Below, in pieces: positions 1 to 64,000 of a DNA stretch of 64,000 bases. Positions within the stretch are counted from its first letter, which is position 1; each line of letters opens with the position of its first letter. A model generated the notes under the pieces. The model saw nothing but the letters and a program-made list of their open reading frames with translations, was not told where the DNA came from and did no database searches. Origin of the DNA: a bacterium SCSIO 12696 (GTDB lineage: Bacteria > Pseudomonadota > Gammaproteobacteria > Pseudomonadales > Porticoccaceae); assembly GCA_024397955.1 (NCBI GenBank), contig CP073744.1:682001-746000 (forward strand). The letters are read 5' to 3'. Made by a program: the position numbers and the translations under genes.

Positions 1-429
1 ACCGGCTTGCAGTGACAGAGCACTTTCGCTCTGCCCACGGATTAAATCGCCGCCAGAGCCTTGCAAACTGGCGTTGGGAAAATGCATGGTGACATCGCTG
101 ATCAGCCCGTTGGCATCCACCTTGTAACTGCCCAGGCTGTTGCGATAACCGGCGGTTTCATTTTCAAAAATCACCTTGCCCTGGTAATCCTCAGTGATGG
201 TCAGGTGGGGCAAACTGATGTAGCTGGGGCCGCCGCCACCGTAAATCACATCGTTGCCGCTGTTGCCGTGCAACTGGTCATCACCGGTGCCGCCCCAAAC
301 CTGGTCGTGGCCGTTGCGTGCTTCGATCAGGTCATCGCCACCGCGCCCGGAAAACACTTCGTGCCCGGCACCGCCTTGCAGGTGGTCATCACCGCTGCTG
401 CCGATTATGGGTTTAATTGCTATTGCCAT
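1..429 (-). CDS. RTX-type calcium-binding repeat protein (N-terminal part)
   Basis: The frame runs off the left edge, so only about 143 N-terminal residues are visible. The first 75 or so carry RTX nonapeptides (GGAGHEVFS, GRGGDDLIE, GGTGDDQLH, GNSGNDVIY) that bind calcium in this family. They are followed by a segment with AGYRNSLGSYKVDANG that resembles DUF4114, a domain common in secreted adhesins. There is no N-terminal signal peptide, as expected for type I secretion. The ATG at 429 follows AGGAGA at good spacing, and the gene starts 14 nt after the alg8 stop, so it is probably in the alg44-alg8 transcript. By position it could be a secreted mannuronan C-5 epimerase, a lyase or a matrix adhesin; the catalytic part is not in view. 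Confidence 0.75.
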   Translation of the reverse strand, partial: MAIAIKPIIGSSGDDHLQGGAGHEVFSGRGGDDLIEARNGHDQVWGGTGDDQLHGNSGNDVIYGGGGPSYISLPHLTITEDYQGKVIFENETAGYRNSLGSYKVDANGLISDVTMHFPNASLQGSGGDLIRGQSESALSLQAG

Positions 430-443
430 GGTTATTCTCCTTT

Positions 444-2078
444 TTAGTATTGGGAAATATTTATCAACGCCAGCAACCCCTGCGCACTGGGCAGATCCGC
501 TAGCGAGGTGTAGAAAAGCACAGCCAAAACCAACGTGGTGAGCCAAACGGTGGTCACGTAAGACGCGATCCAGTTGTTTAATTTGTCGGCAAAACTTTCC
601 CCCAATCCAGCGGATTGATTGCCCCGGTTGGTCCAGCGTTGTTTGGCCAGGCGCGCCAGGCAGTACACTTTTACCGACGCGTTGAGCAGCTGGTTAAAAT
701 AGAGAATAAAGGGCCATTCCACGTGCACGGTTTTGCTGTATCGATACAAAAACAAAGACAGCGCCATGCGGGAAAAAGCGATCCAGATCAGGTAAGCCAG
801 AAAATAAAAAGGGTCTCGCAGTAAAGTGGCCAGCAGCGCCACAATGGGGCTGACCAGCATGGTCCACATAGCGATGCGTTGGTCCAGTACACACCACCAA
901 ATAAACCCACCCACCTTGCGTGGGCCCAGCTTCAAAGCCCGGGTGCCATTGCGCAGCATATTGCCGGACCAGCGCCGAAAGTTTTGGGTCATGCGCTCAA
1001 TGCCAGAACCGTCCACCTCTTCCACCGTGTACACCAATGCATCCGGTACATAGAGCATTTTCGCGTCTTGGGTGAGCATGTAGTACCAGGTGCTTTTGTC
1101 GTCGCCGGACAAAAATCGAAACTTGCCCCACAGCCAGTGTTCCAGATGGTCCGCCTCCAACATGCGAATAAATTTGTAACGGGTGAGGTGGTTGGCCCGA
1201 AATACCGACATGCGTCCGGTCAGTGTTAATACCTTGTTGGACATTGCGTGGGATTGCATGGCAATGCGCCGCTGAGAAAAACGCATGGTGAGCCAGGATT
1301 TGACCCAACCAGGGCCAAAACAGATCACTTCTTCATCGGTGGTTACCGCTTGCAGTTCCGGGTCGGCTTCAAACAATGGGCAACATTTGCGCAGGATATC
1401 CGGTGCCAGAATGGCGTCACCGTCCATAAACACAATCAGGTCGTCCCGGTGAATGCGGCGCCGGGACATGGCGCGCAGTACCAGGCCAATGGCCATGCGT
1501 TTACCAGACACATTCTGGCGAATAATCACCAGCTCCAACGGCAAGTCCGCCCCGTGCTGGCGCAGGTAATTCATGATGATATTTTCGTCGTAGGGGTCTC
1601 CAGAGCCCAGCCACAGTGTGGTGGGCACACCGGCGTTGCGCACTTCGTTACAAATACTTTGCACCACCAGCTCTGTGGTGTCGCGGCGCTCTTTAAAGGT
1701 GGTCATCATGAAATGCAGGTGATGGGGCCGCCAACCATCGGTCCAGACCGCGTCTGCTGTTTTTCGTATTTGCGGGAAACGACGATGCTGGTAATACTCG
1801 GAGCGCACCACGTGCACAAACCACCAGCAATAACGCCAAATACCCAGCGCCCCAAGCGTGATGGTGATTTTTTTCAGGTCACCGTCCCAAATGGTATTGG
1901 GTGCGTGCATTACCAGGATAAACGCAATCAGGAAGTAGCCGGAGATATGCAGCACCGTTATCAGTGGCCATTTTTTCGGCGTATCGGTGCAGTGCTGGCC
2001 GCTGACAATCGCACTAAAATCCCGCCCTCGGCCTGCTGAAGTGTTTGATCGCGATTTTGACTGTAAACAGTGGCTCAT
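444..2078 (-). CDS. alg8: Alg8-like processive glycosyltransferase (GT2)
   Basis: Inner-membrane polymerase of the Alg8 type, expected to add mannuronate from GDP-mannuronate to a growing chain. The 544-residue protein has membrane segments near residues 45-95, a GT2 domain with the DxD motif in MDGDAIL (D219, D221), the acceptor region SGDDKST near 324-330 and a QNFRRW motif near 365-370, followed by C-terminal membrane helices. It is somewhat longer than Pseudomonas Alg8 because of a polar N-terminal extension of about 40 residues. Its ATG overlaps the alg44 stop as ATGA, indicating translational coupling to the c-di-GMP receptor that activates such polymerases. Family assignment is strong; the actual polymer is inferred from the acetylation genes across the divergent promoter. 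Confidence 0.88.
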   Translation of the reverse strand: MSHCLQSKSRSNTSAGRGRDFSAIVSGQHCTDTPKKWPLITVLHISGYFLIAFILVMHAPNTIWDGDLKKITITLGALGIWRYCWWFVHVVRSEYYQHRRFPQIRKTADAVWTDGWRPHHLHFMMTTFKERRDTTELVVQSICNEVRNAGVPTTLWLGSGDPYDENIIMNYLRQHGADLPLELVIIRQNVSGKRMAIGLVLRAMSRRRIHRDDLIVFMDGDAILAPDILRKCCPLFEADPELQAVTTDEEVICFGPGWVKSWLTMRFSQRRIAMQSHAMSNKVLTLTGRMSVFRANHLTRYKFIRMLEADHLEHWLWGKFRFLSGDDKSTWYYMLTQDAKMLYVPDALVYTVEEVDGSGIERMTQNFRRWSGNMLRNGTRALKLGPRKVGGFIWWCVLDQRIAMWTMLVSPIVALLATLLRDPFYFLAYLIWIAFSRMALSLFLYRYSKTVHVEWPFILYFNQLLNASVKVYCLARLAKQRWTNRGNQSAGLGESFADKLNNWIASYVTTVWLTTLVLAVLFYTSLADLPSAQGLLALINISQY

Positions 2079-3475
2079 ATGGATCCCTCTGCTTGAGTCC
2101 GGCCAGCAACCGTTCGCTCGGTATCTTTTGAGAGTCCGTCAGGTTCACTGCGCACCCAACGCCAAAACTCCTCCACCGACTCCGCGGGGAATAACACCTC
2201 TACCGGCATTCCCGGCCTTAATACAGACAGCTGCTCTTGAGTGGTCACCGACAACAATTCAATTTCCACCAAGGTATCCTTGCTGGCCGAATTCTCTGGG
2301 CGATAACCCCATTTTTCGCCGACTAGCTGAACATGGCTGTCGTGCACCGAGACCACAATGCCCTGCCAGTGACGGCCGCTGCCGCGAATTTGAACCTGCT
2401 GATTAATGCGCACATCCGTGGATTGTTGGTGGGAAATATAAGCGTGCACAGTCAGGGCACTGCGTTCGTCGAACAAACTGCGTTCAAACAAGCCAACAGT
2501 GTCACCACGCCGAACCAACGCGCCACGACCGCGCAGTAATTTCACCAAACGCCCTGAGCCTGGAGAAAAAATAGACAGGTTATCTTTGTACTCATAAAGA
2601 GCGACTAATTGCTGGGTCGCCAAGGTGATTTCCTGCTCCAGGCGATCCACTTCAATTTCATAAACCCTTGCTTCTTTACTGGCGGGGCTGCCACTGATTT
2701 CTATGGCCAGAGCGTGTTTTTTGCGTCGCTCTTGCAGCTCTACTTTTTTCCGCTCAACAGCAATCTTGGCTTCGTCGATACGCTTTTTCAGGCTTGGGGA
2801 ATCAATCTGAAACAGTGGGTCCCCCTCCTCCACATAATGATTGATGGCGGTATTTACCTGCTGCACACGACCATCGACTAACGAAATCAGCGGCTCCACT
2901 GGCGCGTGCACTACCGCAGTTTTTACTTTCAGGCTTAAAAAATTTTCATACACCGTGACCGAAGCCACCGCAGCCAGAAAAGTACCAACCGCCAGGTACA
3001 CAACTGACATCAACCACTTTTTGGCCGAAAAACGTTTAACCGGTACTTCCCCGGTTGGGCTTGGGTCCGGTTTTGTGGAAACCGGCGTTACCGGTGAATC
3101 GATACGCAAGATGGTGTCTTGCACAGGCGTCATCGCACCGCGCACCAGCTGTTCAATAAAGTGGCTCATCAGCTCCGTCTGTCGCTCTGTCAGCTCTACA
3201 AAACAAAAAGCCGCTTCTCGTTGCGTTTTGTCTATGCGCAGCAAGGTCACTTCGATATCAAAATCGATATTGAACCCTTGAAAAGGCAACTCCAGATTAC
3301 ACAGGCAGTTTTCCCCGATGGACAGTTTTTTGGATCGCACTGGCCAGTTACTTAAACGAAAGCCACCCAGGCTCCAGTCAACAGCGCTGTAATCACGGTC
3401 GTTAATCCGAATCCGCAATGGGGTGCGAACTCGGTGGTGCAAACGCTGGCAGGCTTTTTCTCGGGTAATTTTCAT
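2075..3475 (-). CDS. alg44: Alg44-like PilZ/membrane-fusion protein
   Basis: Co-polymerase subunit of the alginate type. The N-terminal PilZ domain has the c-di-GMP signature: RLHHR (R11, R15) and DWSLGG (D33, S35, G38). A proline-rich linker, one membrane helix near residue 160 (WLMSVVYLAVGTFLAAVASV) and a periplasmic HlyD-like part with a coiled coil (near 240-290) and barrel-sandwich segments follow. At about 466 residues it is longer than Pseudomonas Alg44 (389). The frame stays open upstream to 3571, but ATG 3475 is chosen because PilZ starts right there, a sigma-54-type promoter lies at 3508-3523, and the upstream codons would lie in or before that promoter. No strong Shine-Dalgarno is visible. 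Confidence 0.87.
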   Translation of the reverse strand: MKITREKACQRLHHRVRTPLRIRINDRDYSAVDWSLGGFRLSNWPVRSKKLSIGENCLCNLELPFQGFNIDFDIEVTLLRIDKTQREAAFCFVELTERQTELMSHFIEQLVRGAMTPVQDTILRIDSPVTPVSTKPDPSPTGEVPVKRFSAKKWLMSVVYLAVGTFLAAVASVTVYENFLSLKVKTAVVHAPVEPLISLVDGRVQQVNTAINHYVEEGDPLFQIDSPSLKKRIDEAKIAVERKKVELQERRKKHALAIEISGSPASKEARVYEIEVDRLEQEITLATQQLVALYEYKDNLSIFSPGSGRLVKLLRGRGALVRRGDTVGLFERSLFDERSALTVHAYISHQQSTDVRINQQVQIRGSGRHWQGIVVSVHDSHVQLVGEKWGYRPENSASKDTLVEIELLSVTTQEQLSVLRPGMPVEVLFPAESVEEFWRWVRSEPDGLSKDTERTVAGRTQAEGSI

Positions 3476-3507
3476 AGCACAGGCTTTTTTTACATTTACC
3501 CATGCAT

Positions 3508-3523
3508 TGCAACCTTTGTACCA
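3508..3523 (-). promoter_or_regulatory. Candidate sigma-54 promoter for alg44-alg8-RTX
   Basis: On the minus strand the site reads TGGTACAAAGGTTGCA. It has the obligatory GG-N10-GC spacing and one mismatch to TGGCAC-N5-TTGCA. The predicted start of transcription, about 12 nt past the GC, gives a leader near 20 nt before the alg44 ATG at 3475. Confidence 0.55.
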
Positions 3524-3831
3524 AGTGAAATAAATTACCTGACAAATCAAACAATATTCATTAAAAATCAATCATTTATAGACAAAAACCACAAAATAAA
3601 AAGTCATAAAAGATTGTTCCAATACGCATCTCTGATATTGCATATTGAGCAAATTTCGCAATTTGAAAATGTCTGTTTGCAAAATGCAACGCAACAGAAA
3701 AAACAGAGTTCTTAATACGCAAATACCCCGAAAATCACCCTCACGCAAAAATAAAAACGAACTTCTAAAGGCCCCGTAAACACTGGACTTCAGAGGGTTA
3801 TCGAAAATATTTTTTACGGAAAAAAACAATC
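3524..3831. promoter_or_regulatory. AT-rich divergent control region of the alg locus
   Basis: About 300 bp between two outward-facing sigma-54-type promoters, with no credible gene. Two small dyads stand out: CAAATT-tcgc-AATTTG at 3650-3665 and TTGCA-aaa-TGCAA at 3677-3689. Their position 110-180 bp from each promoter suits activator sites for sigma-54 promoters, but no known operator consensus was recognised. Confidence 0.35.
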
Positions 3832-3847
3832 TGGCCCAGTGATTGCA
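3832..3847 (+). promoter_or_regulatory. Candidate sigma-54 promoter for algI-algJ-algF-algX
   Basis: TGGCCCAGTGATTGCA has GG (3833-3834) and GC (3845-3846) separated by exactly 10 nt and one mismatch to TGGCAC-N5-TTGCA. Transcription would start near 3858, leaving about 40 nt before algI. Confidence 0.55.
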
Positions 3848-3898
3848 CTACCGCTACAGACAACAAAAAAATGCGGAAAAACAATTCAGGGACACACC

Positions 3899-5335
3899 AT
3901 GATTTTTTCAAGCAACATCTTTTTATGCGTCTTTTTACCGGCTTTTATGGCCGCGTATTACCTGACGCCTCAGGCAAAGCGTTCCTGGACGATTCTGTTT
4001 GGCAGTTACCTGTTTTACGCCTGGTGGCGGGTGGACTTTCTTTTATTGTTTGTCGCCGTCACCTTGTGGAACTACGGATTCGGATTAAAGATTGAATCCG
4101 CTAACCAGCGAGCGGCCAAGTGCTGGGTAACCGCGGGGATTGCTCTTAATCTGGCCACCCTGGGCTATTTCAAATACGCCAATTTCGGTGTCGCTACGGT
4201 CAACGCCGCAATGACCTCGCTGGGCTTGGACCCCTGGTTACTCACCCAGGTTATTCTGCCCATCGGTATTTCGTTTTATATCTTTCAGGCCATCAGCTAC
4301 ATCATTGATGTCTATCGCGGCGATACACCAGCGACACGAAACCTGGTGGACTTCGCGGCCTTTATCGCCCTGTTCCCACAACTGATTGCCGGCCCGGTGT
4401 TGCGCTACAAAGACATCGCCTGGCAGTTCCAAAAACGCAACCACAGCTGGAGCAATTTTTCCGAAGGCGCCCAGCGTTTTATGGTGGGTTTTATCAAGAA
4501 GGTGGTGATTGCAGACACTCTGGCACCAATAGTGGATGCCGGTTTCGCCCTGGAGAACCCAAGCACCTTGGACGCCTGGTTAGCAGTACTTGCCTATAGC
4601 GCACAGCTTTACTTCGACTTCTCCGGCTATGCCGACATGGCCATTGGTCTGGGTTTAATGATGGGTTTTCGGTTTGTGGAAAACTTTAATCAGCCCTATA
4701 TCAGTCAATCCATCACCGAGTTTTGGCGCCGCTGGCACATCAGCCTGTCCAGCTGGCTGCGGGATTACCTGTATATCCCTCTGGGCGGCAACCGCCAGGG
4801 GGCCAAAAAAACCTACCGCAACCTGTTTTTAACCATGCTGCTGGGCGGCCTGTGGCACGGCGCAAACTGGACATTTCTGGTATGGGGTGCCTGGCACGGC
4901 CTGTTGCTGGCCGTGGAAAAACTGTTGGGCACGGCCACTGACCATAAAACATCGTTCTCTCCCCTGCGCTGTTTGTTCACCCTGTTTTTGGTGATGCTCG
5001 GCTGGGTGGTGTTCCGCGCCGATTCCATCGCCAGCGCCACCGTGCTGTATCAAGCCCTGTTTAGTTTCGACGCTTCACAGCTGACTGAGGTTTACGCCAA
5101 TCAGGTAACGTCATTACAGATCACCACTCTGGTACTGGCCTGGGCCGTTATTTTTACCCGGGGCCTGATGCAGCGCCGCAAAGAAAACGGCAATACCAGC
5201 ACACCCACATTCGCTCTGCGCTTTCCCACAGCTTACTCAGCCATTTATGCCGCCGTGTTGCTCCCTTTGTTTGTCGCGGCACTGCTGAAACTGTCTGCAC
5301 AAAGCTACTCCGCATTTCTGTACTTCCAGTTTTAA
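3899..5335 (+). CDS. algI: AlgI-like MBOAT O-acyltransferase
   Basis: Polytopic membrane-bound O-acyltransferase that passes acetyl groups across the inner membrane for polymer O-acetylation. The 478-residue protein shows the MBOAT hallmarks: FWRRWHISLSSWLRDYLYIPLGG, and the catalytic-histidine segment GLWHGANWTF, among about ten hydrophobic segments. The frame is open 60 nt further upstream, but ATG 3899 is preferred because it follows AGGGA and begins directly with the membrane segment; the upstream codons would overlap the promoter at 3832-3847. It heads the operon algI-algJ-algF, with algJ 9 nt downstream. Confidence 0.9.
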   Translation: MIFSSNIFLCVFLPAFMAAYYLTPQAKRSWTILFGSYLFYAWWRVDFLLLFVAVTLWNYGFGLKIESANQRAAKCWVTAGIALNLATLGYFKYANFGVATVNAAMTSLGLDPWLLTQVILPIGISFYIFQAISYIIDVYRGDTPATRNLVDFAAFIALFPQLIAGPVLRYKDIAWQFQKRNHSWSNFSEGAQRFMVGFIKKVVIADTLAPIVDAGFALENPSTLDAWLAVLAYSAQLYFDFSGYADMAIGLGLMMGFRFVENFNQPYISQSITEFWRRWHISLSSWLRDYLYIPLGGNRQGAKKTYRNLFLTMLLGGLWHGANWTFLVWGAWHGLLLAVEKLLGTATDHKTSFSPLRCLFTLFLVMLGWVVFRADSIASATVLYQALFSFDASQLTEVYANQVTSLQITTLVLAWAVIFTRGLMQRRKENGNTSTPTFALRFPTAYSAIYAAVLLPLFVAALLKLSAQSYSAFLYFQF

Positions 5336-5344
5336 GAGGCCACC

Positions 5345-6487
5345 ATGAAACCCCATACTGACAAACCATCACTGCGCACCGACAAATGCATCAGCATTGT
5401 GTTTATAGGGGTTATCGTTGTCTGCGGTGCCTTTTCCTGGAGCGGGTTGCGCATTGATCAAACGTCGTTCACGGCCAAAAACATTTTCAATGGCAGCGCC
5501 GCGCAATCTCTGGAAAGCCATTACGACCAGCGCTTTGCCTTAAAACAATTGGGCACCAACAGCTGGGGAGCACTGGAGTACACCCTGTTTGGTGAAGGCC
5601 GCCAGGGTGTGGTTGTGGGCAATGGCGGCTGGTTGTTTAGCAACGAAGAGTTTTATGCCCAAGATGCCCAAAATCACCTTCAGCAAAACCTTGCTTATAT
5701 TGGCTGGGTTGCCGAAAAGCTGGCCACAGCGCAAGTCCAGCTCTTGGTGGTTCCAGTGCCTGCCAAGTCACGCTTATACGCAGAATATCTGGGTAACCAA
5801 CAGCCCAACAACGCTTATCGCGAGTTGTACTCATCGCTGACCCGCTCATTACGCGAAGCCAACATTCACTCACTGAATACGCTGGCTCTGATGGAGCAGC
5901 AAAAAAACCACAACACCCCGCTGTTCTTACGCACAGACACCCACTGGAGCCCGGAGGGTGCGCAGCTGGTGGCTCGCGCAGTGGCTTATCAATTGAGCGA
6001 TCTTGAATTGCCCTCTAGCGACTTCACCACTGAAAAAGTGGCGGAGAAAAACCACCGCGGTGACCTCACCCGGTTTCTGCCTTTGTCCCCCTGGTTCGAT
6101 CAGCTGATGCCGCAGGCAGACACCTTAAATGTGTATCGCACCTACGCCGCCGAAGATGCACTGTTTGAAGAAGACGCACTTTTCGGTGACGAAGACCATT
6201 CCCCCGCTGTCGCCCTGGTGGGCACCAGTTACAGCGCCGACCCACAATGGAACTTTGAAGGGGCACTAAAGCAACACCTGAATACCGAATTGAGCAACTT
6301 CGCCCAATCGGCGCAAGGCCCGTTAGCGCCGATGAATACCTTTCTGGAACAACAGCTGAACAACTTGCCGGAACTGCAAGTGGTGATTTGGGAAATTCCC
6401 GAACGCTACCTGCTGGTGGGTTATCCGGAGCTTTACCCGGAAGCGCATAGCAACATTTCCGGCAAAACCGTTGCAGTAAATCAATAA
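5345..6487 (+). CDS. algJ: AlgJ-like alginate O-acetyltransferase
   Basis: Periplasmic, membrane-anchored SGNH-like acetyltransferase of the AlgJ/AlgX (ALGX) family, 380 residues against 391 in Pseudomonas. An N-terminal anchor (about residues 16-34) precedes the catalytic domain. Visible catalytic parts are the DxH motif in RTDTHWSPEGA, the nucleophile block LVGTSYSADPQWNF, and the C-terminal WEIPERYL typical of AlgJ. It begins 9 nt after algI, with AGAGG just upstream of the ATG, so the two are co-translated. It probably relays acetyl groups delivered by AlgI, with AlgF and the AlgX-like protein finishing the transfer. Confidence 0.88.
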   Translation: MKPHTDKPSLRTDKCISIVFIGVIVVCGAFSWSGLRIDQTSFTAKNIFNGSAAQSLESHYDQRFALKQLGTNSWGALEYTLFGEGRQGVVVGNGGWLFSNEEFYAQDAQNHLQQNLAYIGWVAEKLATAQVQLLVVPVPAKSRLYAEYLGNQQPNNAYRELYSSLTRSLREANIHSLNTLALMEQQKNHNTPLFLRTDTHWSPEGAQLVARAVAYQLSDLELPSSDFTTEKVAEKNHRGDLTRFLPLSPWFDQLMPQADTLNVYRTYAAEDALFEEDALFGDEDHSPAVALVGTSYSADPQWNFEGALKQHLNTELSNFAQSAQGPLAPMNTFLEQQLNNLPELQVVIWEIPERYLLVGYPELYPEAHSNISGKTVAVNQ

Positions 6488-6515
6488 CAAACATTCACAG
6501 GTTGGAGGAACCGTT

Positions 6516-7208
6516 ATGAAAAAGCACCCGCTCACTCGCCCCGTTACAAAAGCGATTACCGCATCGGTGGAGCTGCTGACAGGAACCACATTCGTTATCG
6601 CAGCAGCGATGGCTGTGCTGGCAGCATCCGCATTGTTGCTGTCGCCAAAGGCTCAATCCGACGAAGCCGCGCTGTACGACAAGGCACCCGAAGGCTCTGC
6701 GTTTATCCGCCTGGTAAACACCACCGGCCAACCACTCAACATAACCTTGGGCGATAAAACTCTGAGTGCCGAAAGCCATTGCCAGGCCAGTGGGTTTGTT
6801 TACTTGCCTGAAGGCCATTACGCCACTGGCGGCTGGTCTGGCCACTTGCAGTCAGATATTGCCTACACACTGGTGGTAAATACGTCAGGTAACCAGCTGT
6901 ATCAGCAGCCTGTTTTCCGAAATATTCGCAAAGGTCAGCTGGCGGTGTACAACCTGTCATCCACTGAGTTTTCCATAGTCACCACCAAGGGACACAAAGC
7001 GGTATTCGCCAACCTGACCGTTAGCGACTTACGCGCCCGCCCTGTTAACCCGGTCAAGATTCAACTTTCTGTTCAGGCGCCTGGCACAGCTGCCATCGCC
7101 ACAGCACCGGTTATTTTTCAGCCCAGCACCACCAGTAGCTTGCTGGTGTGTGACAACCACAGCGACAAAACCGAACAGACCCTGGTTAGCCAGTGGATCA
7201 ACCACTAA
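6516..7208 (+). CDS. algF: AlgF-like acetylation protein
   Basis: Third member of the alginate O-acetylation set, 230 residues. After a hydrophobic export segment (about residues 25-46) the mature part starts with ALYDKAPEGSAFIRLVN, which closely matches the AlgF signature. The rest is predicted beta-rich, consistent with the two-domain beta-sandwich AlgF acts through in the periplasm. The ATG follows GGAGG with good spacing and lies 28 nt past algJ. AlgF is required for acetylation in Pseudomonas but has no known catalytic residues. A 140-bp repeat begins two bases after its stop. Confidence 0.85.
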   Translation: MKKHPLTRPVTKAITASVELLTGTTFVIAAAMAVLAASALLLSPKAQSDEAALYDKAPEGSAFIRLVNTTGQPLNITLGDKTLSAESHCQASGFVYLPEGHYATGGWSGHLQSDIAYTLVVNTSGNQLYQQPVFRNIRKGQLAVYNLSSTEFSIVTTKGHKAVFANLTVSDLRARPVNPVKIQLSVQAPGTAAIATAPVIFQPSTTSSLLVCDNHSDKTEQTLVSQWINH

Positions 7209-7209
7209 A

Positions 7210-7349
7210 GGGCACTTCTAAAAATGCACTATTTCCGCGATAGCAGCGTTGGCACCGTACTCGACTCCTCATGTATCACTTATACATTGCGGGTCTCCGT
7301 GCGCCGCCGCCTTGCTCTCACGAAAATATCACTATTTTTAGAAGCACCC
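7210..7349. repeat. Dispersed terminal-inverted-repeat element, copy 1
   Basis: The element starts GGGCACTTCTAAAAATGCAC and ends with ATTTTTAGAAGCACCC, so its ends are inverted repeats. An interior CTCATGTAT...ATACA stretch and the block CTCCGTGCGCCGCC recur, in opposite orientation, in a second copy at 23455-23612. No coding capacity; MITE-like. It sits inside the alg operon between algF and algX. Confidence 0.8.
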
Positions 7350-7382
7350 TACAGCGGCTAGATGACTATAAGGAGTAGAACC

Positions 7383-8396
7383 ATGAACACTCGCACGATT
7401 ATTACCCGCCTTAAAGCGCACACCGCGGCCATGTTATGGCTTACCAGCCAGGCTGTTGCGGCAGGCGAGCTGTGTGGCAATGCGGAAAATCTGGACAACT
7501 ACAACAACGATTACTTAAAAAACTTTGTCACCCTGCAAAAAGGCACTGACGGCTGGCTGTTTCGGGATATGGACTTAAAGCAAGAGTTCGGCCCCAATAA
7601 AACCAGCTTAAATACTCTGGTTAAACTCAACCGTTTGCTAAAACAACAAGGCACCAAACTGGTGTTGGTGCCCACGCCAACCCGAGCCCTAGTACACCCG
7701 GAAAAGCTGGGAGAGATTGCCTTTAACGCCAAAAAAGCCCAGCGCTCTTACAAAGACTTTATCAAGCAACTCAACGCTCTGGGCATTGCTACACCCAAGT
7801 TGTATCGCCTGCTGGAAAAGACCCATAACGAGCCACTGTTTTTCGCTCGCGATCACCACTGGAACAGCCAGGGTGCCCAGGCAGTGGCCAAATTGACGGC
7901 AGACATTATTACCGCGTCCGGAAAATACCAGGCTATCGAAAAGCTGGAATTTTCAACCGCCATCACCGGCAACGACAGCAATCGCGGCAGCCTGAACAAA
8001 GCCGCACAGATTCTTTGCAGCCAACAGTTTGCGCCAGAAACCTTTGCCACCTATTTCACCCAACGCAAAGGGGAAATCGACCTGTTTGCGGATACCGCTA
8101 CCCCGAAAGTCGTATTGGTAGGCACCAGCAACAGCAGAGGGGCGTTGAATTTTAATTTCAGCGGTTTTCTCAGCCAGTACACCGGCGTGGATATCTTAAA
8201 CAACGCCGAAAGCGGCAGCGGTCAAGACAAGGCCCTGTACAACTACCTCACCAGCAGTGAGTTCACTATTCACAAACCGCGCTTCTTGATCTGGGAACTG
8301 CCCAGCTACTACAGCATGAACAATCACAGCACCTTAAACCGGATTTTGGAACACCTGGAAAGCCAACAAAAAACTGCACGGAGGGCTGCAAAATGA
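7383..8396 (+). CDS. algX: AlgX-like acetyltransferase lacking the carbohydrate-binding module
   Basis: Secreted SGNH-like acetyltransferase closest in pattern to AlgX: a signal peptide ending near SQAVAAG, then ELCGN, the segment TLQKGTDGWLFRDMD, the DxH motif ARDHHWNSQGA, the nucleophile block LVGTSNSRGALNFNF and the second cysteine in AQILCSQQF that could pair with the first. At 337 residues it stops after the catalytic domain, whereas Pseudomonas AlgX (474) continues into a C-terminal alginate-binding module. ATG 7383 is preferred over an in-frame ATG at 7362 because it follows AAGGAG. The stop overlaps the next start as ATGA. Confidence 0.82.
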   Translation: MNTRTIITRLKAHTAAMLWLTSQAVAAGELCGNAENLDNYNNDYLKNFVTLQKGTDGWLFRDMDLKQEFGPNKTSLNTLVKLNRLLKQQGTKLVLVPTPTRALVHPEKLGEIAFNAKKAQRSYKDFIKQLNALGIATPKLYRLLEKTHNEPLFFARDHHWNSQGAQAVAKLTADIITASGKYQAIEKLEFSTAITGNDSNRGSLNKAAQILCSQQFAPETFATYFTQRKGEIDLFADTATPKVVLVGTSNSRGALNFNFSGFLSQYTGVDILNNAESGSGQDKALYNYLTSSEFTIHKPRFLIWELPSYYSMNNHSTLNRILEHLESQQKTARRAAK

Positions 8397-9697
8397 GTAT
8401 TTTCAATAAATTCCAATATCTGAATAAAAACACTGATGCTAAAGGTATGGGTTCGGTATCACTTGATGTGACTGTGGCCAGCATGGATGCTGGCCTCAAG
8501 CCCCCATGGAAGGGTTTACGGCGCGTCACAGCAAGTGATACCGAGCCCAGGGCTGACTCAAAAACAGCATTACGTACACTGACATTTAGCTTGCTGCTGG
8601 CAGCCACATTAAGTGCCAACGCGGTAGAGCTGACCTTGGAGAAAGGCTACGACAGCAACCCCCATAAAATTTCAGCGCCGCCCTACTCCGCCACCTACAC
8701 TGGCTTGCAACTGCAACACGCCGACAAGTATTCGCTAAAGAACAAAGCCAGCCTTAGCTATCATGTAAAGGTCAACAGCAAATGGTATCAAGACCCGGCT
8801 AAAACAGCGGATAGCCAACGGATAGACGCCAGAGTTCGCTGGGCCAATCGCTTTAAAATCGGCGACAAAACCGCCAACCTGTTGCTAACGGCAGATCTGC
8901 GCAGTGATCAGAGCAACTACTTCAGCCAACTGCAACGGCAAATTGCCACCACCAGCCGTGGCGATTCACTGGAAGATCGTTTTAACTACCGCTCTGCCAA
9001 ACTGGCGGCGGAACTGATCTATCGTTTTGACAAGCAAAAATCCCTCTCTTTACACAGCTATATTGCGCAGCGCAATTACCAGCAAAACTACAGCGAACTG
9101 GGTGTGGAAGGCCTGGACTTTAAAGAGATCAATCTGCAACCCACCTTTCGCTACAAAGCCAAAAACGGCCTGTATCTGCGCCCTTTCGTCTACCTGCGCT
9201 ATCGCCACTACGATCAACTGTTAAACGACAATAGCGATGGCCGCAATATCATTGGCTCCCCTTTGACTTATCGCTTTACAGGCTACGGACTGGTTGCCAA
9301 CAAACCTCTGACCGATAACCTGATCGTCAAAAGCTATATCAACGGCTACTGGGCCAGAGACAATGCCCAAGGCTATCGCGACCTGAATTACCACAAATGG
9401 GAGCTGGGGTTGGAGTACGCACTGGGTAACGCCCGGCAACTGGCTTTAAAAAACATTTGCTACAGCAAAGACTATTTACAAGATTCGTTCCGAACCATGG
9501 AAGCAGAAACCGGCGATGCCGGGCGTAAACGCACCGGTTGCTATGTGGAAGGTATCTATCGCCAACCGCTGGATATTGGCTTAGGCGATAAACTCAGCTG
9601 GCAGGTAAAAGCTAGTACGGAAAAAGAAGACAACTCTGAAACTGTGTTGAGTTACCAGCGTTCTACTGTAGCGTTAGGCGTTCATTACCAGTTCTAA
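8393..9697 (+). CDS. Putative outer-membrane beta-barrel, exopolysaccharide export
   Basis: From about residue 62 there is a good signal peptide (KTALRTLTFSLLLAATLSANA), followed by roughly 370 residues of alternating, aromatic-rich strands ending in VHYQF; a terminal Phe is typical of BAM-inserted barrels. By operon position it could do the job of the AlgE porin, but no AlgE signature was recognised. The ATG overlaps the algX stop. Oddly, the first 60 residues are not a normal leader: residues 20-52 are the translation of a 100-bp palindromic repeat (8449-8548) inserted between start codon and signal peptide. Either the long leader is tolerated, a later non-ATG start is used, or export is impaired. 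Confidence 0.65.
   Translation: MSIFNKFQYLNKNTDAKGMGSVSLDVTVASMDAGLKPPWKGLRRVTASDTEPRADSKTALRTLTFSLLLAATLSANAVELTLEKGYDSNPHKISAPPYSATYTGLQLQHADKYSLKNKASLSYHVKVNSKWYQDPAKTADSQRIDARVRWANRFKIGDKTANLLLTADLRSDQSNYFSQLQRQIATTSRGDSLEDRFNYRSAKLAAELIYRFDKQKSLSLHSYIAQRNYQQNYSELGVEGLDFKEINLQPTFRYKAKNGLYLRPFVYLRYRHYDQLLNDNSDGRNIIGSPLTYRFTGYGLVANKPLTDNLIVKSYINGYWARDNAQGYRDLNYHKWELGLEYALGNARQLALKNICYSKDYLQDSFRTMEAETGDAGRKRTGCYVEGIYRQPLDIGLGDKLSWQVKASTEKEDNSETVLSYQRSTVALGVHYQF
8449..8548. repeat. 100-bp palindromic element inside a coding region
   Basis: Outer arms are inverted repeats: GGGTTCGGTATCACTTG at the left and CAAGTGATACCGAGCCC at the right. A nested hairpin GGCCAGCAT/ATGCTGGCC occurs at about 8476-8494. 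The sequence style (CATGGA, GGGTTTACGGCG) resembles repeats I recall from related genomes. No clear target-site duplication was seen. Confidence 0.75.
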
Positions 9698-9794
9698 TTT
9701 ACGAGCTATTTATGCTGAACAGCGATAACCATGTGAACTACCAATGGACTCTATAGCTACTGGAGACACTATACTCTTCACTAATTCAGAATAG

Positions 9795-10223
9795 TCATTC
9801 ACTAGAGTTAGTGTTAACAGCAATAAATTGAAATCCCGTAGGTGCTAAGCCATGTTCTGAATAAGTGCGACCTTCGATGGTAAAACCAGTGATATCAATC
9901 GAAGTAACTTCTACTATTGCACCAGACTCCCCCCCATCACCTATAGCAACAACAACTGGAACATTTTTGAAAGGGTCTCGAAAGTTCACTCGATAAACTC
10001 CTGAATCTACGGGAAATACTGTAAACGGGTAACCAGAATAATGTTCAACTTTTCCATTGCTTTTGATTGACCCAGCTGTAACTACATCTAATCTTTCAAT
10101 CTCACGAATTATTGAAGCTGTCTCGTTTTTAACTGTTTCTCGGGCTCCTTCAGTCGCAGCAATAAAAGCTCCAAATATTGTTGCGATTGCTCCAATAATT
10201 GCGACTATTACTTCCTTCTTCAT
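9795..10223 (-). CDS. Membrane-anchored hypothetical protein
   Basis: 142 residues, not recognised as a named family. An N-terminal hydrophobic helix (EVIVAIIGAIATIFGAFIAA) is followed by a charged helical stretch (about 25-45) and a beta-rich C-terminal domain with FRDPFKNVPVVVAIGD and a GFQFIAV ending. That layout is reminiscent of tail-fibre or H-type-lectin-like domains, but the resemblance is only by eye. AGGAG precedes the ATG. The gene is AT-rich compared with the flanking alg genes and faces the barrel gene convergently, so it may be acquired. No partner is evident apart from the DUF2235 gene transcribed the same way upstream. Confidence 0.6.
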   Translation of the reverse strand: MKKEVIVAIIGAIATIFGAFIAATEGARETVKNETASIIREIERLDVVTAGSIKSNGKVEHYSGYPFTVFPVDSGVYRVNFRDPFKNVPVVVAIGDGGESGAIVEVTSIDITGFTIEGRTYSEHGLAPTGFQFIAVNTNSSE

Positions 10224-10300
10224 GTCATTCTCCTAATTACACTAGAATATACTGCAGTGTTTGCAGGCAAAAATCTTACACAACTATTGCTTCTATATAA

Positions 10301-11335
10301 TCAAACTAAATCAACACCATCCCACCCCACACTATCAATCAGCGCTTCTAACTTCTTAGGGCGATAATCCGAATCTTGTTCATAACGCGCTTTTACACTG
10401 TGGTGAAAAGCCGTCGGATAATCATCATGCAACAGTTCCCGGTTTATGGCTTTACGCAGGCGGTAGATATGGCGGCGTGATTTATGCAGAGGGGCTTTTA
10501 AACCATCGGTGAGTCGTTGCGTGATAAAGGGCTCTAACTTAAGGCCTGCGGCTTTGGCTTCGTTAAGCATCCATTCCAGGGGGATATCCGATGCAACGGC
10601 TTTGGTAATTTTGTCTGGCGCGTAGGAACCACCTACGTCGGTATGCACACCGGAGAACCATACTTGCTTTAAGTCGACTCCGTCATTGGGTTCCCACAGT
10701 GTGGGTTGGAAGTCGACTCGGCGCTCGTCGATGGCCAACGCATGGCGAGCAAAGGAGACATTGCTGCCCATTTGGGTGTCGTAAAACTCATCTTTACGAT
10801 CAAACAGGCCCAGTAAACTGAATGGAATACCCAAGCTGCCCACCGTATCCCATACCCCCACAAAGTGCACTTTGCGGCTGTTGTGGCTGTGTTGTTTGCG
10901 AAACTTTACAGCTTCTGCGCCATTGGGTTTATAGAGTTTGCCGGTATTTTTGTAGATTTCCCAAGCCCGCTGAATCAGTTTGGCGTCAGCCCGTTTCACA
11001 ATGCCACAATTGTTAATCAGCCCACACAGCGCCCTGACGGTGTAAGCACCGCGGCTAAAGCCAAACAGGTAGATATCATCGCCGGGGGCATAGTTCTGCA
11101 CGATATAGCGGTAGCCATCGACGATGTTTTTTTCAATGCCTCTGCCGGTGGCACCAGCGCTGATGGCGGCGTGGTAAGAGCCCAACCCCCAGTCGTAAAA
11201 AACGTGCTGTTTAAGGTCGCCCACTTTAGGGCGGATGGCTCTGGCGACTTTGAGTACGTTGGTGGCATGGTCTTTTTCCAGGTCTTCTTCCGGGCGGTTC
11301 CAAGTGCCGTCTGCGCAAACGATGATATTGGCCAT
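10301..11335 (-). CDS. DUF2235 alpha/beta-hydrolase (Tle1-like)
   Basis: 344 residues of the DUF2235 family: an N-terminal VCADGTWN, the nucleophile elbow GFSRGAYTVR with Ser94, the acid segment GVWDTVGSLG and the histidine segment GVHTDVGGSY. Some family members are type VI phospholipase effectors (Tle1), but no VgrG, PAAR or immunity gene is in view, so a secreted-effector role is not supported; a soluble lipase or esterase is equally possible. It lies 72 nt downstream of the sigma-54-type response regulator on the same strand, separated by three short tandem repeats, so it may be a co-transcribed output of that regulator. Confidence 0.8.
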   Translation of the reverse strand: MANIIVCADGTWNRPEEDLEKDHATNVLKVARAIRPKVGDLKQHVFYDWGLGSYHAAISAGATGRGIEKNIVDGYRYIVQNYAPGDDIYLFGFSRGAYTVRALCGLINNCGIVKRADAKLIQRAWEIYKNTGKLYKPNGAEAVKFRKQHSHNSRKVHFVGVWDTVGSLGIPFSLLGLFDRKDEFYDTQMGSNVSFARHALAIDERRVDFQPTLWEPNDGVDLKQVWFSGVHTDVGGSYAPDKITKAVASDIPLEWMLNEAKAAGLKLEPFITQRLTDGLKAPLHKSRRHIYRLRKAINRELLHDDYPTAFHHSVKARYEQDSDYRPKKLEALIDSVGWDGVDLV

Positions 11336-11353
11336 AATTCAAATCCTTCTGTC

Positions 11354-11402
11354 GGTAAGTACTTTTGATGGTAAGTGATTTTTAATGGTAAGTATTTTTG
11401 AT
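11354..11402 (-). repeat. Three tandem 16-17 bp repeats before the DUF2235 gene
   Basis: Plus-strand units GGTAAGTACTTTTGAT, GGTAAGTGATTTTTAAT and GGTAAGTATTTTTGAT lie head to tail in the gap between the response-regulator stop and the DUF2235 start. They could be a binding-site array or replication slippage. Confidence 0.7.
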
Positions 11403-11407
11403 GGTGG

Positions 11408-12868
11408 TTAGCTATCGCTCCAGCTCTGTTTTTTGCGGTAGATGGTAGAGGGGCTGACTCCCAGCATGGCGGCGGCTTTGGGAATATTGCCGTCGCACTG
11501 GCGAATGGCGTCTTCAATGGCCGCCCGCTCTACGTCCGCGAGTGGCACAATATCGCTATCATCATTCGGGCCAGCGGCTGGCTGTGATTTGGCGGGTTCT
11601 GATGGGGCAGCCGCAGTCGGCGTAGCACTGGTAATGCCTGCGGAAAGTGGTTGTATTAACATTTCTTCAGTGACCAAATCGCCGTCGTTCATGGCCACCA
11701 GGCCGCGCATCATATTTTCCAATTGGCGCACGTTTCCGGGCCAGTCGTAGTTGAGCAGGCGCTGTTCCGCTTCCGGGGTAAACCCGGTAAAGGTTTTGCC
11801 ACACTCTTCACTGCAACGGGCGAGAAAATGGCGCGCCAGCAACAGCGCGTCGCCATCCCGTTGACACAATGGCGGCAGGCCAATAGAGATCACATTTAAG
11901 CGATAAAACAGGTCTTCACGGAACTCCCCTTTGGCCACCGCTTCACTGAGTGCGGTGGACGAGGCAGTCACCAGTTGGGCATTAAAGGGCTGTATTTGCT
12001 GGCTACCCAGGGGGGCAAATTCCCGCTCTTGAATGACTCGCAATAGTTTGGCCTGGAACGGCAGAGGCAAGGTAGTGACCTCGTCCAGAAACAAGGTGCC
12101 CTCTCCGGCGGCGGCGAATAACCCTGGCTGGTTACTGATGGCACCGGTAAAGGCGCCTTTTTTGTGGCCGAACAGCTGGGACTCAATCAAATGCTCGGTA
12201 AAGTTGGCGCAGTTTACCGCCACAAAGGGCTCGCCCTGATGGTAGCTTTCCCGGTGGCAGGCCCTGGCGGCCAACTCTTTACCGCAACCGGTGTTGCCGG
12301 TGATAAATACCGGCACATTGGCGGTGGCCGCTTTGCTGATGAAGTTAAAGGTTTCAAACATGGCCGGGCTGGCGCTGATCATGCCGTGAAAGTTAACCGG
12401 GGTGTCGGCGCTTTGATTGGCGGCACGGCGTTCTACACCGTCCCACGCCTCGCTGTCTTTGCGCACGTCCGCCAGCGCTTTGGTGATTACAAAGCGCAGT
12501 TCTTCGTCGTCCCAGGGTTTGCTGATGTAACGCTGAATCAGCTTTTGGTTAAAGGCCGTGGTGACTGCATCAAAATCGTGGTGGGCGCTGAGCAGCAAGC
12601 GTTGTGACTCTGGCCATTGCTTGCGAATTTCCGCCAGCATATCGCAGCCCTCCATGCCCGGCATACGCTGGTCAGAAATAACGATATGCACCGGGTTGTT
12701 GGCGGTGTATTCCAGCGCCGCCTGCGGGGAGGAAAAAGTCACCAAATTCACTTTCAGGGAAGCCAGACAGCGCTTGAGTGCAGAGAGAATATTGGGTTCG
12801 TCATCCACCAGCAGCAATACCGGTTGCTGGCCATTGGTGGAAGCTGAGTTGCTTTGCTTACTTGCCAC
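11408..12868 (-). CDS. Sigma-54-dependent response regulator, HnoC-like position
   Basis: 486-residue NtrC-family regulator in three parts. The receiver domain has LLVDDEP and the phospho-acceptor in ISDQRMPG (D66). The AAA+ domain has Walker A (GNTGCGKE), the sigma-54 contact loop GAFTGA and Walker B (GTLFLDEV). The C-terminal Fis-type helix-turn-helix ends in GVSPSTIYRKKQSW. All ATPase landmarks look intact, so it should activate sigma-54 promoters. Its gene follows the degenerate HD-GYP regulator by 31 nt and opposes H-NOX/kinase, the arrangement of the NO-responsive Hno network, in which the kinase phosphorylates several regulators. Likely targets within view are the GG-N10-GC promoters near hnoX and in the alg locus (inference). 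Confidence 0.88.
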   Translation of the reverse strand: MASKQSNSASTNGQQPVLLLVDDEPNILSALKRCLASLKVNLVTFSSPQAALEYTANNPVHIVISDQRMPGMEGCDMLAEIRKQWPESQRLLLSAHHDFDAVTTAFNQKLIQRYISKPWDDEELRFVITKALADVRKDSEAWDGVERRAANQSADTPVNFHGMISASPAMFETFNFISKAATANVPVFITGNTGCGKELAARACHRESYHQGEPFVAVNCANFTEHLIESQLFGHKKGAFTGAISNQPGLFAAAGEGTLFLDEVTTLPLPFQAKLLRVIQEREFAPLGSQQIQPFNAQLVTASSTALSEAVAKGEFREDLFYRLNVISIGLPPLCQRDGDALLLARHFLARCSEECGKTFTGFTPEAEQRLLNYDWPGNVRQLENMMRGLVAMNDGDLVTEEMLIQPLSAGITSATPTAAAPSEPAKSQPAAGPNDDSDIVPLADVERAAIEDAIRQCDGNIPKAAAMLGVSPSTIYRKKQSWSDS

Positions 12869-12899
12869 TGTTTTGTGTCCCTGTTGTCTCTATTTGTCT

Positions 12900-14252
12900 C
12901 TATGCCGATGCCAACACGTAGGTGTTGAGGCTGTCTGTGCTGTCGGCAAACTGTTGTTCCAGTTCGCACAAGCGTTCAATTTGGGTGGCGCTCAAGGCCT
13001 TTCCCTTTACCAGCAGCAATGTGCCGTCCGGCGCCACCAGGTCTTTGGCCAGTACCATACCCGGCCGCAACGCCTGTGGTGCCAGGCACTGTTCGCCCTG
13101 TGCTCGCAGGTAATCCGCAAGCGTGGGGAAGATGGCTTTAAAGTCCGCAATGCGCTCTTCCTGGTAGCGAGTGCCGGTATGTTGTTCCATGTATTCCAGG
13201 GCCTGTTCTGGCGACAGCGCTGAGGCTTCCAGCTCGCCATTACAAAGTTCAAAAAAGTCACACAGAATGGTGAGTACTCCCGTAATCGGGGTGATCTGCG
13301 CACCGGTCAGTTGCCGTGGGTAGCCAGAGCCATCTTGATGCTCTTTGCGCATTCCCAATGCAGCCGCTGTATTTTGCAGGGAGTCCACACCAGACAGGTG
13401 CATTTCCGCAAAGGTGGGGTGGCGTTCAAACTCCCGCCGCTGGTGCTCATCCAGTTGGGCGTAAGGGGTGGTCAGCAATTCATCCGCCAGCCCCACTTTG
13501 CCGATATTGCGCAGCATCACGCTGTAGCGCAGGATGCTGGTTTGTTTTTCGTCGAAGCCCAGCTTGTCTGCCATCACCTCTGCGGCCCAGAGAATGTCTG
13601 AGGTGCTGGCTTGATGGCTGGCCAAACGTTGTTCGATTAAGCGGGCCAGCAGGTGAATGGTGCCTTTGTAGTGATCGCGTAATTCGCTCAAAGTGCTGCG
13701 CAGTTCGGCAGTACGCTCATCCACTTTTTGTTGCAGCGATGCGTTGAGGGCTTTTAATTCCTCATTTTGGCGCTGAGCCAACTGTTCCAATTGCTGATTG
13801 CGTTGGCGCAGCTGGGCCTTTTCCAGGCTGCGCTTCACCACCGCGCACAATTGGTCATCGTCCCAGGGTTTTTCCAGATAGCGGCTGATTTTGCCCTGAT
13901 TGATGGCAGCAATGGTGGATTCCATATCGCTGTAGCCAGTAAGCAGAATACGCTCGGTGTCCGGCCACTTTTCTGCCACTTCTGCCAGCAAAGACGCACC
14001 GTCCCTGCCCGGCATGCGCATATCGGAAATAATCAGGTCGGTGGGGGCAGTATTGTCCGTCAGACACTGCAGGGCTTCATCGGCGGAATTGGCAACCTGT
14101 ACCTCACAGCCACCCATTCGCATCAGCAATCGGCGCAAGGCATTGAGTATAGACGGCTCATCATCCACCAACAGAACTTTGGCAGGCATTGGGGGCTTAT
14201 TGGTGCCAGCTCTGTCTTCGGCCTTCTCTTGTGGAAGCGGCTCGACGTCCAA
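12900..14252 (-). CDS. hnoD: Response regulator with degenerate HD-GYP domain (HnoD-like)
   Basis: Receiver domain (VLLVDDEP, phospho-acceptor in ISDMRMPG), a long coiled coil and a C-terminal HD-GYP fold. The GYP part survives (HQDGSGYP), but the metal-binding His-Asp is replaced by Arg-Asn (LRNIGK instead of LHDIGK), so phosphodiesterase activity is unlikely. A degenerate HD-GYP response regulator is what HnoD is in Shewanella, where it tunes the EAL protein HnoB; no EAL gene is in this window. An ATG exists at 14291, but TTG 14252 is preferred because AAGGAGAGG lies 5-6 nt upstream. The ATG has no such site. Confidence 0.8.
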   Translation of the reverse strand: MDVEPLPQEKAEDRAGTNKPPMPAKVLLVDDEPSILNALRRLLMRMGGCEVQVANSADEALQCLTDNTAPTDLIISDMRMPGRDGASLLAEVAEKWPDTERILLTGYSDMESTIAAINQGKISRYLEKPWDDDQLCAVVKRSLEKAQLRQRNQQLEQLAQRQNEELKALNASLQQKVDERTAELRSTLSELRDHYKGTIHLLARLIEQRLASHQASTSDILWAAEVMADKLGFDEKQTSILRYSVMLRNIGKVGLADELLTTPYAQLDEHQRREFERHPTFAEMHLSGVDSLQNTAAALGMRKEHQDGSGYPRQLTGAQITPITGVLTILCDFFELCNGELEASALSPEQALEYMEQHTGTRYQEERIADFKAIFPTLADYLRAQGEQCLAPQALRPGMVLAKDLVAPDGTLLLVKGKALSATQIERLCELEQQFADSTDSLNTYVLASA

Positions 14253-14282
14253 GTGTCCTCTCCTTATCAACAAAGCATTGTT

Positions 14283-14350
14283 TGGCAACATACTAGCAAC
14301 TGCAAGCGCACCACGAAAGAGGTTGCAACCGATTGGGCTTGGGCTACACT
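14283..14350 (+). promoter_or_regulatory. Candidate promoters for the H-NOX gene
   Basis: Two overlapping possibilities. A sigma-54-like TGGCAACATACTAGCA at 14283-14298 has GG-N10-GC spacing but a weak -12 box. A sigma-70-like pair has TTGCAA (14323-14328), a 16-nt spacer and TACACT (14345-14350). Either gives a short leader before the ATG at 14387. Confidence 0.4.
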
Positions 14351-14386
14351 CACTAAAGCCAATAACAAGCGAATAAGGATATCTTT

Positions 14387-14935
14387 ATGAAGGGTGTGAT
14401 CTTTACCTTCCTGGCCGATATGGTGGAAGAACAGTTTGGTCTGGAAACCTGGCAAAAAATTCTCGACGAGGCGGCCCCGGAGCACAAGGGTATCTATATC
14501 GCCTGCGAAAGTTATTCCGACGAAGAACTTCTGCAACTGGTAGGCGCTGCCTGCAAGTTACTGGATATTCCCGCCGATAAGCTGGTTTACGCTTACGGCC
14601 AAAACCTTTTTGGCAGTTTTACCAAAAATTACAGCGAATTTATGTTGGCTCACAAAGAGCTGAAGCCTTTTTTACAGTCTATTGAAGAAGTTATCCACGT
14701 TGAGGTGGGTAAGCTGTTTACCTCACCCATTAAACGGGTGTTTGAGTACGAAGATCCGGCCCCCGACAAGCTGATTATGTATTACAGCTCCCCCCGTAAA
14801 ATGTGCCAGCTAGCCGAAGGTTTAATCGACGGCGCCGCCAGCTACTACAGCACCCCCTACCAGCTAAATCACTCTACCTGTATGCACAAGGGTGATGAAC
14901 GCTGCACTCTGGAACTGACTTTCGGAAGCAAATAG
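14387..14935 (+). CDS. hnoX: H-NOX heme nitric-oxide sensor
   Basis: 182-residue stand-alone H-NOX protein. The start MKGVIFTFLADMVEEQFG is typical; the proximal heme ligand is His104 (EEVIHVEV) and the heme-propionate YxSxR motif is Tyr133-Ser135-Arg137 in YYSSPR. The family binds NO through ferrous heme and controls a partner kinase. The next gene, 76 nt downstream, is such a kinase, and two response regulators lie on the opposite strand, so the set is a complete sensory input. A 62-bp inverted-repeat element begins at the stop codon and separates sensor from kinase. Confidence 0.93.
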   Translation: MKGVIFTFLADMVEEQFGLETWQKILDEAAPEHKGIYIACESYSDEELLQLVGAACKLLDIPADKLVYAYGQNLFGSFTKNYSEFMLAHKELKPFLQSIEEVIHVEVGKLFTSPIKRVFEYEDPAPDKLIMYYSSPRKMCQLAEGLIDGAASYYSTPYQLNHSTCMHKGDERCTLELTFGSK

Positions 14936-14995
14936 GGCTTGTTGAGCGCAAAAATTGCTCTCAGCAGTGGTGGATATAAAACGTGAACAAGCCCT
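14934..14995. repeat. 62-bp inverted-repeat element between hnoX and hnoK
   Basis: Perfect 10-bp ends AGGGCTTGTT and AACAAGCCCT flank a 42-bp core. It begins on the last bases of the hnoX stop codon. There is no T-tract, so a MITE-like repeat is more likely than a terminator, though a hairpin here could lower kinase expression relative to the sensor. Confidence 0.65.
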
Positions 14996-15011
14996 ATGGG
15001 AGTAATGATTA

Positions 15012-15941
15012 ATGGCCGAAGATGATTTATACAAACAGGCCTACGAACGGGAAAAAGAAGCTCGCAAGCAAATGGAAGCCTTGCTGGAGACTAAAACCCG
15101 GGACTTATACCTGAGCAACCAACAGCTTCAAGAGGCCAACCAAACCCTAAAAGCACAGCAACGCAATATGGTCAAAACTGAAAAAATGGCCGCCATTGGT
15201 GTGCTATCTGCGGGGGTTGCCCATGAAGTGAACAACCCACTGTCTTTTATCAAGAGCAACCTCAATTCCCTGCAAAACTACTACCAGAGCTACTACAGAA
15301 AACTACTGACCACAATGGCTGAAACCGAAAACGGCCAAGCTGTTCTCGATCAAATTTTTGTCGATCAGGATATAAATTTTATTGAAAACGACACGGCACT
15401 GATTTTTGAGGAGGTCACAGAGGGGATTCAGCGAGTAGGTACCATTGTCGCCAAACTGAAAAACTTTTCCCGCACTCACAGCGGCGATTTTGAAGCAGCC
15501 AATATCAACAAATTAATAAAAAACAGCCTGACCATTACCAAAAATGAGTTAAAGCACAAATGTGAGGTTGTGCTTGAATTGGGTGACACACCAGACATTA
15601 TGTGCAACCCCAACGAACTAACCCAGGTGTTTATCAACCTGGTGTTAAACGCCTCTCAAGCCATCCGCAAGCAAGGCACTATTACTGTTCGCAGTTGGTT
15701 TGAAGCCAACTCAGAGCAGGTGTGTATGACCGTTAGCGATACCGGCTGTGGCATACCGGAAGAACACCTGGACCAAATATTCACACCGTTTTTTACCGCC
15801 AAACCCATCGGTGAAGGCACCGGACTGGGGCTATCGGTTTCCTACGGGTTAATTGAGGATTTAGGCGGCACCATCACGGTGGCAAGCGAATTAAACGAAG
15901 GAACTACGTTTACAGTTCGGCTGCCACTTGATCGGGAGTAA
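15012..15941 (+). CDS. hnoK: H-NOX-associated sensor histidine kinase
   Basis: 309-residue soluble kinase: an N-terminal coiled coil (about residues 8-55), the H-box [10 protein letters not shown] with phospho-accepting His71, then the N-box [11 protein letters not shown]1 DTGCGIP and G2 GTGLGLS. There is no sensory domain or membrane segment of its own, consistent with being controlled in trans by the upstream H-NOX protein, as HnoK is in Shewanella and Vibrio. ATG 15012 lies 9-10 nt after GGGAG. Expected targets are the two response regulators on the other strand. Confidence 0.88.
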
Positions 15942-16048
15942 GCAACCAATTATCAGTGTCATCCTGAACGCAGAAAAAATAGCAAAAGGTTGACTCGCAT
16001 CAGCCATTGACGCTTGGAGTTGCACACCGCTTGCGGCGCACAAGCCTC

Positions 16049-16573
16049 TCACTCCATTCCATGTTTAATCTTATAAAGCTCCCACCACTCTACAATATTG
16101 TCCCCTATCAACTCCCACCAGCCATAGAAATAACCAAACATAATGCCAACACCAAGCAAAAACATAAGTGGAGCCAACACAGTAGAAAGTTTGCTTAACG
16201 GGGCCACCTCTAAGTAGGCGAGACTATTTACGTTGGGATGGACTCTGGCATTCACAAACTCTCCCTTGGGATATTTTTTTACAAGGCTTCGCTCATAATT
16301 CAACGATGGAAACAAGTCATATCCTCTAAGAGCTGGCGTATCAGATTTATAATCCTTACCTCGAATCGAGTATTTAAAGTGAATAATACCTTCAAGCATT
16401 ATTTCACCGTTGACACCTGTTTGGTTCAACAATCGAGAATGCGTAATCTCTGCAGCCACAACGGGCCAGAGGTCAAAATATTTTTTTAATCTGAAATAAA
16501 CAAATGTTTGCCAAAGGCCTGCTATAGCCAATAACATCGGAAGCACAAATACAAAAATAATTTTGAAAATCAT
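16049..16573 (-). CDS. DUF3592 membrane protein
   Basis: 174 residues with an N-terminal helix (about 5-26), an extracytoplasmic beta-rich DUF3592 domain (WPVVAAEITHS ... HFKYSIRGKDYKSD ... VNARVHPNVNSLAYLE) and a C-terminal hydrophobic segment (about 128-150). The function of DUF3592 is unknown. The gene is AT-rich beside its neighbours and is transcribed in the same direction as the transporter that ends 18 nt upstream, so they may share a transcript. Confidence 0.7.
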   Translation of the reverse strand: MIFKIIFVFVLPMLLAIAGLWQTFVYFRLKKYFDLWPVVAAEITHSRLLNQTGVNGEIMLEGIIHFKYSIRGKDYKSDTPALRGYDLFPSLNYERSLVKKYPKGEFVNARVHPNVNSLAYLEVAPLSKLSTVLAPLMFLLGVGIMFGYFYGWWELIGDNIVEWWELYKIKHGME

Positions 16574-16591
16574 GCTTTAGCCGGCTGGCAG

Positions 16592-18427
16592 TCAAAACCC
16601 ATACATCTGCGGCAGCAACCAACTAATGGTTAGCCAAAGGATGACCGTTAACGGCACCCCTACCCGCACAAAGTCCATAAAACTGTAACTACCCGTGTTC
16701 ATGACCAACAAGTTGGTTTGGTAAGCCATGGGTGTGGCAAAGCTCATATTGGCGCCAAACAAAACAGCCAGTACAAATGCCTCTGGCGGCAGGCCCAGTT
16801 GCTGGGCAATGCTGATGGCAATGGGGGTACCGATCACCGCTGCTGCGTTGTTAGACACCACATTGGTGAGTATGGCCATCAGCAATACCAAGCCGGCAAA
16901 CAAACCATGGATAGGCAGGTACGCCGCGATTTTTACAAACCCCGACGCCAACCAATCCGTTGCTCCGGTGGATATCAACGCATTGCCCAAGGCCAAACTC
17001 GCCACCACAATTAAAACTACTTGGGCACTGAGTGCCCGCTGCACATCTCGCCAACTCAAGCAGTTGGCAAACATCATCAGCAAAGCTCCACAGACCGCAC
17101 TGATGGCGATGGGCAAAATACCCAGGGCCGCCACCACAATAACCGCTGCCATAATCCACAGAGCACGGTGAGCGCGGTGGGAGTGTGGCAGCTCCGTAGT
17201 GGCGTCCAGCACCAACAGCTGACCGTTGCGTTTGATCTCTTCGATATTTTCGCCGGGGCCCTGGATCAACAGCACATCCCCAAGGCGCAGCTTAACCTTG
17301 CTGATGCCCTCCGGCATTTCTTCCAGCACCCGACCTTTGCGGTGAATGGCGATTACGGCCACCTGAAAGTTGTGCAGAAATTGCATTTCATTGAGGGTGC
17401 GACGCACCAATGGCGAGCCTCGGTCCACCACCAACTCGGCCATATGCTGATCCGGGTCAGTCAGCGGGTTTTCCTCATCCACCAGCTTGCCCGATGAAAA
17501 CAGCTGGCCACCGAGCAGTGATTCAAACTCTTTCAGCTTTTGCGGGGTGTCCCGAATTAGCAGACGATCACCCGCCCTGACGGTGGCATCCGGCAGAGGG
17601 AATACATAGTTCTGTTTGCTGCGGCGGATACGGGTAATCTGGATATTGCCGTCGGCCTTTTCGATAATCTCCCGTACCGTGCAATCCACACACTGGCTGT
17701 CTTCGGGAATAAACAGGTGGGCAGTAAAAATGCGCGGTGACGAGTCATCCACCAATGCGCCACGAGTGGGCAGCAAGCGCGGGGCAATCAGCCACAGGTA
17801 CAAAACCCCGACTCCCATCATCACCAAACCGGGCACAAAAAAGTCGAACATGCCGATTTCCTTGAGCCCCAAATCCGCGGCCACACTCACCACCAGCAAG
17901 TTGGTTGAGGTGCCAATGGTGGTCAACATGCCACCCAGAATGGTGGCGAAGCTAATGGGCATCAAGGTGCCAGACACCGATGTTTGCGTGCGGTTGGCAA
18001 CGGTAACCAGAATGGGTAACAGCAACACCACAATGGGCGTGTTGTTTACAAAGGCGCTCAATAGCGCTGCCACCACCAGAGCCACAAACAGCGACAGGAA
18101 CGGACTGTAGCCCCACAACTTGGCCAGCACCCGCCCCACGGGCTCCAAAGCACCGGTACGTACCAAGCCATGGCCGACAATCATTAGCGCACAAACCGCG
18201 ATCAAGGCCTGATGGCCAAAGCCGGAGAAAAAGCTGGAGGGGCTTAGGGATTCACCCTCGGGATTGGTATAGGGAAACAGGGTAAAACCGATGGTTAGCA
18301 ACACCACCACAAACAGGCTGGATGTTTCCAACGGGATGCGCTCTCGGGAGAATAAGAACAGCGCCAGTGCAGTCAGGATCAGCGATGCAATCGCATGGGC
18401 ATTAAGGGTACCGGTCACTACATCCAT
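16592..18427 (-). CDS. SLC13-type anion transporter with two RCK_C domains
   Basis: About 611 residues of the SLC13/DASS (CitT-like) permease family. N-terminal and C-terminal membrane halves each carry the conserved SNNAA/NNTP-type hairpin (SAFVNNTPIVVLLLP and NVVSNNAAAVIGTPIA). Between them lie two TrkA-C (RCK_C) domains at about residues 210-400, recognisable by RAGDRLLIRDTPQKL and RLGDVLLIQGPGENI. Family members move sulfate, dicarboxylates or other anions with Na+; the substrate cannot be told. The ATG 18427 is preferred over an in-frame GTG at 18469 because the membrane protein starts there. Confidence 0.82.
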   Translation of the reverse strand: MDVVTGTLNAHAIASLILTALALFLFSRERIPLETSSLFVVVLLTIGFTLFPYTNPEGESLSPSSFFSGFGHQALIAVCALMIVGHGLVRTGALEPVGRVLAKLWGYSPFLSLFVALVVAALLSAFVNNTPIVVLLLPILVTVANRTQTSVSGTLMPISFATILGGMLTTIGTSTNLLVVSVAADLGLKEIGMFDFFVPGLVMMGVGVLYLWLIAPRLLPTRGALVDDSSPRIFTAHLFIPEDSQCVDCTVREIIEKADGNIQITRIRRSKQNYVFPLPDATVRAGDRLLIRDTPQKLKEFESLLGGQLFSSGKLVDEENPLTDPDQHMAELVVDRGSPLVRRTLNEMQFLHNFQVAVIAIHRKGRVLEEMPEGISKVKLRLGDVLLIQGPGENIEEIKRNGQLLVLDATTELPHSHRAHRALWIMAAVIVVAALGILPIAISAVCGALLMMFANCLSWRDVQRALSAQVVLIVVASLALGNALISTGATDWLASGFVKIAAYLPIHGLFAGLVLLMAILTNVVSNNAAAVIGTPIAISIAQQLGLPPEAFVLAVLFGANMSFATPMAYQTNLLVMNTGSYSFMDFVRVGVPLTVILWLTISWLLPQMYGF

Positions 18428-18538
18428 AGGTTTTATTCTTTTTGTGGCCGAAAGCACGCATGCTATCACGTCAAAGCGCGGGACTGAACCGCCACCCGCA
18501 CTTCCATCAGGCCGGTATAAAACCCTGGATGTTGTAAC

Positions 18539-19867
18539 CTAGATTTGCTTGACAAATACCTTGGACTTTCTCTGAAAGTTATACATTTTTTGTTTACTTT
18601 CCGGCAACTTATCGATGGCCTGTTCCACATAGCCCTGGTCCAGAAACCAGTGGGCACTGACGGTGGTGAGCACAAAAATAGAGTCTAATTTTTGTACTTT
18701 GGCCTTTTCTTCAAGCTCCGCAATCAGACGTACCCCACGGTTACCGCCCCGGTAGTCCGGGTGGATCACCAGGCAGGCAATTTCCCCGGTATTGGCGTCC
18801 GGGTAAGGGTACAGCGCACCACAGGCGATAATTACGTCTTCTTTTTTAATCACCGTAAAGCGGTCTATTTCCACTTCAAGCAGCTCTCGGGAACGCTTGA
18901 CCAAAGTGCCCTGCTCTTCCAGTGGAGCGATCAAATCAAGGATACCGCCCACATCGTCAATGGTGGCAGAAGTCAGCTGCTCTTTATGATCTTTGGCAAT
19001 CAGGGTGCCGGCACCGTCCCGGGTAAACAGCTCTTGCAACAATGCGCTGTCGCTTTGGTAAGAGACACAGTGGCACCGTTCCACACCGTTTTCGGCGCAG
19101 TTGGCAATGGCCTGCATCAACAGGCGCTCGATGTATTCGGGCTCATTGCCCAGCAACCGTTTCACCGTTCTCAGGCTACAGCTCTTCACCAGGGCGCCGT
19201 TTTCATCCAACAGGCCGTCGTTTTTGGTGAGCGCAATCAGTTTGTCCGCCTTGAGGGAAACCGCAGTTTGAGTGGCGACGTCCTCCAAAGACAGGTTAAA
19301 CACTTCTCCCGTGGTGGAGTAACCCACCGGAGACAACAACACGATAGAGCCGTAATTGAGCTGGGTATTAATGCCTTCGGTATCGATACGCCGCACCAGG
19401 CCGGTGTATTTGTAATCGACGCCGTCGCGAACGCCCATGGGCTTGGCAATCACAAAGTTGCCGGAATTAACCCGCAGTTGCGAACCGTGCATGGGCGAGT
19501 TGGCTAGTCCCATGGTGAGCATGGCTTCGATATGAATACGCAGGGAACCAGTGGCGTCTTTAACCGCAGCCAGGGTGTCGGCATCGGTGACCCGAATGCT
19601 GTTTTCGATATGCTGCTCGATATCAAGCTGTGTCAGCCGCCGACTGATTTGTGTGCGGGCACCGTGCACCAGCACCAGCTTGACGCCGAGGCTTCTCAGC
19701 AATGAGACGTCGTGAATCACATTGGCAAAGTTAGGGTGCTCCACCGCATCGCCATCAAACATCAACACAAAGGTTTTGCCCCGGTGAGCATTGATGTACG
19801 GCGCGGCGTTCCTAAACCACTTTACCTTGTCCTTGTCGCTGTCATTATTTTCTATCGGGTGAGCCAT
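18539..19867 (-). CDS. argA: N-acetylglutamate synthase (classical ArgA)
   Basis: 442 residues: an N-terminal amino-acid-kinase-like domain (KTFVLMFDGDAVEH, VLVHGARTQI) that binds arginine and is not catalytic, then a GNAT domain from about residue 290 (GEIACLVIHPDYRGGNRGVRLI) that acetylates glutamate, the first step of arginine synthesis. Size and domain order match E. coli ArgA. It is the last gene of the minus-strand arg block. Its upstream gap is almost entirely a 268-bp inverted-repeat element, so the start-site context (AGGAAC before the ATG) lies next to that element. A second acetyltransferase domain is fused to ArgH next door, so acetylglutamate synthesis may be redundant. Confidence 0.93.
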   Translation of the reverse strand: MAHPIENNDSDKDKVKWFRNAAPYINAHRGKTFVLMFDGDAVEHPNFANVIHDVSLLRSLGVKLVLVHGARTQISRRLTQLDIEQHIENSIRVTDADTLAAVKDATGSLRIHIEAMLTMGLANSPMHGSQLRVNSGNFVIAKPMGVRDGVDYKYTGLVRRIDTEGINTQLNYGSIVLLSPVGYSTTGEVFNLSLEDVATQTAVSLKADKLIALTKNDGLLDENGALVKSCSLRTVKRLLGNEPEYIERLLMQAIANCAENGVERCHCVSYQSDSALLQELFTRDGAGTLIAKDHKEQLTSATIDDVGGILDLIAPLEEQGTLVKRSRELLEVEIDRFTVIKKEDVIIACGALYPYPDANTGEIACLVIHPDYRGGNRGVRLIAELEEKAKVQKLDSIFVLTTVSAHWFLDQGYVEQAIDKLPESKQKMYNFQRKSKVFVKQI

Positions 19868-19880
19868 TTGTAATGTTCCT

Positions 19881-20148
19881 AGGGGGTGTTAGCAAGTAAT
19901 AGGTCGCTACTGCTGGAGTTCATTTTTTGTTCCAGCAAGACAGAAGGAGTGTCGTGTAGTCATTCTACATAAGCGACTGATAACACAGCTGGGGCGAAAA
20001 AGGAGCCCAGCCCTTTGGGTTGACCCTGAAAAGGCGCCATCCTGTGTTATTCGTCGCTCATTTGGAATAACCAAACAGCACTCCTCATGCCTTGGCTGAC
20101 GCCTTTTCAGGGGCAACAGTAGTGACTTATTACTTGCTAACACCCCCT
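19881..20148. repeat. 268-bp MITE-like element between argA and argH
   Basis: The ends are inverted repeats of about 20 bp or more: AGGGGGTGTTAGCAAGTAAT at the left and its complement at the right edge (20129-20148), extending imperfectly another 12 bp inward. Smaller hairpins lie inside (for example CTGGAG/TTCCAG near 19912-19935). No transposase; a 78-codon open frame inside is an artefact. It fills the gap 4 bp from the argH stop and 13 bp from the argA start. Confidence 0.85.
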
Positions 20149-20152
20149 CTTA

Positions 20153-22090
20153 TCACGCCGAACGATCGACAATGTACTCCATAGCCACTTCGTCTTCCGG
20201 ATTTTTATAAGGGCTGCGCTCGCTGTCCTCAATAATGTTATCCGCCAACGAACTCTTTTCAATCAGATTAAAGCCGAGGGCAGAGAAATAATCCGGAATG
20301 TAGGTGAGTACGATAATTTCCTGCAATTCCATCTGGTTGGCAAATTCCAGCAGGTACTGTACCAGCGCCCTGCCCTGACCCTGGTTGTGGTATTTTTCAT
20401 CCACCACCACCGAGCGAATTTCCGCCAGGCCTTTCTGGTAAATATACAAAGAGGCACAACCCACCACCTGGCCATCTACTTCCGCGACCACAAAGTTTTG
20501 CACGTCGTGAATAATATTCTCGTAGGTGCGAGGCAGTATCTCGCCTTTTTCGGCCCAAAAATCCACCAGCTGATGAATTTTTTCCACATCGGACATACGC
20601 GCACGGCGAACCGACATAGCAGCCGCTTTTTGCGCATTGAGGCGCTGTTTTACCTGCATCAATGCCACATTGATCTGCTGCTTGCCCGGCGCACCGGCTA
20701 CCTGTTCGTTGAGAATATCTTCTTTGCCCGCCTGAATATTGGCAATCGCCTGCTCCACTTGAGCTCTGGAGGTGCCACCCAATGCCTCTCTCTTATCGAG
20801 AGTGGATTCAATAGACAGGTGCTGATACACATCCTGCTCTATTTTTTCGCTGAAGCTTTGCAGTTGGGTCAGTGTTAAATCTTCCAATGGGCACCCTTTT
20901 TCAATGGCTGCCAGCACCACTTCACCGACAATATGGTGAGCCTCACGGAAAGGAATATCCTTACCCACCAAATAGTCTGCCAGCTCGGTGGCATTTGCGT
21001 AGCCCTGCTGGGCAGCAGCCAGGGTGCGGGAGCGGTTCACTTTCAAACCATCCGCCACTAGTACCGCCATTTCCATGCATTCCAGCCAGGTATCCAGGGC
21101 GTCAAACAGGCCTTCTTTGTCTTCCTGCATATCTTTGTTATAGGCCAGCGCCAGGGCTTTCATGGTGGTCAGCATCGCCGTCAGGGAACCAAACACGCGT
21201 CCGGCTTTGCCGCGTATCAATTCGCAGGCATCCGGGTTTTTCTTTTGCGGCATCAGCGACGAGCCTGAGCTCACCAGGTCGCTCATCTCCACAAAGCCCG
21301 CTTCGCCGGAATTGTAGAAAATCAGATCTTCTGCAAAGCGAGACAAGTGCATCATCGAAATACTGGCCGCACCCAACAGTTCAACCACATGGTCGCGGTC
21401 GGATACCGCATCCAGGCTGTTCATGGTGGCAGCTCGAAAGCCCAGGTTGTGGGCCAGGGATTTACGATCAATGGGATAAGCGGTACCGGCCAATGCACCG
21501 GAACCCAAGGGCGACACATCCAAGCGGTAGAGTGCGTCTTTCAGGCGACCAATATCCCGATTAAACATTTCGACGTAAGCGAGGCACCAATGGCCAAAAG
21601 TCACTGGCTGAGCCCGTTGCAGGTGGGTATAACCGGGCAGTACGGTGCCCTTTTCCCGCTCGGCCAGGTTCATCATCGCCTGTTGCAGGTTAACCAAAGC
21701 GAACAACAAGTCGCCACCGGTTTCCTTACACCATAGTTTGAGGTCAGTAGCTACCTGATCATTGCGGCTGCGCCCGGTGTGCAGTTTTTTGCCCAAATCG
21801 CCGGTTTTTTCAATCAGTTGGATTTCCACCCAGCTGTGAATGTCTTCCGCGTCCGACGCCAAAATTTGCTTGGGGTTTTGCTCAACGGATTCTTTCAGCT
21901 CAGTCAGAGCACCCTGCAAGCGCGCCAGCTCGTCATCAGACAGCACGCCCACCTGATGAATGGCTTGCGCCCAGGCAATGGAGCCGACGATGTCCTGCAC
22001 TGCCATGCGGTAATCCACCGGCAGGGAATCGTTGAATTTTTTAAACTGCACACTGGCCTGTTCTTTAAAACGGCCGCCCCATAATGCCAT
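20153..22090 (-). CDS. argH: Argininosuccinate lyase fused to GNAT acetyltransferase (ArgH-A)
   Basis: 645 residues. Residues 1 to about 465 are argininosuccinate lyase with the family signature [12 protein letters not shown] and TGRSRNDQ. From residue 492 a complete GNAT domain begins ([10 protein letters not shown]...), with acetyl-CoA loop NQGQGRA. Such ArgH(A) fusions are known from Vibrio, Moritella and other marine gammaproteobacteria, where the GNAT part supplies N-acetylglutamate synthase activity. Here a classical argA is also present, immediately downstream. The lyase makes arginine and fumarate from argininosuccinate. Confidence 0.93.
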
Positions 22091-22119
22091 GGTGTTTCTC
22101 CAAAATTTTCTATTTACCG

Positions 22120-22203
22120 GTCATTGCGAGGAGCCTGAAGGGCAACGCGGCAATCTCCTGCGCACAACGTGTCAGGAGATTGCTTCGCTTCGCTCGCAAT
22201 GAC
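22120..22203. repeat. 84-bp palindromic repeat upstream of argH
   Basis: Outer arms GTCATTGCGAG and CTCGCAATGAC are exact complements; inner arms GCAATCTCCTG and CAGGAGATTGC form a second stem. This style (CATTGCGAGGAGC) is a widespread bacterial intergenic repeat. It fills most of the argG-argH gap. Confidence 0.85.
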
Positions 22204-22217
22204 GTGCCCTAACTGCC

Positions 22218-23420
22218 TTACTCGCCGCCCATCGCCTTAATACGGCTGGACAGAGAGAACAAACGAATAAAGCCCTCTGCGTGAGACTGGTCGTACACAT
22301 CGTCTTCACCGAAGGTAGCAAAAGACTCCCGGTAAAGGCTGTTGGGCGATTTTTTCTGGATCGCCGTTACCTGGCCCTTGTACAGCTTCAGTACCACTGT
22401 GCCAGTAGCGTCTTCGTTCAGCGCTTCCGCCGCTGCATACAGAGAGTCTTTCAGAGGCGTGAACCAACGACCATCGTATACCAAGTGAGCAAACTGCTCT
22501 GCCACGGTGGTTTTCCAGCTGCGGCAGGTTTTATCCAAAATCAGCTCATCAATGGCGCGCAGAGCACTCATCAACAAGGTGCCCCCCGGGGTTTCGTAGC
22601 AGCCGCGAGATTTCATGCCCACCAGGCGGTTCTCGACAATATCAATACGGCCAACCCCGTTGCGGGCGCCCTTTTCATTCAGGCTTTCCAACACCTGGTA
22701 AGGGGTCATAGCCACACCATCGACGGCAGTTACCCGGCCTTTCTCAATATCCAGTGTCACCAGCTCTGGCTGGTCTGGCGCCTGCTCTGGAGAAACCGTC
22801 ATGGTCCATACCGCGTCGCTAGGTGCATTCCATGGCTCTTCCAACTCGCCGCCTTCATGGGAGATATGCAGAGCATTAGCGTCGCGGCTGTAAATTTTGG
22901 TCAGCGAAGCACTGCAGGGAATGTTGCGCTCTGCCAGGTAATCCAACAGGCTTTCACGGGAGGTCAGATCCCACTCACGCCACGGGGCGATCACTTGCAG
23001 GTCTGGCGCCAAAGCCGCAAAGCAGGACTCGAAACGCACCTGGTCGTTACCTTTACCGGTACAGCCGTGGGACAGCGCATCAGCACCAACTTTGCGGGCC
23101 ACTTCTACCTGGGCCTTGGCAATAATTGGACGAGCGATACTGGTGCCCAACAGGTAATCGCTTTCGTAGATAGCGCCAGTTTGGAAAGTTGGGTATACAT
23201 AGTCCGCCACAAACTCGTCTTTTAAATCGACGATGTAGCAGCTGCTGGCGCCAGAGGCGATGGCCTTTTCTTCCAGGCCTTCCAGCTCTTCGTCTCCCTG
23301 CCCTACGTTAGCGGCAAAAGCCACCACTTCACAGCCGTAGTTCTCTTTCAGCCAGGGGATAATGGCGGAGGTGTCCAGACCACCGGAATAGGCCAATACG
23401 ACTTTTTTTACAGACTTCAT
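22218..23420 (-). CDS. argG: Argininosuccinate synthase
   Basis: 400 residues, usual length for the short ArgG class. The ATP-pyrophosphatase P-loop [10 protein letters not shown] lies near the N-terminus, and [13 protein letters not shown] and citrulline/aspartate-binding segments (TSIARPI) are present. It joins citrulline and aspartate using ATP, the step before ArgH. The gap to argH carries an 84-bp palindrome and the gap to argB a 158-bp element, so operon transcription would read through both. Confidence 0.96.
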
Positions 23421-23454
23421 GGTTAATCCTCAAATTTTTTAAAAACGTGCCTAA

Positions 23455-23612
23455 GGGCACCTCTAAAAATAGTGATATTTTTGCGAGAGCAAGGCGGCGT
23501 CGCACGGAGAGCCGCAGTGTATACAGAGATACATGAGGACTCGCCTTCCCATAAACAAACAGGGACGCCAACACAGCTATCGCAGAAATAGTGCATTTTT
23601 AGAGATGCACTC
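23455..23612. repeat. Dispersed terminal-inverted-repeat element, copy 2
   Basis: Starts GGGCACCTCTAAAAATAGTG and ends ATTTTTAGAGATGCACTC. Read on the minus strand it aligns along its length with the element at 7210-7349, except for an extra segment near 23541-23570. Its right end overlaps the last bases of the argB stop codon. Confidence 0.8.
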
Positions 23613-24384
23613 AGCTAATTTCAGTGCCAACTGGCTTCCCTTCACACCACTGCACAATGGTTTCCGGGCGTTGCCAGGAAGCAATTAATACTTTGCCGCC
23701 GGTGGCTCTTGCGGCCGCCAGAGCAGCGCGAACTTTGACCGCCATACCATCGATAATCACACCATCGGCAATCAGGCGCTCTATGTCTGTTTCGTCCAGT
23801 TTGGCAATGGGCTGACGGTCACCGTCCAGCACAGCGGGAACATCGCTCAGTAACAGCAAATCCCCATGCAATGCCTTGGCGATGGCCACTGCCGCATCGT
23901 CTGCATTGACATTGAGTAACGCTCCCTGCTTATCGCAGGCGATGCTGCACACCAACGGCCTGAATCCTGCTGAAAGCAGTTGTTGCAGTGGTTCTGCATC
24001 GGTTTGGTCAACCTGGCCTACTTGCCCCAGATCATCTGCCAAAACAGAGGCTTCGCAACCCGCATCCACCAGGCTGAGGCCAATGGCACTAACACCACTG
24101 CGCACACCTTGGGATACCAACTCCGTGTTCGCACAACCGGCCAGGGCACCGGTGATAAATGGCATTTGCTCCGCAGGGCTTACTCGCAGGCCGCGATTGC
24201 GCTGCACCTCAAAACCCAGCTTCTGCAACCACTGATCGACCAGCGCGCCACCACCGTGTACCAATACCCAGGGGCGTTGCAGCTGCGCCAGCTCGGCAAA
24301 AAACGCCTGTTGGGCCTGGGGGTGGTTTAACAGCGCACCGCCCACTTTAATCACTAACGGCTTGTCCATGGCTGGCTGACTCAC
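23611..24384 (-). CDS. argB: Acetylglutamate kinase
   Basis: 257 residues of the amino-acid-kinase fold: KVGGALL at the N-terminus, the substrate loop VLVHGGGALVD, the NVNADDAAVAIA segment and the IDGMAVKVRAALAA ending near the ATP site. This short E. coli-like form lacks the N-terminal helix of arginine-inhibited kinases, so it is probably not the feedback point. Its ATG overlaps the argC stop (ATGA). The gene stops exactly where the 158-bp repeat begins. Confidence 0.93.
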   Translation of the reverse strand: MSQPAMDKPLVIKVGGALLNHPQAQQAFFAELAQLQRPWVLVHGGGALVDQWLQKLGFEVQRNRGLRVSPAEQMPFITGALAGCANTELVSQGVRSGVSAIGLSLVDAGCEASVLADDLGQVGQVDQTDAEPLQQLLSAGFRPLVCSIACDKQGALLNVNADDAAVAIAKALHGDLLLLSDVPAVLDGDRQPIAKLDETDIERLIADGVIIDGMAVKVRAALAAARATGGKVLIASWQRPETIVQWCEGKPVGTEIS

Positions 24385-25418
24385 TCGCCTTTACTCGCCG
24401 GCAGCATGCCGGTTTCTGAAGGCCAGCCAAAATGCAGGTTGACGCATTGCAGTGCCTGCCCGGCCGCGCCTTTCACCAAGTTATCGATGGCGGACACCAA
24501 AATGACCTGGTTGCCCTGGGTATAGACGCCAAGGTCGCAAAACGGTGTTTTTTCCACCGCTTGAATAGCCGGTGTCGGCGTATGGCAAAGGCGAACCAAT
24601 GGCGCATTGCTGTAGGTGCTGTCAAAGTGACCCCGCAAAGCCTGCTGATCCACAGCTTGTTCAAAAGCCACATTAATGGTCGCCAGAATGCCCCGCTTAA
24701 AGGCACCCAGATGAGGGGTAAACACCACCTCTGTGCCCACACCCTGAACAATTTCCGGGGTGTGGCGGTGGCTGAAAATGCCATAGGGGTGCAAGCTGAC
24801 CTCGCAAAAGTGCGAACCTGTTTTGGCTTTGCGGCCAGCACCGCTAACGCCACTGACAGCGTTAATCACCGGTGGCTGGCTCAGAGTGTTTCCCTGTTGC
24901 TCGGCAAACGCCAACAGCGGCTTCAGCGCCAGCTGTGCAGCGGTTGGGTAACAACCGGGCACTGCCACCACCTGGGCACTGGCAATGGCCTCTGCATTCC
25001 ACTCAGCCAAACCGTAAGCGGCACTTTGCAGCAAATCCGGGCGGGGGTGGGCAAAACCGTAGTAGCGCTCGTAGAGCGACGGGTCTTTAAGGCGGTAACC
25101 ACCGGAAAGGTCGAAAATAGCCACGCCGCTATCGACAATCTTGCCGATAATGTTGGCACTGACTTCGTGCTCGGTGGCCAGTACCACGCCATCCACCTCT
25201 GTGGTCAGGCGGGCGATGTTCTCGTCCGTACTGGCCTCCAGTGGGGGCAAACCCAAGTGCGCCAGTTCCGCACAGAACTGACCAATGGTTTGCCCCAGGT
25301 AAACGCTTTGCGGGGACACCAGCAACGCGGTAATTTGCAGGTTGGGGTGATGGCTGACCCAACGACAGAACTCAAGGCCAGCGTAACCACTGGCACCAAT
25401 CAGGGCTAATTTTTTCAC
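24381..25418 (-). CDS. argC: N-acetyl-gamma-glutamyl-phosphate reductase
   Basis: 345 residues: a Rossmann start KKLALIGASGYAGLEFCRW, the catalytic cysteine in VPGCYPTAAQL, and the HRHTPEI segment typical of ArgC. It reduces acetylglutamyl phosphate with NADPH, the step after ArgB, with which it overlaps by 4 nt. First gene of the minus-strand arg block; divergent from argE across a 274-bp gap. Confidence 0.95.
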   Translation of the reverse strand: MKKLALIGASGYAGLEFCRWVSHHPNLQITALLVSPQSVYLGQTIGQFCAELAHLGLPPLEASTDENIARLTTEVDGVVLATEHEVSANIIGKIVDSGVAIFDLSGGYRLKDPSLYERYYGFAHPRPDLLQSAAYGLAEWNAEAIASAQVVAVPGCYPTAAQLALKPLLAFAEQQGNTLSQPPVINAVSGVSGAGRKAKTGSHFCEVSLHPYGIFSHRHTPEIVQGVGTEVVFTPHLGAFKRGILATINVAFEQAVDQQALRGHFDSTYSNAPLVRLCHTPTPAIQAVEKTPFCDLGVYTQGNQVILVSAIDNLVKGAAGQALQCVNLHFGWPSETGMLPASKGE

Positions 25419-25692
25419 AGTCGCCTCATTAGCGAATAAACAAATTTCGGTAGGCTGTACGAAACAGCAGAAAGAACCGCAGGCATTTTACTGAATTTTC
25501 AGTCAGCAGGCGCGGCAAATGGCGGCTTCAACGTCGTCGAATGGCCGGAAGAAGTGGTGCTTTGTTGATGCCGTTGAGCATGCAAAATATCATGGCGTTA
25601 AAGCGGATAGCAAAATGATGCGCGAAGATACCGTTTTAGCGGCTTTTATGCAATAGTCACAGTCGTTTACGGCCCACAATAAGGCGAGCGTA
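25419..25692. other. argC-argE divergent gap with a possible 45-codon ORF
   Basis: Probably holds both arg promoters. A dyad ACTGAA-tt-TTCAGT lies near 25491-25504 but lacks ArgR-box spacing. On the plus strand an ATG at 25519 opens 45 codons to a TAG at 25654-25656, with a fairly protein-like composition (WCFVDAVEHAKYHGVKADSK) but no ribosome-binding site. It may be a small gene or the remains of one. Confidence 0.3.
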
Positions 25693-26835
25693 ATGGCGTT
25701 TATTGAACACTACAAAACTCTGATTGCTAGCCCCAGCATTTCCAGTAACAGCCCTCGCTGGGACCACTCCAACAAGGGGGTGATCGAGCACTTGGAAAGC
25801 TGGCTCAATGATCGGGGATTTACGGTAGAAATTACCGAGCTGGAATCGGCTCCGGGCAAGTTCAATTTGGTGGCCACCTACGGTGCCAACAGCGGCGACG
25901 GCGGGCTGTTACTGGCAGGCCACACCGACACCGTGCCCTACGACGACAGCCGTTGGAACTTCGACCCATTCGCCCTGACCGAAGCCGATAACAAACTCTA
26001 CGGTTTGGGCAGTATCGATATGAAGGGCTTTTTCGCCTTTGCCATCGAAGCTATCGATGGGTTAGAGCTGGACAAGCTGCAGAAACCTTTACGTATTCTG
26101 GCCACCGCCGACGAAGAGACCACCATGGCCGGTGCCCGGCAACTGGCAGCTCAAAAAGCCATACGCCCGGAATACGCCATTATTGGTGAACCCACATCCA
26201 TGCAGGCGGTGTATTGCCACAAAGGTCACCTTTCTGAGCGCATTGTCGTCACCGGCCGCAGCGGCCATAGCTCCAATCCAGAATATGGCCTTAACGCGCT
26301 GGAAATCATGCACCAAGTGATAGCCAACCTGCTAAAAACACAGCAGCAGTTGAAGGAGCGTTATCAGCAGCCCGCCTTCGACGTCCCCTACCCCACCTTA
26401 AACCTTGGGCACATTCATGGCGGCGACAACCCCAACCGCATCTGCGGTTGCTGCGAACTGCAACTGGATGTGCGACCCATGCCGGGAATGAGCGTTACCG
26501 ATGTTTACCAATTATTGGACGATGCTGTGGCACCGATCAAACAACGATACCCGGGGGCTGTGGAACTCAGTCATATGCACGGTGCTACACCAGCTTTTGC
26601 AGGAAGCACCGACAGCAGCCTGGTGAAATTGGCAGAAAAAGTATCCGGCCAACCCGCCATAGCCGTGAACTATTGCACTGAAGCCCCCTTCATCAGCGAG
26701 CTGGGCTGCGAAACCATTGTGATGGGGCCAGGTTCTATTGCCCAGGCACACCAACCGGATGAGTATCTGGATATGAGCGAAATTAAACCGACGGTGGAAA
26801 AGTTAAGGTCGTTGATTACGGAGATTTGTGGTTGA
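25693..26835 (+). CDS. argE: Acetylornithine deacetylase
   Basis: 380-residue M20-family metallohydrolase that removes the acetyl group from N-acetylornithine. Metal ligands are visible: AGHTDTVP (His, with the catalytic Asp), SIDMKG (bridging Asp), ADEETTMAG (catalytic Glu and ligand) and the late His in [11 protein letters not shown]. Length and motifs fit ArgE rather than succinyl-diaminopimelate desuccinylase. It confirms the linear, non-recycling arginine route, in which acetylglutamate synthase is a dedicated entry step. argD and argF are not in the window. Confidence 0.92.
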
Positions 26836-26948
26836 ACCGGTGCCATTGTTCAATACCAATTTCCAAGCATACTGCTATGAGGACACAGAGAAGAGCGCCA
26901 AAGAGCCAGCTTCTTCTTATGCTTTGAAAGAATACAAATGGAGCCTCC

Positions 26949-27479
26949 ATGAGCGTTAAAAGCTTACCACCAATAGTTCTATCGATCATCATTGGTATAA
27001 CGAGTACTGGCGTGATATCGAGTGAAAGCGATCTAATTCCGGAGCCTATTTTAACATCATGGAAAAAACGCTGGGACAAGCATGCGAAAGATATTGCTGA
27101 AAAATTGGTCGACGGATACGGTGCAAAACTAACTGCCGTCGAATCAACTAAAAGGGTTCAATTTCTTAGCGAAATGCGTACGCTTTTTATATCAAAAATA
27201 TCCTGGCAAGCACTGGGATCTATAGAGACACCTAAGCTACTCCTCAGGCACTGTGGCGTTGAACTACTAGAATCAGTATCACCATACTATGAGGGCAAAC
27301 TGGAATTTGATTCGATACCCGAGGAGACTCAAAAACGACTATTAAGCTGCAGTTCAGATGTGGAGCTCTACGTGACAACAACCCCTATTTATGCGCTTTA
27401 TCCGGTTGCCAAGAAAGAACTCGGTGAGCTTTTCAAAAAACACCAAATTGATGAGAACTTGCTCCGAAGGAAACGATAA
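26949..27479 (+). CDS. Exported hypothetical protein, accessory region
   Basis: 176 residues, family not recognised. A short hydrophobic start (LPPIVLSIIIGITSTGVIS) looks like a signal peptide; the rest is largely helical and charged, ending KKHQIDENLLRRKR. GGAG lies 5 nt before the ATG. It is AT-richer than argE, which ends 113 nt upstream, and marks the start of the accessory block that continues to alkB near 46 kb. It is the only gene of the block transcribed towards the rhs genes, so it is not obviously part of their operon. Confidence 0.6.
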   Translation: MSVKSLPPIVLSIIIGITSTGVISSESDLIPEPILTSWKKRWDKHAKDIAEKLVDGYGAKLTAVESTKRVQFLSEMRTLFISKISWQALGSIETPKLLLRHCGVELLESVSPYYEGKLEFDSIPEETQKRLLSCSSDVELYVTTTPIYALYPVAKKELGELFKKHQIDENLLRRKR

Positions 27480-27513
27480 GAAGCAGACTGGCTGTTGTCA
27501 CACACAAACCCTG

Positions 27514-27966
27514 TTACTCCTTTTCAAGCAATCTAATCTTTTTAATATTTTTAAGCGTTCCGCCCCATTGGCCTAAATGGCCGAATGACAGAGCATCAAA
27601 TTCAGCTGTGATTTCAACAAATTTTCCATGGTACTTTTTTAATTTATTAATCTCTAACCGCGTTTCCATTTCTACCCATACCCGCGCACCATCGCTACCG
27701 TTTAATCCATAGGCTTCTTGCGAGGCGCTCATGTACCCTAAAACTCTCACAATTTTTTTATGATACCGTTCGGGCGTTACAACTAACTGCGGGATTATGA
27801 CATCACATATTTCTACCGCCCCTTCTTCTTTATGATATAAATAACAATCGCTCCCCATTCGACCATCAGGCGTTCTCTTTTTCTCTGCACAGGCACTAGT
27901 TACAAAGACTAATTGAGAAATCAAAATAATGGTCAACACTTTAAGAACTAAAAAAATCTTTTTCAT
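27514..27966 (-). CDS. Exported small protein, OB-fold-like
   Basis: 150 residues with a signal peptide ending around VTSACAEK; a cysteine there makes a lipoprotein possible. The mature part has two G-x-V/Y-x-strand stretches (YHKKIVRVLGYM and YHGKFVEITAEF) like OB-fold periplasmic proteins. No named family is assigned. It lies downstream of the rhs fragment and its immunity candidate in the same orientation and is AT-rich, so it may be an additional, orphan immunity gene; this is inference from position only. Confidence 0.6.
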   Translation of the reverse strand: MKKIFLVLKVLTIILISQLVFVTSACAEKKRTPDGRMGSDCYLYHKEEGAVEICDVIIPQLVVTPERYHKKIVRVLGYMSASQEAYGLNGSDGARVWVEMETRLEINKLKKYHGKFVEITAEFDALSFGHLGQWGGTLKNIKKIRLLEKE

Positions 27967-28033
27967 AAAAGCCTCCAGCCTGAAACACTTAGGAAAAAAA
28001 CGTAGAGGTCGCTCGAAAGCTGCTCACTCTCTA

Positions 28034-28798
28034 TTATTCCATTAAACCAATTGTTCGAATTAGATTTTCGGTTGCGAAAAACCTAACCTTAGGGATTTCG
28101 AATCGTCCTTTCTCAACCACTGCGACTCCCCCCGCGAGGCCAATCAAGTAATTCCCCTCAAATTCAACAATGCTTGTAGGGCCTCTCGCAAATATCCTTG
28201 CCCAAAACGCTTTTCTGTATAAGATATCAAGCCTACCTCGGGGACCTGCTGTGATTCCATAAACACCCAAATCCGTAGCAACCATAAGCCTCCCATCACT
28301 ATCAATAAAGCTTGCAGAAGGCTTTTCAGGCAGCATTGTCAATATCTTGGGGGGCTCTGGGTTAGCAACATCATCCATTATATATACGGCACCTCTGGTG
28401 AGGCTCAGGTGTGAAATACCTTCAACAACTACCAAAGCATCACCAGTGTGGATTAAATTTGTTACATTTCCCTCCATAAGTTTTGTATAAACGCCATTTA
28501 CTTCAACGCCAAATTCACCTCCAAACTCACCCTTGTTGACTGAAATAAACTTAGCGTTTCTAACGCTAACACTCAGATTTGATTTAGAACGCCTACCATA
28601 ACTTAAAGCAATATTGCCGCTATTGTCAGTAAGAGTATGATCCTCTATTACAAACTTATTTCTATGTTTTTTATCCCTATATTGAAGAACCGCTTCAACT
28701 GGAAGCTCACGAAGCTTCCAACCCTCTAAAAGCTCACCAACACTTTGAGCTGAAACACAGTTCGAAAAAACAAAAGAAACAATTAGAAGAAATTTCAT
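28034..28798 (-). CDS. Exported beta-rich protein, possible propeller
   Basis: About 254 residues. ATG 28798 is chosen over 28843 because GGAGAG lies about 7 nt upstream and a clean signal peptide follows (KFLLIVSFVFSNCVSAQS). The mature part is almost all beta strand with repeating short motifs (GEFGVEVNGVYTKL, DSDGRLMVATDLGVYGI, FEGNYLIGLAGGVAVVE), suggesting a small beta-propeller facing the periplasm or exterior. AT-rich. Function unknown; its place next to a decayed toxin cassette makes an immunity-like role conceivable. Confidence 0.6.
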   Translation of the reverse strand: MKFLLIVSFVFSNCVSAQSVGELLEGWKLRELPVEAVLQYRDKKHRNKFVIEDHTLTDNSGNIALSYGRRSKSNLSVSVRNAKFISVNKGEFGGEFGVEVNGVYTKLMEGNVTNLIHTGDALVVVEGISHLSLTRGAVYIMDDVANPEPPKILTMLPEKPSASFIDSDGRLMVATDLGVYGITAGPRGRLDILYRKAFWARIFARGPTSIVEFEGNYLIGLAGGVAVVEKGRFEIPKVRFFATENLIRTIGLME

Positions 28799-28918
28799 AA
28801 ATACTCTCCTCATCCTGACAGCTCTATGGAGTTCAGCCGTCAATAATAAGATATGGGATAGGGAACGGATTAGAATTCTTTTACCGTCGACCTGAAAAGC
28901 TGGCCCTGACTACAACAC

Positions 28919-29370
28919 TTACTGATTTAGAAGCACATCAATCCGACGAAACGTGATATTAATCCGCGCCTCTTCCACCCTATTTTCCTTGGGCACCTGA
29001 TGCTGCCAAAACCGCTGTGTAGCCCCCGTCATTACCAGTAAGGCACCAGACTCAAGAGTTAGCTCGTAACGCTGCCCACCGCTTTTGCGGCGCATCTGAA
29101 AACGTCTTTTTGCTCCCAAGCTTAATGAGGCAATTACCGGGCTTTCACCCAACTCCGCTTCGTCATCGCTGTGCCAGGCGACGCTGTCGCTGCCGTTGCG
29201 ATACAGGTTTATCAGCGCGCTGTTAAAACGTTTGTTTAACTCCCCTTCCACTCGTTGACGCAATTGCATCAACGCCACTGACCAGTCGTTTAAAGGCAGC
29301 CGTGTACCGGAGTAACCGTAATGAGCGTCCCTATCGCCGTACCAGGCATTAAGACGGGGAATTGGCACAG
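28919..29370 (-). pseudogene. 5'-truncated alkB copy
   Basis: The 149 codons match the C-terminal two thirds of the intact alkB at 45646-46293 almost residue for residue, including HSDDEAELG (Fe ligands), the late His in RFWQHQVPKE and RINITFR. Homology stops abruptly at about 29370, after the codons for PIPRL, and nothing resembling the first 66 residues follows. No ATG opens the frame; only a GTG inside the old gene. A hairpin motif (29375-29396) abuts the break. The last residues differ (RRIDVLLNQ), so the 3' end has also drifted. Probably non-functional. Confidence 0.85.
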
Positions 29371-29374
29371 CACG

Positions 29375-29396
29375 AAAGGGCTCTGACCTCTTTAAT
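29375..29396. repeat. AAAGGG...CTTTAAT hairpin motif at the alkB break
   Basis: AAAGGGCTCTGACCTCTTTAAT-type motif, imperfect arms around a CTCTGAC loop. The same motif, with perfect arms, sits at 33746-33770 at the break of the rhs fragment, in the same orientation. Confidence 0.7.
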
Positions 29397-29434
29397 TAAT
29401 TATTCCGGAAATCTGTGCCACTTCCCTTGTCTTG

Positions 29435-29977
29435 TTATTCGTATTTGAGCTCAGAAATTTCGTCATCTTGTAAACAGGACTCCTTAATAACAAGATTTAT
29501 TTCATTAGATTCCAGTTGAACTAGAGGGGCACTATTTGGGGTGATGTATCTTCCTGTTTTTGCTGAAATAACTTTATTTCCATATGGATTTATATGAAAC
29601 CCCTTAACTTTGTATAACCCTAAGGGAAGCTTGTAAGAATCAGCCATATACCTACATGAAAACAGCCTACCAACAAAATCGCTAGGCTTAACGCTAACTA
29701 TTTCATCACCACTTGGTTTAGATATTCTAACTCTAGGAAAAAAATGAAAAAATTTATTATTTTCATCCAGAATTTCAAAGAACATGTCAGCATATGCATC
29801 AGATTTACGAGCATCTGCAAACCTCCTATTAACTAATAGAGGTCGCTCTGAACCGTTAACTAGATAGGTTAAAATCCCATTTTCATCAGATTTAAGCTTA
29901 AATAAAATCATTTCACTTTCAGCGTAAGCTGGCACAGTTAAAGCCAGTAATAGCAAAAACACTTTCACAGTAAACAT
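29435..29977 (-). CDS. Exported protein, immunity candidate for the zincin-like tip
   Basis: About 180 residues from ATG 29977, with signal peptide FTVKVFLLLLALTVPAYA and a beta-rich mature part (FFHFFPRVRISKPSG, GLYKVKGFHINPYGNK). It begins 4 nt after the stop of the rhs fragment that carries the HEIEVH tip, the usual position for a cognate immunity gene. It is AT-rich like the tip. No family recognised. Export to the periplasm would fit an immunity protein against a toxin entering from outside; this role is inferred only from position. Confidence 0.65.
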   Translation of the reverse strand: MFTVKVFLLLLALTVPAYAESEMILFKLKSDENGILTYLVNGSERPLLVNRRFADARKSDAYADMFFEILDENNKFFHFFPRVRISKPSGDEIVSVKPSDFVGRLFSCRYMADSYKLPLGLYKVKGFHINPYGNKVISAKTGRYITPNSAPLVQLESNEINLVIKESCLQDDEISELKYE

Positions 29978-29981
29978 CCTT

Positions 29982-32900
29982 CTAAGGTGTATAATCAGAA
30001 TAATGGCCACGCTTTGCCCTCTCAAAATTTTCTCTATTAAGCGTATTCATGTAATATCTTCTTAAACCTCTTATTTGATTAATTTCAGAAGTGCTTAGAG
30101 AGAATCTTTCAGCGTTTAGCAGATCATAGTTATAAGCCTGAACCTCCAAAAGAGCATTTCCCTGTTCATCTTTCCAGTGAATCCCTCTGTTAACTTGAAG
30201 TCGAACGTGTACTTCGATCTCATGAGATAACACAGAGCCTAGCCAGCCAACGCTCCGTTTAAAAGCGCCATTGCCTATTCGAACTCCGACCGTACCGTCT
30301 GCATGTTCATCTACTATGCCATCACTCGTAAGTTTAGGATCATACGTAACAGAAACAGTACCCTCACTACCAATACCATAGTAATCAAGGGCTTCATTAA
30401 TAGCCAACTGCCTAGTTGCTGGATCCTCCGATTCAAACAAGCTTTTTAGTTTTTTAAATTGTTCTGCTTTCTTTGCACGTTGTTCGCCGCTAAACATCTG
30501 CCCAAACGCGGAAGTAAGGGCACCATTTGCAAATTTACCCCCTGTGGCTTTGGATATTGTTCCACCGACAATCGCTGCAGCTGCTATTCGAATTCCCGCA
30601 AACTCAGGCTTGGTGCCGAAGATTCCATTAATATCGATAGCCTCAGATAGACCAGCACTAACAAATCCATGCCCAAACTTGCCTCCCTGCAATTCCGAGA
30701 AAACGCCACCTGCAATTGCTTGTGCAAATATCCTTTCAGTAGTTTCTAAGCCTGACGCACCAATCTGTGCGAAAGCATAAGATTGTGCAAGGCTGATGGC
30801 TCCCGCTTTTATTCCATCAAATAAGCTACCACCATTTGCATAAGTCACAGCTTCGCTATAGGCCGCTACTGCATACGGCCCCCCATAGTAAGCAATGACA
30901 GCCGTAACAATCGCATTTAGCAGTGGTTTCCTTGATACATATTGCAGCGCAGGCTGGATGACATTTTTTCCAACCCAACTACTTTGAATAAATTTCCTCG
31001 TAATAGCCGCCCCAATTACCTTACTGGCTATAGCTCCTACAAAGTACCTACTAGGGTCTGTGGCATTAAGCGGATTGTTCCACACATAAGCATATCTATT
31101 GAGACTTTGTGTGTACGTCGGCTCCTGAATGTAAGGGTCCGCCTGAAGGAACCTGGCGATCTTCGGATCGTAAATCCGCCCATTCATATGGATCACACCC
31201 ACCTCATCCAGCATCTCATGGCCCGTAAAGCCTCTGGTGGTGATGCTGCTGTCAAAGGTGGTCAATGCCCCATTGGCCAAGGCCGTCCAATCTGTAGCGT
31301 CCCCTCTCTCGCCCCAGGCGTCAAAGCTCATTTCCTGCACAATCGCACCGGTTTCGTCGGTGATCACGTCCAAACTGCCCAGATGATCGTGGTACTGGTA
31401 GTGGGTATCCACGCTTTGCAGTTGATCCGCACTGTTGAGCTTCAGGGTAATCAAGGTACCCCCCAGATGGCGCTTGATTTCTTTATCGCCATTGATCTGG
31501 GTAATCCACTCGGTGTTGCCCACGTACAGGGTGGTTTTGGTGCCACTGCTGTTGGTGTCGGTGCGTTTGTAGCGGGCTCTGTCCGGCCCATACTGGAACC
31601 CGGTGGTGTGACCGCCTTTGCTGATGGTTAAGGGCTTGTCAAAGGTGCTGTAAACGATAGTGCGGCCATCACCACTGAGGTTGTTGCCGTTGTCGTCGTA
31701 GGTGTAGGTAGCGGCTTCCGCTCCCGTAATTTGCGTCACCGCGTGTACACCCGCGTCACCGGACCCACTGTTGTTGCCTGTGCCGTAGCTGTAGTGGCCC
31801 ACATCGCTTTTCTCGGTGATGTTGCCCAGGGCATCGTATTTCACGGTTTTCTCAGCCTGGCCCACAACCCGGTAGCTGGTCAGGCGGTTGAGGTCGTCGT
31901 AGTCAAACACTTCGGTCAGGTTTTTATTGCCGGACTGTTCTCTGCGTTCGAGCAGGTTGCCGATGGTGTCCCACTGGTACTCCAAGTCTTGAACTTTGAC
32001 CCCCAAGGTGTGGTCAGCATCGATGGTTTCGATACGACCGGTTTGTTCGTCGTACACCCGAACAATACTGACGTTGTCACCCCGAGTTTCGCCCGTCACA
32101 TTGCCCCGTGCGTCCATGCTGGTGATTCTGCGGTAGATACTCCGCGGCAAACGTTCACCGTTTTCATCGAAGGTATTGCCTTCAATAGCATCTCCGACCC
32201 AGTCCATATAACCGTATGGGTTGTAATGAGTGCGCGTGCCCTGATAACCAGTAGCGCCTGTGGGGTCGGTAGACGCATCGAAAGTTTGGTGGGTACGGCC
32301 GTATTGGTCGTAGGTCACTGACTCAGTAAAGGTGCCATCCGCACCATTAGCACCCAGTGTGGTTTTGGTGCTCGAGACCCGACCATAGGAGTCATAACGA
32401 ACCGTTTTGACGTAATCCTCATCGTTATTGTCGTCGTTGTCTTGAAGCACAACACCCAATTGACCCAGCCCACCTGGGTTAGCAACTAATTGACCTGTTG
32501 ACTCATCCAAGGTTTGGTCGTAAATCCAGACCGTGTCACTTTCCACGCTGTTATTCGTGCGGCGATCAATCCGATGGATCAGCCGGCCCAACACGTCGTA
32601 GCTCAGTGTGCTGGTCTGACCGTTGGCATCGGTTTGTGATTCCAGTTCGCCGTACACGTTGTAGCTGTAGGTCCAGTCTCCTTTGTCTGGGTCGTCCATG
32701 CTGGTTTTACGGCCCAACAGGTCGTAGACAATGCTGCTCACGTTACCCGCCGAGTCGGTCATGGTGGTCATGTTGCCCTGGGCGTCGTAGGCGTAGCTGA
32801 CCGAGGAGGTGTCATGGCCGCTGCCCCCTTCGTTGTCGGTCACACCCACCACTTCGCCCAACGCGTTTTTGGTTTCCACCTTGCGGTGGCCTTTGTCGTT

Positions 32901-33746
32901 GATGGTGACGGTGCTGTAGCCGTTGTATTGCACGCTACCGGTGCTGTTGTCCGGCAGTGTGGTGGTGGTCGGACGGCCCAGGATGTCGTAGTCGATGGTG
33001 GTCCAGTAGATGGGAGAACCACTGTCCAGGTAGTAGGGTTCGCTCTGGCGTTTGGTGCGACCCGGGGTGTCGAACTCCACGTCGCTGGCGATCCAGTTGC
33101 CACTAAAACCCACACTCAAGCTACGAATCGCACGACCCAGTTTGTCAAAACACTGCTGGCTCTGCCCACCCCCGGCGCTGTGGCTGATGGCTTTGTAGAC
33201 CGTGCCTGTCGGACAGTGGCTGGTGTCCGCGTCCGTCAGGTAGGTTTTACTAAAGCCACCGGTCTCGCCGCGTTCAAAGTATTTGCGGCCCAACGGGCTG
33301 TAAGCGCTGTTTACCGTCAGGCCATTGATGTCTTTGGCTTCGGTCACTTGGCCATAGACGTTGCGGCTTTCCACCGAACTGATTTGCTGACCCAGGCTGT
33401 TGAAGCTGCGTTCCACATAGCGCCCAAGAGGGTCGTACACACTGCGGCTGTAACGATCGGTTACCCCCGCCCCTCTGGTGGTGGCTTTGAGCTTGTTGCC
33501 GTGTTCATCGTAGTCATAGGTGGTAGTCAGCCGGTAGGTGACGTTGTCTGGTTCGATAACCTCCGTGGCCAGCAAGCCACGTTTGTCACCGCTGGTGATG
33601 TAGGTGAACGCACTGGTGCGGGTTTCGGTGTCAGAGACACTGCCGCTGCGGGTGCTCACCACCTGTGTGCGACTGAGGCGGCCCATTTCCGCATCCCATA
33701 CGCTGGTGCCGTAGGTGTTGGTGTTGGTGGTGGTTTTGACAAACCA
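29982..33746 (-). pseudogene. 5'-truncated rhs/YD-repeat gene with zincin-like tip
   Basis: An open frame equivalent to only the C-terminal half of the giant rhs gene. YD repeats and the Rhs core (LNRYAYVWNNPLNATDPS) match 35795-38427 nearly base for base, then the tip diverges. The frame begins at a TAA at 33747 with no signal peptide or start site; ATG 33686 is merely the first ATG. The tip, about 390 residues, has glycine-rich hydrophobic segments and then SVLSHEIEVHVRLQV with a downstream LLEVQAYNYDL, resembling a zincin-type metal site (HExxxH rather than the standard HExxH). The canonical DPSG has become DPSR. It may be a silent cassette that recombines with the large gene. Confidence 0.8.
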
Positions 33747-33770
33747 TTAAAGGGCTCTGACCCCTTTAAT
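33746..33770. repeat. Perfect hairpin motif at the rhs break
   Basis: ATTAAAGGG (33746-33754), loop CTCTGAC and CCCTTTAAT (33762-33770): 9-bp arms, 7-nt loop. It abuts the point where the rhs fragment loses homology with the full gene. Similar GGGGTCAGAGCCC sequences are, from memory, common beside REP-associated transposase genes; none is present here. Confidence 0.75.
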
Positions 33771-33945
33771 GTGCTAACCTCCTTTGGATAGTTAGAAAAG
33801 CATTCCCTTTTGGAAGAATTTGAGCATTGTTATTTCCTGGTTGCTACAGGGAGAAAATTAGCAGGGCTTCGCTAGAAAATAAATCTGCCCCCTTTTCACG
33901 ATGACTGACGAGGCGTTGGATGGGATTCTTTGACTACAAATACGT

Positions 33946-34110
33946 TTAATTGAGACCCGTCCCTGATTGTTCCATTTGCAATTGATTGCGACGAATGCCT
34001 AGCTCCATAGCTATCTCAGCTGGCGGCCGTCCCGTTTCCTCCATCAATCGAACGGCCTCCAGCTTAAAGTCGCGGGTATAGGTCTTATATGGCTTTCTTT
34101 TTGATGTCAT
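33946..34110 (-). pseudogene. IS3-family transposase orfA remnant
   Basis: 54 codons starting TSKRKPYKTYTRDFKLEAVR and running through the helix-turn-helix (GRPPAEIAMELGIRRNQL) before leaving the family pattern and hitting a stop. No orfB. Just upstream, 34133-34166 (GCTGATTTTAAGTATCCGTT and following) looks like an IS3-type terminal repeat. Marks a decayed insertion between the two rhs copies. Confidence 0.75.
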
Positions 34111-34175
34111 GTGGATACTCCTGTGGCGACAGTGTCGCTGATTTTAAGTATCCGTTAAACTGGGGGAGCTTCATT

Positions 34176-34228
34176 ACGTCCCCTATTATTGCCACGTCCC
34201 CTATTATTTTCTATTCGTGTCCCTTATT
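34176..34228. repeat. Short tandem repeats beside the IS3 remnant
   Basis: ACGTCCCCTATTATT occurs at 34176-34190 and 34194-34208, with a degenerate third copy (GTGTCCCTTATT) at 34217-34228 that overlaps the end of the lipoprotein gene. Debris-like. Confidence 0.6.
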
Positions 34229-34730
34229 GCTCTAATTGTCTCAACCAATTACCATTTTTATACTTGTAGACAGACTCAAGTGAAGTATGCTGCTCCCCAC
34301 TAATATTACTGCTTTCCAACAGCTGCTTTCTTTGTCTCTGTTCTTCACCGCTAAACTGTACATAATGAACAGATTCGATACTATCTAGATCTTTAGGAGC
34401 AGAAAGGCTTTTAACAGCCATATGTTCATCGACCCAACATATGATAGCAGGTCTATCGAAAATTATTTTTGGATCGATTTTTTTTTCAGCAGACCCAAAA
34501 CTTACATACACATAATTTGAAAATGAATCACGAACTATCCGAACCCGGTGAAAATCTTTATGGATCTGATTCATAGATACATCCCATACACTAGCACGTT
34601 CAAATTCTAAGCGCTTAGTGCAAATGTTAATGATTTTTAAGTCACCTTTTTCAAAGGAGTCAAGCCCCTTATAACTACAACCATTCATAGAAAAAACAAA
34701 CACTAACATTGTTATAAAGTATCTCATCAT
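34224..34730 (-). CDS. Lipoprotein, immunity candidate for the DUF4329 tip
   Basis: 168 residues with a lipoprotein signal (MRYFITMLVFVFSMNGC), so the mature protein should be acylated at Cys and face the periplasm. The rest is mixed and polar, ending KYKNGNWLRQLEQ; no family recognised. Its ATG overlaps the stop of the rhs tip (ATGA), the coupled arrangement expected of a cognate immunity gene, and it is equally AT-rich. A periplasmic lipoprotein would fit a toxin domain acting in or crossing the periplasm. Confidence 0.7.
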   Translation of the reverse strand: MMRYFITMLVFVFSMNGCSYKGLDSFEKGDLKIINICTKRLEFERASVWDVSMNQIHKDFHRVRIVRDSFSNYVYVSFGSAEKKIDPKIIFDRPAIICWVDEHMAVKSLSAPKDLDSIESVHYVQFSGEEQRQRKQLLESSNISGEQHTSLESVYKYKNGNWLRQLEQ

Positions 34731-36190
34731 TTCACCAATTTTCCGCTCACTCCAAAATGGGACATTCTTCTGTGAGGATCAAAGTCTTGGTGACAATTAT
34801 TATAGCCACCTTTACAAACTCTTATCTCAGTTAAAGATCTATGACTATGTGACATATATAAAGGTATTCCATTCCTCGTCGACCATTCAATATCAGCCGA
34901 CTGCCCTACAGTATGTTTATTAGAAAAAAACTGACTGTTAAAACCACCGCCAGGGTGAGTATGATAGCCAGCAGCGATTCCCCTCGGATCAATAGAAGCA
35001 CTCGTGCCATTGATACCCACTTCTGGTCTGTTATATGAATAACCGTCACCGTTTTCTCTAATCCCTCCGGCTATCTCAATATCATATTTATCGGATATAG
35101 GTTGTATCTCTGTTAATACTTCCTTTGCAGCATCATCCATAGCAGTCTTTCCGGTAAATACTTTATCTTTATCTAAAGTTCCATTCGTGAGTAGAGCATC
35201 AACTTCTTTCTGTGCTTTTTCTCTTCTTTGTTTTAGAGTTAGTTTCGAATTTGTTGGTGCCGGCCCAGATTGTTTTAATCGCTTGTTTATAGAGTCTGAT
35301 AACTCGGCTACAATTGCCGCAAATGCTCCACTAACAGCACCATTACTAAACTTACCTCCTGTTAACCTTGATATTGTTCCGCCAATCACAGATTTAGTTA
35401 TTATTCGCCCCAAGCCTGTGGACACAGCCTTAGTTCCTTTAAGCAAAGTGCCTGCTATAGCTCCAACACCAGCCGAGATAAACCCATGGCCAAACTTACC
35501 GCCTTGAAGCACATTGGCAATACCACCTATCGCACCGTAGGTTAGCACCCCGGTCACCGATATCGGATCTATCCCTAAATTTGCCGGTATTAAGGCTCCC
35601 GTTATAGCCCCCGTGAGCGCGCCTTTAAGGATATTTCCTCCGTTAACAGCAGCACTAATTGCACCTGTTATAGCACCTAACCCAACAGCACCCCAGCCTG
35701 CTAATAGCGCACTTGCCGCTCCTCCGGTCGCGATAACCAGTATGGCACCAACAATCAGCCCGGCAAATTTCTTGAAGAAGTAACCCGACGGATCAGTAGC
35801 ATTCAGTGGGTTGTTAATGACATACGCATACCGGTTAAGACTTTGCGTCATCAGCGGATCTTGTATAAACGGATCGGCCTGAAGGAACCTGGCAATCTTC
35901 GGATCGTAAATCCGCCCATTCATATGGATCACACCCACCTCATCCAGCATCTCATGGCCCGTAAAGCCTCTGGTGGTGATGCTGCTGTCAAAGGTGGTCA
36001 ATGCCCCATTGGCCAACGCCGTCCAATCTGTAGCGCCCCTTCTCTCGCCCCAGGCGTCAAAGCTCATTTCCTGCACAATCGCACCGGTTTCGTCGGTGAT
36101 GACGTCCAGGCTGCCCAGATGATCATGGTACTGGTAGTGGGTGTCCACGCTTTGCAGTTGATCCGCACTGTTGAGCTTCAGGGTAATCAA
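34727..36190 (-). CDS. rhs 3' segment: core end and DUF4329 (JAB-like) tip
   Basis: Third piece of the giant rhs gene, out of frame with the preceding piece. It carries the end of the Rhs core (QSLNRYAYVINNPLNATDPSGYF), then a glycine/alanine-rich hydrophobic pre-toxin region (about 140-270) and a C-terminal domain from about residue 320 with the DUF4329 pattern: AAKEVL..., GYHTHPGG and a following SADIEW. The HxHP is the metal-binding motif of JAB/MPN peptidases, so a peptidase-type toxin is plausible. Compared with the intact frame of the second copy, one G is missing in the run at 36193-36199, so this piece cannot be translated with the rest as the sequence stands. Confidence 0.78.
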   Translation of the reverse strand: MITLKLNSADQLQSVDTHYQYHDHLGSLDVITDETGAIVQEMSFDAWGERRGATDWTALANGALTTFDSSITTRGFTGHEMLDEVGVIHMNGRIYDPKIARFLQADPFIQDPLMTQSLNRYAYVINNPLNATDPSGYFFKKFAGLIVGAILVIATGGAASALLAGWGAVGLGAITGAISAAVNGGNILKGALTGAITGALIPANLGIDPISVTGVLTYGAIGGIANVLQGGKFGHGFISAGVGAIAGTLLKGTKAVSTGLGRIITKSVIGGTISRLTGGKFSNGAVSGAFAAIVAELSDSINKRLKQSGPAPTNSKLTLKQRREKAQKEVDALLTNGTLDKDKVFTGKTAMDDAAKEVLTEIQPISDKYDIEIAGGIRENGDGYSYNRPEVGINGTSASIDPRGIAAGYHTHPGGGFNSQFFSNKHTVGQSADIEWSTRNGIPLYMSHSHRSLTEIRVCKGGYNNCHQDFDPHRRMSHFGVSGKLVK

Positions 36191-37516
36191 AGCCCCCCCA
36201 GATGGCGTTTGATTTCTTTATCGCCATTGACCTGGGTAATCCACTCGGTGTTGCCCACGTACAGGGTGGTTTTGGTGCCACTACTGTTGGTGTCGGTGCG
36301 TTTGTAGCGGGCTCTGTCCGGCCCATACTGGAACCCGGTGGTGTGACCGCCTTTGCTGATGGTTAAGGGCTTGTCAAAGGTGCTGTAGGTGATGTTGCGG
36401 CCATCCCCACTGGTATTGTTGCCGTTGTCGTCGTAGCTGTAGGTGGCCGCTTCCGCTCCCGTAATTTGGGTCACCGCGTGTACGCCCGCGTCCCCGGCTC
36501 CGCTATTATTGCCCGTACCGTAGCTGTAGGTACCCACATCACTCTTGTAGAGGATGTTGCCCAGGGCGTCGTATTGCACGGTTTTGGCCGCTTGGCCTAC
36601 CACCTGGTAGCTGGTCAGGCGGTTGAGGTCGTCGTAGCCAAAGTTTTCTCGCAGGTTTTTGTTACCGGATTTTTCTTCTCGCCATTCCAGGTTACCAATG
36701 GTGTCCCACTCGTACTCAAGGTCCTGGACTTCGGCCCCCAAGGCGTGAGTGGCATCAATGGTTTCGATGCGCCCGGTTTGTGGGTCGTACACCCGAGCGA
36801 TACTGACGTTGTCGCCCCGGGTTTCACCCGTCACGTTACCCCGTGCGTCCATGCTGGTGATGGTGCGGTAGATACTCCGCGGTTGACCATTGCTGCCCAG
36901 CACTGCATCGCCCACCCAGTCCATGTAGCCGTAGGCGTTGTAATGGCTTTGAGTGCCCTGGTAACCGGTAGCCCCAGTGGGGTCGGTAGACGCATCGAAG
37001 GTTTGGTAAGTACGGCCGTATTGGTCGTAGGTCACTTGTTCGATGTAGCTGCCGTCGCTGCCGCCAGCCCCCAGTGCCGTGGCGGTGTGGGTCACCCGCC
37101 CGTAGGTGTCGTAGGTAACGGTTTTGACGTAGTCGTTAGTGCCGTCATCGCCGTTGTCTTGTTGAACGTTGTTCAGCAAGCCAAGGCCCAGCCCACTGGT
37201 GCCGTTGTTGTAGTGCCACTGGGTGTCGCTTTCCACACTGTTGTTGGTGCGGCGATCAATCCGATGGATCAGTCGGCCCAACACGTCGTAGCTCAGTGTG
37301 CTGGTCTGACCGTTGGCATCGGTTTGTGATTCCAGTTCGCCGTACACGTTGTAGCTGTAGGTCCAGTAGCCCTTGTCCGGATCATCCATCCAGTCTTTGC
37401 GGCCCAACAGGTCGTAGTGAATGGTGCTCACGTTGCCCGCCGAGTCGGTCATGGTGGTCATGTTGCCCTGGGCGTCGTAGGCGTAGCTGACCGAGGAGGT
37501 TTCATGACCACTGCCC
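36187..37516 (-). pseudogene. rhs middle segment between two frameshifts
   Basis: YD-repeat stretch (NMTTMTDSAGNVSTIHYDLLGR, SYNVYGELESQTDANGQ and many more) continuous with the upstream and downstream rhs pieces only if two one-base losses are restored. At 37514-37517 there are four C (plus strand) where the second rhs copy has five (32824-32828). At 36193-36199 there are seven C followed by G-A where the second copy has six followed by A-T-G and an extra base; the net effect is one base missing. No start signal of its own. Confidence 0.8.
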
Positions 37517-40500
37517 CTTCGTTGTCGGTCACACCCACCACTTCGCCCAACGCGTTTTTGGTTTCCACCTTGCGGTGGCCTTTGTCGTTGATGGTGACGG
37601 TGCTGTAGCCGTTGTATTGCACGCTACCGGTGCTGTTGTCCGGCAGTGTGGTGGTGGTCGGACGGCCCAGGATGTCGTAGTCGATGGTGGTCCAGTAGAT
37701 GGGAGAACCACTGTCCAGGTAGTAGGGTTCGCTCTGGCGTTTGGTGCGACCCAGGGTGTCGAACTCCACGTCGCTGGCAATCCAGTTGCCACTAAAACCC
37801 ACGCTCAGGCTACGAATCGCACGACCCAGTTTGTCAAAGCATTGCTGGCTCTGCCCACCCCCGGCGCTGTGGCTGATGGCTTTGTAGACCGTGCCTGTCG
37901 GACAGTGGCTGGTGTCCGCGTCCGTCAGGTAGGTTTTACTAAAGCCACCGGTCTCGCCGCGTTCAAAGTATTTGCGGCCCAACGGGCTGTAAGCGCTGAC
38001 CACGTCCAGACCATTGAGGTCTCTGGCCTGGGTAACTTGACCGTAGCCGTTGCGGGTAACCACTTCGCTGGTTTTTTGTTCCAGGCTGTTGAAGCTGCGC
38101 TCGACATAGCGGCCCAAGGCGTCGTATTCGCTGCGGCTGTAGCGAGAGGTAACCCCTGCCCCACTGGTGGTAGCACGCAGTTTGTTGCCAAAGTTGTCGT
38201 ACTGGTACGTTGTGGTCAACCGGTAGGCAACATTGTCTGGCTCAATAACTTCCGTGGCCAGCAGGCCGCGTTTGTCACCGCTGGTGATGTAGGTAAAGGC
38301 ACTGGTGCGGGTCTCGGTGTCGGCGACACTGCCGCTGCGGGTGCTCACCACCTGGGTGCGACTAAGGCGACCCATCTCCCGCTCCCAAGTACTGGTGCCG
38401 TAGGTGTTGGTGGTGGTTTTGACAAACTGGTCGCTGCCGGTTTCATCGTCGGTGGTGACGGTAATGGTCAGCGGGTTGCCGTAACTGTCATAGAGGTTGT
38501 CGGTGGTCACCGTTTGCAGATGAGCGCCTTGGGCACTGCCATTACTCGCCAGGTCGTAGGTTTTTTCGATGCTGCGGGCCAGGTACGGCGCGTAGAGTTT
38601 GGTGTCCGGCATACTGGTGCCGTTCCAGTCCACATGCCTGGGGTCGCTGAGGTTTTCATCCCAGTGTTTGAGCTTCCAGATGTTCTCGGACATGCTCAGT
38701 ACATGACCATCATCGGTGGTGACGATGGTTTGCAGCGGCGAACCAATAAACGGGAAGTCTTGCCGGTAGGTGGTGGTGGTCATCACCCCGGTTTGGTTGT
38801 CCACGGTTCTCAGGCGCTGGAAGCCCAAAAAGCCTCGACCCATGGCCTGTACTTTGGCTTCGCCGTAGTAGTAGCTGATGGAGCTGGTGGCGTTGTTGTC
38901 CACAGTACCAGGGTTGGCATCATCGGCCGCCGGTGCGGAGCTAGCGACATCGGTCACTATGTACATGGGGCCGTTTAGCTCCAGTACCGGATCTCGCTGC
39001 CCGTCGTCGTTAACGTCTTTGCCCAGAGTGTGGGCACTGGATTGCACGTCCCAACCGCCGTTGAGCATGCTGTAAAAGTCGCCCACATTGGCAGTGCTGT
39101 AGGTGTAGTGGCACTCGTCCGGATCAAACTCTTCCTCGTCTTCGTCGTAGGGGTTGTCTGGGAAGCACGGACCGTCGTAGGTGTGGACGGTGCTACCAAC
39201 GTTAACACGCTGATAGTGGCCGCTGGTGGCCAGGGTGCCGTAAGTGATATTAGTTTCCGCACCCAAACCATTGGTCACACCGGTGATGCGGTTGGTGGGC
39301 ACGTTTTGTTGCGTGGAGAGATAAACTTTTGAGGTATTAGCGCCACCGTACTCCGTATCGAACTGCACCACATCCGGAATGCCATCAGCATTGACGTCCA
39401 TAAATTGGAAACGGTGTTTTTTCTGGTCCTCGTCGCTGCCACTGATGTATTTGATATTAGCCGCAGGATCAAAACCATCACCGTTCCAATAACGAACTTT
39501 CAGGTAGTTCGCTTCGTAGTCAAACCAAACGATGTCTTGGTAACCATCGCGGTTGTAGTCCACCACCTGGATTTGCTGAGCGTTATTGTTGTTGAGACTT
39601 TCCTGATAACTGGTTTCCGTATCATTTTCTGCAGGGTACGGAACCACGACCTCGACACTCATGAACTCAGAGCCATTGCCTTTGCTCAACCTCACCAGTC
39701 GACTGCCAGTTAAAATATCAGCAGCACCATCCCCGTTAAAATCGTAGTAATCTCTTGAGTTTGGCGAGGATACCGTGGTCGTGGCTAGTGCTTCAGTTTT
39801 TATGGTGTTGGTGCTGCTGTCATAACCCCGATTCAGCCATACATGTCTGTAGCTGATTTCGTTACATTCAACCTCAACCTCTTCATCGTTAATGTCAGTT
39901 TCGGTGCACCAATTGTGTCCATAAACCCTGCCGATAAAGTCGACTCGACCATCACCGTCAAAATCACTCGGCGAACCTAAAATCTCGTGTGGATCCCAGT
40001 GATCTCGCGGCGCATACCAGTACGCCTGACCGGAGGCATTCCGCGGGTAATCAATCGTAATCGCCGCCCCAAAACGGTAAAAGCGGTTGGAGGTCACAGG
40101 CTCGCTGGGGTCAGGCTCCATCAAATACACCTGGTCACCCTGAACAATATCCACCAAACCATCGCTATTAACATCCAAGAGCGTCAGGTCTTTTTCCGCT
40201 GGAATACCCGTACCACTGGTAAAACCTGTAGTGGACAACAGCCAGCCGCCATTGCCCTGCGGGGTAGATAGGTGAACACGCCACACGTCCGCTTTGCCCG
40301 GCTGGTGATAATTGTTGTCCCACAGCAACACGTCCATGCGGCCATCGGCGTTGTAGTCGATTACTTCGATCTTGTACGCTTCATTAACCCCACCACCAAA
40401 TTCAAAATCTTCGTAGGCCTTGATCCGTGAACCCAGCCCACCGGTGTTATTGGCCAACGCGTAATACAGCGCATGACGGTCAATATTGCCGTGGTTGTTG

Positions 40501-43500
40501 GTGCTCGCCTCCAGCCACACCAGGTCCATGCGGCCATCACCGTTAATGTCCGCCGGGCGGTAGTCCAAAATAAAGTCATCACCACTTTGCGTAGGACTGA
40601 TGTTGGTAGTGCTGGTGGGATTTGCCGCTATCCCCACACTGGGCAGTGCCCAGTCAAAGGTAGTGGCCGGCAAACAACGACTGTCCACACACTCTTCAAT
40701 GCTGGTGAGACGGCTGAGATCATCCGTAGCCGGCTGACTTTGACTGGTGCCGTTGTTGCTCTGATCCAGATACTTCAGGTGGTAGGTGCGCAGCGCCGTT
40801 TCACCACTGCCACCGGTGTTGTAACTGGTCACACTGGTCAGTCGCTGGCCGGTACTAAATTCGTACCCCGCCACATAGCCACGGGTCACATCGTTTCGGG
40901 AACCGTAGGTAAAACGAACCCGCGCGTTAGACCCACTGGGGCCACCGGCACTGCCATAGGCGTACTTCACCTCCTCGATGCGATGACCATCGGCGTCGTT
41001 GTGGTAATCGAACCAGATAGGATTGCCCACACTGTCCTGGAACTTTTTCAGGGCCCAGGTCAGGGTTTGACCCGCTGTGTTGTTTTGCTTGGCATCGGTA
41101 AAGTTGCCCGTCGGCACGTCTCCATAGAACGAGGTAGAGCCGTCCTTACGATGCACTTCCCAGTAATCCGGGTGACCGGTGCTACCGCCACGCGCGTAGA
41201 TCTGGGCAAAGCTGTCGATCTCCGTGCGGTATTCGGAGTCCGGCGCTCCATAGGTACCCGACACCAAAATCAGGCGCTGGCCATCCAACGCAAAGCGGTC
41301 CTCCGGCCCCCAGGTGATGGGCATGGGGTCGCCATCCTGTTGGAGAGTTTGGCGCGAACGACTGATGCCACTCAAACCGCCAATGTTCCAGCCCAGACCC
41401 GCCAGGCCATTGCCGCCCTGGCTGGAATAGTTAAGGGACAGCTGAGGGGCCACACCCGCGGTACCCGCCGCCGTGGCAATGGGAATGCTGTAGGTGGCAC
41501 TGCCGGATTCGTCCACCCGGAAGCTGCCCGCAATCGTGCCCACACTGTCGGTTTCGATCACTTCGCCTGCATTCACACTGGGTGCGGGTTCTACATGAGC
41601 GGTTGGCGCCGCTGGCGGTGGTGTGTGAGGTGCCACAGCAACACTGTGCACCGCGGTGTAACCGCCGCCACCAGAGCTGTTGAACGCCCTGACTCGATAG
41701 TCGTAAGTGCCTTCAGTGAGTGTGCCGGCCGTATACGTACGATCTGAACCGGAGTCAACCACACCCCAGCTGCCACCGTCCTTGCGCTGTTCCAGGCTGT
41801 AATAACCCACACTGCCCGCAGCACTGCCCCAGGTCAAGGTAATGCCCGAACCATAGCTTTGAGCTGGGCCACTGATGGCACCCGGAGTGCCCGGAACATG
41901 GATAACCGCCACCGTATCCGTGGCACTCCAGCCACTGCTGCCACTGCCGTTATTGGCGCGAACCCGATAGCTGTAGTTGCCATCCCCTTTGCCGGTGACG
42001 GCGTAACTGGTGCTGGCAGTGGTGGTGACGTCGGCCCAACTGCCACCATTGATTTGTTCTTGCAGCAAGTAGTCTACGGTGGTGCCGTTGCCCGCCGTCC
42101 AGGTTACCGTGTAACTGCCGGTACCATTGGTGGTCGGCACACTGGTGCTACCAGGGGTTCCCGGTGGCAACAGAACGGTCACCGCCGCTGCGGTACGCCA
42201 CCCGGAACACTGGGTATTGCTGCCAACGGTGTGACACGCCCTGACCCGGTATTCATAAGTGCCGTCGCTTTGACCACTGTACGCTTTACTGCGGGCACTG
42301 GTGTCTTGCTCATTGGTCCAGCTACCACCGTTAACACGACGATCCATATCGTATGTGGTCAGTGTGCCGCTGGCCGTTCCCCAGTTCACCGTATGGTTGC
42401 CATCAGGACTGGTGGAAGGGCTGGCACTGATGCTGGAAGGCACACCCGGTGCAATGGCCACATGGGTGGTCACCGCACTGCTGTACACACTACAACCACT
42501 GACGTTACAAGCCTGTACCCGGAACTGGTAACTGCCGTTGCCCAAACCCGATACCGCTTTGCTGGTGGCGCCGCTTGTATGGATGTTGCTCCAGGCGCCA
42601 CTGCCCAAACGTTGTTGCAAGGTATAGCTGTTGGCGCCGCCGGAGGCGTTCCAGTTCACCGTAAAGCTGCCATCGTTATCCGTCGCCGGCGCACTCAGAC
42701 CTGAGGGCGTGCCTGGAGTCGCCACAGAACCGGCATTAGTGGTAGTGCGGTAACCGGAACACCCCTGATAACTACCCTGAGTGTTACAGGCCCTGACACG
42801 ATAGTGGTAACTGCCGGTCATTAAGTTGTTGATCGCCCGACTGGTGGCACCGCCGGAGTACACTTCCAACCACCCACCACCGTCTTTTTGCTGTTCCAGG
42901 CGATACATGGCAACGGTACCCGTTGATGCACCCCAACTAACGGTGTGAGTACTGTTGGTCGTGTGTTGTGGCGAGATACTGATCGAAGGTGAAACACTCG
43001 GCGCAATGGCCACATCGGTACTGTCTACACCACTGTATCCCGAACAGCCCACCGCACTACAGGCTCGTACCCGATAACCGTACGTGGCCGTACCCAGACC
43101 AGATTCGGATCTGCTGGTGCCGCTGGCATTGTGGATGGTACTCCAGCTGCCACCGTTGGTTTGCCGTTGCAATTCGTAGCTGGTAGCACCGGTGGTGGTG
43201 CTCCAACTCACGCTGTAGGCGCCATCCGGATCACCGGAAGGCGCATTGGGAGTTCCCGGTGTCGCTGGGGTGGTGACGGCAAAAGTATTGCCATAGCGCC
43301 AACCCGAACAGCTGGTATAGCTGCCAGTGGTACGGCAGGCTCTGACTGCGTAACGGTAGTTACCTACTACCAACCCCGTATCTGTGCGACTAAGAGCAGA
43401 ACCATCGTACTCTCCTACCCAACTACCACTATTAAATTGCTTGTTCAGATCGTAGTAGCTCACAGAGCCACTGGCCGCGCCCCAGCTGAGGGACACGGTA

Positions 43501-44771
43501 CCACTGTAATTGGTGCCCGGTGTGGTAATGGAGCTGGGTACTCCAGGGGTGATCGCCACCTGGGTGGTGTCCACCGGGCTGTAAGCGGAACAACCCACGG
43601 CGCTACAAGCGCGCACCCGATAGCCGTATACCGCATTGCCCAAACCGGATTCGGAACGACTGGTAGCACTGCTGGTTTGGATGGTGCTCCAGCTGCCGCC
43701 ATTGGCTTGCCGCTGCAGCTGATAGGAGGTAGCGCCGGTCGAACCAGACCAACTGACGGAGTATGCGCCGTTGTTGTCGTTGGTGGGCGCGTTGGGTTGA
43801 CTCACCGCAGACGGAACCGTCACCGTGGCGTTGGACGAGTAACGCCAAGCTGAGCAATTGGTGTAACTGCCGGTGGTGCGGCAAGCGCGAATGGCGTATT
43901 GGTGGGTACCGGTGCTCAACCCGCTAAACGTGCGATTGCGAGAAGTGCCGTCGTAAGCGTTGCTCCAACTGCCACCATTAAAACGTTTGTCCACGTCGTA
44001 CTTGGTGACAGAACCTGACGCCGCCCCCCAAGTCAACGAGTGACTGCCGGTGTAGCTGGTACTGGGGCTGATGCTGGCGGTGCCCGGTACCCCGGGGGCG
44101 ATGGCCACCTGGGTGCTGTCCACACCGCTGTAACCGGAACAACTGCCAGCACTGTTACAGGCACGAACGCGGTATTCCCACACACCATTGCCCAGACCAG
44201 ACTCGGAACGACTGGTGGTACTGCTATTGTGGATGGTGCTCCAGCTGCCACCAGACAGGCGGCGTTGCAGTTGATAGGTGGATGCGTGGGCAGTCGAGGA
44301 CCAGCTGACCGTGTAGGCACCATTGCCATCACTGGTGGGCGCGTTTAAACCGGCAGGTGTTGCAGGTGTAGGATTGTGTACAGTGACGGTAATTGAGCCA
44401 ACTGTATACGTATAATCAATCTCTTCCTCGTATTCGTCACCAGTGTTCTCATCTTCGTATGTCTCAATCTGAGTAACTGTGACTTTCACCAAGTAGGTGT
44501 AGGTGCCAACTGGCTTGTTGGAAAAACTTTTGCTGCGACTGGTCGCATGGCCTGCGATGTAATCAATGGATGTGCCGTTTTCGTACACGCGGTAACCAAC
44601 AATGGTGTCCGCACCGTACGTCCAGTTGAGTGTAAACGACCCTGTACTGGGATTTGGCGTGGCACTGATGCCCGCAAACACTTGAGCACCAAACACGGAC
44701 AGGCTCAACAGCAACAACGCCTTCGCTGCAACACCCGTAAACAGAGAAACCACCCTACCCAAAGTACCCAT
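37458..44771 (-). CDS. Giant secreted FN3-SpvB-FG-GAP-TcdB-Rhs protein (5' part)
   Basis: About 2437 residues in one frame. Order: a Sec signal peptide (LLLLSLSVFGAQVFA); 11 FN3-like domains of about 90 residues to residue 1060, alternating between two subtypes; an SpvB domain from about 1080 (SGSATYSIPIATAAGTAGV, LSLNYSSQGGNGLAGLGW); seven or so FG-GAP/VCBS calcium loops (DINGDGRMDLVW, DFDGDGRVDF) over 1400-1820; a TcdB-middle-like region (TNGLGAETNITYGT); then YD repeats. This is a TcB/SpvB-type shell protein with an adhesive N-terminal stalk. ATG 44771 is preferred over 44792 because GGGAAGG precedes it. The frame ends in a stop after a one-base deletion at 37514-37517, cutting off the core end and toxin tip. 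Confidence 0.85.
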   Translation of the reverse strand: MGTLGRVVSLFTGVAAKALLLLSLSVFGAQVFAGISATPNPSTGSFTLNWTYGADTIVGYRVYENGTSIDYIAGHATSRSKSFSNKPVGTYTYLVKVTVTQIETYEDENTGDEYEEEIDYTYTVGSITVTVHNPTPATPAGLNAPTSDGNGAYTVSWSSTAHASTYQLQRRLSGGSWSTIHNSSTTSRSESGLGNGVWEYRVRACNSAGSCSGYSGVDSTQVAIAPGVPGTASISPSTSYTGSHSLTWGAASGSVTKYDVDKRFNGGSWSNAYDGTSRNRTFSGLSTGTHQYAIRACRTTGSYTNCSAWRYSSNATVTVPSAVSQPNAPTNDNNGAYSVSWSGSTGATSYQLQRQANGGSWSTIQTSSATSRSESGLGNAVYGYRVRACSAVGCSAYSPVDTTQVAITPGVPSSITTPGTNYSGTVSLSWGAASGSVSYYDLNKQFNSGSWVGEYDGSALSRTDTGLVVGNYRYAVRACRTTGSYTSCSGWRYGNTFAVTTPATPGTPNAPSGDPDGAYSVSWSTTTGATSYELQRQTNGGSWSTIHNASGTSRSESGLGTATYGYRVRACSAVGCSGYSGVDSTDVAIAPSVSPSISISPQHTTNSTHTVSWGASTGTVAMYRLEQQKDGGGWLEVYSGGATSRAINNLMTGSYHYRVRACNTQGSYQGCSGYRTTTNAGSVATPGTPSGLSAPATDNDGSFTVNWNASGGANSYTLQQRLGSGAWSNIHTSGATSKAVSGLGNGSYQFRVQACNVSGCSVYSSAVTTHVAIAPGVPSSISASPSTSPDGNHTVNWGTASGTLTTYDMDRRVNGGSWTNEQDTSARSKAYSGQSDGTYEYRVRACHTVGSNTQCSGWRTAAAVTVLLPPGTPGSTSVPTTNGTGSYTVTWTAGNGTTVDYLLQEQINGGSWADVTTTASTSYAVTGKGDGNYSYRVRANNGSGSSGWSATDTVAVIHVPGTPGAISGPAQSYGSGITLTWGSAAGSVGYYSLEQRKDGGSWGVVDSGSDRTYTAGTLTEGTYDYRVRAFNSSGGGGYTAVHSVAVAPHTPPPAAPTAHVEPAPSVNAGEVIETDSVGTIAGSFRVDESGSATYSIPIATAAGTAGVAPQLSLNYSSQGGNGLAGLGWNIGGLSGISRSRQTLQQDGDPMPITWGPEDRFALDGQRLILVSGTYGAPDSEYRTEIDSFAQIYARGGSTGHPDYWEVHRKDGSTSFYGDVPTGNFTDAKQNNTAGQTLTWALKKFQDSVGNPIWFDYHNDADGHRIEEVKYAYGSAGGPSGSNARVRFTYGSRNDVTRGYVAGYEFSTGQRLTSVTSYNTGGSGETALRTYHLKYLDQSNNGTSQSQPATDDLSRLTSIEECVDSRCLPATTFDWALPSVGIAANPTSTTNISPTQSGDDFILDYRPADINGDGRMDLVWLEASTNNHGNIDRHALYYALANNTGGLGSRIKAYEDFEFGGGVNEAYKIEVIDYNADGRMDVLLWDNNYHQPGKADVWRVHLSTPQGNGGWLLSTTGFTSGTGIPAEKDLTLLDVNSDGLVDIVQGDQVYLMEPDPSEPVTSNRFYRFGAAITIDYPRNASGQAYWYAPRDHWDPHEILGSPSDFDGDGRVDFIGRVYGHNWCTETDINDEEVEVECNEISYRHVWLNRGYDSSTNTIKTEALATTTVSSPNSRDYYDFNGDGAADILTGSRLVRLSKGNGSEFMSVEVVVPYPAENDTETSYQESLNNNNAQQIQVVDYNRDGYQDIVWFDYEANYLKVRYWNGDGFDPAANIKYISGSDEDQKKHRFQFMDVNADGIPDVVQFDTEYGGANTSKVYLSTQQNVPTNRITGVTNGLGAETNITYGTLATSGHYQRVNVGSTVHTYDGPCFPDNPYDEDEEEFDPDECHYTYSTANVGDFYSMLNGGWDVQSSAHTLGKDVNDDGQRDPVLELNGPMYIVTDVASSAPAADDANPGTVDNNATSSISYYYGEAKVQAMGRGFLGFQRLRTVDNQTGVMTTTTYRQDFPFIGSPLQTIVTTDDGHVLSMSENIWKLKHWDENLSDPRHVDWNGTSMPDTKLYAPYLARSIEKTYDLASNGSAQGAHLQTVTTDNLYDSYGNPLTITVTTDDETGSDQFVKTTTNTYGTSTWEREMGRLSRTQVVSTRSGSVADTETRTSAFTYITSGDKRGLLATEVIEPDNVAYRLTTTYQYDNFGNKLRATTSGAGVTSRYSRSEYDALGRYVERSFNSLEQKTSEVVTRNGYGQVTQARDLNGLDVVSAYSPLGRKYFERGETGGFSKTYLTDADTSHCPTGTVYKAISHSAGGGQSQQCFDKLGRAIRSLSVGFSGNWIASDVEFDTLGRTKRQSEPYYLDSGSPIYWTTIDYDILGRPTTTTLPDNSTGSVQYNGYSTVTINDKGHRKVETKNALGEVVGVTDNEGAVVMKPPRSATPTTPRAT

Positions 44772-44792
44772 AACAACCTTCCCCATGGTCAT

Positions 44793-45261
44793 TAAAACGA
44801 CACGCGCACGAAACCAGCCGTGCGCATCGACGCAACAGAATCAGTGACAAAAAAAGACAGTGCGAGAAACCGCAAAAGACCCTGCACCCTGACAAGATGC
44901 AAAGCCTTCAAACCCCTTGAAACGCAACGGCCATCCATGACTGTGACCGACGCTTAACGGATTAAAAAATCAGAATATGTGTAAATAAACCCAGGGTTAG
45001 AACAACCCCCAATAACCGACAAAGACTGCCCAGAACAGACCAACATCCTTACAACCCCCCAATCCGAAACCTTTTCGTAAACGCAGCAATGCGCCGTCTC
45101 CCTACGCCTCAACATTCCTGTGATCCGTGAGACGAATACTTAAATGTATAGACTTGGGTTTTGGGTGTGTCAAACCATGGCAGGCAACTTTTTAGCAAGC
45201 TGAGCATCTTATTTTTTGTGTTCAAACAAACTGATGCACCACTGAAGTGCAAGAATAAGAA
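44793..45261. other. Gene-free leader between rhs and the XRE gene
   Basis: About 470 bp with no credible frame. The plus strand is notably C/A-rich (few G) over 44980-45060. It must hold the rhs promoter, but no strong consensus or repeat was recognised. Confidence 0.4.
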
Positions 45262-45313
45262 TTTTTGATACTACCGTATCAAAAAAGATAATAAAAAAGC
45301 CTCCATTTGATAC
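45262..45313 (+). promoter_or_regulatory. XRE promoter with overlapping operator
   Basis: Perfect dyad TTTTTGATAC-tacc-GTATCAAAAA at 45262-45285. It overlaps a promoter with -35 TTGATA (45265-45270), 16-nt spacer and -10 GATAAT (45287-45292). A third TTTGATAC half-site at 45306-45313 touches the start codon. Layout of an autorepressed regulator. Confidence 0.65.
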
Positions 45314-45317
45314 CACA

Positions 45318-45614
45318 ATGTCAATTTTGACCGTTCACGAAAATCTTGAGTTTTTAGCGAAAATAGTTCGTCAACGACGGGAACTTTTTGGCCACAGCCG
45401 AAACACCGCCGCTACACTCACCGGTGTACCGGCAGCCACCATTCGGAAATTTGAAAGCTCTGGCAGAATTGCACTGCACCAGTTTTTGATGCTGTGTGAG
45501 GTTTATGGAGACCTCAACAAACTCAGCTTCTTGTTCCCAACACCCATCAACGGGTACCAACAAACAACGACTGTAAGTTCTGATGAACCAAAAGAAAACA
45601 GACCAAAGGATTAA
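45318..45614 (+). CDS. XRE/HipB-like DNA-binding protein
   Basis: 98 residues with one helix-turn-helix of the XRE type (HSRNTAATLTGVPAATIRKF then LHQFLMLCEVYGDLNKL), most like HipB antitoxins, and a polar C-terminal tail. No HipA or other toxin follows; the next gene, alkB, is convergent 31 nt away. The dyad and half-site directly upstream suggest it represses its own promoter. It may also act on the divergent rhs gene, whose start lies 526 nt away, but no matching site was seen near that start. Confidence 0.75.
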   Translation: MSILTVHENLEFLAKIVRQRRELFGHSRNTAATLTGVPAATIRKFESSGRIALHQFLMLCEVYGDLNKLSFLFPTPINGYQQTTTVSSDEPKENRPKD

Positions 45615-45645
45615 GGCTGAGAGAAAAAGAGTCAGGACAAGGCCG

Positions 45646-46293
45646 TCAAACTAATTGTGCCGAGTTCAAGCGCTCAATCTTACGAAACGTAATATTAATC
45701 CGCGCCTTTTCTACACCACTTTCCTTAGGCACCTGATGCTGCCAAAACCGCTGTGTAGCCCCCGTCATTACCAATAAGGCACCAGACTCAAGAGTTAGCT
45801 CGTAACGCTGCCCACCGCTTTTGCGGCGCATCTGAAAACGTCTTTTTGCTCCCAAGCTTAATGAGGCAATTACCGGGTCATCACCCAGCTCCGCTTCGTC
45901 ATCGCTGTGCCAGGCGACACTGTCGCTGCCGTTGCGATACAGGTTTATCAGCGCGCTGTTAAAACGTTTGTTTAACTCCCCTTCCACTCGTTGACGCAAT
46001 TGCATCAGCTCTACTGACCAGTCGTTTAAAGGCAGTCGTGTACCGGAGTAACCGTAATGAGCGCCCTTATCGCCGTACCAGGCATTAAGGCGGGGAATCG
46101 GCACAGTGCGCCCGGCAATACGGATGCTGCTTTGCTGCCAGGGTGTGGATTTATGCAATTGAGTAAAGAGTTGATCCGCTTCAGCAGCAGTTAAAAAATC
46201 CGGCTGGTAATACAGTTCACAGCGCTCACCCTTGCCAGGGAGGAGGATATGCTGGGGATTGTTATCACCCACCCCGGAAAAAAGATCAGACAC
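45646..46293 (-). CDS. alkB: AlkB-family 2OG-Fe(II) dioxygenase
   Basis: 215 residues of the AlkB/ALKBH2-3-like group: substrate-loop region IPRLNAWYGDKGAHYGYSG, iron ligands HSDDEAELG (H, D) and the late His in RFWQHQVPKE, and the 2-oxoglutarate-binding RINITFRK. Such proteins oxidatively demethylate damaged bases. The start is a GTG at 46293 overlapping the murB stop region by 8 nt, so expression is probably coupled to murB. A truncated second copy lies at 28919-29370 on the far side of the rhs genes. Confidence 0.9.
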   Translation of the reverse strand: MSDLFSGVGDNNPQHILLPGKGERCELYYQPDFLTAAEADQLFTQLHKSTPWQQSSIRIAGRTVPIPRLNAWYGDKGAHYGYSGTRLPLNDWSVELMQLRQRVEGELNKRFNSALINLYRNGSDSVAWHSDDEAELGDDPVIASLSLGAKRRFQMRRKSGGQRYELTLESGALLVMTGATQRFWQHQVPKESGVEKARINITFRKIERLNSAQLV

Positions 46294-47311
46294 CGGGCAG
46301 TACTCGGGGCTCCATTTCCAGGGTTACGCCAAACATTTCCTGCACCGAAGCCACCACTTGTTGGGCCACTGCCAGCAACTCTGCACCGGTGGCTTCACCG
46401 CAATTGACCATGACCAGAGCCTGGCGATGATGCACGGTGATGTCACCAAGGCGGTGCCCTTTCCAACCGGCTTTTTCAATAAGCCAGCCCGCAGCCAGTT
46501 TGCTGTTACCGCCCGGTTGCGGATAAGCCACCAAATCCGCAAAACGCTGGCGCAGCGTCTGAGTTTGTTCGGCACTCACCACCGGGTTTTTAAAAAAGCT
46601 GCCCGCATTGGGTTCTGTTGCCGGGTCGGGCAACTTGCTGCGGCGGATATCGCACACTTGCTCGCTGACCACTAACGGAGTCACTTGCTCAGGTTTCAAG
46701 TCATTCAAGGCTTGCTGTAACGCGGGGTAATCGAGCACCAATTGTGGCTGTTTCGACAGTTCAAGGGTGACTGCGGTAATCACCACTTTGTCTTTCAGGC
46801 TGTGCTTGAACACACTGTCGCGATAACCAAACTGGCATTGATCTCGAGTTAACGTCTGCTGCTTGCCAGAATCCAGATACACCACATCCACCGACAGCAA
46901 GCGATCCGCCAGCTCCACGCCATAGGCACCAATATTTTGTACCGGTGCAGCACCCAGTGTTCCCGGGATCAGCGACAGGTTTTCCAACCCATACCAACCC
47001 TGCCCCAGGCTATGCAGAACAAAGTTGTGCCAGTCTTCACCGGCAGCCACGGTTACCTGAACGCTATCGGTGGTTTCCGCGATAACCTCAATACCTGGTA
47101 AGGCAACCTTTATCACCAGGCCCGGAATATCCGCGGCCAACACCACATTACTGCCGCCGCCCAACAAAGTAATCGGCCACCCCTGTTGCCGGGCTTGCGC
47201 CAATACCTGCTGCAATTGGGGTAACGATTCAACCACCACAAAACGCTCTGCCACGGCAGGCAGGGCCAGGGTATTATGAGGTTTCAGAGAGGCCTGATCG
47301 CGAATGGTCAT
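46286..47311 (-). CDS. murB: UDP-N-acetylenolpyruvoylglucosamine reductase
   Basis: About 341 residues, type I (E. coli-like) MurB. FAD-binding signatures LLGGGSNVV and GTLGAAPVQNIGAYG, the proton-donating serine in NAGSFFKNP and the glutamate in LEMEPRVLPG are visible. ATG 47311 is chosen because it overlaps the phosphatase stop as ATGA and starts at the family's usual N-terminus ([16 protein letters not shown]). Reduces enolpyruvyl-UDP-GlcNAc to UDP-MurNAc. Confidence 0.95.
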   Translation of the reverse strand: MTIRDQASLKPHNTLALPAVAERFVVVESLPQLQQVLAQARQQGWPITLLGGGSNVVLAADIPGLVIKVALPGIEVIAETTDSVQVTVAAGEDWHNFVLHSLGQGWYGLENLSLIPGTLGAAPVQNIGAYGVELADRLLSVDVVYLDSGKQQTLTRDQCQFGYRDSVFKHSLKDKVVITAVTLELSKQPQLVLDYPALQQALNDLKPEQVTPLVVSEQVCDIRRSKLPDPATEPNAGSFFKNPVVSAEQTQTLRQRFADLVAYPQPGGNSKLAAGWLIEKAGWKGHRLGDITVHHRQALVMVNCGEATGAELLAVAQQVVASVQEMFGVTLEMEPRVLPGV

Positions 47312-47808
47312 CGCCGGGCCAATTGATGATGCTGGCAAATATGATCCAGCAAACCTTGGGAAGCCTGTTCCACCAAATCCAACACCAGCTCGAAGCCGTC
47401 TTCACCGCTGTAGTACGGGTCAGGCACTTCGCGATAGTCACTGCGCTCGCCGTAGCTGAGAAACAGCTGAAATTCGCCGCTGTAGTCGGCGGGCTTAAAC
47501 GGCTCCATATTGGCCATATTGCTGTCATCCATGCCGAGGATGTAGTCAAAACGGCGAAAGTCGTCGCCGGTAACCAGACGGGCGCGCAAATCACTCAGGT
47601 CGTACCCCCGGTTCAGGGCTTTGCGTTGAGCTCGCGCATCTGGCGGATGGCCGATATGCCAATCACCGGTACCAGCGGAGTCCACCAGAATTTGCTCAGT
47701 CAAACCGGCCTCATCCACCAGATTCTGGAAGATGCCATGGGCGGTCGGCGAACGACAGATATTGCCAAGGCAGACAAATAAAACGCTGACAGCGGGTGCA
47801 GCGGTCAT
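47308..47808 (-). CDS. Low-molecular-weight protein tyrosine phosphatase
   Basis: 166 residues with the catalytic P-loop CLGNICRS near the N-terminus and the general-acid aspartate in [14 protein letters not shown]. It overlaps both neighbours by 4 nt (kdsB upstream, murB downstream), a conserved neighbourhood in gammaproteobacteria. Some relatives act on Tyr-phosphorylated Wzc-type kinases of polysaccharide export; no such kinase is in the window, so the substrate is unknown. Confidence 0.93.
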
Positions 47809-48575
47809 GACTTGCTTTCCAAGTGTTCAATAACCCGCTGCAAGTCTTCCGGAGTATCCACTCCGCCCGGTACATCAGCCGCAGCCTCCTGCACATGAAT
47901 ACCCACGCCTTGCCACATAAAACGCAGCTGCTCCAGGCATTCAATGGTTTCCAATGGCGCTGGAGCCCAGCGGATAAACCCATTCAACTGCGCCACCCGG
48001 TAGCCATAGATGCCGATATGGCGCATAGGCACCAGGCCTTCGGGCAGTGAATTGGAGGCACCCTGTTGCGCCATATGGTCCCGCGGCCAGGGAATCGGGG
48101 CACGGCTGAAGTACAGCGCCATGCCGTTAGCGGCGGTGACGACTTTGACGATATTGGGGTTGGCAAAATCATCGGCGCTGGCAATGGGTTCACACAGCGT
48201 AGAAACTCCTGCCGTAGGGTTAGCCGCCAGATTAGCCGCCACCTGATTGATAACCTGGGGAGGAATCAAAGGCTCGTCCCCCTGCACATTGACCACAATT
48301 TGCTCTGGCGCCAATTGCAGTTGCGCCGCCACTTCCTGCAAGCGGTCAGTACCGGAGGGATGGTCGGGGCTGGTCATGCACAGCTCGCCGCCAAAATCGC
48401 TGACCACGTCGGCAATGCGCTGATCGTCAGTTGCCACAATAACCCGTTCCGCATCACTGGCTTGAGCCTGGCGATAGACCCGCTCGATCATGGTTTGCCC
48501 GGCAATATCACGGAGCGGTTTACCCGGTAGCCGGGTCGATGCGTAACGAGCTGGAATAACCACTAAAAAACTCAT
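47805..48575 (-). CDS. kdsB: CMP-KDO synthetase
   Basis: 256 residues. The nucleotidyltransferase start [27 protein letters not shown] and the ending typical of KdsB ([16 protein letters not shown]) are clear. It activates KDO for lipopolysaccharide inner core, next to lpxK and msbA. The Trm112-like gene often found between lpxK and kdsB is absent; only 48 nt separate them. Confidence 0.95.
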
Positions 48576-48623
48576 ATTTCAATCACTTATTTGATTTTTA
48601 GAGATTCTACTTTAATTTACTTT

Positions 48624-49649
48624 TTACCTTAACTTATTAAGCAAACCATCAAACCACTCTGAAGGCAGTTTTGCCGCCACATCCAGCACCCAGCAATCTG
48701 CATCACTGGAAGCAAAAGAGCGGCATTTCACCGCGTCCTTGGCAGTCAGGATAATGGGCCTACCGGGCGTCAGCTCCAGGTCCTCCGGGCAATATTTATG
48801 GTGATCCGGGTACGCTGTCAGCGTCGGCACAAAGCCCAGTTTGGTCAAAGTATCCACAAAGCGTTGGGGGTTGCCAATACCCGCTACCGCATGAACCTCG
48901 CGGCGGGTAAACGGCCAATCTCGAGCGCGAACCGGCTGGCGCTTTGGCCCCGGCAGCAAGGGGCGCAATTCGCCGACGGGCTCCACAGACATTACCGTTG
49001 GCACAACGCCAATTTGCTCGGCAATTTGTGGCGCCAGTTGACCGTTACTGATAACAAAATCCACCTCGGACAATCGGCTCAGAGGCTCACGCAGAGGCCC
49101 CGCAGGGAACAGCTTGCCATTGCCAAACCCCCTGTTGCCATCGATAACCGCAATCTCCAGCTGCCGCGGCAGGCGATAGTGCTGCAAGCCGTCGTCACTG
49201 AGTATGATATTGCAGTCACTGTGGGTAATCAGGTACTCAGCTCCTTGACGGCGGTTGGGGTCCACCACAACCGGGCACTGGCATTGGCTGGCAATCAACA
49301 CCGGCTCATCGCCGCCCTCTTGCGGAGGCGTATCTGCGCTGACCATCAATGGATACGTCGGTGCCTTGCCGCCATAGCCACGGCTGATAACACCGGGGCG
49401 ATAGCCTGCGGCCTGCAAAGCCTGAACAAGAAAAATCAGTAACGGGGTTTTGCCGGTACCACCGACGCTGATGTTGCCGACAACAATCACCGGTATCGAT
49501 AATGGGTTATCCGTTGCCTGGCGTTGCTGCGCGAAACGACGGCGCTTGCTGACCACCGCGAACAGTTTTGACACCGGCCGCAGCAAGCGGGTCAACCAAT
49601 TGTCCTGGTACCAGCCCTGCTCCAGCAGTGAGGGGCCTTTAGCCGCCAT
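48624..49649 (-). CDS. lpxK: Tetraacyldisaccharide 4'-kinase
   Basis: About 341 residues. P-loop VGNISVGGTGKTPL, the RGYGGK segment and the SDDGLQHYRL motif identify LpxK, which phosphorylates the lipid A precursor at the inner membrane. ATG 49649 (AAKGPSLLEQGWYQDNWLTRLL) overlaps the msbA end by 11 nt and gives the normal N-terminal amphipathic helix; 29 further upstream codons lie in the msbA gene and are unlikely to be used. Confidence 0.94.
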   Translation of the reverse strand: MAAKGPSLLEQGWYQDNWLTRLLRPVSKLFAVVSKRRRFAQQRQATDNPLSIPVIVVGNISVGGTGKTPLLIFLVQALQAAGYRPGVISRGYGGKAPTYPLMVSADTPPQEGGDEPVLIASQCQCPVVVDPNRRQGAEYLITHSDCNIILSDDGLQHYRLPRQLEIAVIDGNRGFGNGKLFPAGPLREPLSRLSEVDFVISNGQLAPQIAEQIGVVPTVMSVEPVGELRPLLPGPKRQPVRARDWPFTRREVHAVAGIGNPQRFVDTLTKLGFVPTLTAYPDHHKYCPEDLELTPGRPIILTAKDAVKCRSFASSDADCWVLDVAAKLPSEWFDGLLNKLR

Positions 49650-51549
49650 TGCTGCTCTCGTCAAAGCCCCGGCGGTGCAGTTGCGCGTAGCGCCCTTCCG
49701 CAGCCAACAAATCGCTGTGGGTGCCCTGCTCCACAATGCGGCCGGCCTCCATCACCAGAATGCGGTCGGCACTTTCGATGGTGGTGAGGCGGTGAGCGAT
49801 GACAAAAGTGGTGCGGTCCTGCATCAACTCTTCCAGGGCCATCTGAATACGGCGTTCGGACTGGGTATCCAGTGCCGACGTGGCTTCGTCGAGGATCAGG
49901 ATGGGAGAATCCTTGAGCAGTGCCCGGGCAATCACCAGACGTTGCCGTTGACCACCGGACAACAGTCCACCCCCATCGCCCACTACGGTATCCCAGCCAT
50001 TGGGCAGCCTTTCGATAAATTCCAGAGCATTAGCGGCACGAGCCGCTTCAATAACTTTTTCTCTGGGTAGTGCAGCCAGCTCGCCATAGGCAATATTGTT
50101 GTACACCGTGTCGTTAAACAGGGTGACTTGCTGATTCACAAAGGCAATGTGGCTGCGCAGGTGGGTCAAACAAATGTCGTTGACATCAATACCATCCAGG
50201 GACAAGCAGCCACCGTTGTAACAGTAAAAGCGCGGAATCAGGTTGACCAGTGTGCTCTTGCCGCTGCCGGAGCTGCCCACCAGAGCAATGGTCTCTCCGG
50301 CGCTGACCTTAAAACTGATGTCTTGCAGCACCGGGCCATCTTGATCGTTGTAGGCGAAGCTGACCTTATCGAAGCAAAACTCCCCTTTCACCTTGTCCAG
50401 GGTTCGGCTGCCGCTGTCTTTTTCTTCCTCGGCGTCAATGGTTTCAAAAATCGACTGCCCCGCAGCCAGGCCACGCTGCACCGGTTCCATAATGCTGGTG
50501 AGCTTGCGCACCGGGCGGGTCATGGAGCCCGCTGCGATCAGGAAGATAACCAGGGTATTGGCTTTGATATCGGCAATAAAGCCCGGGTCCAGTGCCCAGA
50601 AAATCAGCAGGCCCATGGCGGCACTGATAATCAGCTGAATCACCGGTGAACTGAGGCCCTGCACCAGGCCCATTTTGACCACCTGGCGGCGGTTCACTTG
50701 GCTGGCATCGTCCATGCGGCCACGTTCGTAGCGTTCACCGCCAAACAGGCGCATCACCCGGTAGCTGTTGACCAGCTCCTGGGATACCTGGGTAACGTCT
50801 CCCATAGCCCCCTGAATGCGGTGACTGATGCGACGAAAGCTTTTACTCACCACCGACACCACCAGGGCAATAATCGGTACCACCGCCAGGAACACCAAGG
50901 TGAGTTGCCAGCTGTAACTGAGCATCAGCAACAGGTAAAACAGCACCATGGAGCTTTCGGTGACCACGGTTTTGGTGGCATTGGTAAGGGAATCGCTAAC
51001 CTGGGTGACCTGATAGGTCAGCTTGGTAATCATATGCCCGGACATATTGGCGTCGAAGTAGGACGCTGGCAGTCGAGTCATTTTGTTAAACAATTCGGTG
51101 CGCAGGTTATGCACCAGCATGGAAGACACAAACGCCATACCGTAGGTGCCTGCCAGAAACCCAAGCCCCCTGACCAGCGCCACCGCCACAAACAGCGCGG
51201 GGATCGCCAGGCGGGCATCGGCCATCATGGTCTGGTAGGCGTCGCTACCCCACAGGTAAATAACCAACTCTTCGATCACACTGGGCTTGTCATTGGCATT
51301 TGCCAGGGCAGCTGTCTGGCCGTCCAGATCTACTTCAATGCCCAGCTGGGTCAGGTAATCCAACAGGATTTTGAGCAAATCCAGAAAAGCGGCGTTCATT
51401 GCCGAGAACAACATCAACGCCAGGCTGCTGAGCAAAAAGATCAACCAATAGGGTTTTACATAACCGAGCAGACGAAAACAAAGCTCACGGTCGGAGCGCT
51501 GCTGGCTGGTGCTTTCCGTATCGGGTGTGGACATCAATATCTCTTGCAT
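49639..51549 (-). CDS. msbA: Lipid A/phospholipid flippase MsbA
   Basis: ABC half-transporter of about 631-636 residues: six membrane helices to about residue 350, then the ATPase with Walker A GSSGSGKST, signature LLSGGQRQR and Walker B ILILDEATSALD. It has a larger periplasmic loop between the first two helices than E. coli MsbA (insertion of about 40 residues near 75-115). Two ATGs are possible, 51549 and 51534; the second has AAGAGA upstream. It lies 3 nt after exbD, in the usual exbBD-msbA-lpxK order. Confidence 0.93.
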   Translation of the reverse strand: MQEILMSTPDTESTSQQRSDRELCFRLLGYVKPYWLIFLLSSLALMLFSAMNAAFLDLLKILLDYLTQLGIEVDLDGQTAALANANDKPSVIEELVIYLWGSDAYQTMMADARLAIPALFVAVALVRGLGFLAGTYGMAFVSSMLVHNLRTELFNKMTRLPASYFDANMSGHMITKLTYQVTQVSDSLTNATKTVVTESSMVLFYLLLMLSYSWQLTLVFLAVVPIIALVVSVVSKSFRRISHRIQGAMGDVTQVSQELVNSYRVMRLFGGERYERGRMDDASQVNRRQVVKMGLVQGLSSPVIQLIISAAMGLLIFWALDPGFIADIKANTLVIFLIAAGSMTRPVRKLTSIMEPVQRGLAAGQSIFETIDAEEEKDSGSRTLDKVKGEFCFDKVSFAYNDQDGPVLQDISFKVSAGETIALVGSSGSGKSTLVNLIPRFYCYNGGCLSLDGIDVNDICLTHLRSHIAFVNQQVTLFNDTVYNNIAYGELAALPREKVIEAARAANALEFIERLPNGWDTVVGDGGGLLSGGQRQRLVIARALLKDSPILILDEATSALDTQSERRIQMALEELMQDRTTFVIAHRLTTIESADRILVMEAGRIVEQGTHSDLLAAEGRYAQLHRRGFDESSNGG

Positions 51550-51552
51550 CGA

Positions 51553-51981
51553 CTACTTCGAATCGCCGCCTTCCGGACGGCGAGTGGTAATACTTAAATT
51601 GGCAAAACCCGCCTGACCCGCCGCATCCATAGCGGTAATTCCGGCCTGGAAACTGGCGTTGGCGTCGCAGGTCACCACCAGTGGAATACTGGTGTCACCA
51701 CCGGACACGTCTTCCAGTGCCGCTATAATGGTGGTGCTCTGGCGATTTACCAGTGATTTGCCATTAACGCTGTAATTGCCTTCGCTGTCCACCAATATTT
51801 CGATCAATTTTGGCGGCTCTGAGCTGGCCACGCCCTGGGCTTCTGGCAGTTCTACGGTTAAACGGGTTTCCTTGGTAAAGGTGGTTGAGACCATAAAAAA
51901 AATCAGCAGCAAAAACACCACATCAATCAGCGGTGTCAGATTAACGCCCTGTTCGCGGCTGCGTTGACGCTTAAACTTCAC
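51553..51981 (-). CDS. exbD: ExbD/TolR-family energy transducer
   Basis: 142 residues: a short basic cytoplasmic start, one membrane helix (LTPLIDVVFLLLIFFMVSTTF) containing the proton-path aspartate in LIDVVF, and a periplasmic domain. Overlaps exbB by 11 nt. It powers an outer-membrane process through a TonB-like partner not in view, or may support lipid transport given its fixed linkage to msbA-lpxK. Confidence 0.92.
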   Translation of the reverse strand: MKFKRQRSREQGVNLTPLIDVVFLLLIFFMVSTTFTKETRLTVELPEAQGVASSEPPKLIEILVDSEGNYSVNGKSLVNRQSTTIIAALEDVSGGDTSIPLVVTCDANASFQAGITAMDAAGQAGFANLSITTRRPEGGDSK

Positions 51982-52822
51982 GCTTTTTTGCCGCCGGATT
52001 GTTTGCGGGACGAGCCCGGTTGGGCCGCTGAGGTGCCGATGTTTGAGGTCTTTCCCGCTGCGGGTTTTGCGGCCTCTTTGGTGGCTCTTTACTCTGCTGC
52101 CCAGAGCGAGAGTTTTGTTCAGACCGAGAGCCTTGTTCAGGGCCAGGTTTTTGTCGCGGCGTCGGGTTTACTTTTTGAACCTGGGACTGATCCGCTGCGG
52201 ATTGATCCGGGGTAAACAGACGGTCGCCGTGAAGGGCGCCCACTAATTTGATGGCCTGATCTTCCATATCCACCACCAAACCATCCAGTTGACGCTCAAA
52301 ATAGCGGTGCAGCATCAGCGCCGGAATCGCCACCGCCAAACCCGCTGCGGTGGTGATCAAGGCTTCGGAAATACCACCGGCGAGCACTGCCGCATTGCCG
52401 GTGCCTTCCAGCATAATGGCGGTAAATACCTTGATCATGCCGATCACGGTGCCCAGCAGTCCCAGCAGCGGAGCCACCGCCGCGATGGTCCCCAAAGGGG
52501 CCAGAAAACGTTCGAGATCGTGAATCACTTGGTTGGCGGCTTCTTCAATGCAATCTTTCATCACATCGCGGCCGTGCTCGGAATTGCTTAGGCCCGCCGC
52601 CAAAATTTTGCCCAGTGGTGACGAATCTCTAAGTTCTTCCAGCTTCTGACGGGTAATTTCATGGTGGCGCAACCAGTGCCACACTTCTGCCAACAGATTA
52701 CTGGGTACAACCCGCTCCCTGCGCAAGTTCCAGTAGCGCTCTACCGCAATGGTCACCACAGCGACCGAACACAGCAGGATCGGCACCATCAGCCAGCCAC
52801 CGGCAACGATTAATTCGTACAC
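51971..52822 (-). CDS. exbB: ExbB/MotA/TolQ-family proton channel with basic tail
   Basis: About 283 residues. The start VYELIVAGGWLMVPILLCS is typical; two later helices (GTIAAVAPLLGLLGTVIGM and ALITTAAGLAVAIPALMLH) complete the three-helix channel. GTG 52822 is chosen because GGGGGA precedes it and the family N-terminus begins there. Unusually, the protein continues for about 80 residues after the last helix as a low-complexity Pro/Gln/Arg/Ser tail (for example PKRPQNPQRERPQTSAPQRP), absent from ordinary ExbB. Confidence 0.9.
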   Translation of the reverse strand: MYELIVAGGWLMVPILLCSVAVVTIAVERYWNLRRERVVPSNLLAEVWHWLRHHEITRQKLEELRDSSPLGKILAAGLSNSEHGRDVMKDCIEEAANQVIHDLERFLAPLGTIAAVAPLLGLLGTVIGMIKVFTAIMLEGTGNAAVLAGGISEALITTAAGLAVAIPALMLHRYFERQLDGLVVDMEDQAIKLVGALHGDRLFTPDQSAADQSQVQKVNPTPRQKPGPEQGSRSEQNSRSGQQSKEPPKRPQNPQRERPQTSAPQRPNRARPANNPAAKKREV

Positions 52823-52918
52823 TGATTCCCCCAACAAGACCTATTATTTTAAAGGCGACACTTTACCACAGCCCCTGCCCTTTTCATCCAACCCATTCAC
52901 CATTCACGTACTCACCTT

Positions 52919-55189
52919 TCACTGCCAAAAATAACGATAACCCTGGCGCTCACCAACCAGCATCCACTTGCCCTGTTGCAGGGTGGCACTCACTGCTCCA
53001 GATTCAGCAGTTGACCACTGTTGGGAGCCCACTCGCTGATAGTTCATCACCACGTTTGGATGAGGGTGGCCAAAGTGATGCCGATAACCCGCCGAATAAA
53101 TAACATGCTCGGGTTTAAGGGCATTGACGAATGGATAACTGGACGAAGTGGCGCTGCCGTGATGAGGTGCCACCACAAGATCCACAGGCCCAAGGCGCGA
53201 GTGTATTTTGGCCTCCTGGGTTGACTCTATATCGCCGGGCAGCAGCAAGCGGTTAGTTCCGTGGGTGATCAACAGAACACAGGATGCGTTATTGCCACTG
53301 CCATCAAAAGCTAACGGGCTTAACACCTGAAACTGTACATTATCCCACTGCCAGGATTGCCCCCCGCGACACGGGGTGACATCAACAGAGGTGCCCAGTA
53401 GCTCCCCTGAGTAAATATCCCCAACCGGTATGGACGCGAGCAAGCCGCTAACGCCACCGGCATGGTCATTATCCCCATGGCTAACCATAAGTCTGTCGAC
53501 ACGGCGAATGCCCCGACTGCGCAGAAAAGGTGCCACTACTGCGCTGCCAGCATCAAAACGTTCACTAAACGCGGCTCCGACGTCATAAACCAGGGTGTGG
53601 TTTTTGGTCGTTACCACCACTGCCAGCCCCTGCCCTACGTCTAAAACCGTTGCACTTAGCGTTGGGCGCTGAGGGGTGGCGATAAACACGACAATAAAGG
53701 GCAGCAAGCCTAACCAGCGACCGGACACACCTCGCGGTAACAACATCAGCAACCCGGAAGCCAGCAGCAGGATTACCATTGCCGGGGATAACGCCATCGC
53801 CGGAATAGCGACAACTGAGCCGCCATCCGCCCACTGCAAACCCTGATAAAACCACTGCAATTGCCAACCCGCCAGTTGCCAACACCAACTGCTCAACTCC
53901 GGTATCGCCGAGCTGGCGATCACCCCGAACAAACACAGCGGCACTATCAATAGGCTGAGCCAGGGAATGGCAAGGCAATTAATCACTATTGATGTCACCG
54001 AAAGCTGGCCAAACAAAGGCAGCAACAACCCGGCCAGCACTACAAACACCGTCCACTGGGGGCGACCAAACTTTTGCCAGTGGCCCTGCCAACCTCTGAC
54101 CTTTCCTCGCAGCGGCGCAAACACCCAGAGCAAGCCAAACACTGCGCCAAAAGACAGCCAAAAACCCGAACTGTGAATCGCCAACGGATCTATAATGGCA
54201 ACCGCCGCCAAAGCGGCTGCCAGATAGCCGAAAGAGGATTGATAACTGCGCAGTAGCCGTACCACAGCAACAGTAGCCACCATTGCCAATGCGCGGGTAG
54301 CTGGCAGCCCAAACCCGGATAGCGCCGCATAGAACCCAGCTCCAACCAAAGACGCCAGTGTCGCCCACAGCTGCACAGGGAAAGCAGGCCACAACAGCGT
54401 CAACGGTCGGCACAACAGATTAACCAAGCCATAGCACAACAGGGCGAAAAGCCCCACATGCAAACCGGAGATCACCAGCAAATGGGTGGTGCCGGTGCGC
54501 TGAAACAATTGCCAGTCCACTTTGCCGAGGCCACTGCTGTCACCAATCACCAAGGCGCGCAACAGTCCTTTCTGGCGCTCATTCAACGGCTGCTGCTCAA
54601 TGCCCTGTCTCAAGACATGACGAGTGTGGCTAAGCCATTGTGCATTTGTCCCCAGCAATTGGTTTTCAGCGGATTGGCGAACATAACCTGTGGCGGAAAA
54701 CCCCTGTTGCAACAACCAGTGACGGTAATTAAACCCTCCTGGGTTGCTGAAGCCTCTGGGGCACCTCAACTTCACAGTGAGTCGCCATCGCTGCCCTGGC
54801 TCTATCTGTTGCTCAGTGCCGTACCAACTCAACAGCAATTTATCCAATGAGGGTTGCCAGTCATTATGGCCGTACAACAAACGGCTGTTATCAAGCTTCA
54901 ACTGAAAGCGGGTTCGCCTGTGGTTGGTTTGCGGTAAACCGACAATGACGCCTTCCACCAAAAAAGTTTCAGTATCCAGAGATAATGGCAATTGGTGGCG
55001 CATCAACTGATGGCCACTGACCGTGCCCCAGAAAATGCCAGCGACCAAAAACAGAAAGGAAAAAGACCGTTTGTAAGCGGCGAAGACAGCGATAATTGAC
55101 GCTGTAGCCAACAGCCAGTTGGGTGGCAGTACACTCAGCAAACTGACCGCAAATACACCGACAGCAAACAACAGTAATGGTTGAATCAC
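52919..55189 (-). CDS. comEC: ComEC/Rec2 DNA uptake channel
   Basis: About 756 residues. N-terminal membrane segments and a DUF4131-like region (about 30-180) are followed by the polytopic Competence domain (with LLVISGLHVGLFALLCYG) and a C-terminal metallo-beta-lactamase domain with SHGDNDHAGG and VAPHHGSATSSSYPF. The protein carries single-stranded DNA across the inner membrane in transformation. GTG 55189 is chosen because AAGGA precedes it and the hydrophobic N-terminus starts there; an ATG at 55261 would add a polar 24-residue leader. Confidence 0.9.
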   Translation of the reverse strand: MIQPLLLFAVGVFAVSLLSVLPPNWLLATASIIAVFAAYKRSFSFLFLVAGIFWGTVSGHQLMRHQLPLSLDTETFLVEGVIVGLPQTNHRRTRFQLKLDNSRLLYGHNDWQPSLDKLLLSWYGTEQQIEPGQRWRLTVKLRCPRGFSNPGGFNYRHWLLQQGFSATGYVRQSAENQLLGTNAQWLSHTRHVLRQGIEQQPLNERQKGLLRALVIGDSSGLGKVDWQLFQRTGTTHLLVISGLHVGLFALLCYGLVNLLCRPLTLLWPAFPVQLWATLASLVGAGFYAALSGFGLPATRALAMVATVAVVRLLRSYQSSFGYLAAALAAVAIIDPLAIHSSGFWLSFGAVFGLLWVFAPLRGKVRGWQGHWQKFGRPQWTVFVVLAGLLLPLFGQLSVTSIVINCLAIPWLSLLIVPLCLFGVIASSAIPELSSWCWQLAGWQLQWFYQGLQWADGGSVVAIPAMALSPAMVILLLASGLLMLLPRGVSGRWLGLLPFIVVFIATPQRPTLSATVLDVGQGLAVVVTTKNHTLVYDVGAAFSERFDAGSAVVAPFLRSRGIRRVDRLMVSHGDNDHAGGVSGLLASIPVGDIYSGELLGTSVDVTPCRGGQSWQWDNVQFQVLSPLAFDGSGNNASCVLLITHGTNRLLLPGDIESTQEAKIHSRLGPVDLVVAPHHGSATSSSYPFVNALKPEHVIYSAGYRHHFGHPHPNVVMNYQRVGSQQWSTAESGAVSATLQQGKWMLVGERQGYRYFWQ

Positions 55190-55272
55190 AAAAACGTCCT
55201 TGTTTTGAGTAACCCGGCAATAATAAAACTCCGGTTTATAAGCGACACATGGATGTGTCACCGCTGGCGATC

Positions 55273-55302
55273 ATTAAATCGATCAGGATCGATCGATTTA
55301 AT
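55273..55302. promoter_or_regulatory. 12-bp dyad in the comEC-patatin divergent region
   Basis: ATTAAATCGATC, a 6-nt spacer and GATCGATTTAAT form perfect arms. With no T-tract and a position between divergent starts, an operator is more likely than a terminator. Repressor unknown. Confidence 0.45.
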
Positions 55303-55450
55303 TATTCGTTAATAGCGGCACTTACAGAGCCAAACAGAGTCACAAAAAGACAGACAGCCCTCAATGCTCCGTCAGAGGGTTTTACCTTACTGCCATTGTG
55401 AATCACAATAGAGCTTGATCACAATAACAACAACCGGGAAGCCAGCGCTT

Positions 55451-56584
55451 ATGTCAACAGCTTTGATTCTCTCTGGAGGAGGTGCCCGCGGCGCCTACCA
55501 AGTGGGCGTACTCAAAGCGTTGTCGGATATCTTGCCTCGGGATACCTATAACCCGTTTCCCATTATTTCTGGAACCTCCACTGGTGGTATTAATGCGTTG
55601 GCCCTTGCCGGTCGCCCGGGCCACTTCCGCTTGCGGATGCGCAAACTGGAGTATATCTGGCGCAGCATTTCACCAGACAAGGTGTACCGCTCAGACGCCA
55701 TCGGCGTACTCAAAAATACCATTAAGGTGATGGTGTCGTTTTTCCACAGCGGTTACCCGTTTGGCTGCCCGGTGGCGCTGTTTGACAACTCCCCACTCAA
55801 AGAACTGCTGCAGCAAACCGTTCGCTTTCGCCATATCGATGAAGCCATTGCCAGTGGCGAGCTGCAAGCGCTTTGCATTACCTGTATGAGCTACACCACT
55901 GGCCAATCGGTCGCTTTTTTTCAGGGCTCCAGCCACCACGAACCCTGGGAGCGCTCCAGACGCGTCGGTGTAAGAACCGGTTTGACCGTGGATCACCTAA
56001 TGGCATCTGCCGCCATTCCCGCGCTGTTCCCTGCCAAGCAAATCGGCGATCACTATTACGGGGATGGCGCCATTCGCCAATTAAAACCATTGAGCTCGGC
56101 ACTGCAGCTGGGAGCAAGAAAACTGTTTGTGGTCGGCGTCAGTGACAACCCACGCCACAAGCCCGACATGACCAAACCGGACCACCCACCTTCCATAGCC
56201 CAGATTGTCAGCCATATGTTCAACAGTGCTTTCATCGATTCCATGGAAGCAGACCTGGAAACCCTGCACAGTATTAACCGTTTGGTGGAAGTGTTTGATA
56301 AAGAAGAGCGCAGCGATCTGGGCATTGATGACATGCGCCCCATTGATGCTCTGCTGGTCACTCCCTCTCAACCCATCGATGTTATCGCCACCGAGTATCT
56401 GAACAACCTGCCTACCAGCCTCAAACTTTTTATGCGCGCTATAGGTGCTACCGCCCAAGGCGGCGGTGCCAGTACTGCCAGTTTTCTGTTATTCGAAAAA
56501 GAGTTTTGCACTCGCTTGCTGAATATGGGCTATCGAGACGCCATGGAACAGGAAAAGGAAATTCGCGCGTTTTTTGAATGCTAA
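55451..56584 (+). CDS. Patatin-like phospholipase
   Basis: 377 residues. The oxyanion loop GGGARG (9-14), nucleophile GTSTGG with Ser43 and the catalytic DGA in YYGDGAIRQL define a patatin Ser-Asp dyad hydrolase. ATG 55451 gives the normal N-terminus; 12 upstream codons open only from a TTG. No signal peptide, so probably cytosolic or peripheral. The C-terminal 120 residues (with IDSMEADLETLHSINRLVEVF) match patatin proteins found beside fatty-acid and lipid genes. Lipid substrate unknown. Confidence 0.88.
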   Translation: MSTALILSGGGARGAYQVGVLKALSDILPRDTYNPFPIISGTSTGGINALALAGRPGHFRLRMRKLEYIWRSISPDKVYRSDAIGVLKNTIKVMVSFFHSGYPFGCPVALFDNSPLKELLQQTVRFRHIDEAIASGELQALCITCMSYTTGQSVAFFQGSSHHEPWERSRRVGVRTGLTVDHLMASAAIPALFPAKQIGDHYYGDGAIRQLKPLSSALQLGARKLFVVGVSDNPRHKPDMTKPDHPPSIAQIVSHMFNSAFIDSMEADLETLHSINRLVEVFDKEERSDLGIDDMRPIDALLVTPSQPIDVIATEYLNNLPTSLKLFMRAIGATAQGGGASTASFLLFEKEFCTRLLNMGYRDAMEQEKEIRAFFEC

Positions 56585-56591
56585 AAATTGG

Positions 56592-57107
56592 CTATTGCCT
56601 GATCACATACTTCACCAGATCAAACCCCTCGTAATCCATACGGCCGTCGTATTCCAGGCCGCTTTTTTCAAGCACGCGAATTGAGCCAATATTTTCTTCC
56701 AGGGCCAAACCAATGATGCATTCCAGACCCAAGCTGTTAAGCCCATACTGAACACAGGCCCGAGAGGCCTCGGTACCCAGGCCATTGCCCCAAAAGCGTT
56801 TAAAAAATCGGTAACCCACGTCCACTTGGTCAAGGTCATCGAGATATTTGAGCCCGCACCAACCAATCACTTTTTGGCTGTCTTTCAACACACAAGCCCA
56901 GCGACCATAACCGTATTGACGATAGTCACGCATAGGTCGTTCACGGAGAACTTGCAGCGCTTGCTCCGGTGTTTTGAAACAGTCTTCACCGGTGTATTTC
57001 ATTACCTCAGGGTCGCTGTTGAGTTCAAAAAACCAACCCTGATCCTGCTCATCCATTTCACACAGCCACAGGCGTTCGGTCTCTATAACCGGTTTTTCGC
57101 AATTCAT
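56592..57107 (-). CDS. GNAT acetyltransferase, RimJ/RimL type
   Basis: About 171 residues: TERLWLCEMDEQDQGWFFEL at the start, VIGWCGLKYLDDLDQVDVGY in the core and the acetyl-CoA segment FWGNGLGTEASRA. Enzymes of this group acetylate N-terminal residues of proteins or small molecules. ATG 57107 overlaps the DUF2288 stop as ATGA, so the frame's earlier codons are not used. Substrate unknown. Confidence 0.86.
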   Translation of the reverse strand: MNCEKPVIETERLWLCEMDEQDQGWFFELNSDPEVMKYTGEDCFKTPEQALQVLRERPMRDYRQYGYGRWACVLKDSQKVIGWCGLKYLDDLDQVDVGYRFFKRFWGNGLGTEASRACVQYGLNSLGLECIIGLALEENIGSIRVLEKSGLEYDGRMDYEGFDLVKYVIRQ

Positions 57108-57439
57108 TGTTTCACCATCGGTTGTTGCACCAATACCCAGGGCTTCACCACACAACTCCACAGCAGAGCATCGCCATCAAACCATTGCTGAGCCTGAGCG
57201 TCACTGACCTGCCCCAACTGACCCGCATCCATCCACTGTTTGATCTGGGCACTGTTATCCTGAGAAATTTGCAACGCCACTTCCGTCAAATCCAACTCTG
57301 GCGCCGCCGCAATTACCGAGCCTGCAGCAAAAAACCGCTGTAACTCGTGCCAGCGAACCTGTGCAGTTTCCAGGTTAAGTTTGGCTTTGAGCACGTCTGG
57401 ATCGCGCTCCGCCTGGATCATTTTTTGAACATCATCCAT
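57104..57439 (-). CDS. DUF2288 protein
   Basis: 111 residues matching DUF2288 closely: LNLETAQVRWHELQRFFAAG, LDLTEVALQISQDN and the ending WSCVVKPWVLVQQ. A small, helical, cytosolic protein of unknown role, common in gammaproteobacteria and cyanobacteria. It overlaps both neighbours (GIY-YIG gene upstream by 8 nt, GNAT downstream by 4 nt), forming a tight three-gene unit. Confidence 0.85.
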   Translation of the reverse strand: MDDVQKMIQAERDPDVLKAKLNLETAQVRWHELQRFFAAGSVIAAAPELDLTEVALQISQDNSAQIKQWMDAGQLGQVSDAQAQQWFDGDALLWSCVVKPWVLVQQPMVKQ

Positions 57440-57707
57440 CGTCTTTTGTCTCCGACAATTCGCTGTCGATCACCAATTGTTCTTTTTTCGCTTTCGGCAA
57501 CTTTTTGATGGCGGCTTCCAGGCGCAAGGCCTTGGATTGACTCTCTACCGACTGTTGATACACCAGCTGCAGCGGGCCTTTGCCCCGCAAGGCCCGAGCG
57601 CCCTTACCGCTGCGATGCTCGCTAAGGCGCCGCTGCACATCCGTACTGATGCCGGTGTACAAGGCTCCGGAGCCGGTGCGGATCATGTACACAAACCAGC
57701 TGGACAC
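57432..57707 (-). CDS. yhbQ: GIY-YIG nuclease-like protein (YhbQ/UPF0213)
   Basis: About 91 residues with WFVYMIRTGSGALYTGIS, the GIY-YIG motif in its Y-M/Y-T-G form, the arginine in QRRLSEHRSGKGARALRG and a conserved glutamate in LRLEAAIKKL. GTG 57707 is preferred because GAGGG lies 7 nt before it and it gives the family's usual size; an ATG at 57815 would add 36 residues. YhbQ-like proteins have weak DNA nuclease activity with unclear cellular role. Confidence 0.82.
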   Translation of the reverse strand: MSSWFVYMIRTGSGALYTGISTDVQRRLSEHRSGKGARALRGKGPLQLVYQQSVESQSKALRLEAAIKKLPKAKKEQLVIDSELSETKDDG

Positions 57708-57852
57708 ATCAGCACCCTCAATTACGCCAATTTCAACCTCGCCAAAAGGCGAATCATACCCCATTCCTGCCGTCACCAAACTGACATAAAACTGAGACAA
57801 CCCTGTAATCACCAACCACTAACTTGGCGAAAACTCAGTAATAGGCTGACTT

Positions 57853-59553
57853 ATGCTCGACGTGGACAACTTGGTACAGCAGCACTGCCCAAAGGCGGTT
57901 GAGGACAAGCCGTTGATTGCTCGTCCGCTGACAAAAGTGCTCCGCCTGCTGTTTCACGAAAAGGATTTTAAGCAATTTGAGCAGGATTATCCGCACCTGG
58001 AAGGCTTTGACTTTGTCGAGCAGTGCTTGGCGCACTTTGGCTTTAGCTATCGGGTAAGGGATAACGAACGGGAATCCATTCCCAACACTGGCCGCGCGGT
58101 GATTATTGCCAATCACCCCATCGGTTCGCTGGACGGATTGGCACTGCTAAAGATGGTGCGGGAAATACGCCCTGACGTAAAAGTAGTAGCCAATGAATTA
58201 TTGGCCACCATTAAACCGCTTAAGTCCTTGTTGTTGGCCAATCCGTCAAATCGCACAGACTTGGCTGAAGTGCGCCAGCAACTGGAAGACGAAGGTGCCC
58301 TGATCGTCTTCCCCGCCAACGATGTGTCCCGCCCAAGCATCAAAGGTGTACGGGACAAAAAATGGGATTCTACGTTTTTGCGCCTGGCCAGCAGCACTAA
58401 ATCACCGGTGTTGCCGGTGTTTGTCGACGGTAGAAACTCCGCGTTTTTCTACGCACTCAGCTTTATGGCTCGCCCGGTATCTACCCTGTGGCGGGTGCGG
58501 GAAATGTTTCGTCACGCCAGCAGTTGTATCGATATACGCATAGGCGCTCCGGTCAGCTACGACAGCTATCAGCAAGTAGCGGTACCCATTCGCGAAAAAG
58601 TACGCCTGTTCAAGCACCACCTTTACCGTATTGGTAAAGGCAAGCGAGGTTTCTTTAGTACCGAGGTGGCGATTTCTCACCCGGAAAATCGCGCATTGCT
58701 CAAAGAGGAAATTGAGCAGTGTAAGCGGCTGGGCGAAACCGCCGACGGCAAGCAAATTTACCTGTATTACTACAAACCCAATTCAAGCATCATGCGGGAA
58801 ATCGGCCGCCTGCGAGAAATTGCATTTCGTGCGGTGGGTGAAGGTTCTGGAGGCCGCAGGGACAACGACTTATACGATCAGCATTACATGCACTTGCTGC
58901 TGTGGGATCCACTGGAGCTGGAAATCGCCGGAGCCTATCGCTTCTGCGATGCCTCGGAATCCATAGATACCATGGGCCAGGACAAGCTCTACTCCGCATC
59001 CTTGTTTAATTACAACAAAGCCATGAAGCCCTATTTCGAGCGAGGCCTGGAGCTGGGCCGCAGTTTTGTGCAACCCAAATACTGGGGTAAGCGTAGCCTG
59101 GAATACCTGTGGTATGGCATTGGCGCCTTTCTGCGTGAGAACCCCAACTATCGCTACCTGTTCGGCCCTGTAACACTGAGCGACACCTATTCCGAGCACG
59201 CCAAAGACATGATTGTGCACTTTTACAGCAAGCACTTTCCGGCGCTGCAACCACTGGCTGACTGCCAGATGCCCTACACCATTGCCAGCGACAAACAACA
59301 GCAATTGAATCAGCAATTCCCTGGCAAGGACTACCGAGAAGAGTTTGTTTCACTCAAGGGCCAGCTCAGTCATATGAACTGCAGCGTACCCACCCTGTAC
59401 AAGCAATACACCGAGATTTGCGAGCCCAATGGCGTGCAATTCGCCGGTTTTAATATCGACCCGGATTTTAAAAATGCCATCGACGGCTTGATCGTGGTGG
59501 ATTTGGCAAACCTGAAGCCCAACCGCCGGGAGCGCTACCTGGGTATTAAATAA
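57853..59553 (+). CDS. olsF: OlsF-like bifunctional acyltransferase
   Basis: 566 residues in two parts. Residues 1 to about 270 are a PlsC-like acyltransferase with the catalytic NHPIGSLDG (His88, Asp94) and FPANDVSRP. From about 300 a GNAT/OlsB-like N-acyltransferase domain follows, with EIAGAYRFCDA, ELGRSFVQPKYWG and YLFGPVTLS. This order matches OlsF of Serratia and Flavobacterium, one protein that N-acylates ornithine and then O-acylates it to make ornithine lipid, normally done by OlsB plus OlsA. The ribosome-binding site is weak. A terminator follows the gene. Confidence 0.8.
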   Translation: MLDVDNLVQQHCPKAVEDKPLIARPLTKVLRLLFHEKDFKQFEQDYPHLEGFDFVEQCLAHFGFSYRVRDNERESIPNTGRAVIIANHPIGSLDGLALLKMVREIRPDVKVVANELLATIKPLKSLLLANPSNRTDLAEVRQQLEDEGALIVFPANDVSRPSIKGVRDKKWDSTFLRLASSTKSPVLPVFVDGRNSAFFYALSFMARPVSTLWRVREMFRHASSCIDIRIGAPVSYDSYQQVAVPIREKVRLFKHHLYRIGKGKRGFFSTEVAISHPENRALLKEEIEQCKRLGETADGKQIYLYYYKPNSSIMREIGRLREIAFRAVGEGSGGRRDNDLYDQHYMHLLLWDPLELEIAGAYRFCDASESIDTMGQDKLYSASLFNYNKAMKPYFERGLELGRSFVQPKYWGKRSLEYLWYGIGAFLRENPNYRYLFGPVTLSDTYSEHAKDMIVHFYSKHFPALQPLADCQMPYTIASDKQQQLNQQFPGKDYREEFVSLKGQLSHMNCSVPTLYKQYTEICEPNGVQFAGFNIDPDFKNAIDGLIVVDLANLKPNRRERYLGIK

Positions 59554-59605
59554 AGCGCTTCGCTGGCCAGACCAACGAATTTACCCCCTCGCGACAGTGA
59601 GTTTG

Positions 59606-59632
59606 CCCTCTGGAAACAGAGGGTATTTTTTT
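59606..59632 (+). terminator. Rho-independent terminator after olsF
   Basis: CCCTCTG-gaaa-CAGAGGG stem with a GAAA tetraloop, then TATTTTTTT. Lies 53 nt past the olsF stop and may also serve the convergent slyX gene. Confidence 0.85.
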
Positions 59633-59661
59633 ATCTTCAAAAAATGTTTCACACACCAGAC

Positions 59662-59877
59662 TCAGTAATGAGGCGGCGGCGGTTCTTCACCGCCTTGACC
59701 ACTACTGGCACCCAGTTCGGCTGCATTAAAACGCTCAATCAGTGTTTCACAGGCCAGTTGCAGCTGATCCAGCTGATCCTGCTGCTTACACACCACCTGA
59801 TTGAGTGCTTGTATGGTGTCTTCCTGATAAGCCAGCTTGGTTTCCAATTCAACAATGCGGTCGTTTTCAATGGGCAT
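59662..59877 (-). CDS. slyX: SlyX family protein
   Basis: 71 residues: an N-terminal coiled coil of about 50 residues (RIVELETKLAYQEDTIQALN) and the characteristic PPPPHY end. Matches SlyX in length and layout. The molecular role is unknown. GGAAAC precedes the ATG. Convergent with olsF across the terminator. Confidence 0.88.
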   Translation of the reverse strand: MPIENDRIVELETKLAYQEDTIQALNQVVCKQQDQLDQLQLACETLIERFNAAELGASSGQGGEEPPPPHY

Positions 59878-60048
59878 TTGCGATGTTTCCTATATTTTGG
59901 GGCCGGATCATACCCCAATTCCCGATACCATAGTCGAGCCGCTAAAATCGCCACTCCGCAGCCGTCGAAACAGTGTATAAGCGCAGTATTTTCACTTACT
60001 ATCTGCACCCTCCCTCACACATAACTAAAACAGGGCCGAAAACACACC

Positions 60049-61236
60049 ATGAGCATTTCCTTTTCCGTAGAAAACCCAACTGTTTGTGTTATCGGTGGTG
60101 GCAATGCAGCCCACGTACTGGCGGCGCTGCTGCCCTCTCGCAATATTTCCACTCGGGTACTGGCTACCTTTGGCGACGAGGCCAACAGAATGGCCGCTGG
60201 CGTTGCCGAGCAAGGCCATCTGATTGCCGAATTTGCTGCGCACAACGCGGTTGCCGGCACTATTACCGGTACCCCAGAACAGATTTCCGCTGATGCCGCA
60301 GAGGTGATTCCCGGCAGCGACGTACTGTTATTGCCACTGCCGTCTTTCGCCTACGCCAGCGTGCTGGAAACCATCAAACCGTATCTGAAGCCCGGGATGG
60401 CCATTGGCGTCACACCCGGCCAGGGTGGCTTTGACTGGGTAGCACGGGAAGTGTTGGGTGATTTGGTGGACCAATTGGTGCTGTTTGCCATTCTGCCTAT
60501 GCCCTTTAACTGCCGTATCACCGATTACGGCAAGCGTGTGGAAGTCCAGGAATTCAAACACAACTACCGGGTGGGCGTGTTACCCATCAGCGCGACCGAC
60601 AGCATTATCCGGCTCAACGAAAAACTGTTTGGCCATACAGAAAGCTGCGGCCATTTTCTCAGCTCTACCCTGTACCCCGTTAATGCCATCCTTCATCCTT
60701 CCCGGCTTTACACACTCTGCAAAGACTGGACACCAGGGCAGGTATTGCCGGAAAACCCGCTGTTCTACGAAGGCATGACCAGCGAAGCCGCCGCCATGAT
60801 GAACGCGTTGAATGCAGACCTTATGGCTATCGGCAATGCGCTTGAGGCTGCGGGTAAGGAATCCATTAAAGTGCCCCACATCTACGACTTCCTGACCCGT
60901 TACGTGTACGAAGACAACTCACCAGACCTGGCCACCTTCTTCCGCACCAGCCCCGCCTACAAAGGCTTTCGCTGCCCCTTTAAAGAAGTAGACGGCGGCT
61001 GGGAGCCAGACTTTGGCAACCGCTACTTTAGCGAAGACATTCCACTGGGCTTGTGTGTTTACAAAGGTGTCGCCGACCTGGCCGGTGTTGAAACCCCGGC
61101 AATCGACACCGTGGTTACCTGGGCCCAACAGCATATGAGTAAGGAATATATAGTGGATGGCAAACTGTGCGGCCGGGATATCGATGAAACCCATGCACCG
61201 CAGCGGTTTGGGATTACTTGTATAGAGCAGCTTTAG
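60049..61236 (+). CDS. Opine (octopine/nopaline-type) dehydrogenase-like protein
   Basis: 395 residues. An N-terminal NAD(P) Rossmann motif VIGGGNAAH (residues 14-22) and, in the helical C-terminal domain, the catalytic-histidine stretch NAILHPSRLY identify the octopine dehydrogenase fold. Such enzymes reductively couple an amino acid with a keto acid. The usual GGGNGAH is GGGNAAH here. Opine-type metallophore synthases (CntM/NosA-like) share the general scheme, but no nicotianamine-synthase-like partner or exporter is adjacent, so the product is unknown. It stands alone, ending 18 nt before a repeat cluster. Confidence 0.78.
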   Translation: MSISFSVENPTVCVIGGGNAAHVLAALLPSRNISTRVLATFGDEANRMAAGVAEQGHLIAEFAAHNAVAGTITGTPEQISADAAEVIPGSDVLLLPLPSFAYASVLETIKPYLKPGMAIGVTPGQGGFDWVAREVLGDLVDQLVLFAILPMPFNCRITDYGKRVEVQEFKHNYRVGVLPISATDSIIRLNEKLFGHTESCGHFLSSTLYPVNAILHPSRLYTLCKDWTPGQVLPENPLFYEGMTSEAAAMMNALNADLMAIGNALEAAGKESIKVPHIYDFLTRYVYEDNSPDLATFFRTSPAYKGFRCPFKEVDGGWEPDFGNRYFSEDIPLGLCVYKGVADLAGVETPAIDTVVTWAQQHMSKEYIVDGKLCGRDIDETHAPQRFGITCIEQL

Positions 61237-61254
61237 CCAGGCTAATTTTGCTTG

Positions 61255-61530
61255 TGCGCTGCGCTCGGCAACGCCAAGGGGGAGAAAACAACGCACGAAC
61301 CAAGCTTCGGAGTGATAATAATCCCCTTCGACCTTGCCGAGTGACGGAGGTGACATAGGGTGAAACGGACAGGACGTCCGTTTCAGTGCAGCGGGTACAG
61401 GAAGTACCCTCTGCACGACCCGGCGATGGCAGCGAAAGAACGAGGGAACCCCGCAGGGGCAAGGGTGACTGGGGCGTGCTTTCTTTGCTTATCTTTCTTT
61501 GCACGAGCAAAGAAAGTCACTCGCCCAGCA
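61255..61530. repeat. Cluster of hairpin repeats upstream of mfd
   Basis: At least three strong stems follow one another: GAAACGGAC/GTCCGTTTC (61362-61384), GTGCAG-GGGTAC/GTACCC-CTGCAC (61386-61416) and CTTTCTTTGC-acga-GCAAAGAAAG (61493-61516). The sequence resembles a mosaic intergenic repeat seen in many gammaproteobacterial genomes. Several short open frames on both strands here are artefacts of the repeat. It fills most of the 458-bp gap. Confidence 0.75.
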
Positions 61531-61694
61531 GGGCGAAACCTAAAAATAAGATTTATGCAGAAAACAACAACAAAGTAAAAGCCGCCATATTGCCGCGCCA
61601 CTGCGCTCTTCGTAATAACAAGATTCCACTTCTAACCCAACACTCACCCCGCTAAAATAGCGCCCCCAACGCACCTGCCAGAAGTAAAAGTCCA

Positions 61695-64000
61695 TGCCGT
61701 TACTGCATCCACCCGAACCCCCTGCCGCTGGCCAAAAACATCGCTGGGGAGGATTACAGGGCGCTGGTCAGGCATTGGCTATTAGCGAAGCAGCACAGCA
61801 GTTTGATGGCCTGACGTTGGTGATTACCGACGCCGCCAAAGCAGCGGCGCAGTTGGAGACGGAGCTGTCGTTCTTTAACGGCGAGCTGCCAGTGCTGCAC
61901 TTCCCTGACTGGGAAACTCTACCCTACGACCTGTTTTCTCCCCACCAGGATATTGTCTCCGAGCGATTGCGCTGCCTGCATCGTCTGCCTCAGGTAAATA
62001 AGGGCATTTTGATCGTACCCGCCTCCACCCTGATGCATCGGCTGGCACCGCCGTCATTTATCGGTGGCCATTCTTTTGTGTACAAAGCCGGTGATACCGT
62101 GGATGTGGACCACTTGCGGGAACAGCTGCAACAGGCGGGTTACCAGTGTGTGGATACCGTCTACGAACACGGCGAATACGCAGTGCGAGGCGCGTTGGTG
62201 GATATCTTCCCAATGGGCTCTAAACATCCCTTTCGTCTTGACCTGTTCGACGACGAAATCGAATCCCTGCGCAGTTTCGACCCGGAAAGCCAGCGCACCA
62301 TCGACCAACTGGACGCCATCGACCTGCTGCCCGCCAAAGAAGTGCCGCTGGATAAAACCGGCATCCGTCGTTTTCAGGACAACTGGCACAGCCGCTTTGA
62401 GGTCAACCCACGCAACTCCACCTTGTATCAGGACATCAGCAACGGCGTTGCTTCCCAAGGTATCGAGTACTTTTTGCCTTTGTTTTTCGAGCAATGTGCC
62501 ACCCTGTTCGACTACCTGCCCGGCGACACCCAGGTATTTACCAGTGGCAACCTGGAAGCCTCCACAGAACAATTTTGGCAAGAGGCCAGCGGCCGTTTTG
62601 AAGAATACGGCGTGGATCGGGAGCGGCCTCTGCTGCCGCCAGCCGAAGTATTTGTGCCCGTCAACGAACTGTTTGCCACACTCAAGCAATGGCCGCGAAT
62701 AAATATCGGCAGCAGCAAACAATCCGGCACTGGCGCCAGCAATTTTGCCGTAATGAACGCCCCCGAAGTGGCAGTGGATTCCCGCGCCAGTAATCCGTTA
62801 TTGGCCCTTGAAAGCCACCTGTTGGAACAGCCAGAACAGCGAATCCTTTACTGCGCCGAATCCGCTGGCCGCCGGGAAACCCTGTTGGAGCTGCTGGAAA
62901 CCATTCGCCAGCAGCCGGTGGAAGTTGCTAGCTGGCGAGAGTTCCTCGATAGCAGCCATTCCAGTGCTATTACCATAGCCCCACTGGATCGCGGCCTTTC
63001 AATTAAAGCGCCCTCTATCTGCTTAATCAGCGAAGGCGACCTGTTCGGCCAGCAGGTGATGCAGCGCCGTCGCCGCTCCCGCACCCAGGATCAGGCAGAC
63101 AACGTCATCAAAAACCTCACCGAGCTGCGCGAAGGCGCGCCGGTGGTGCATATCGATCACGGCGTAGGTCGCTACCGGGGTTTGCAGACCATCGGCGTCA
63201 ACGATGAGATGCAGGAATTTCTGACCCTGGAATACGCCGACGACACCAAGCTCTATGTGCCGGTGTCGTCCCTGCACTTGATCAGCCGCTACAGTGGCTC
63301 GGAAGAAGACACGGCACCCCTGCATCGCTTAGGCAGCGAAAGCTGGCAAAAAGCCAAAGACAAGGCCGCCAAAGAAATTCGCGATACCGCCGCCGAGCTT
63401 TTGCAAGTGTACGCCCAACGAGCTGCCCGCCAGGGCTTTAGCTTTAGCGACCCACAGCAGGATTACCTGGCCTTTAGCCGCGACTTCCCCTTTGAAGAAA
63501 CGCCAGACCAGCAAGACGCTATCGACGCGGTGAAAAAAGACCTACTGGCAGAACAACCCATGGATCGCCTGGTGTGCGGCGATGTGGGTTTTGGCAAAAC
63601 CGAGGTAGCCATGCGCGCCGCTTTTATTGCGGTGAGCAATAGCAAACAAGTCATCATATTGGTACCCACCACCCTACTGGCCCAGCAGCACTACGAAAAC
63701 TTTAAAGACCGCTTCGCCAACTGGCCGGTGACCGTGGAAGTGCTGTCCCGCTTCCGCACCGCCAAAGAACAGGATTCAGTGATCCAGCGCGCCGCTGAGG
63801 GCAATGTAGACATTTTGATTGGCACTCACAAACTGCTGAACAGCAGCATCAAATACAAAAACCTGGGGCTGCTCATCATCGACGAAGAACACCGCTTTGG
63901 GGTGCGTCAGAAAGAAGCTGTCAAAGCCCTGCGCGCCGAGGTGGATATTCTGACCATGACTGCAACGCCGATTCCCCGCACATTGAATATGGCCTTTGGC
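61695..64000 (+). CDS. mfd: Transcription-repair coupling factor Mfd (N-terminal 768 residues)
   Basis: The frame runs off the right edge. It opens PLLHPPEPPAAGQKHRWGGL, then the UvrB-homology region (LPVLHFPDWETLPYD, YEHGEYAVRGALVDIFP), a degenerate D3 region, the RNA-polymerase-interacting domain (VVHIDHGVGRYRGL, LYVPVSSLHLISRY) near residues 475-540, and the translocase with Walker A GDVGFGKTEVAMRA, DEEHRFGV and TATPIPRTL. Mfd displaces stalled RNA polymerase and recruits UvrA. No Shine-Dalgarno stronger than GAAGTAAAAG is seen before ATG 61695. Confidence 0.95.

Follow-up and report, generated by a model that had tools for sequence, protein, structure and literature searches.

The REPINs and RAYTs are reportedly those set out by Bertels and Rainey in 2011, and REP sequences are said to have been reported as rearrangement junctions by Shyamala in 1990. 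The sections of Di Nocera et al. 2013 (PMC3733652) drawn on here describe TIRtrons, or TIRYT elements, with terminal repeats of the consensus GGGGWSAS, and the part of PMC3161906 drawn on places REP sequences at 22 of 90 novel junctions in E. coli. In the window (the whole 64-kb stretch of DNA analysed), AAAGGGCTCTGAC occurs twice, at 29375 and 33749, in one orientation, against an expectation of 0.01 from dinucleotide shuffles, none of 100 of which held two copies. The two palindromes containing it, REP1 and REP2, lie in direct orientation 4.4 kb apart (Table 1). A chance match as the source of the motif is ruled out by the shuffles, the reversed-pattern control (no matches in 193 genomes) and random-placement trials. 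With up to three mismatches, the 19-base form of the motif gives one further weak match in the genome (G000, position 112945, three mismatches), which was counted as chance, the reversed control also giving one.

Table 1. Features around the two gene breaks, in window coordinates
Feature	Position	Strand	Description
alkB'	28919..29370	(-)	5'-truncated AlkB-like gene; its match to PF13532 begins at profile position 49
REP2	29375..29395	(-)	second type-C copy; one stem mismatch; same orientation as REP1; adjoins alkB'
ORF behind rhs' tip	29435..30025	(-)	probable immunity gene, by position only
rhs'	29982..33744	(-)	5'-truncated rhs with its own tip; ORF 29982-33686
REP1	33745..33771	(-)	TIR/REP-type palindrome, type C; sequence CATTAAAGGGctctgacCCCTTTAATG; 10-bp arms
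Type-B repeat	33876..33896	(-)	AAAAGGGGGCAGATTTATTTT; sole match in the genome at up to 3 mismatches
IS3-type element, left-end relic	33970..34173	(-)	starts TGAAGCTCCCCC directly after GGGGACGTAA
Two tandem type-A repeats	34175..34205	(-)	AATAGGGGACGTA and ...GTG
ORF behind tip of upstream rhs gene	34224..34730	(-)	probable immunity gene, by position only
Upstream rhs gene	34727..44792	(-)	three open frames: 37458-44792, 36187-37461, 34727-36190

In local alignments with three intact rhs genes (in the window, L115 and L116), the homology of rhs' begins at 33744, 0 bp from REP1, and its core starts at position 997 of a core query 1880 residues long. The homology of alkB' to the intact alkB of the window, to which it is 95% alike over 433 bp, begins at 29370, 4 bp from REP2; two of the gap bases (29371-29374) also match by eye. 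The first-pass annotation had placed one motif at both truncation points in the same orientation, and this is borne out. Its description of an identical hairpin is too strong, because REP2 has one stem mismatch and folds no better than shuffled sequences (z -0.77); what the two copies have in common is AAAGGGCTCTGAC. As single-stranded DNA, REP1 folds much better than shuffles (z -6.3 and -5.7 for the two strands). Its GGGG side points towards the IS3 relic and its CCCTTTAATG side adjoins rhs'. The IS3 left end adjoins repeats, yet rhs' and alkB' do not touch IS3, and IS3 was rejected as the agent of the breaks. The stretch 33876-33971 is 77% alike to positions 6972-7053 of L117 in genome G002, and the ORF behind the rhs' tip gave no Pfam or NCBIfam match.

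The motif is a short REP/TIR, a terminal repeat belonging to the RAYT-like group of Y1 transposases (TIRYT). REP1 carries GGGGTCAG, which fits GGGGWSAS, and REP2 carries GAGGTCAG, with one mismatch. Of 80 exact copies of the motif, spread over 58 loci of which some overlap, 14 (in 12 loci) have a Y1/RAYT ORF within 150 bp, a count that excludes L049, where the Y1 frame overlaps the motif, L014 and L012; all 14 ORFs are on the CCCTTTAA (inner) side of the copy and none on the opposite side. In other genomes, copies stand on both flanks of a PF01797-type Y1 gene (L052, L027 and contig C84 of G069), and ten inverted REPIN-like pairs were counted in six of 58 loci, with 7-58 bp between the 21-base cores and one copy shared by two pairs. 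At the level of whole genomes the link between motif and Y1 is weak (Y1 in 5 of 7 genomes with the motif versus 89 of 193 overall). An active mobile element in this genome is not borne out: PF01797 found no match at E<=0.001 (three candidates scored), and Y1 genes stand beside copies only in other genomes. A classical GTAG REP is ruled out, the GTAG tetranucleotide next to the palindrome being absent around 33745-33771 and 29375-29395.

The position of rhs' and alkB' on the inner side, where the Y1 gene sits in other genomes (14 of 14), together with joints 0-4 bp from the repeat, would suit one-ended strand transfer, in which a TIRYT/RAYT enzyme would cut at the inner (CCCTTTAA) edge of the repeat and attach it to any site further downstream, with loss of the DNA between, so that 5'-truncated genes follow with no second repeat; single-stranded REPs are processed by TnpA-REP enzymes in the account of PMC8266576, as far as the part consulted goes. 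We nevertheless regard this reaction as unlikely, since a Y1 match is absent from the genome, 3'-truncated pieces occur at the joints of L162, L042 and L122, the joined sites have no common base pattern by eye, and the portions of the literature consulted describe no such reaction. Equally doubtful, if not slightly more so, is the broader reading that a TIRYT-type transposase, before its loss or in trans, joins one end of its repeat to new 3' parts of genes, thereby shuffling blocks of rhs core, tip and immunity gene, with 29375-33771 as a mobile toxin-tip unit beside the integrase-borne units of the sister species.

The placement of the repeats at breaks is not due to chance. At rhs loci of two species, four of the ten gene ends examined have a full repeat no more than 4 bp away, and partial copies adjoin a fifth, whereas random placement gave a mean of 0.02 and a maximum of 2 in 200,000 trials, a figure that is only a guide because the loci were selected for rhs and repeats. 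Eight of the ten are orphan rhs 5' ends; the other two are the alkB' end and, in L162, the 3' end of the rhs fragment. Excluded from the orphan-end count were pieces that run off a contig (L162 13784, L163, L164), pieces taken to belong to main genes (L119 16745 and 18443, L166, L167 35 and 2174) and a match of 23% identity (L118 3741); the start of the second L119 fragment was set at 12850. In the sister species, two further rhs fragments have their start at a repeat of this kind, and one stops at partial copies. Alignment puts the end of the L162 fragment at 12052, separated by two partial copies from the full repeat at 12020. Five of the eight orphan rhs 5' ends are without a repeat, and therefore other processes also break these genes.

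That the motif is a recombination or transposition end, as first annotated, agrees with its membership of the Y1 (REP-associated) transposase family and its non-random placement at breaks; the further claim, a gene-capturing transposon end that takes up 3' gene parts, is not supported. Besides the orphan ends free of repeats and the absence of a Y1 match in this genome, it counts against the claim that the repeats also adjoin 3'-truncated pieces: one of rhs (L162), one resembling IS3 orfA (L042) and IS3 left ends (L122). Most copies elsewhere are not followed by 5'-truncated genes: judged by eye, few of the 73 copies, at 56 loci, touch a gene that is evidently truncated, and several of these genes are 3'-truncated. 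Of 54 open frames of at least 60 aa touching a copy, only those in L011, L041 and L042 look cut there, as judged by eye and not frame by frame against a database. Counted as chance were type-B matches with 2-3 mismatches (three in G001, two in G002) and four of six exact GGGGTCAGAG matches (L004, L006, L007 and L009); the L006 match has 13 bases in common, but lies within a 168-aa frame.

The type-B repeats with at most one mismatch (one in G000, eight in G002) and the three type-C copies of G000 are at rhs loci, in keeping with a permissive region and hence with the idea that repeats were inserted late into pre-existing joints or dead gene ends, in arrays tolerant of insertion. Such insertions would need to fall within 4 bp of an old joint four times, and a pair of Marinomonas loci fits exchange better, so that we hold late insertion to be improbable. 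In one member of the pair (L198, genome G175) two direct repeats enclose 1.6 kb with a 443-aa ORF. The other (L041, Marinomonas aquiplantarum) has a single repeat, is 98% identical to L198 on both sides, and joins the left arm of the left L198 copy to the right flank of the right copy, a hybrid character that depends on a single base at which the two L198 copies differ. The pair fits plain repeat-by-repeat exchange and likely shows the process.

It is thus probable, although well short of certain, that the breaks arose by recombination or template switching between short TIR/REP repeats in the rhs tip array, a process known for REPs. Copies of the repeat would once have been scattered within and between the genes of the array by a transposase no longer seen in the genome. 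A later exchange between two repeats, whether through short-homology recombination or template switching at their hairpins, would delete the intervening DNA, so that a single repeat remained to form the joint (A|repeat|B); a gene with the right-hand repeat inside it, as supposed for rhs' and alkB, would lose its 5' part at the repeat. The identity of the repeats, the close joints and one natural allele pair in Marinomonas are matters of observation; we infer that the window's joints formed by exchange and that repeats lay within rhs' and alkB' beforehand. At 21-27 bp the repeats are short for RecA, which counts against exchange, and a 14-nt inverted repeat around REP2 (29357-29370/29413-29426; 2 of 1500 shuffles) is left over by the exchange model. 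No earlier or second allele of the locus was found, with one genome per species.

The 4.37-kb block of rhs', tip and immunity gene is bounded exactly by the direct REP1 and REP2, and might instead have come in as a circle, a toxin-tip cassette integrated repeat by repeat. From the Marinomonas pair it is clear that blocks of this kind are gained or lost, and circular intermediates have been proposed for rhs tips (PMC2935791, in the part consulted). Neither a block-free strain nor a circle was seen, and the right repeat is joined to a piece of alkB, superfluous for a clean cassette; we therefore consider this origin very unlikely. The REP1 joint gave only weak matches among plasmid sequences (31 records, best E 0.07), mostly in the rhs side of the query among the matches listed, and none in viral contigs. 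Under repeat-by-repeat exchange, the repeats at cut genes are most likely scars of past rearrangements in a toxin-gene cluster and not a new gene-capture machine. A little-studied repeat family is thereby linked to the breakage and re-forming of rhs toxin arrays; a repeat at a gene end does not by itself amount to a capture device.

A separate observation concerns an element with a primase and a tyrosine integrase, located at the end of the rhs core in the sister species and in two other families. It carries its own tip and an immunity-like gene, with another tip displaced behind it; joints at its core-end site (L190) would be expected at TATAACTATTA. This element is a far better candidate for tip-cassette building than the REP motif, and would supply a dedicated enzyme for the proposed tip displacement, making that displacement directly testable. 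It was not found in the genome of the window, where its primase (E 1.3e-24) and its integrase (36% identity) have weak best matches, as expected of what we take to be the housekeeping DnaG and XerC/D. As the cause of the window's breaks it was rejected, rhs' being cut at core position 997, the element site lying near 1832, and the genome matches being weak.

Among known systems, REPINs and RAYTs share with the present repeats the inverted pairs, the hairpins and, in other genomes, a RAYT nearby, whereas here there is no GTAG tag and the genome has three type-C copies. The TIRYT elements, as described in the consulted part of PMC3733652, are similar in that GGGGTCAG (type C) and GGGGACAG (type B) match GGGGWSAS, a likeness in consensus rather than letter by letter with the repeats of Figure 9 of that paper, and in having a Y1 transposase by inverted copies, and dimers; they differ in that this genome has no Y1 match and its copies lie where genes of an rhs array are broken. 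The REP rearrangement junctions, in the portions of PMC3161906 and PMC11708052 consulted, likewise have joints at palindromic repeats, but those are REPs of E. coli and P. fluorescens, whereas the repeats here are of the TIR type and lie in rhs arrays. Rhs C-terminal displacement (Jackson 2009, PMC2935791, in the part consulted) similarly has orphan fragments, each a tip with a variable length of core, downstream of an rhs gene; the model there invokes homologous recombination with circles, while here some ends of the fragments fall at short repeats.

Two gene remnants in the window start at copies of one repeat motif, and these joints are best read as scars of repeat-by-repeat exchange within a decaying rhs array (see table). 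In alignments, the homology of rhs', a 5'-truncated rhs gene, with the three intact rhs genes compared begins at 33744, and the motif copy REP1 starts at 33745; that of alkB', a 5'-truncated AlkB-like gene, begins at 29370, and the second copy, REP2, starts at 29375. REP1 forms a strong hairpin as single-stranded DNA, whereas REP2 does not. A 14-nt inverted repeat (13/14 matching; 29357-29370 and 29413-29426), with one arm inside alkB', surrounds REP2; a similar pair arose in 2 of 1500 shuffles, and exchange between repeats does not account for it. Besides these, the genome (2.93 Mb, a single contig) has no fewer than two long rhs genes that resemble the upstream one, in L115 and L116; another, in L166, is less closely related. 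The L115 homologue is one long frame, against three in the window. The core end and first tip part of rhs' (30652-31184) are 74% identical to L117 12602-13134, the equivalent stretch following the second of two integrase elements in the sister species (G002, same genus).

Features of the window rhs locus, IS3-type left ends at repeats, and integrase-element arrays
Feature	Position	Strand	Remark
Intact alkB	about 46.3-45.7 kb	-	first in minus-strand order
Upstream rhs gene with tip	34727-44792 (44.8-34.7 kb)	-	split over three open frames in this assembly
Small ORF behind upstream rhs tip	34.7-34.2 kb	-	
IS3-type left-end relic	34173-33970	-	
Type-B repeat	33896-33876	-	
REP1	33771-33745	-	type C
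rhs' with own tip	33744-29982	-	
Second small ORF	30025-29435	-	
REP2	29395-29375	-	type C
alkB'	29370-28919	-	last in minus-strand order
IS3-type left ends at repeats	window 34173; L115 8150; L122 7614; L051 1436; L058 4386; L118 7996; L119 9028		
Element array L190 (G114:C4:186000-205999)	1035-19672		
Element array L191 (G126:C55:12000-26479)	1007-14134		
Element array L117 (G002:C16)	1-14267		

Repeats of this kind also lie at other rhs gene ends. The type-C motif occurs three times in the genome: two copies lie in the window, and behind the L115 rhs gene there is half of a third, interrupted by an IS3-type element. The only type-B match (up to one mismatch) lies in the window rhs locus; the sister species carries eight, spread over contigs C16, C30 and C7, all of which contain rhs pieces. 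There, L119 (C7) has two rhs fragments that begin close to type-B repeats: the one from 10276 lies 4 bp behind a REPIN, the one from 12850 lies 3 bp behind a repeat. An rhs fragment of L162 (C30) stops at 12052, where two partial copies adjoin it and a full repeat follows at 12020. Of 10 gene ends examined, 4, the window's two included, are no more than 4 bp from a full repeat, and one more is at partial copies; random placement gave on average 0.02 joints and never more than 2, a figure that serves only as a guide, since the loci were picked for rhs genes and repeats. Five orphan rhs 5' ends (L117 5569 and 12599, L162 12176, L165 6821, L167 6632) have no such repeat, which speaks against a general rule of breaks at repeats.

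IS3-type left ends (TGAAGCTCCCCC, TGAACCTCCCCC, TGAGCCACCCCC and close variants; family name taken by eye from the orfA/orfB frames of L115) begin immediately beyond the GGGG half of REP/TIR-type repeats. This holds for all three repeat types and suggests that the IS may target such repeats. No target duplication was seen at the L115 copy, the only complete copy inspected. IS insertion into REPs is already known, as described in parts of PMC1525189.

The 21-base form of the motif, with at most one mismatch, was found in 7 of 193 relatives (this genome included), and the reversed motif in none. A wider genome collection yielded 49 stretches, mostly gammaproteobacterial MAGs by title with three Marinomonas isolates, and viral contigs yielded no match. 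Ten inverted, REPIN-like pairs occur in six loci. An ORF for a Y1 (RAYT-like) transposase, searched with a profile from 13 ORFs of relatives, lies within 150 bp of 14 of 80 motif copies (12 of 58 loci, some overlapping), always on the CCCTTTAA side (14/14). Both rhs' and alkB' lie on the repeat side where this gene stands in other genomes, so that one-ended transfer by a Y1 enzyme since lost is a less likely alternative origin of the window joints. The genome itself has no PF01797 match, the Y1 transposase that the first-pass annotation had proposed to look for, and its motif copies therefore look like orphans; PF01797 matches in 5 of 7 motif genomes, against 89 of 193 overall, count against a tight genome-level tie. 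In the sister species, type-A repeats (AATAGGGGACGTA) stand in inverted orientation on either side of a Y1 gene (G002:C12:330668-331450; L118 6669-7451), and a type-B repeat stands beside another (L117 14292-15055), so two of the repeat types have a Y1 gene as neighbour within this genus.

The motif had been proposed as a recombination or transposition end that captures 3' gene parts, with 5'-truncated genes expected to follow it elsewhere. This is not borne out: few of 73 copies at 56 other loci adjoin an evidently cut gene (54 open frames, judged by eye), and the cut pieces occur on either repeat side. They comprise, by eye, an IS3-orfA-like frame cut on its 3' side (L042) and a piece of an ABC-F-like ATPase (L011/L041), together with IS3 left-end pieces in L122, one of 86 bp and one of 95 bp, that end at repeats. 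The key control for capture versus scar is a Marinomonas pair, L041 (M. aquiplantarum) and L198 (G175), 98% identical on both sides of the repeat. In L198 (8425-10069), two direct repeats enclose 1.6 kb that contain an intact 443-aa ORF. L041 has a single repeat (4303); its left arm (GGGG, not GGGT) is that of the left L198 copy, its right flank that of the right copy, a hybrid nature resting on one base difference. The pair fits an exchange between two repeats, for which deletion in L041 would be the simpler, if not proven, direction.

For the building of tip cassettes, a possible role also suggested for the motif, an integrase element at the rhs core end appears to be the better candidate. 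In two genomes of other families (G114, L190; G126, L191), an rhs gene that has both its core end and a tip leads into a small ORF, an HTH regulator, a CHC2/toprim primase-like protein (about 1000 aa) and a tyrosine integrase (352-354 aa). A second rhs core end, a short one carrying that same tip, comes next; the unit (8,747 bp in L190, 6,273 bp in L191) then recurs, and after it stands a third core end, whose tip differs. Core ends one and two are exactly alike over 8,740 and 6,272 bases, respectively, counted from 19 and 18 bp before the counted base. Two identical core ends and tips and a different third indicate a main gene fused to the element's tip, with the other tip behind the element, an arrangement as would be expected of integration at the core end. 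In the sister species, a 5.6-kb element (XRE, primase-like, integrase) is present twice in L117, positions 1-5600 being exactly identical to 7031-12630. Behind either copy stands a short core end, and the two tips differ; the contig begins at the first copy, so that the main rhs gene is not covered. Core ends also stand behind two integrase genes in Caballeronia (L197), and in Janthinobacterium (L196) a gene that has an rhs-type core end precedes the element. A circular Lonsdalea populi plasmid record (L195, NZ_CP072857.1; 11,289 bp), which may represent the element sequenced as a circle, has two primase regions, one integrase (XerC-like gene), two nuclease ORFs, an NTF2-fold immunity gene and an HTH regulator. 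It largely consists of two tip units. Its tandem units, each with a core end, a tip and an immunity-like ORF, and the differing tip that follows them make the integrase element at the rhs core end look like a dedicated tip-swapping mobile element. The window's genome gave weak matches only, and no description of an integrase element at rhs core ends was found in the literature searched, including parts of PMC2935791 and PMC13183296.

REP sequences are published hot spots for junctions, with a precedent in starving E. coli, where parts of PMC3161906 report 22 of 90 sequenced novel junctions at such repeats, and its authors favour hairpin-driven template switching. The repeats themselves resemble those of the TIRYTs, RAYT-like transposases whose terminal repeats, many present as dimers, share GGGGWSAS according to parts of Di Nocera et al. 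(PMC3733652); both the window motif and the type-B repeat match this sequence.
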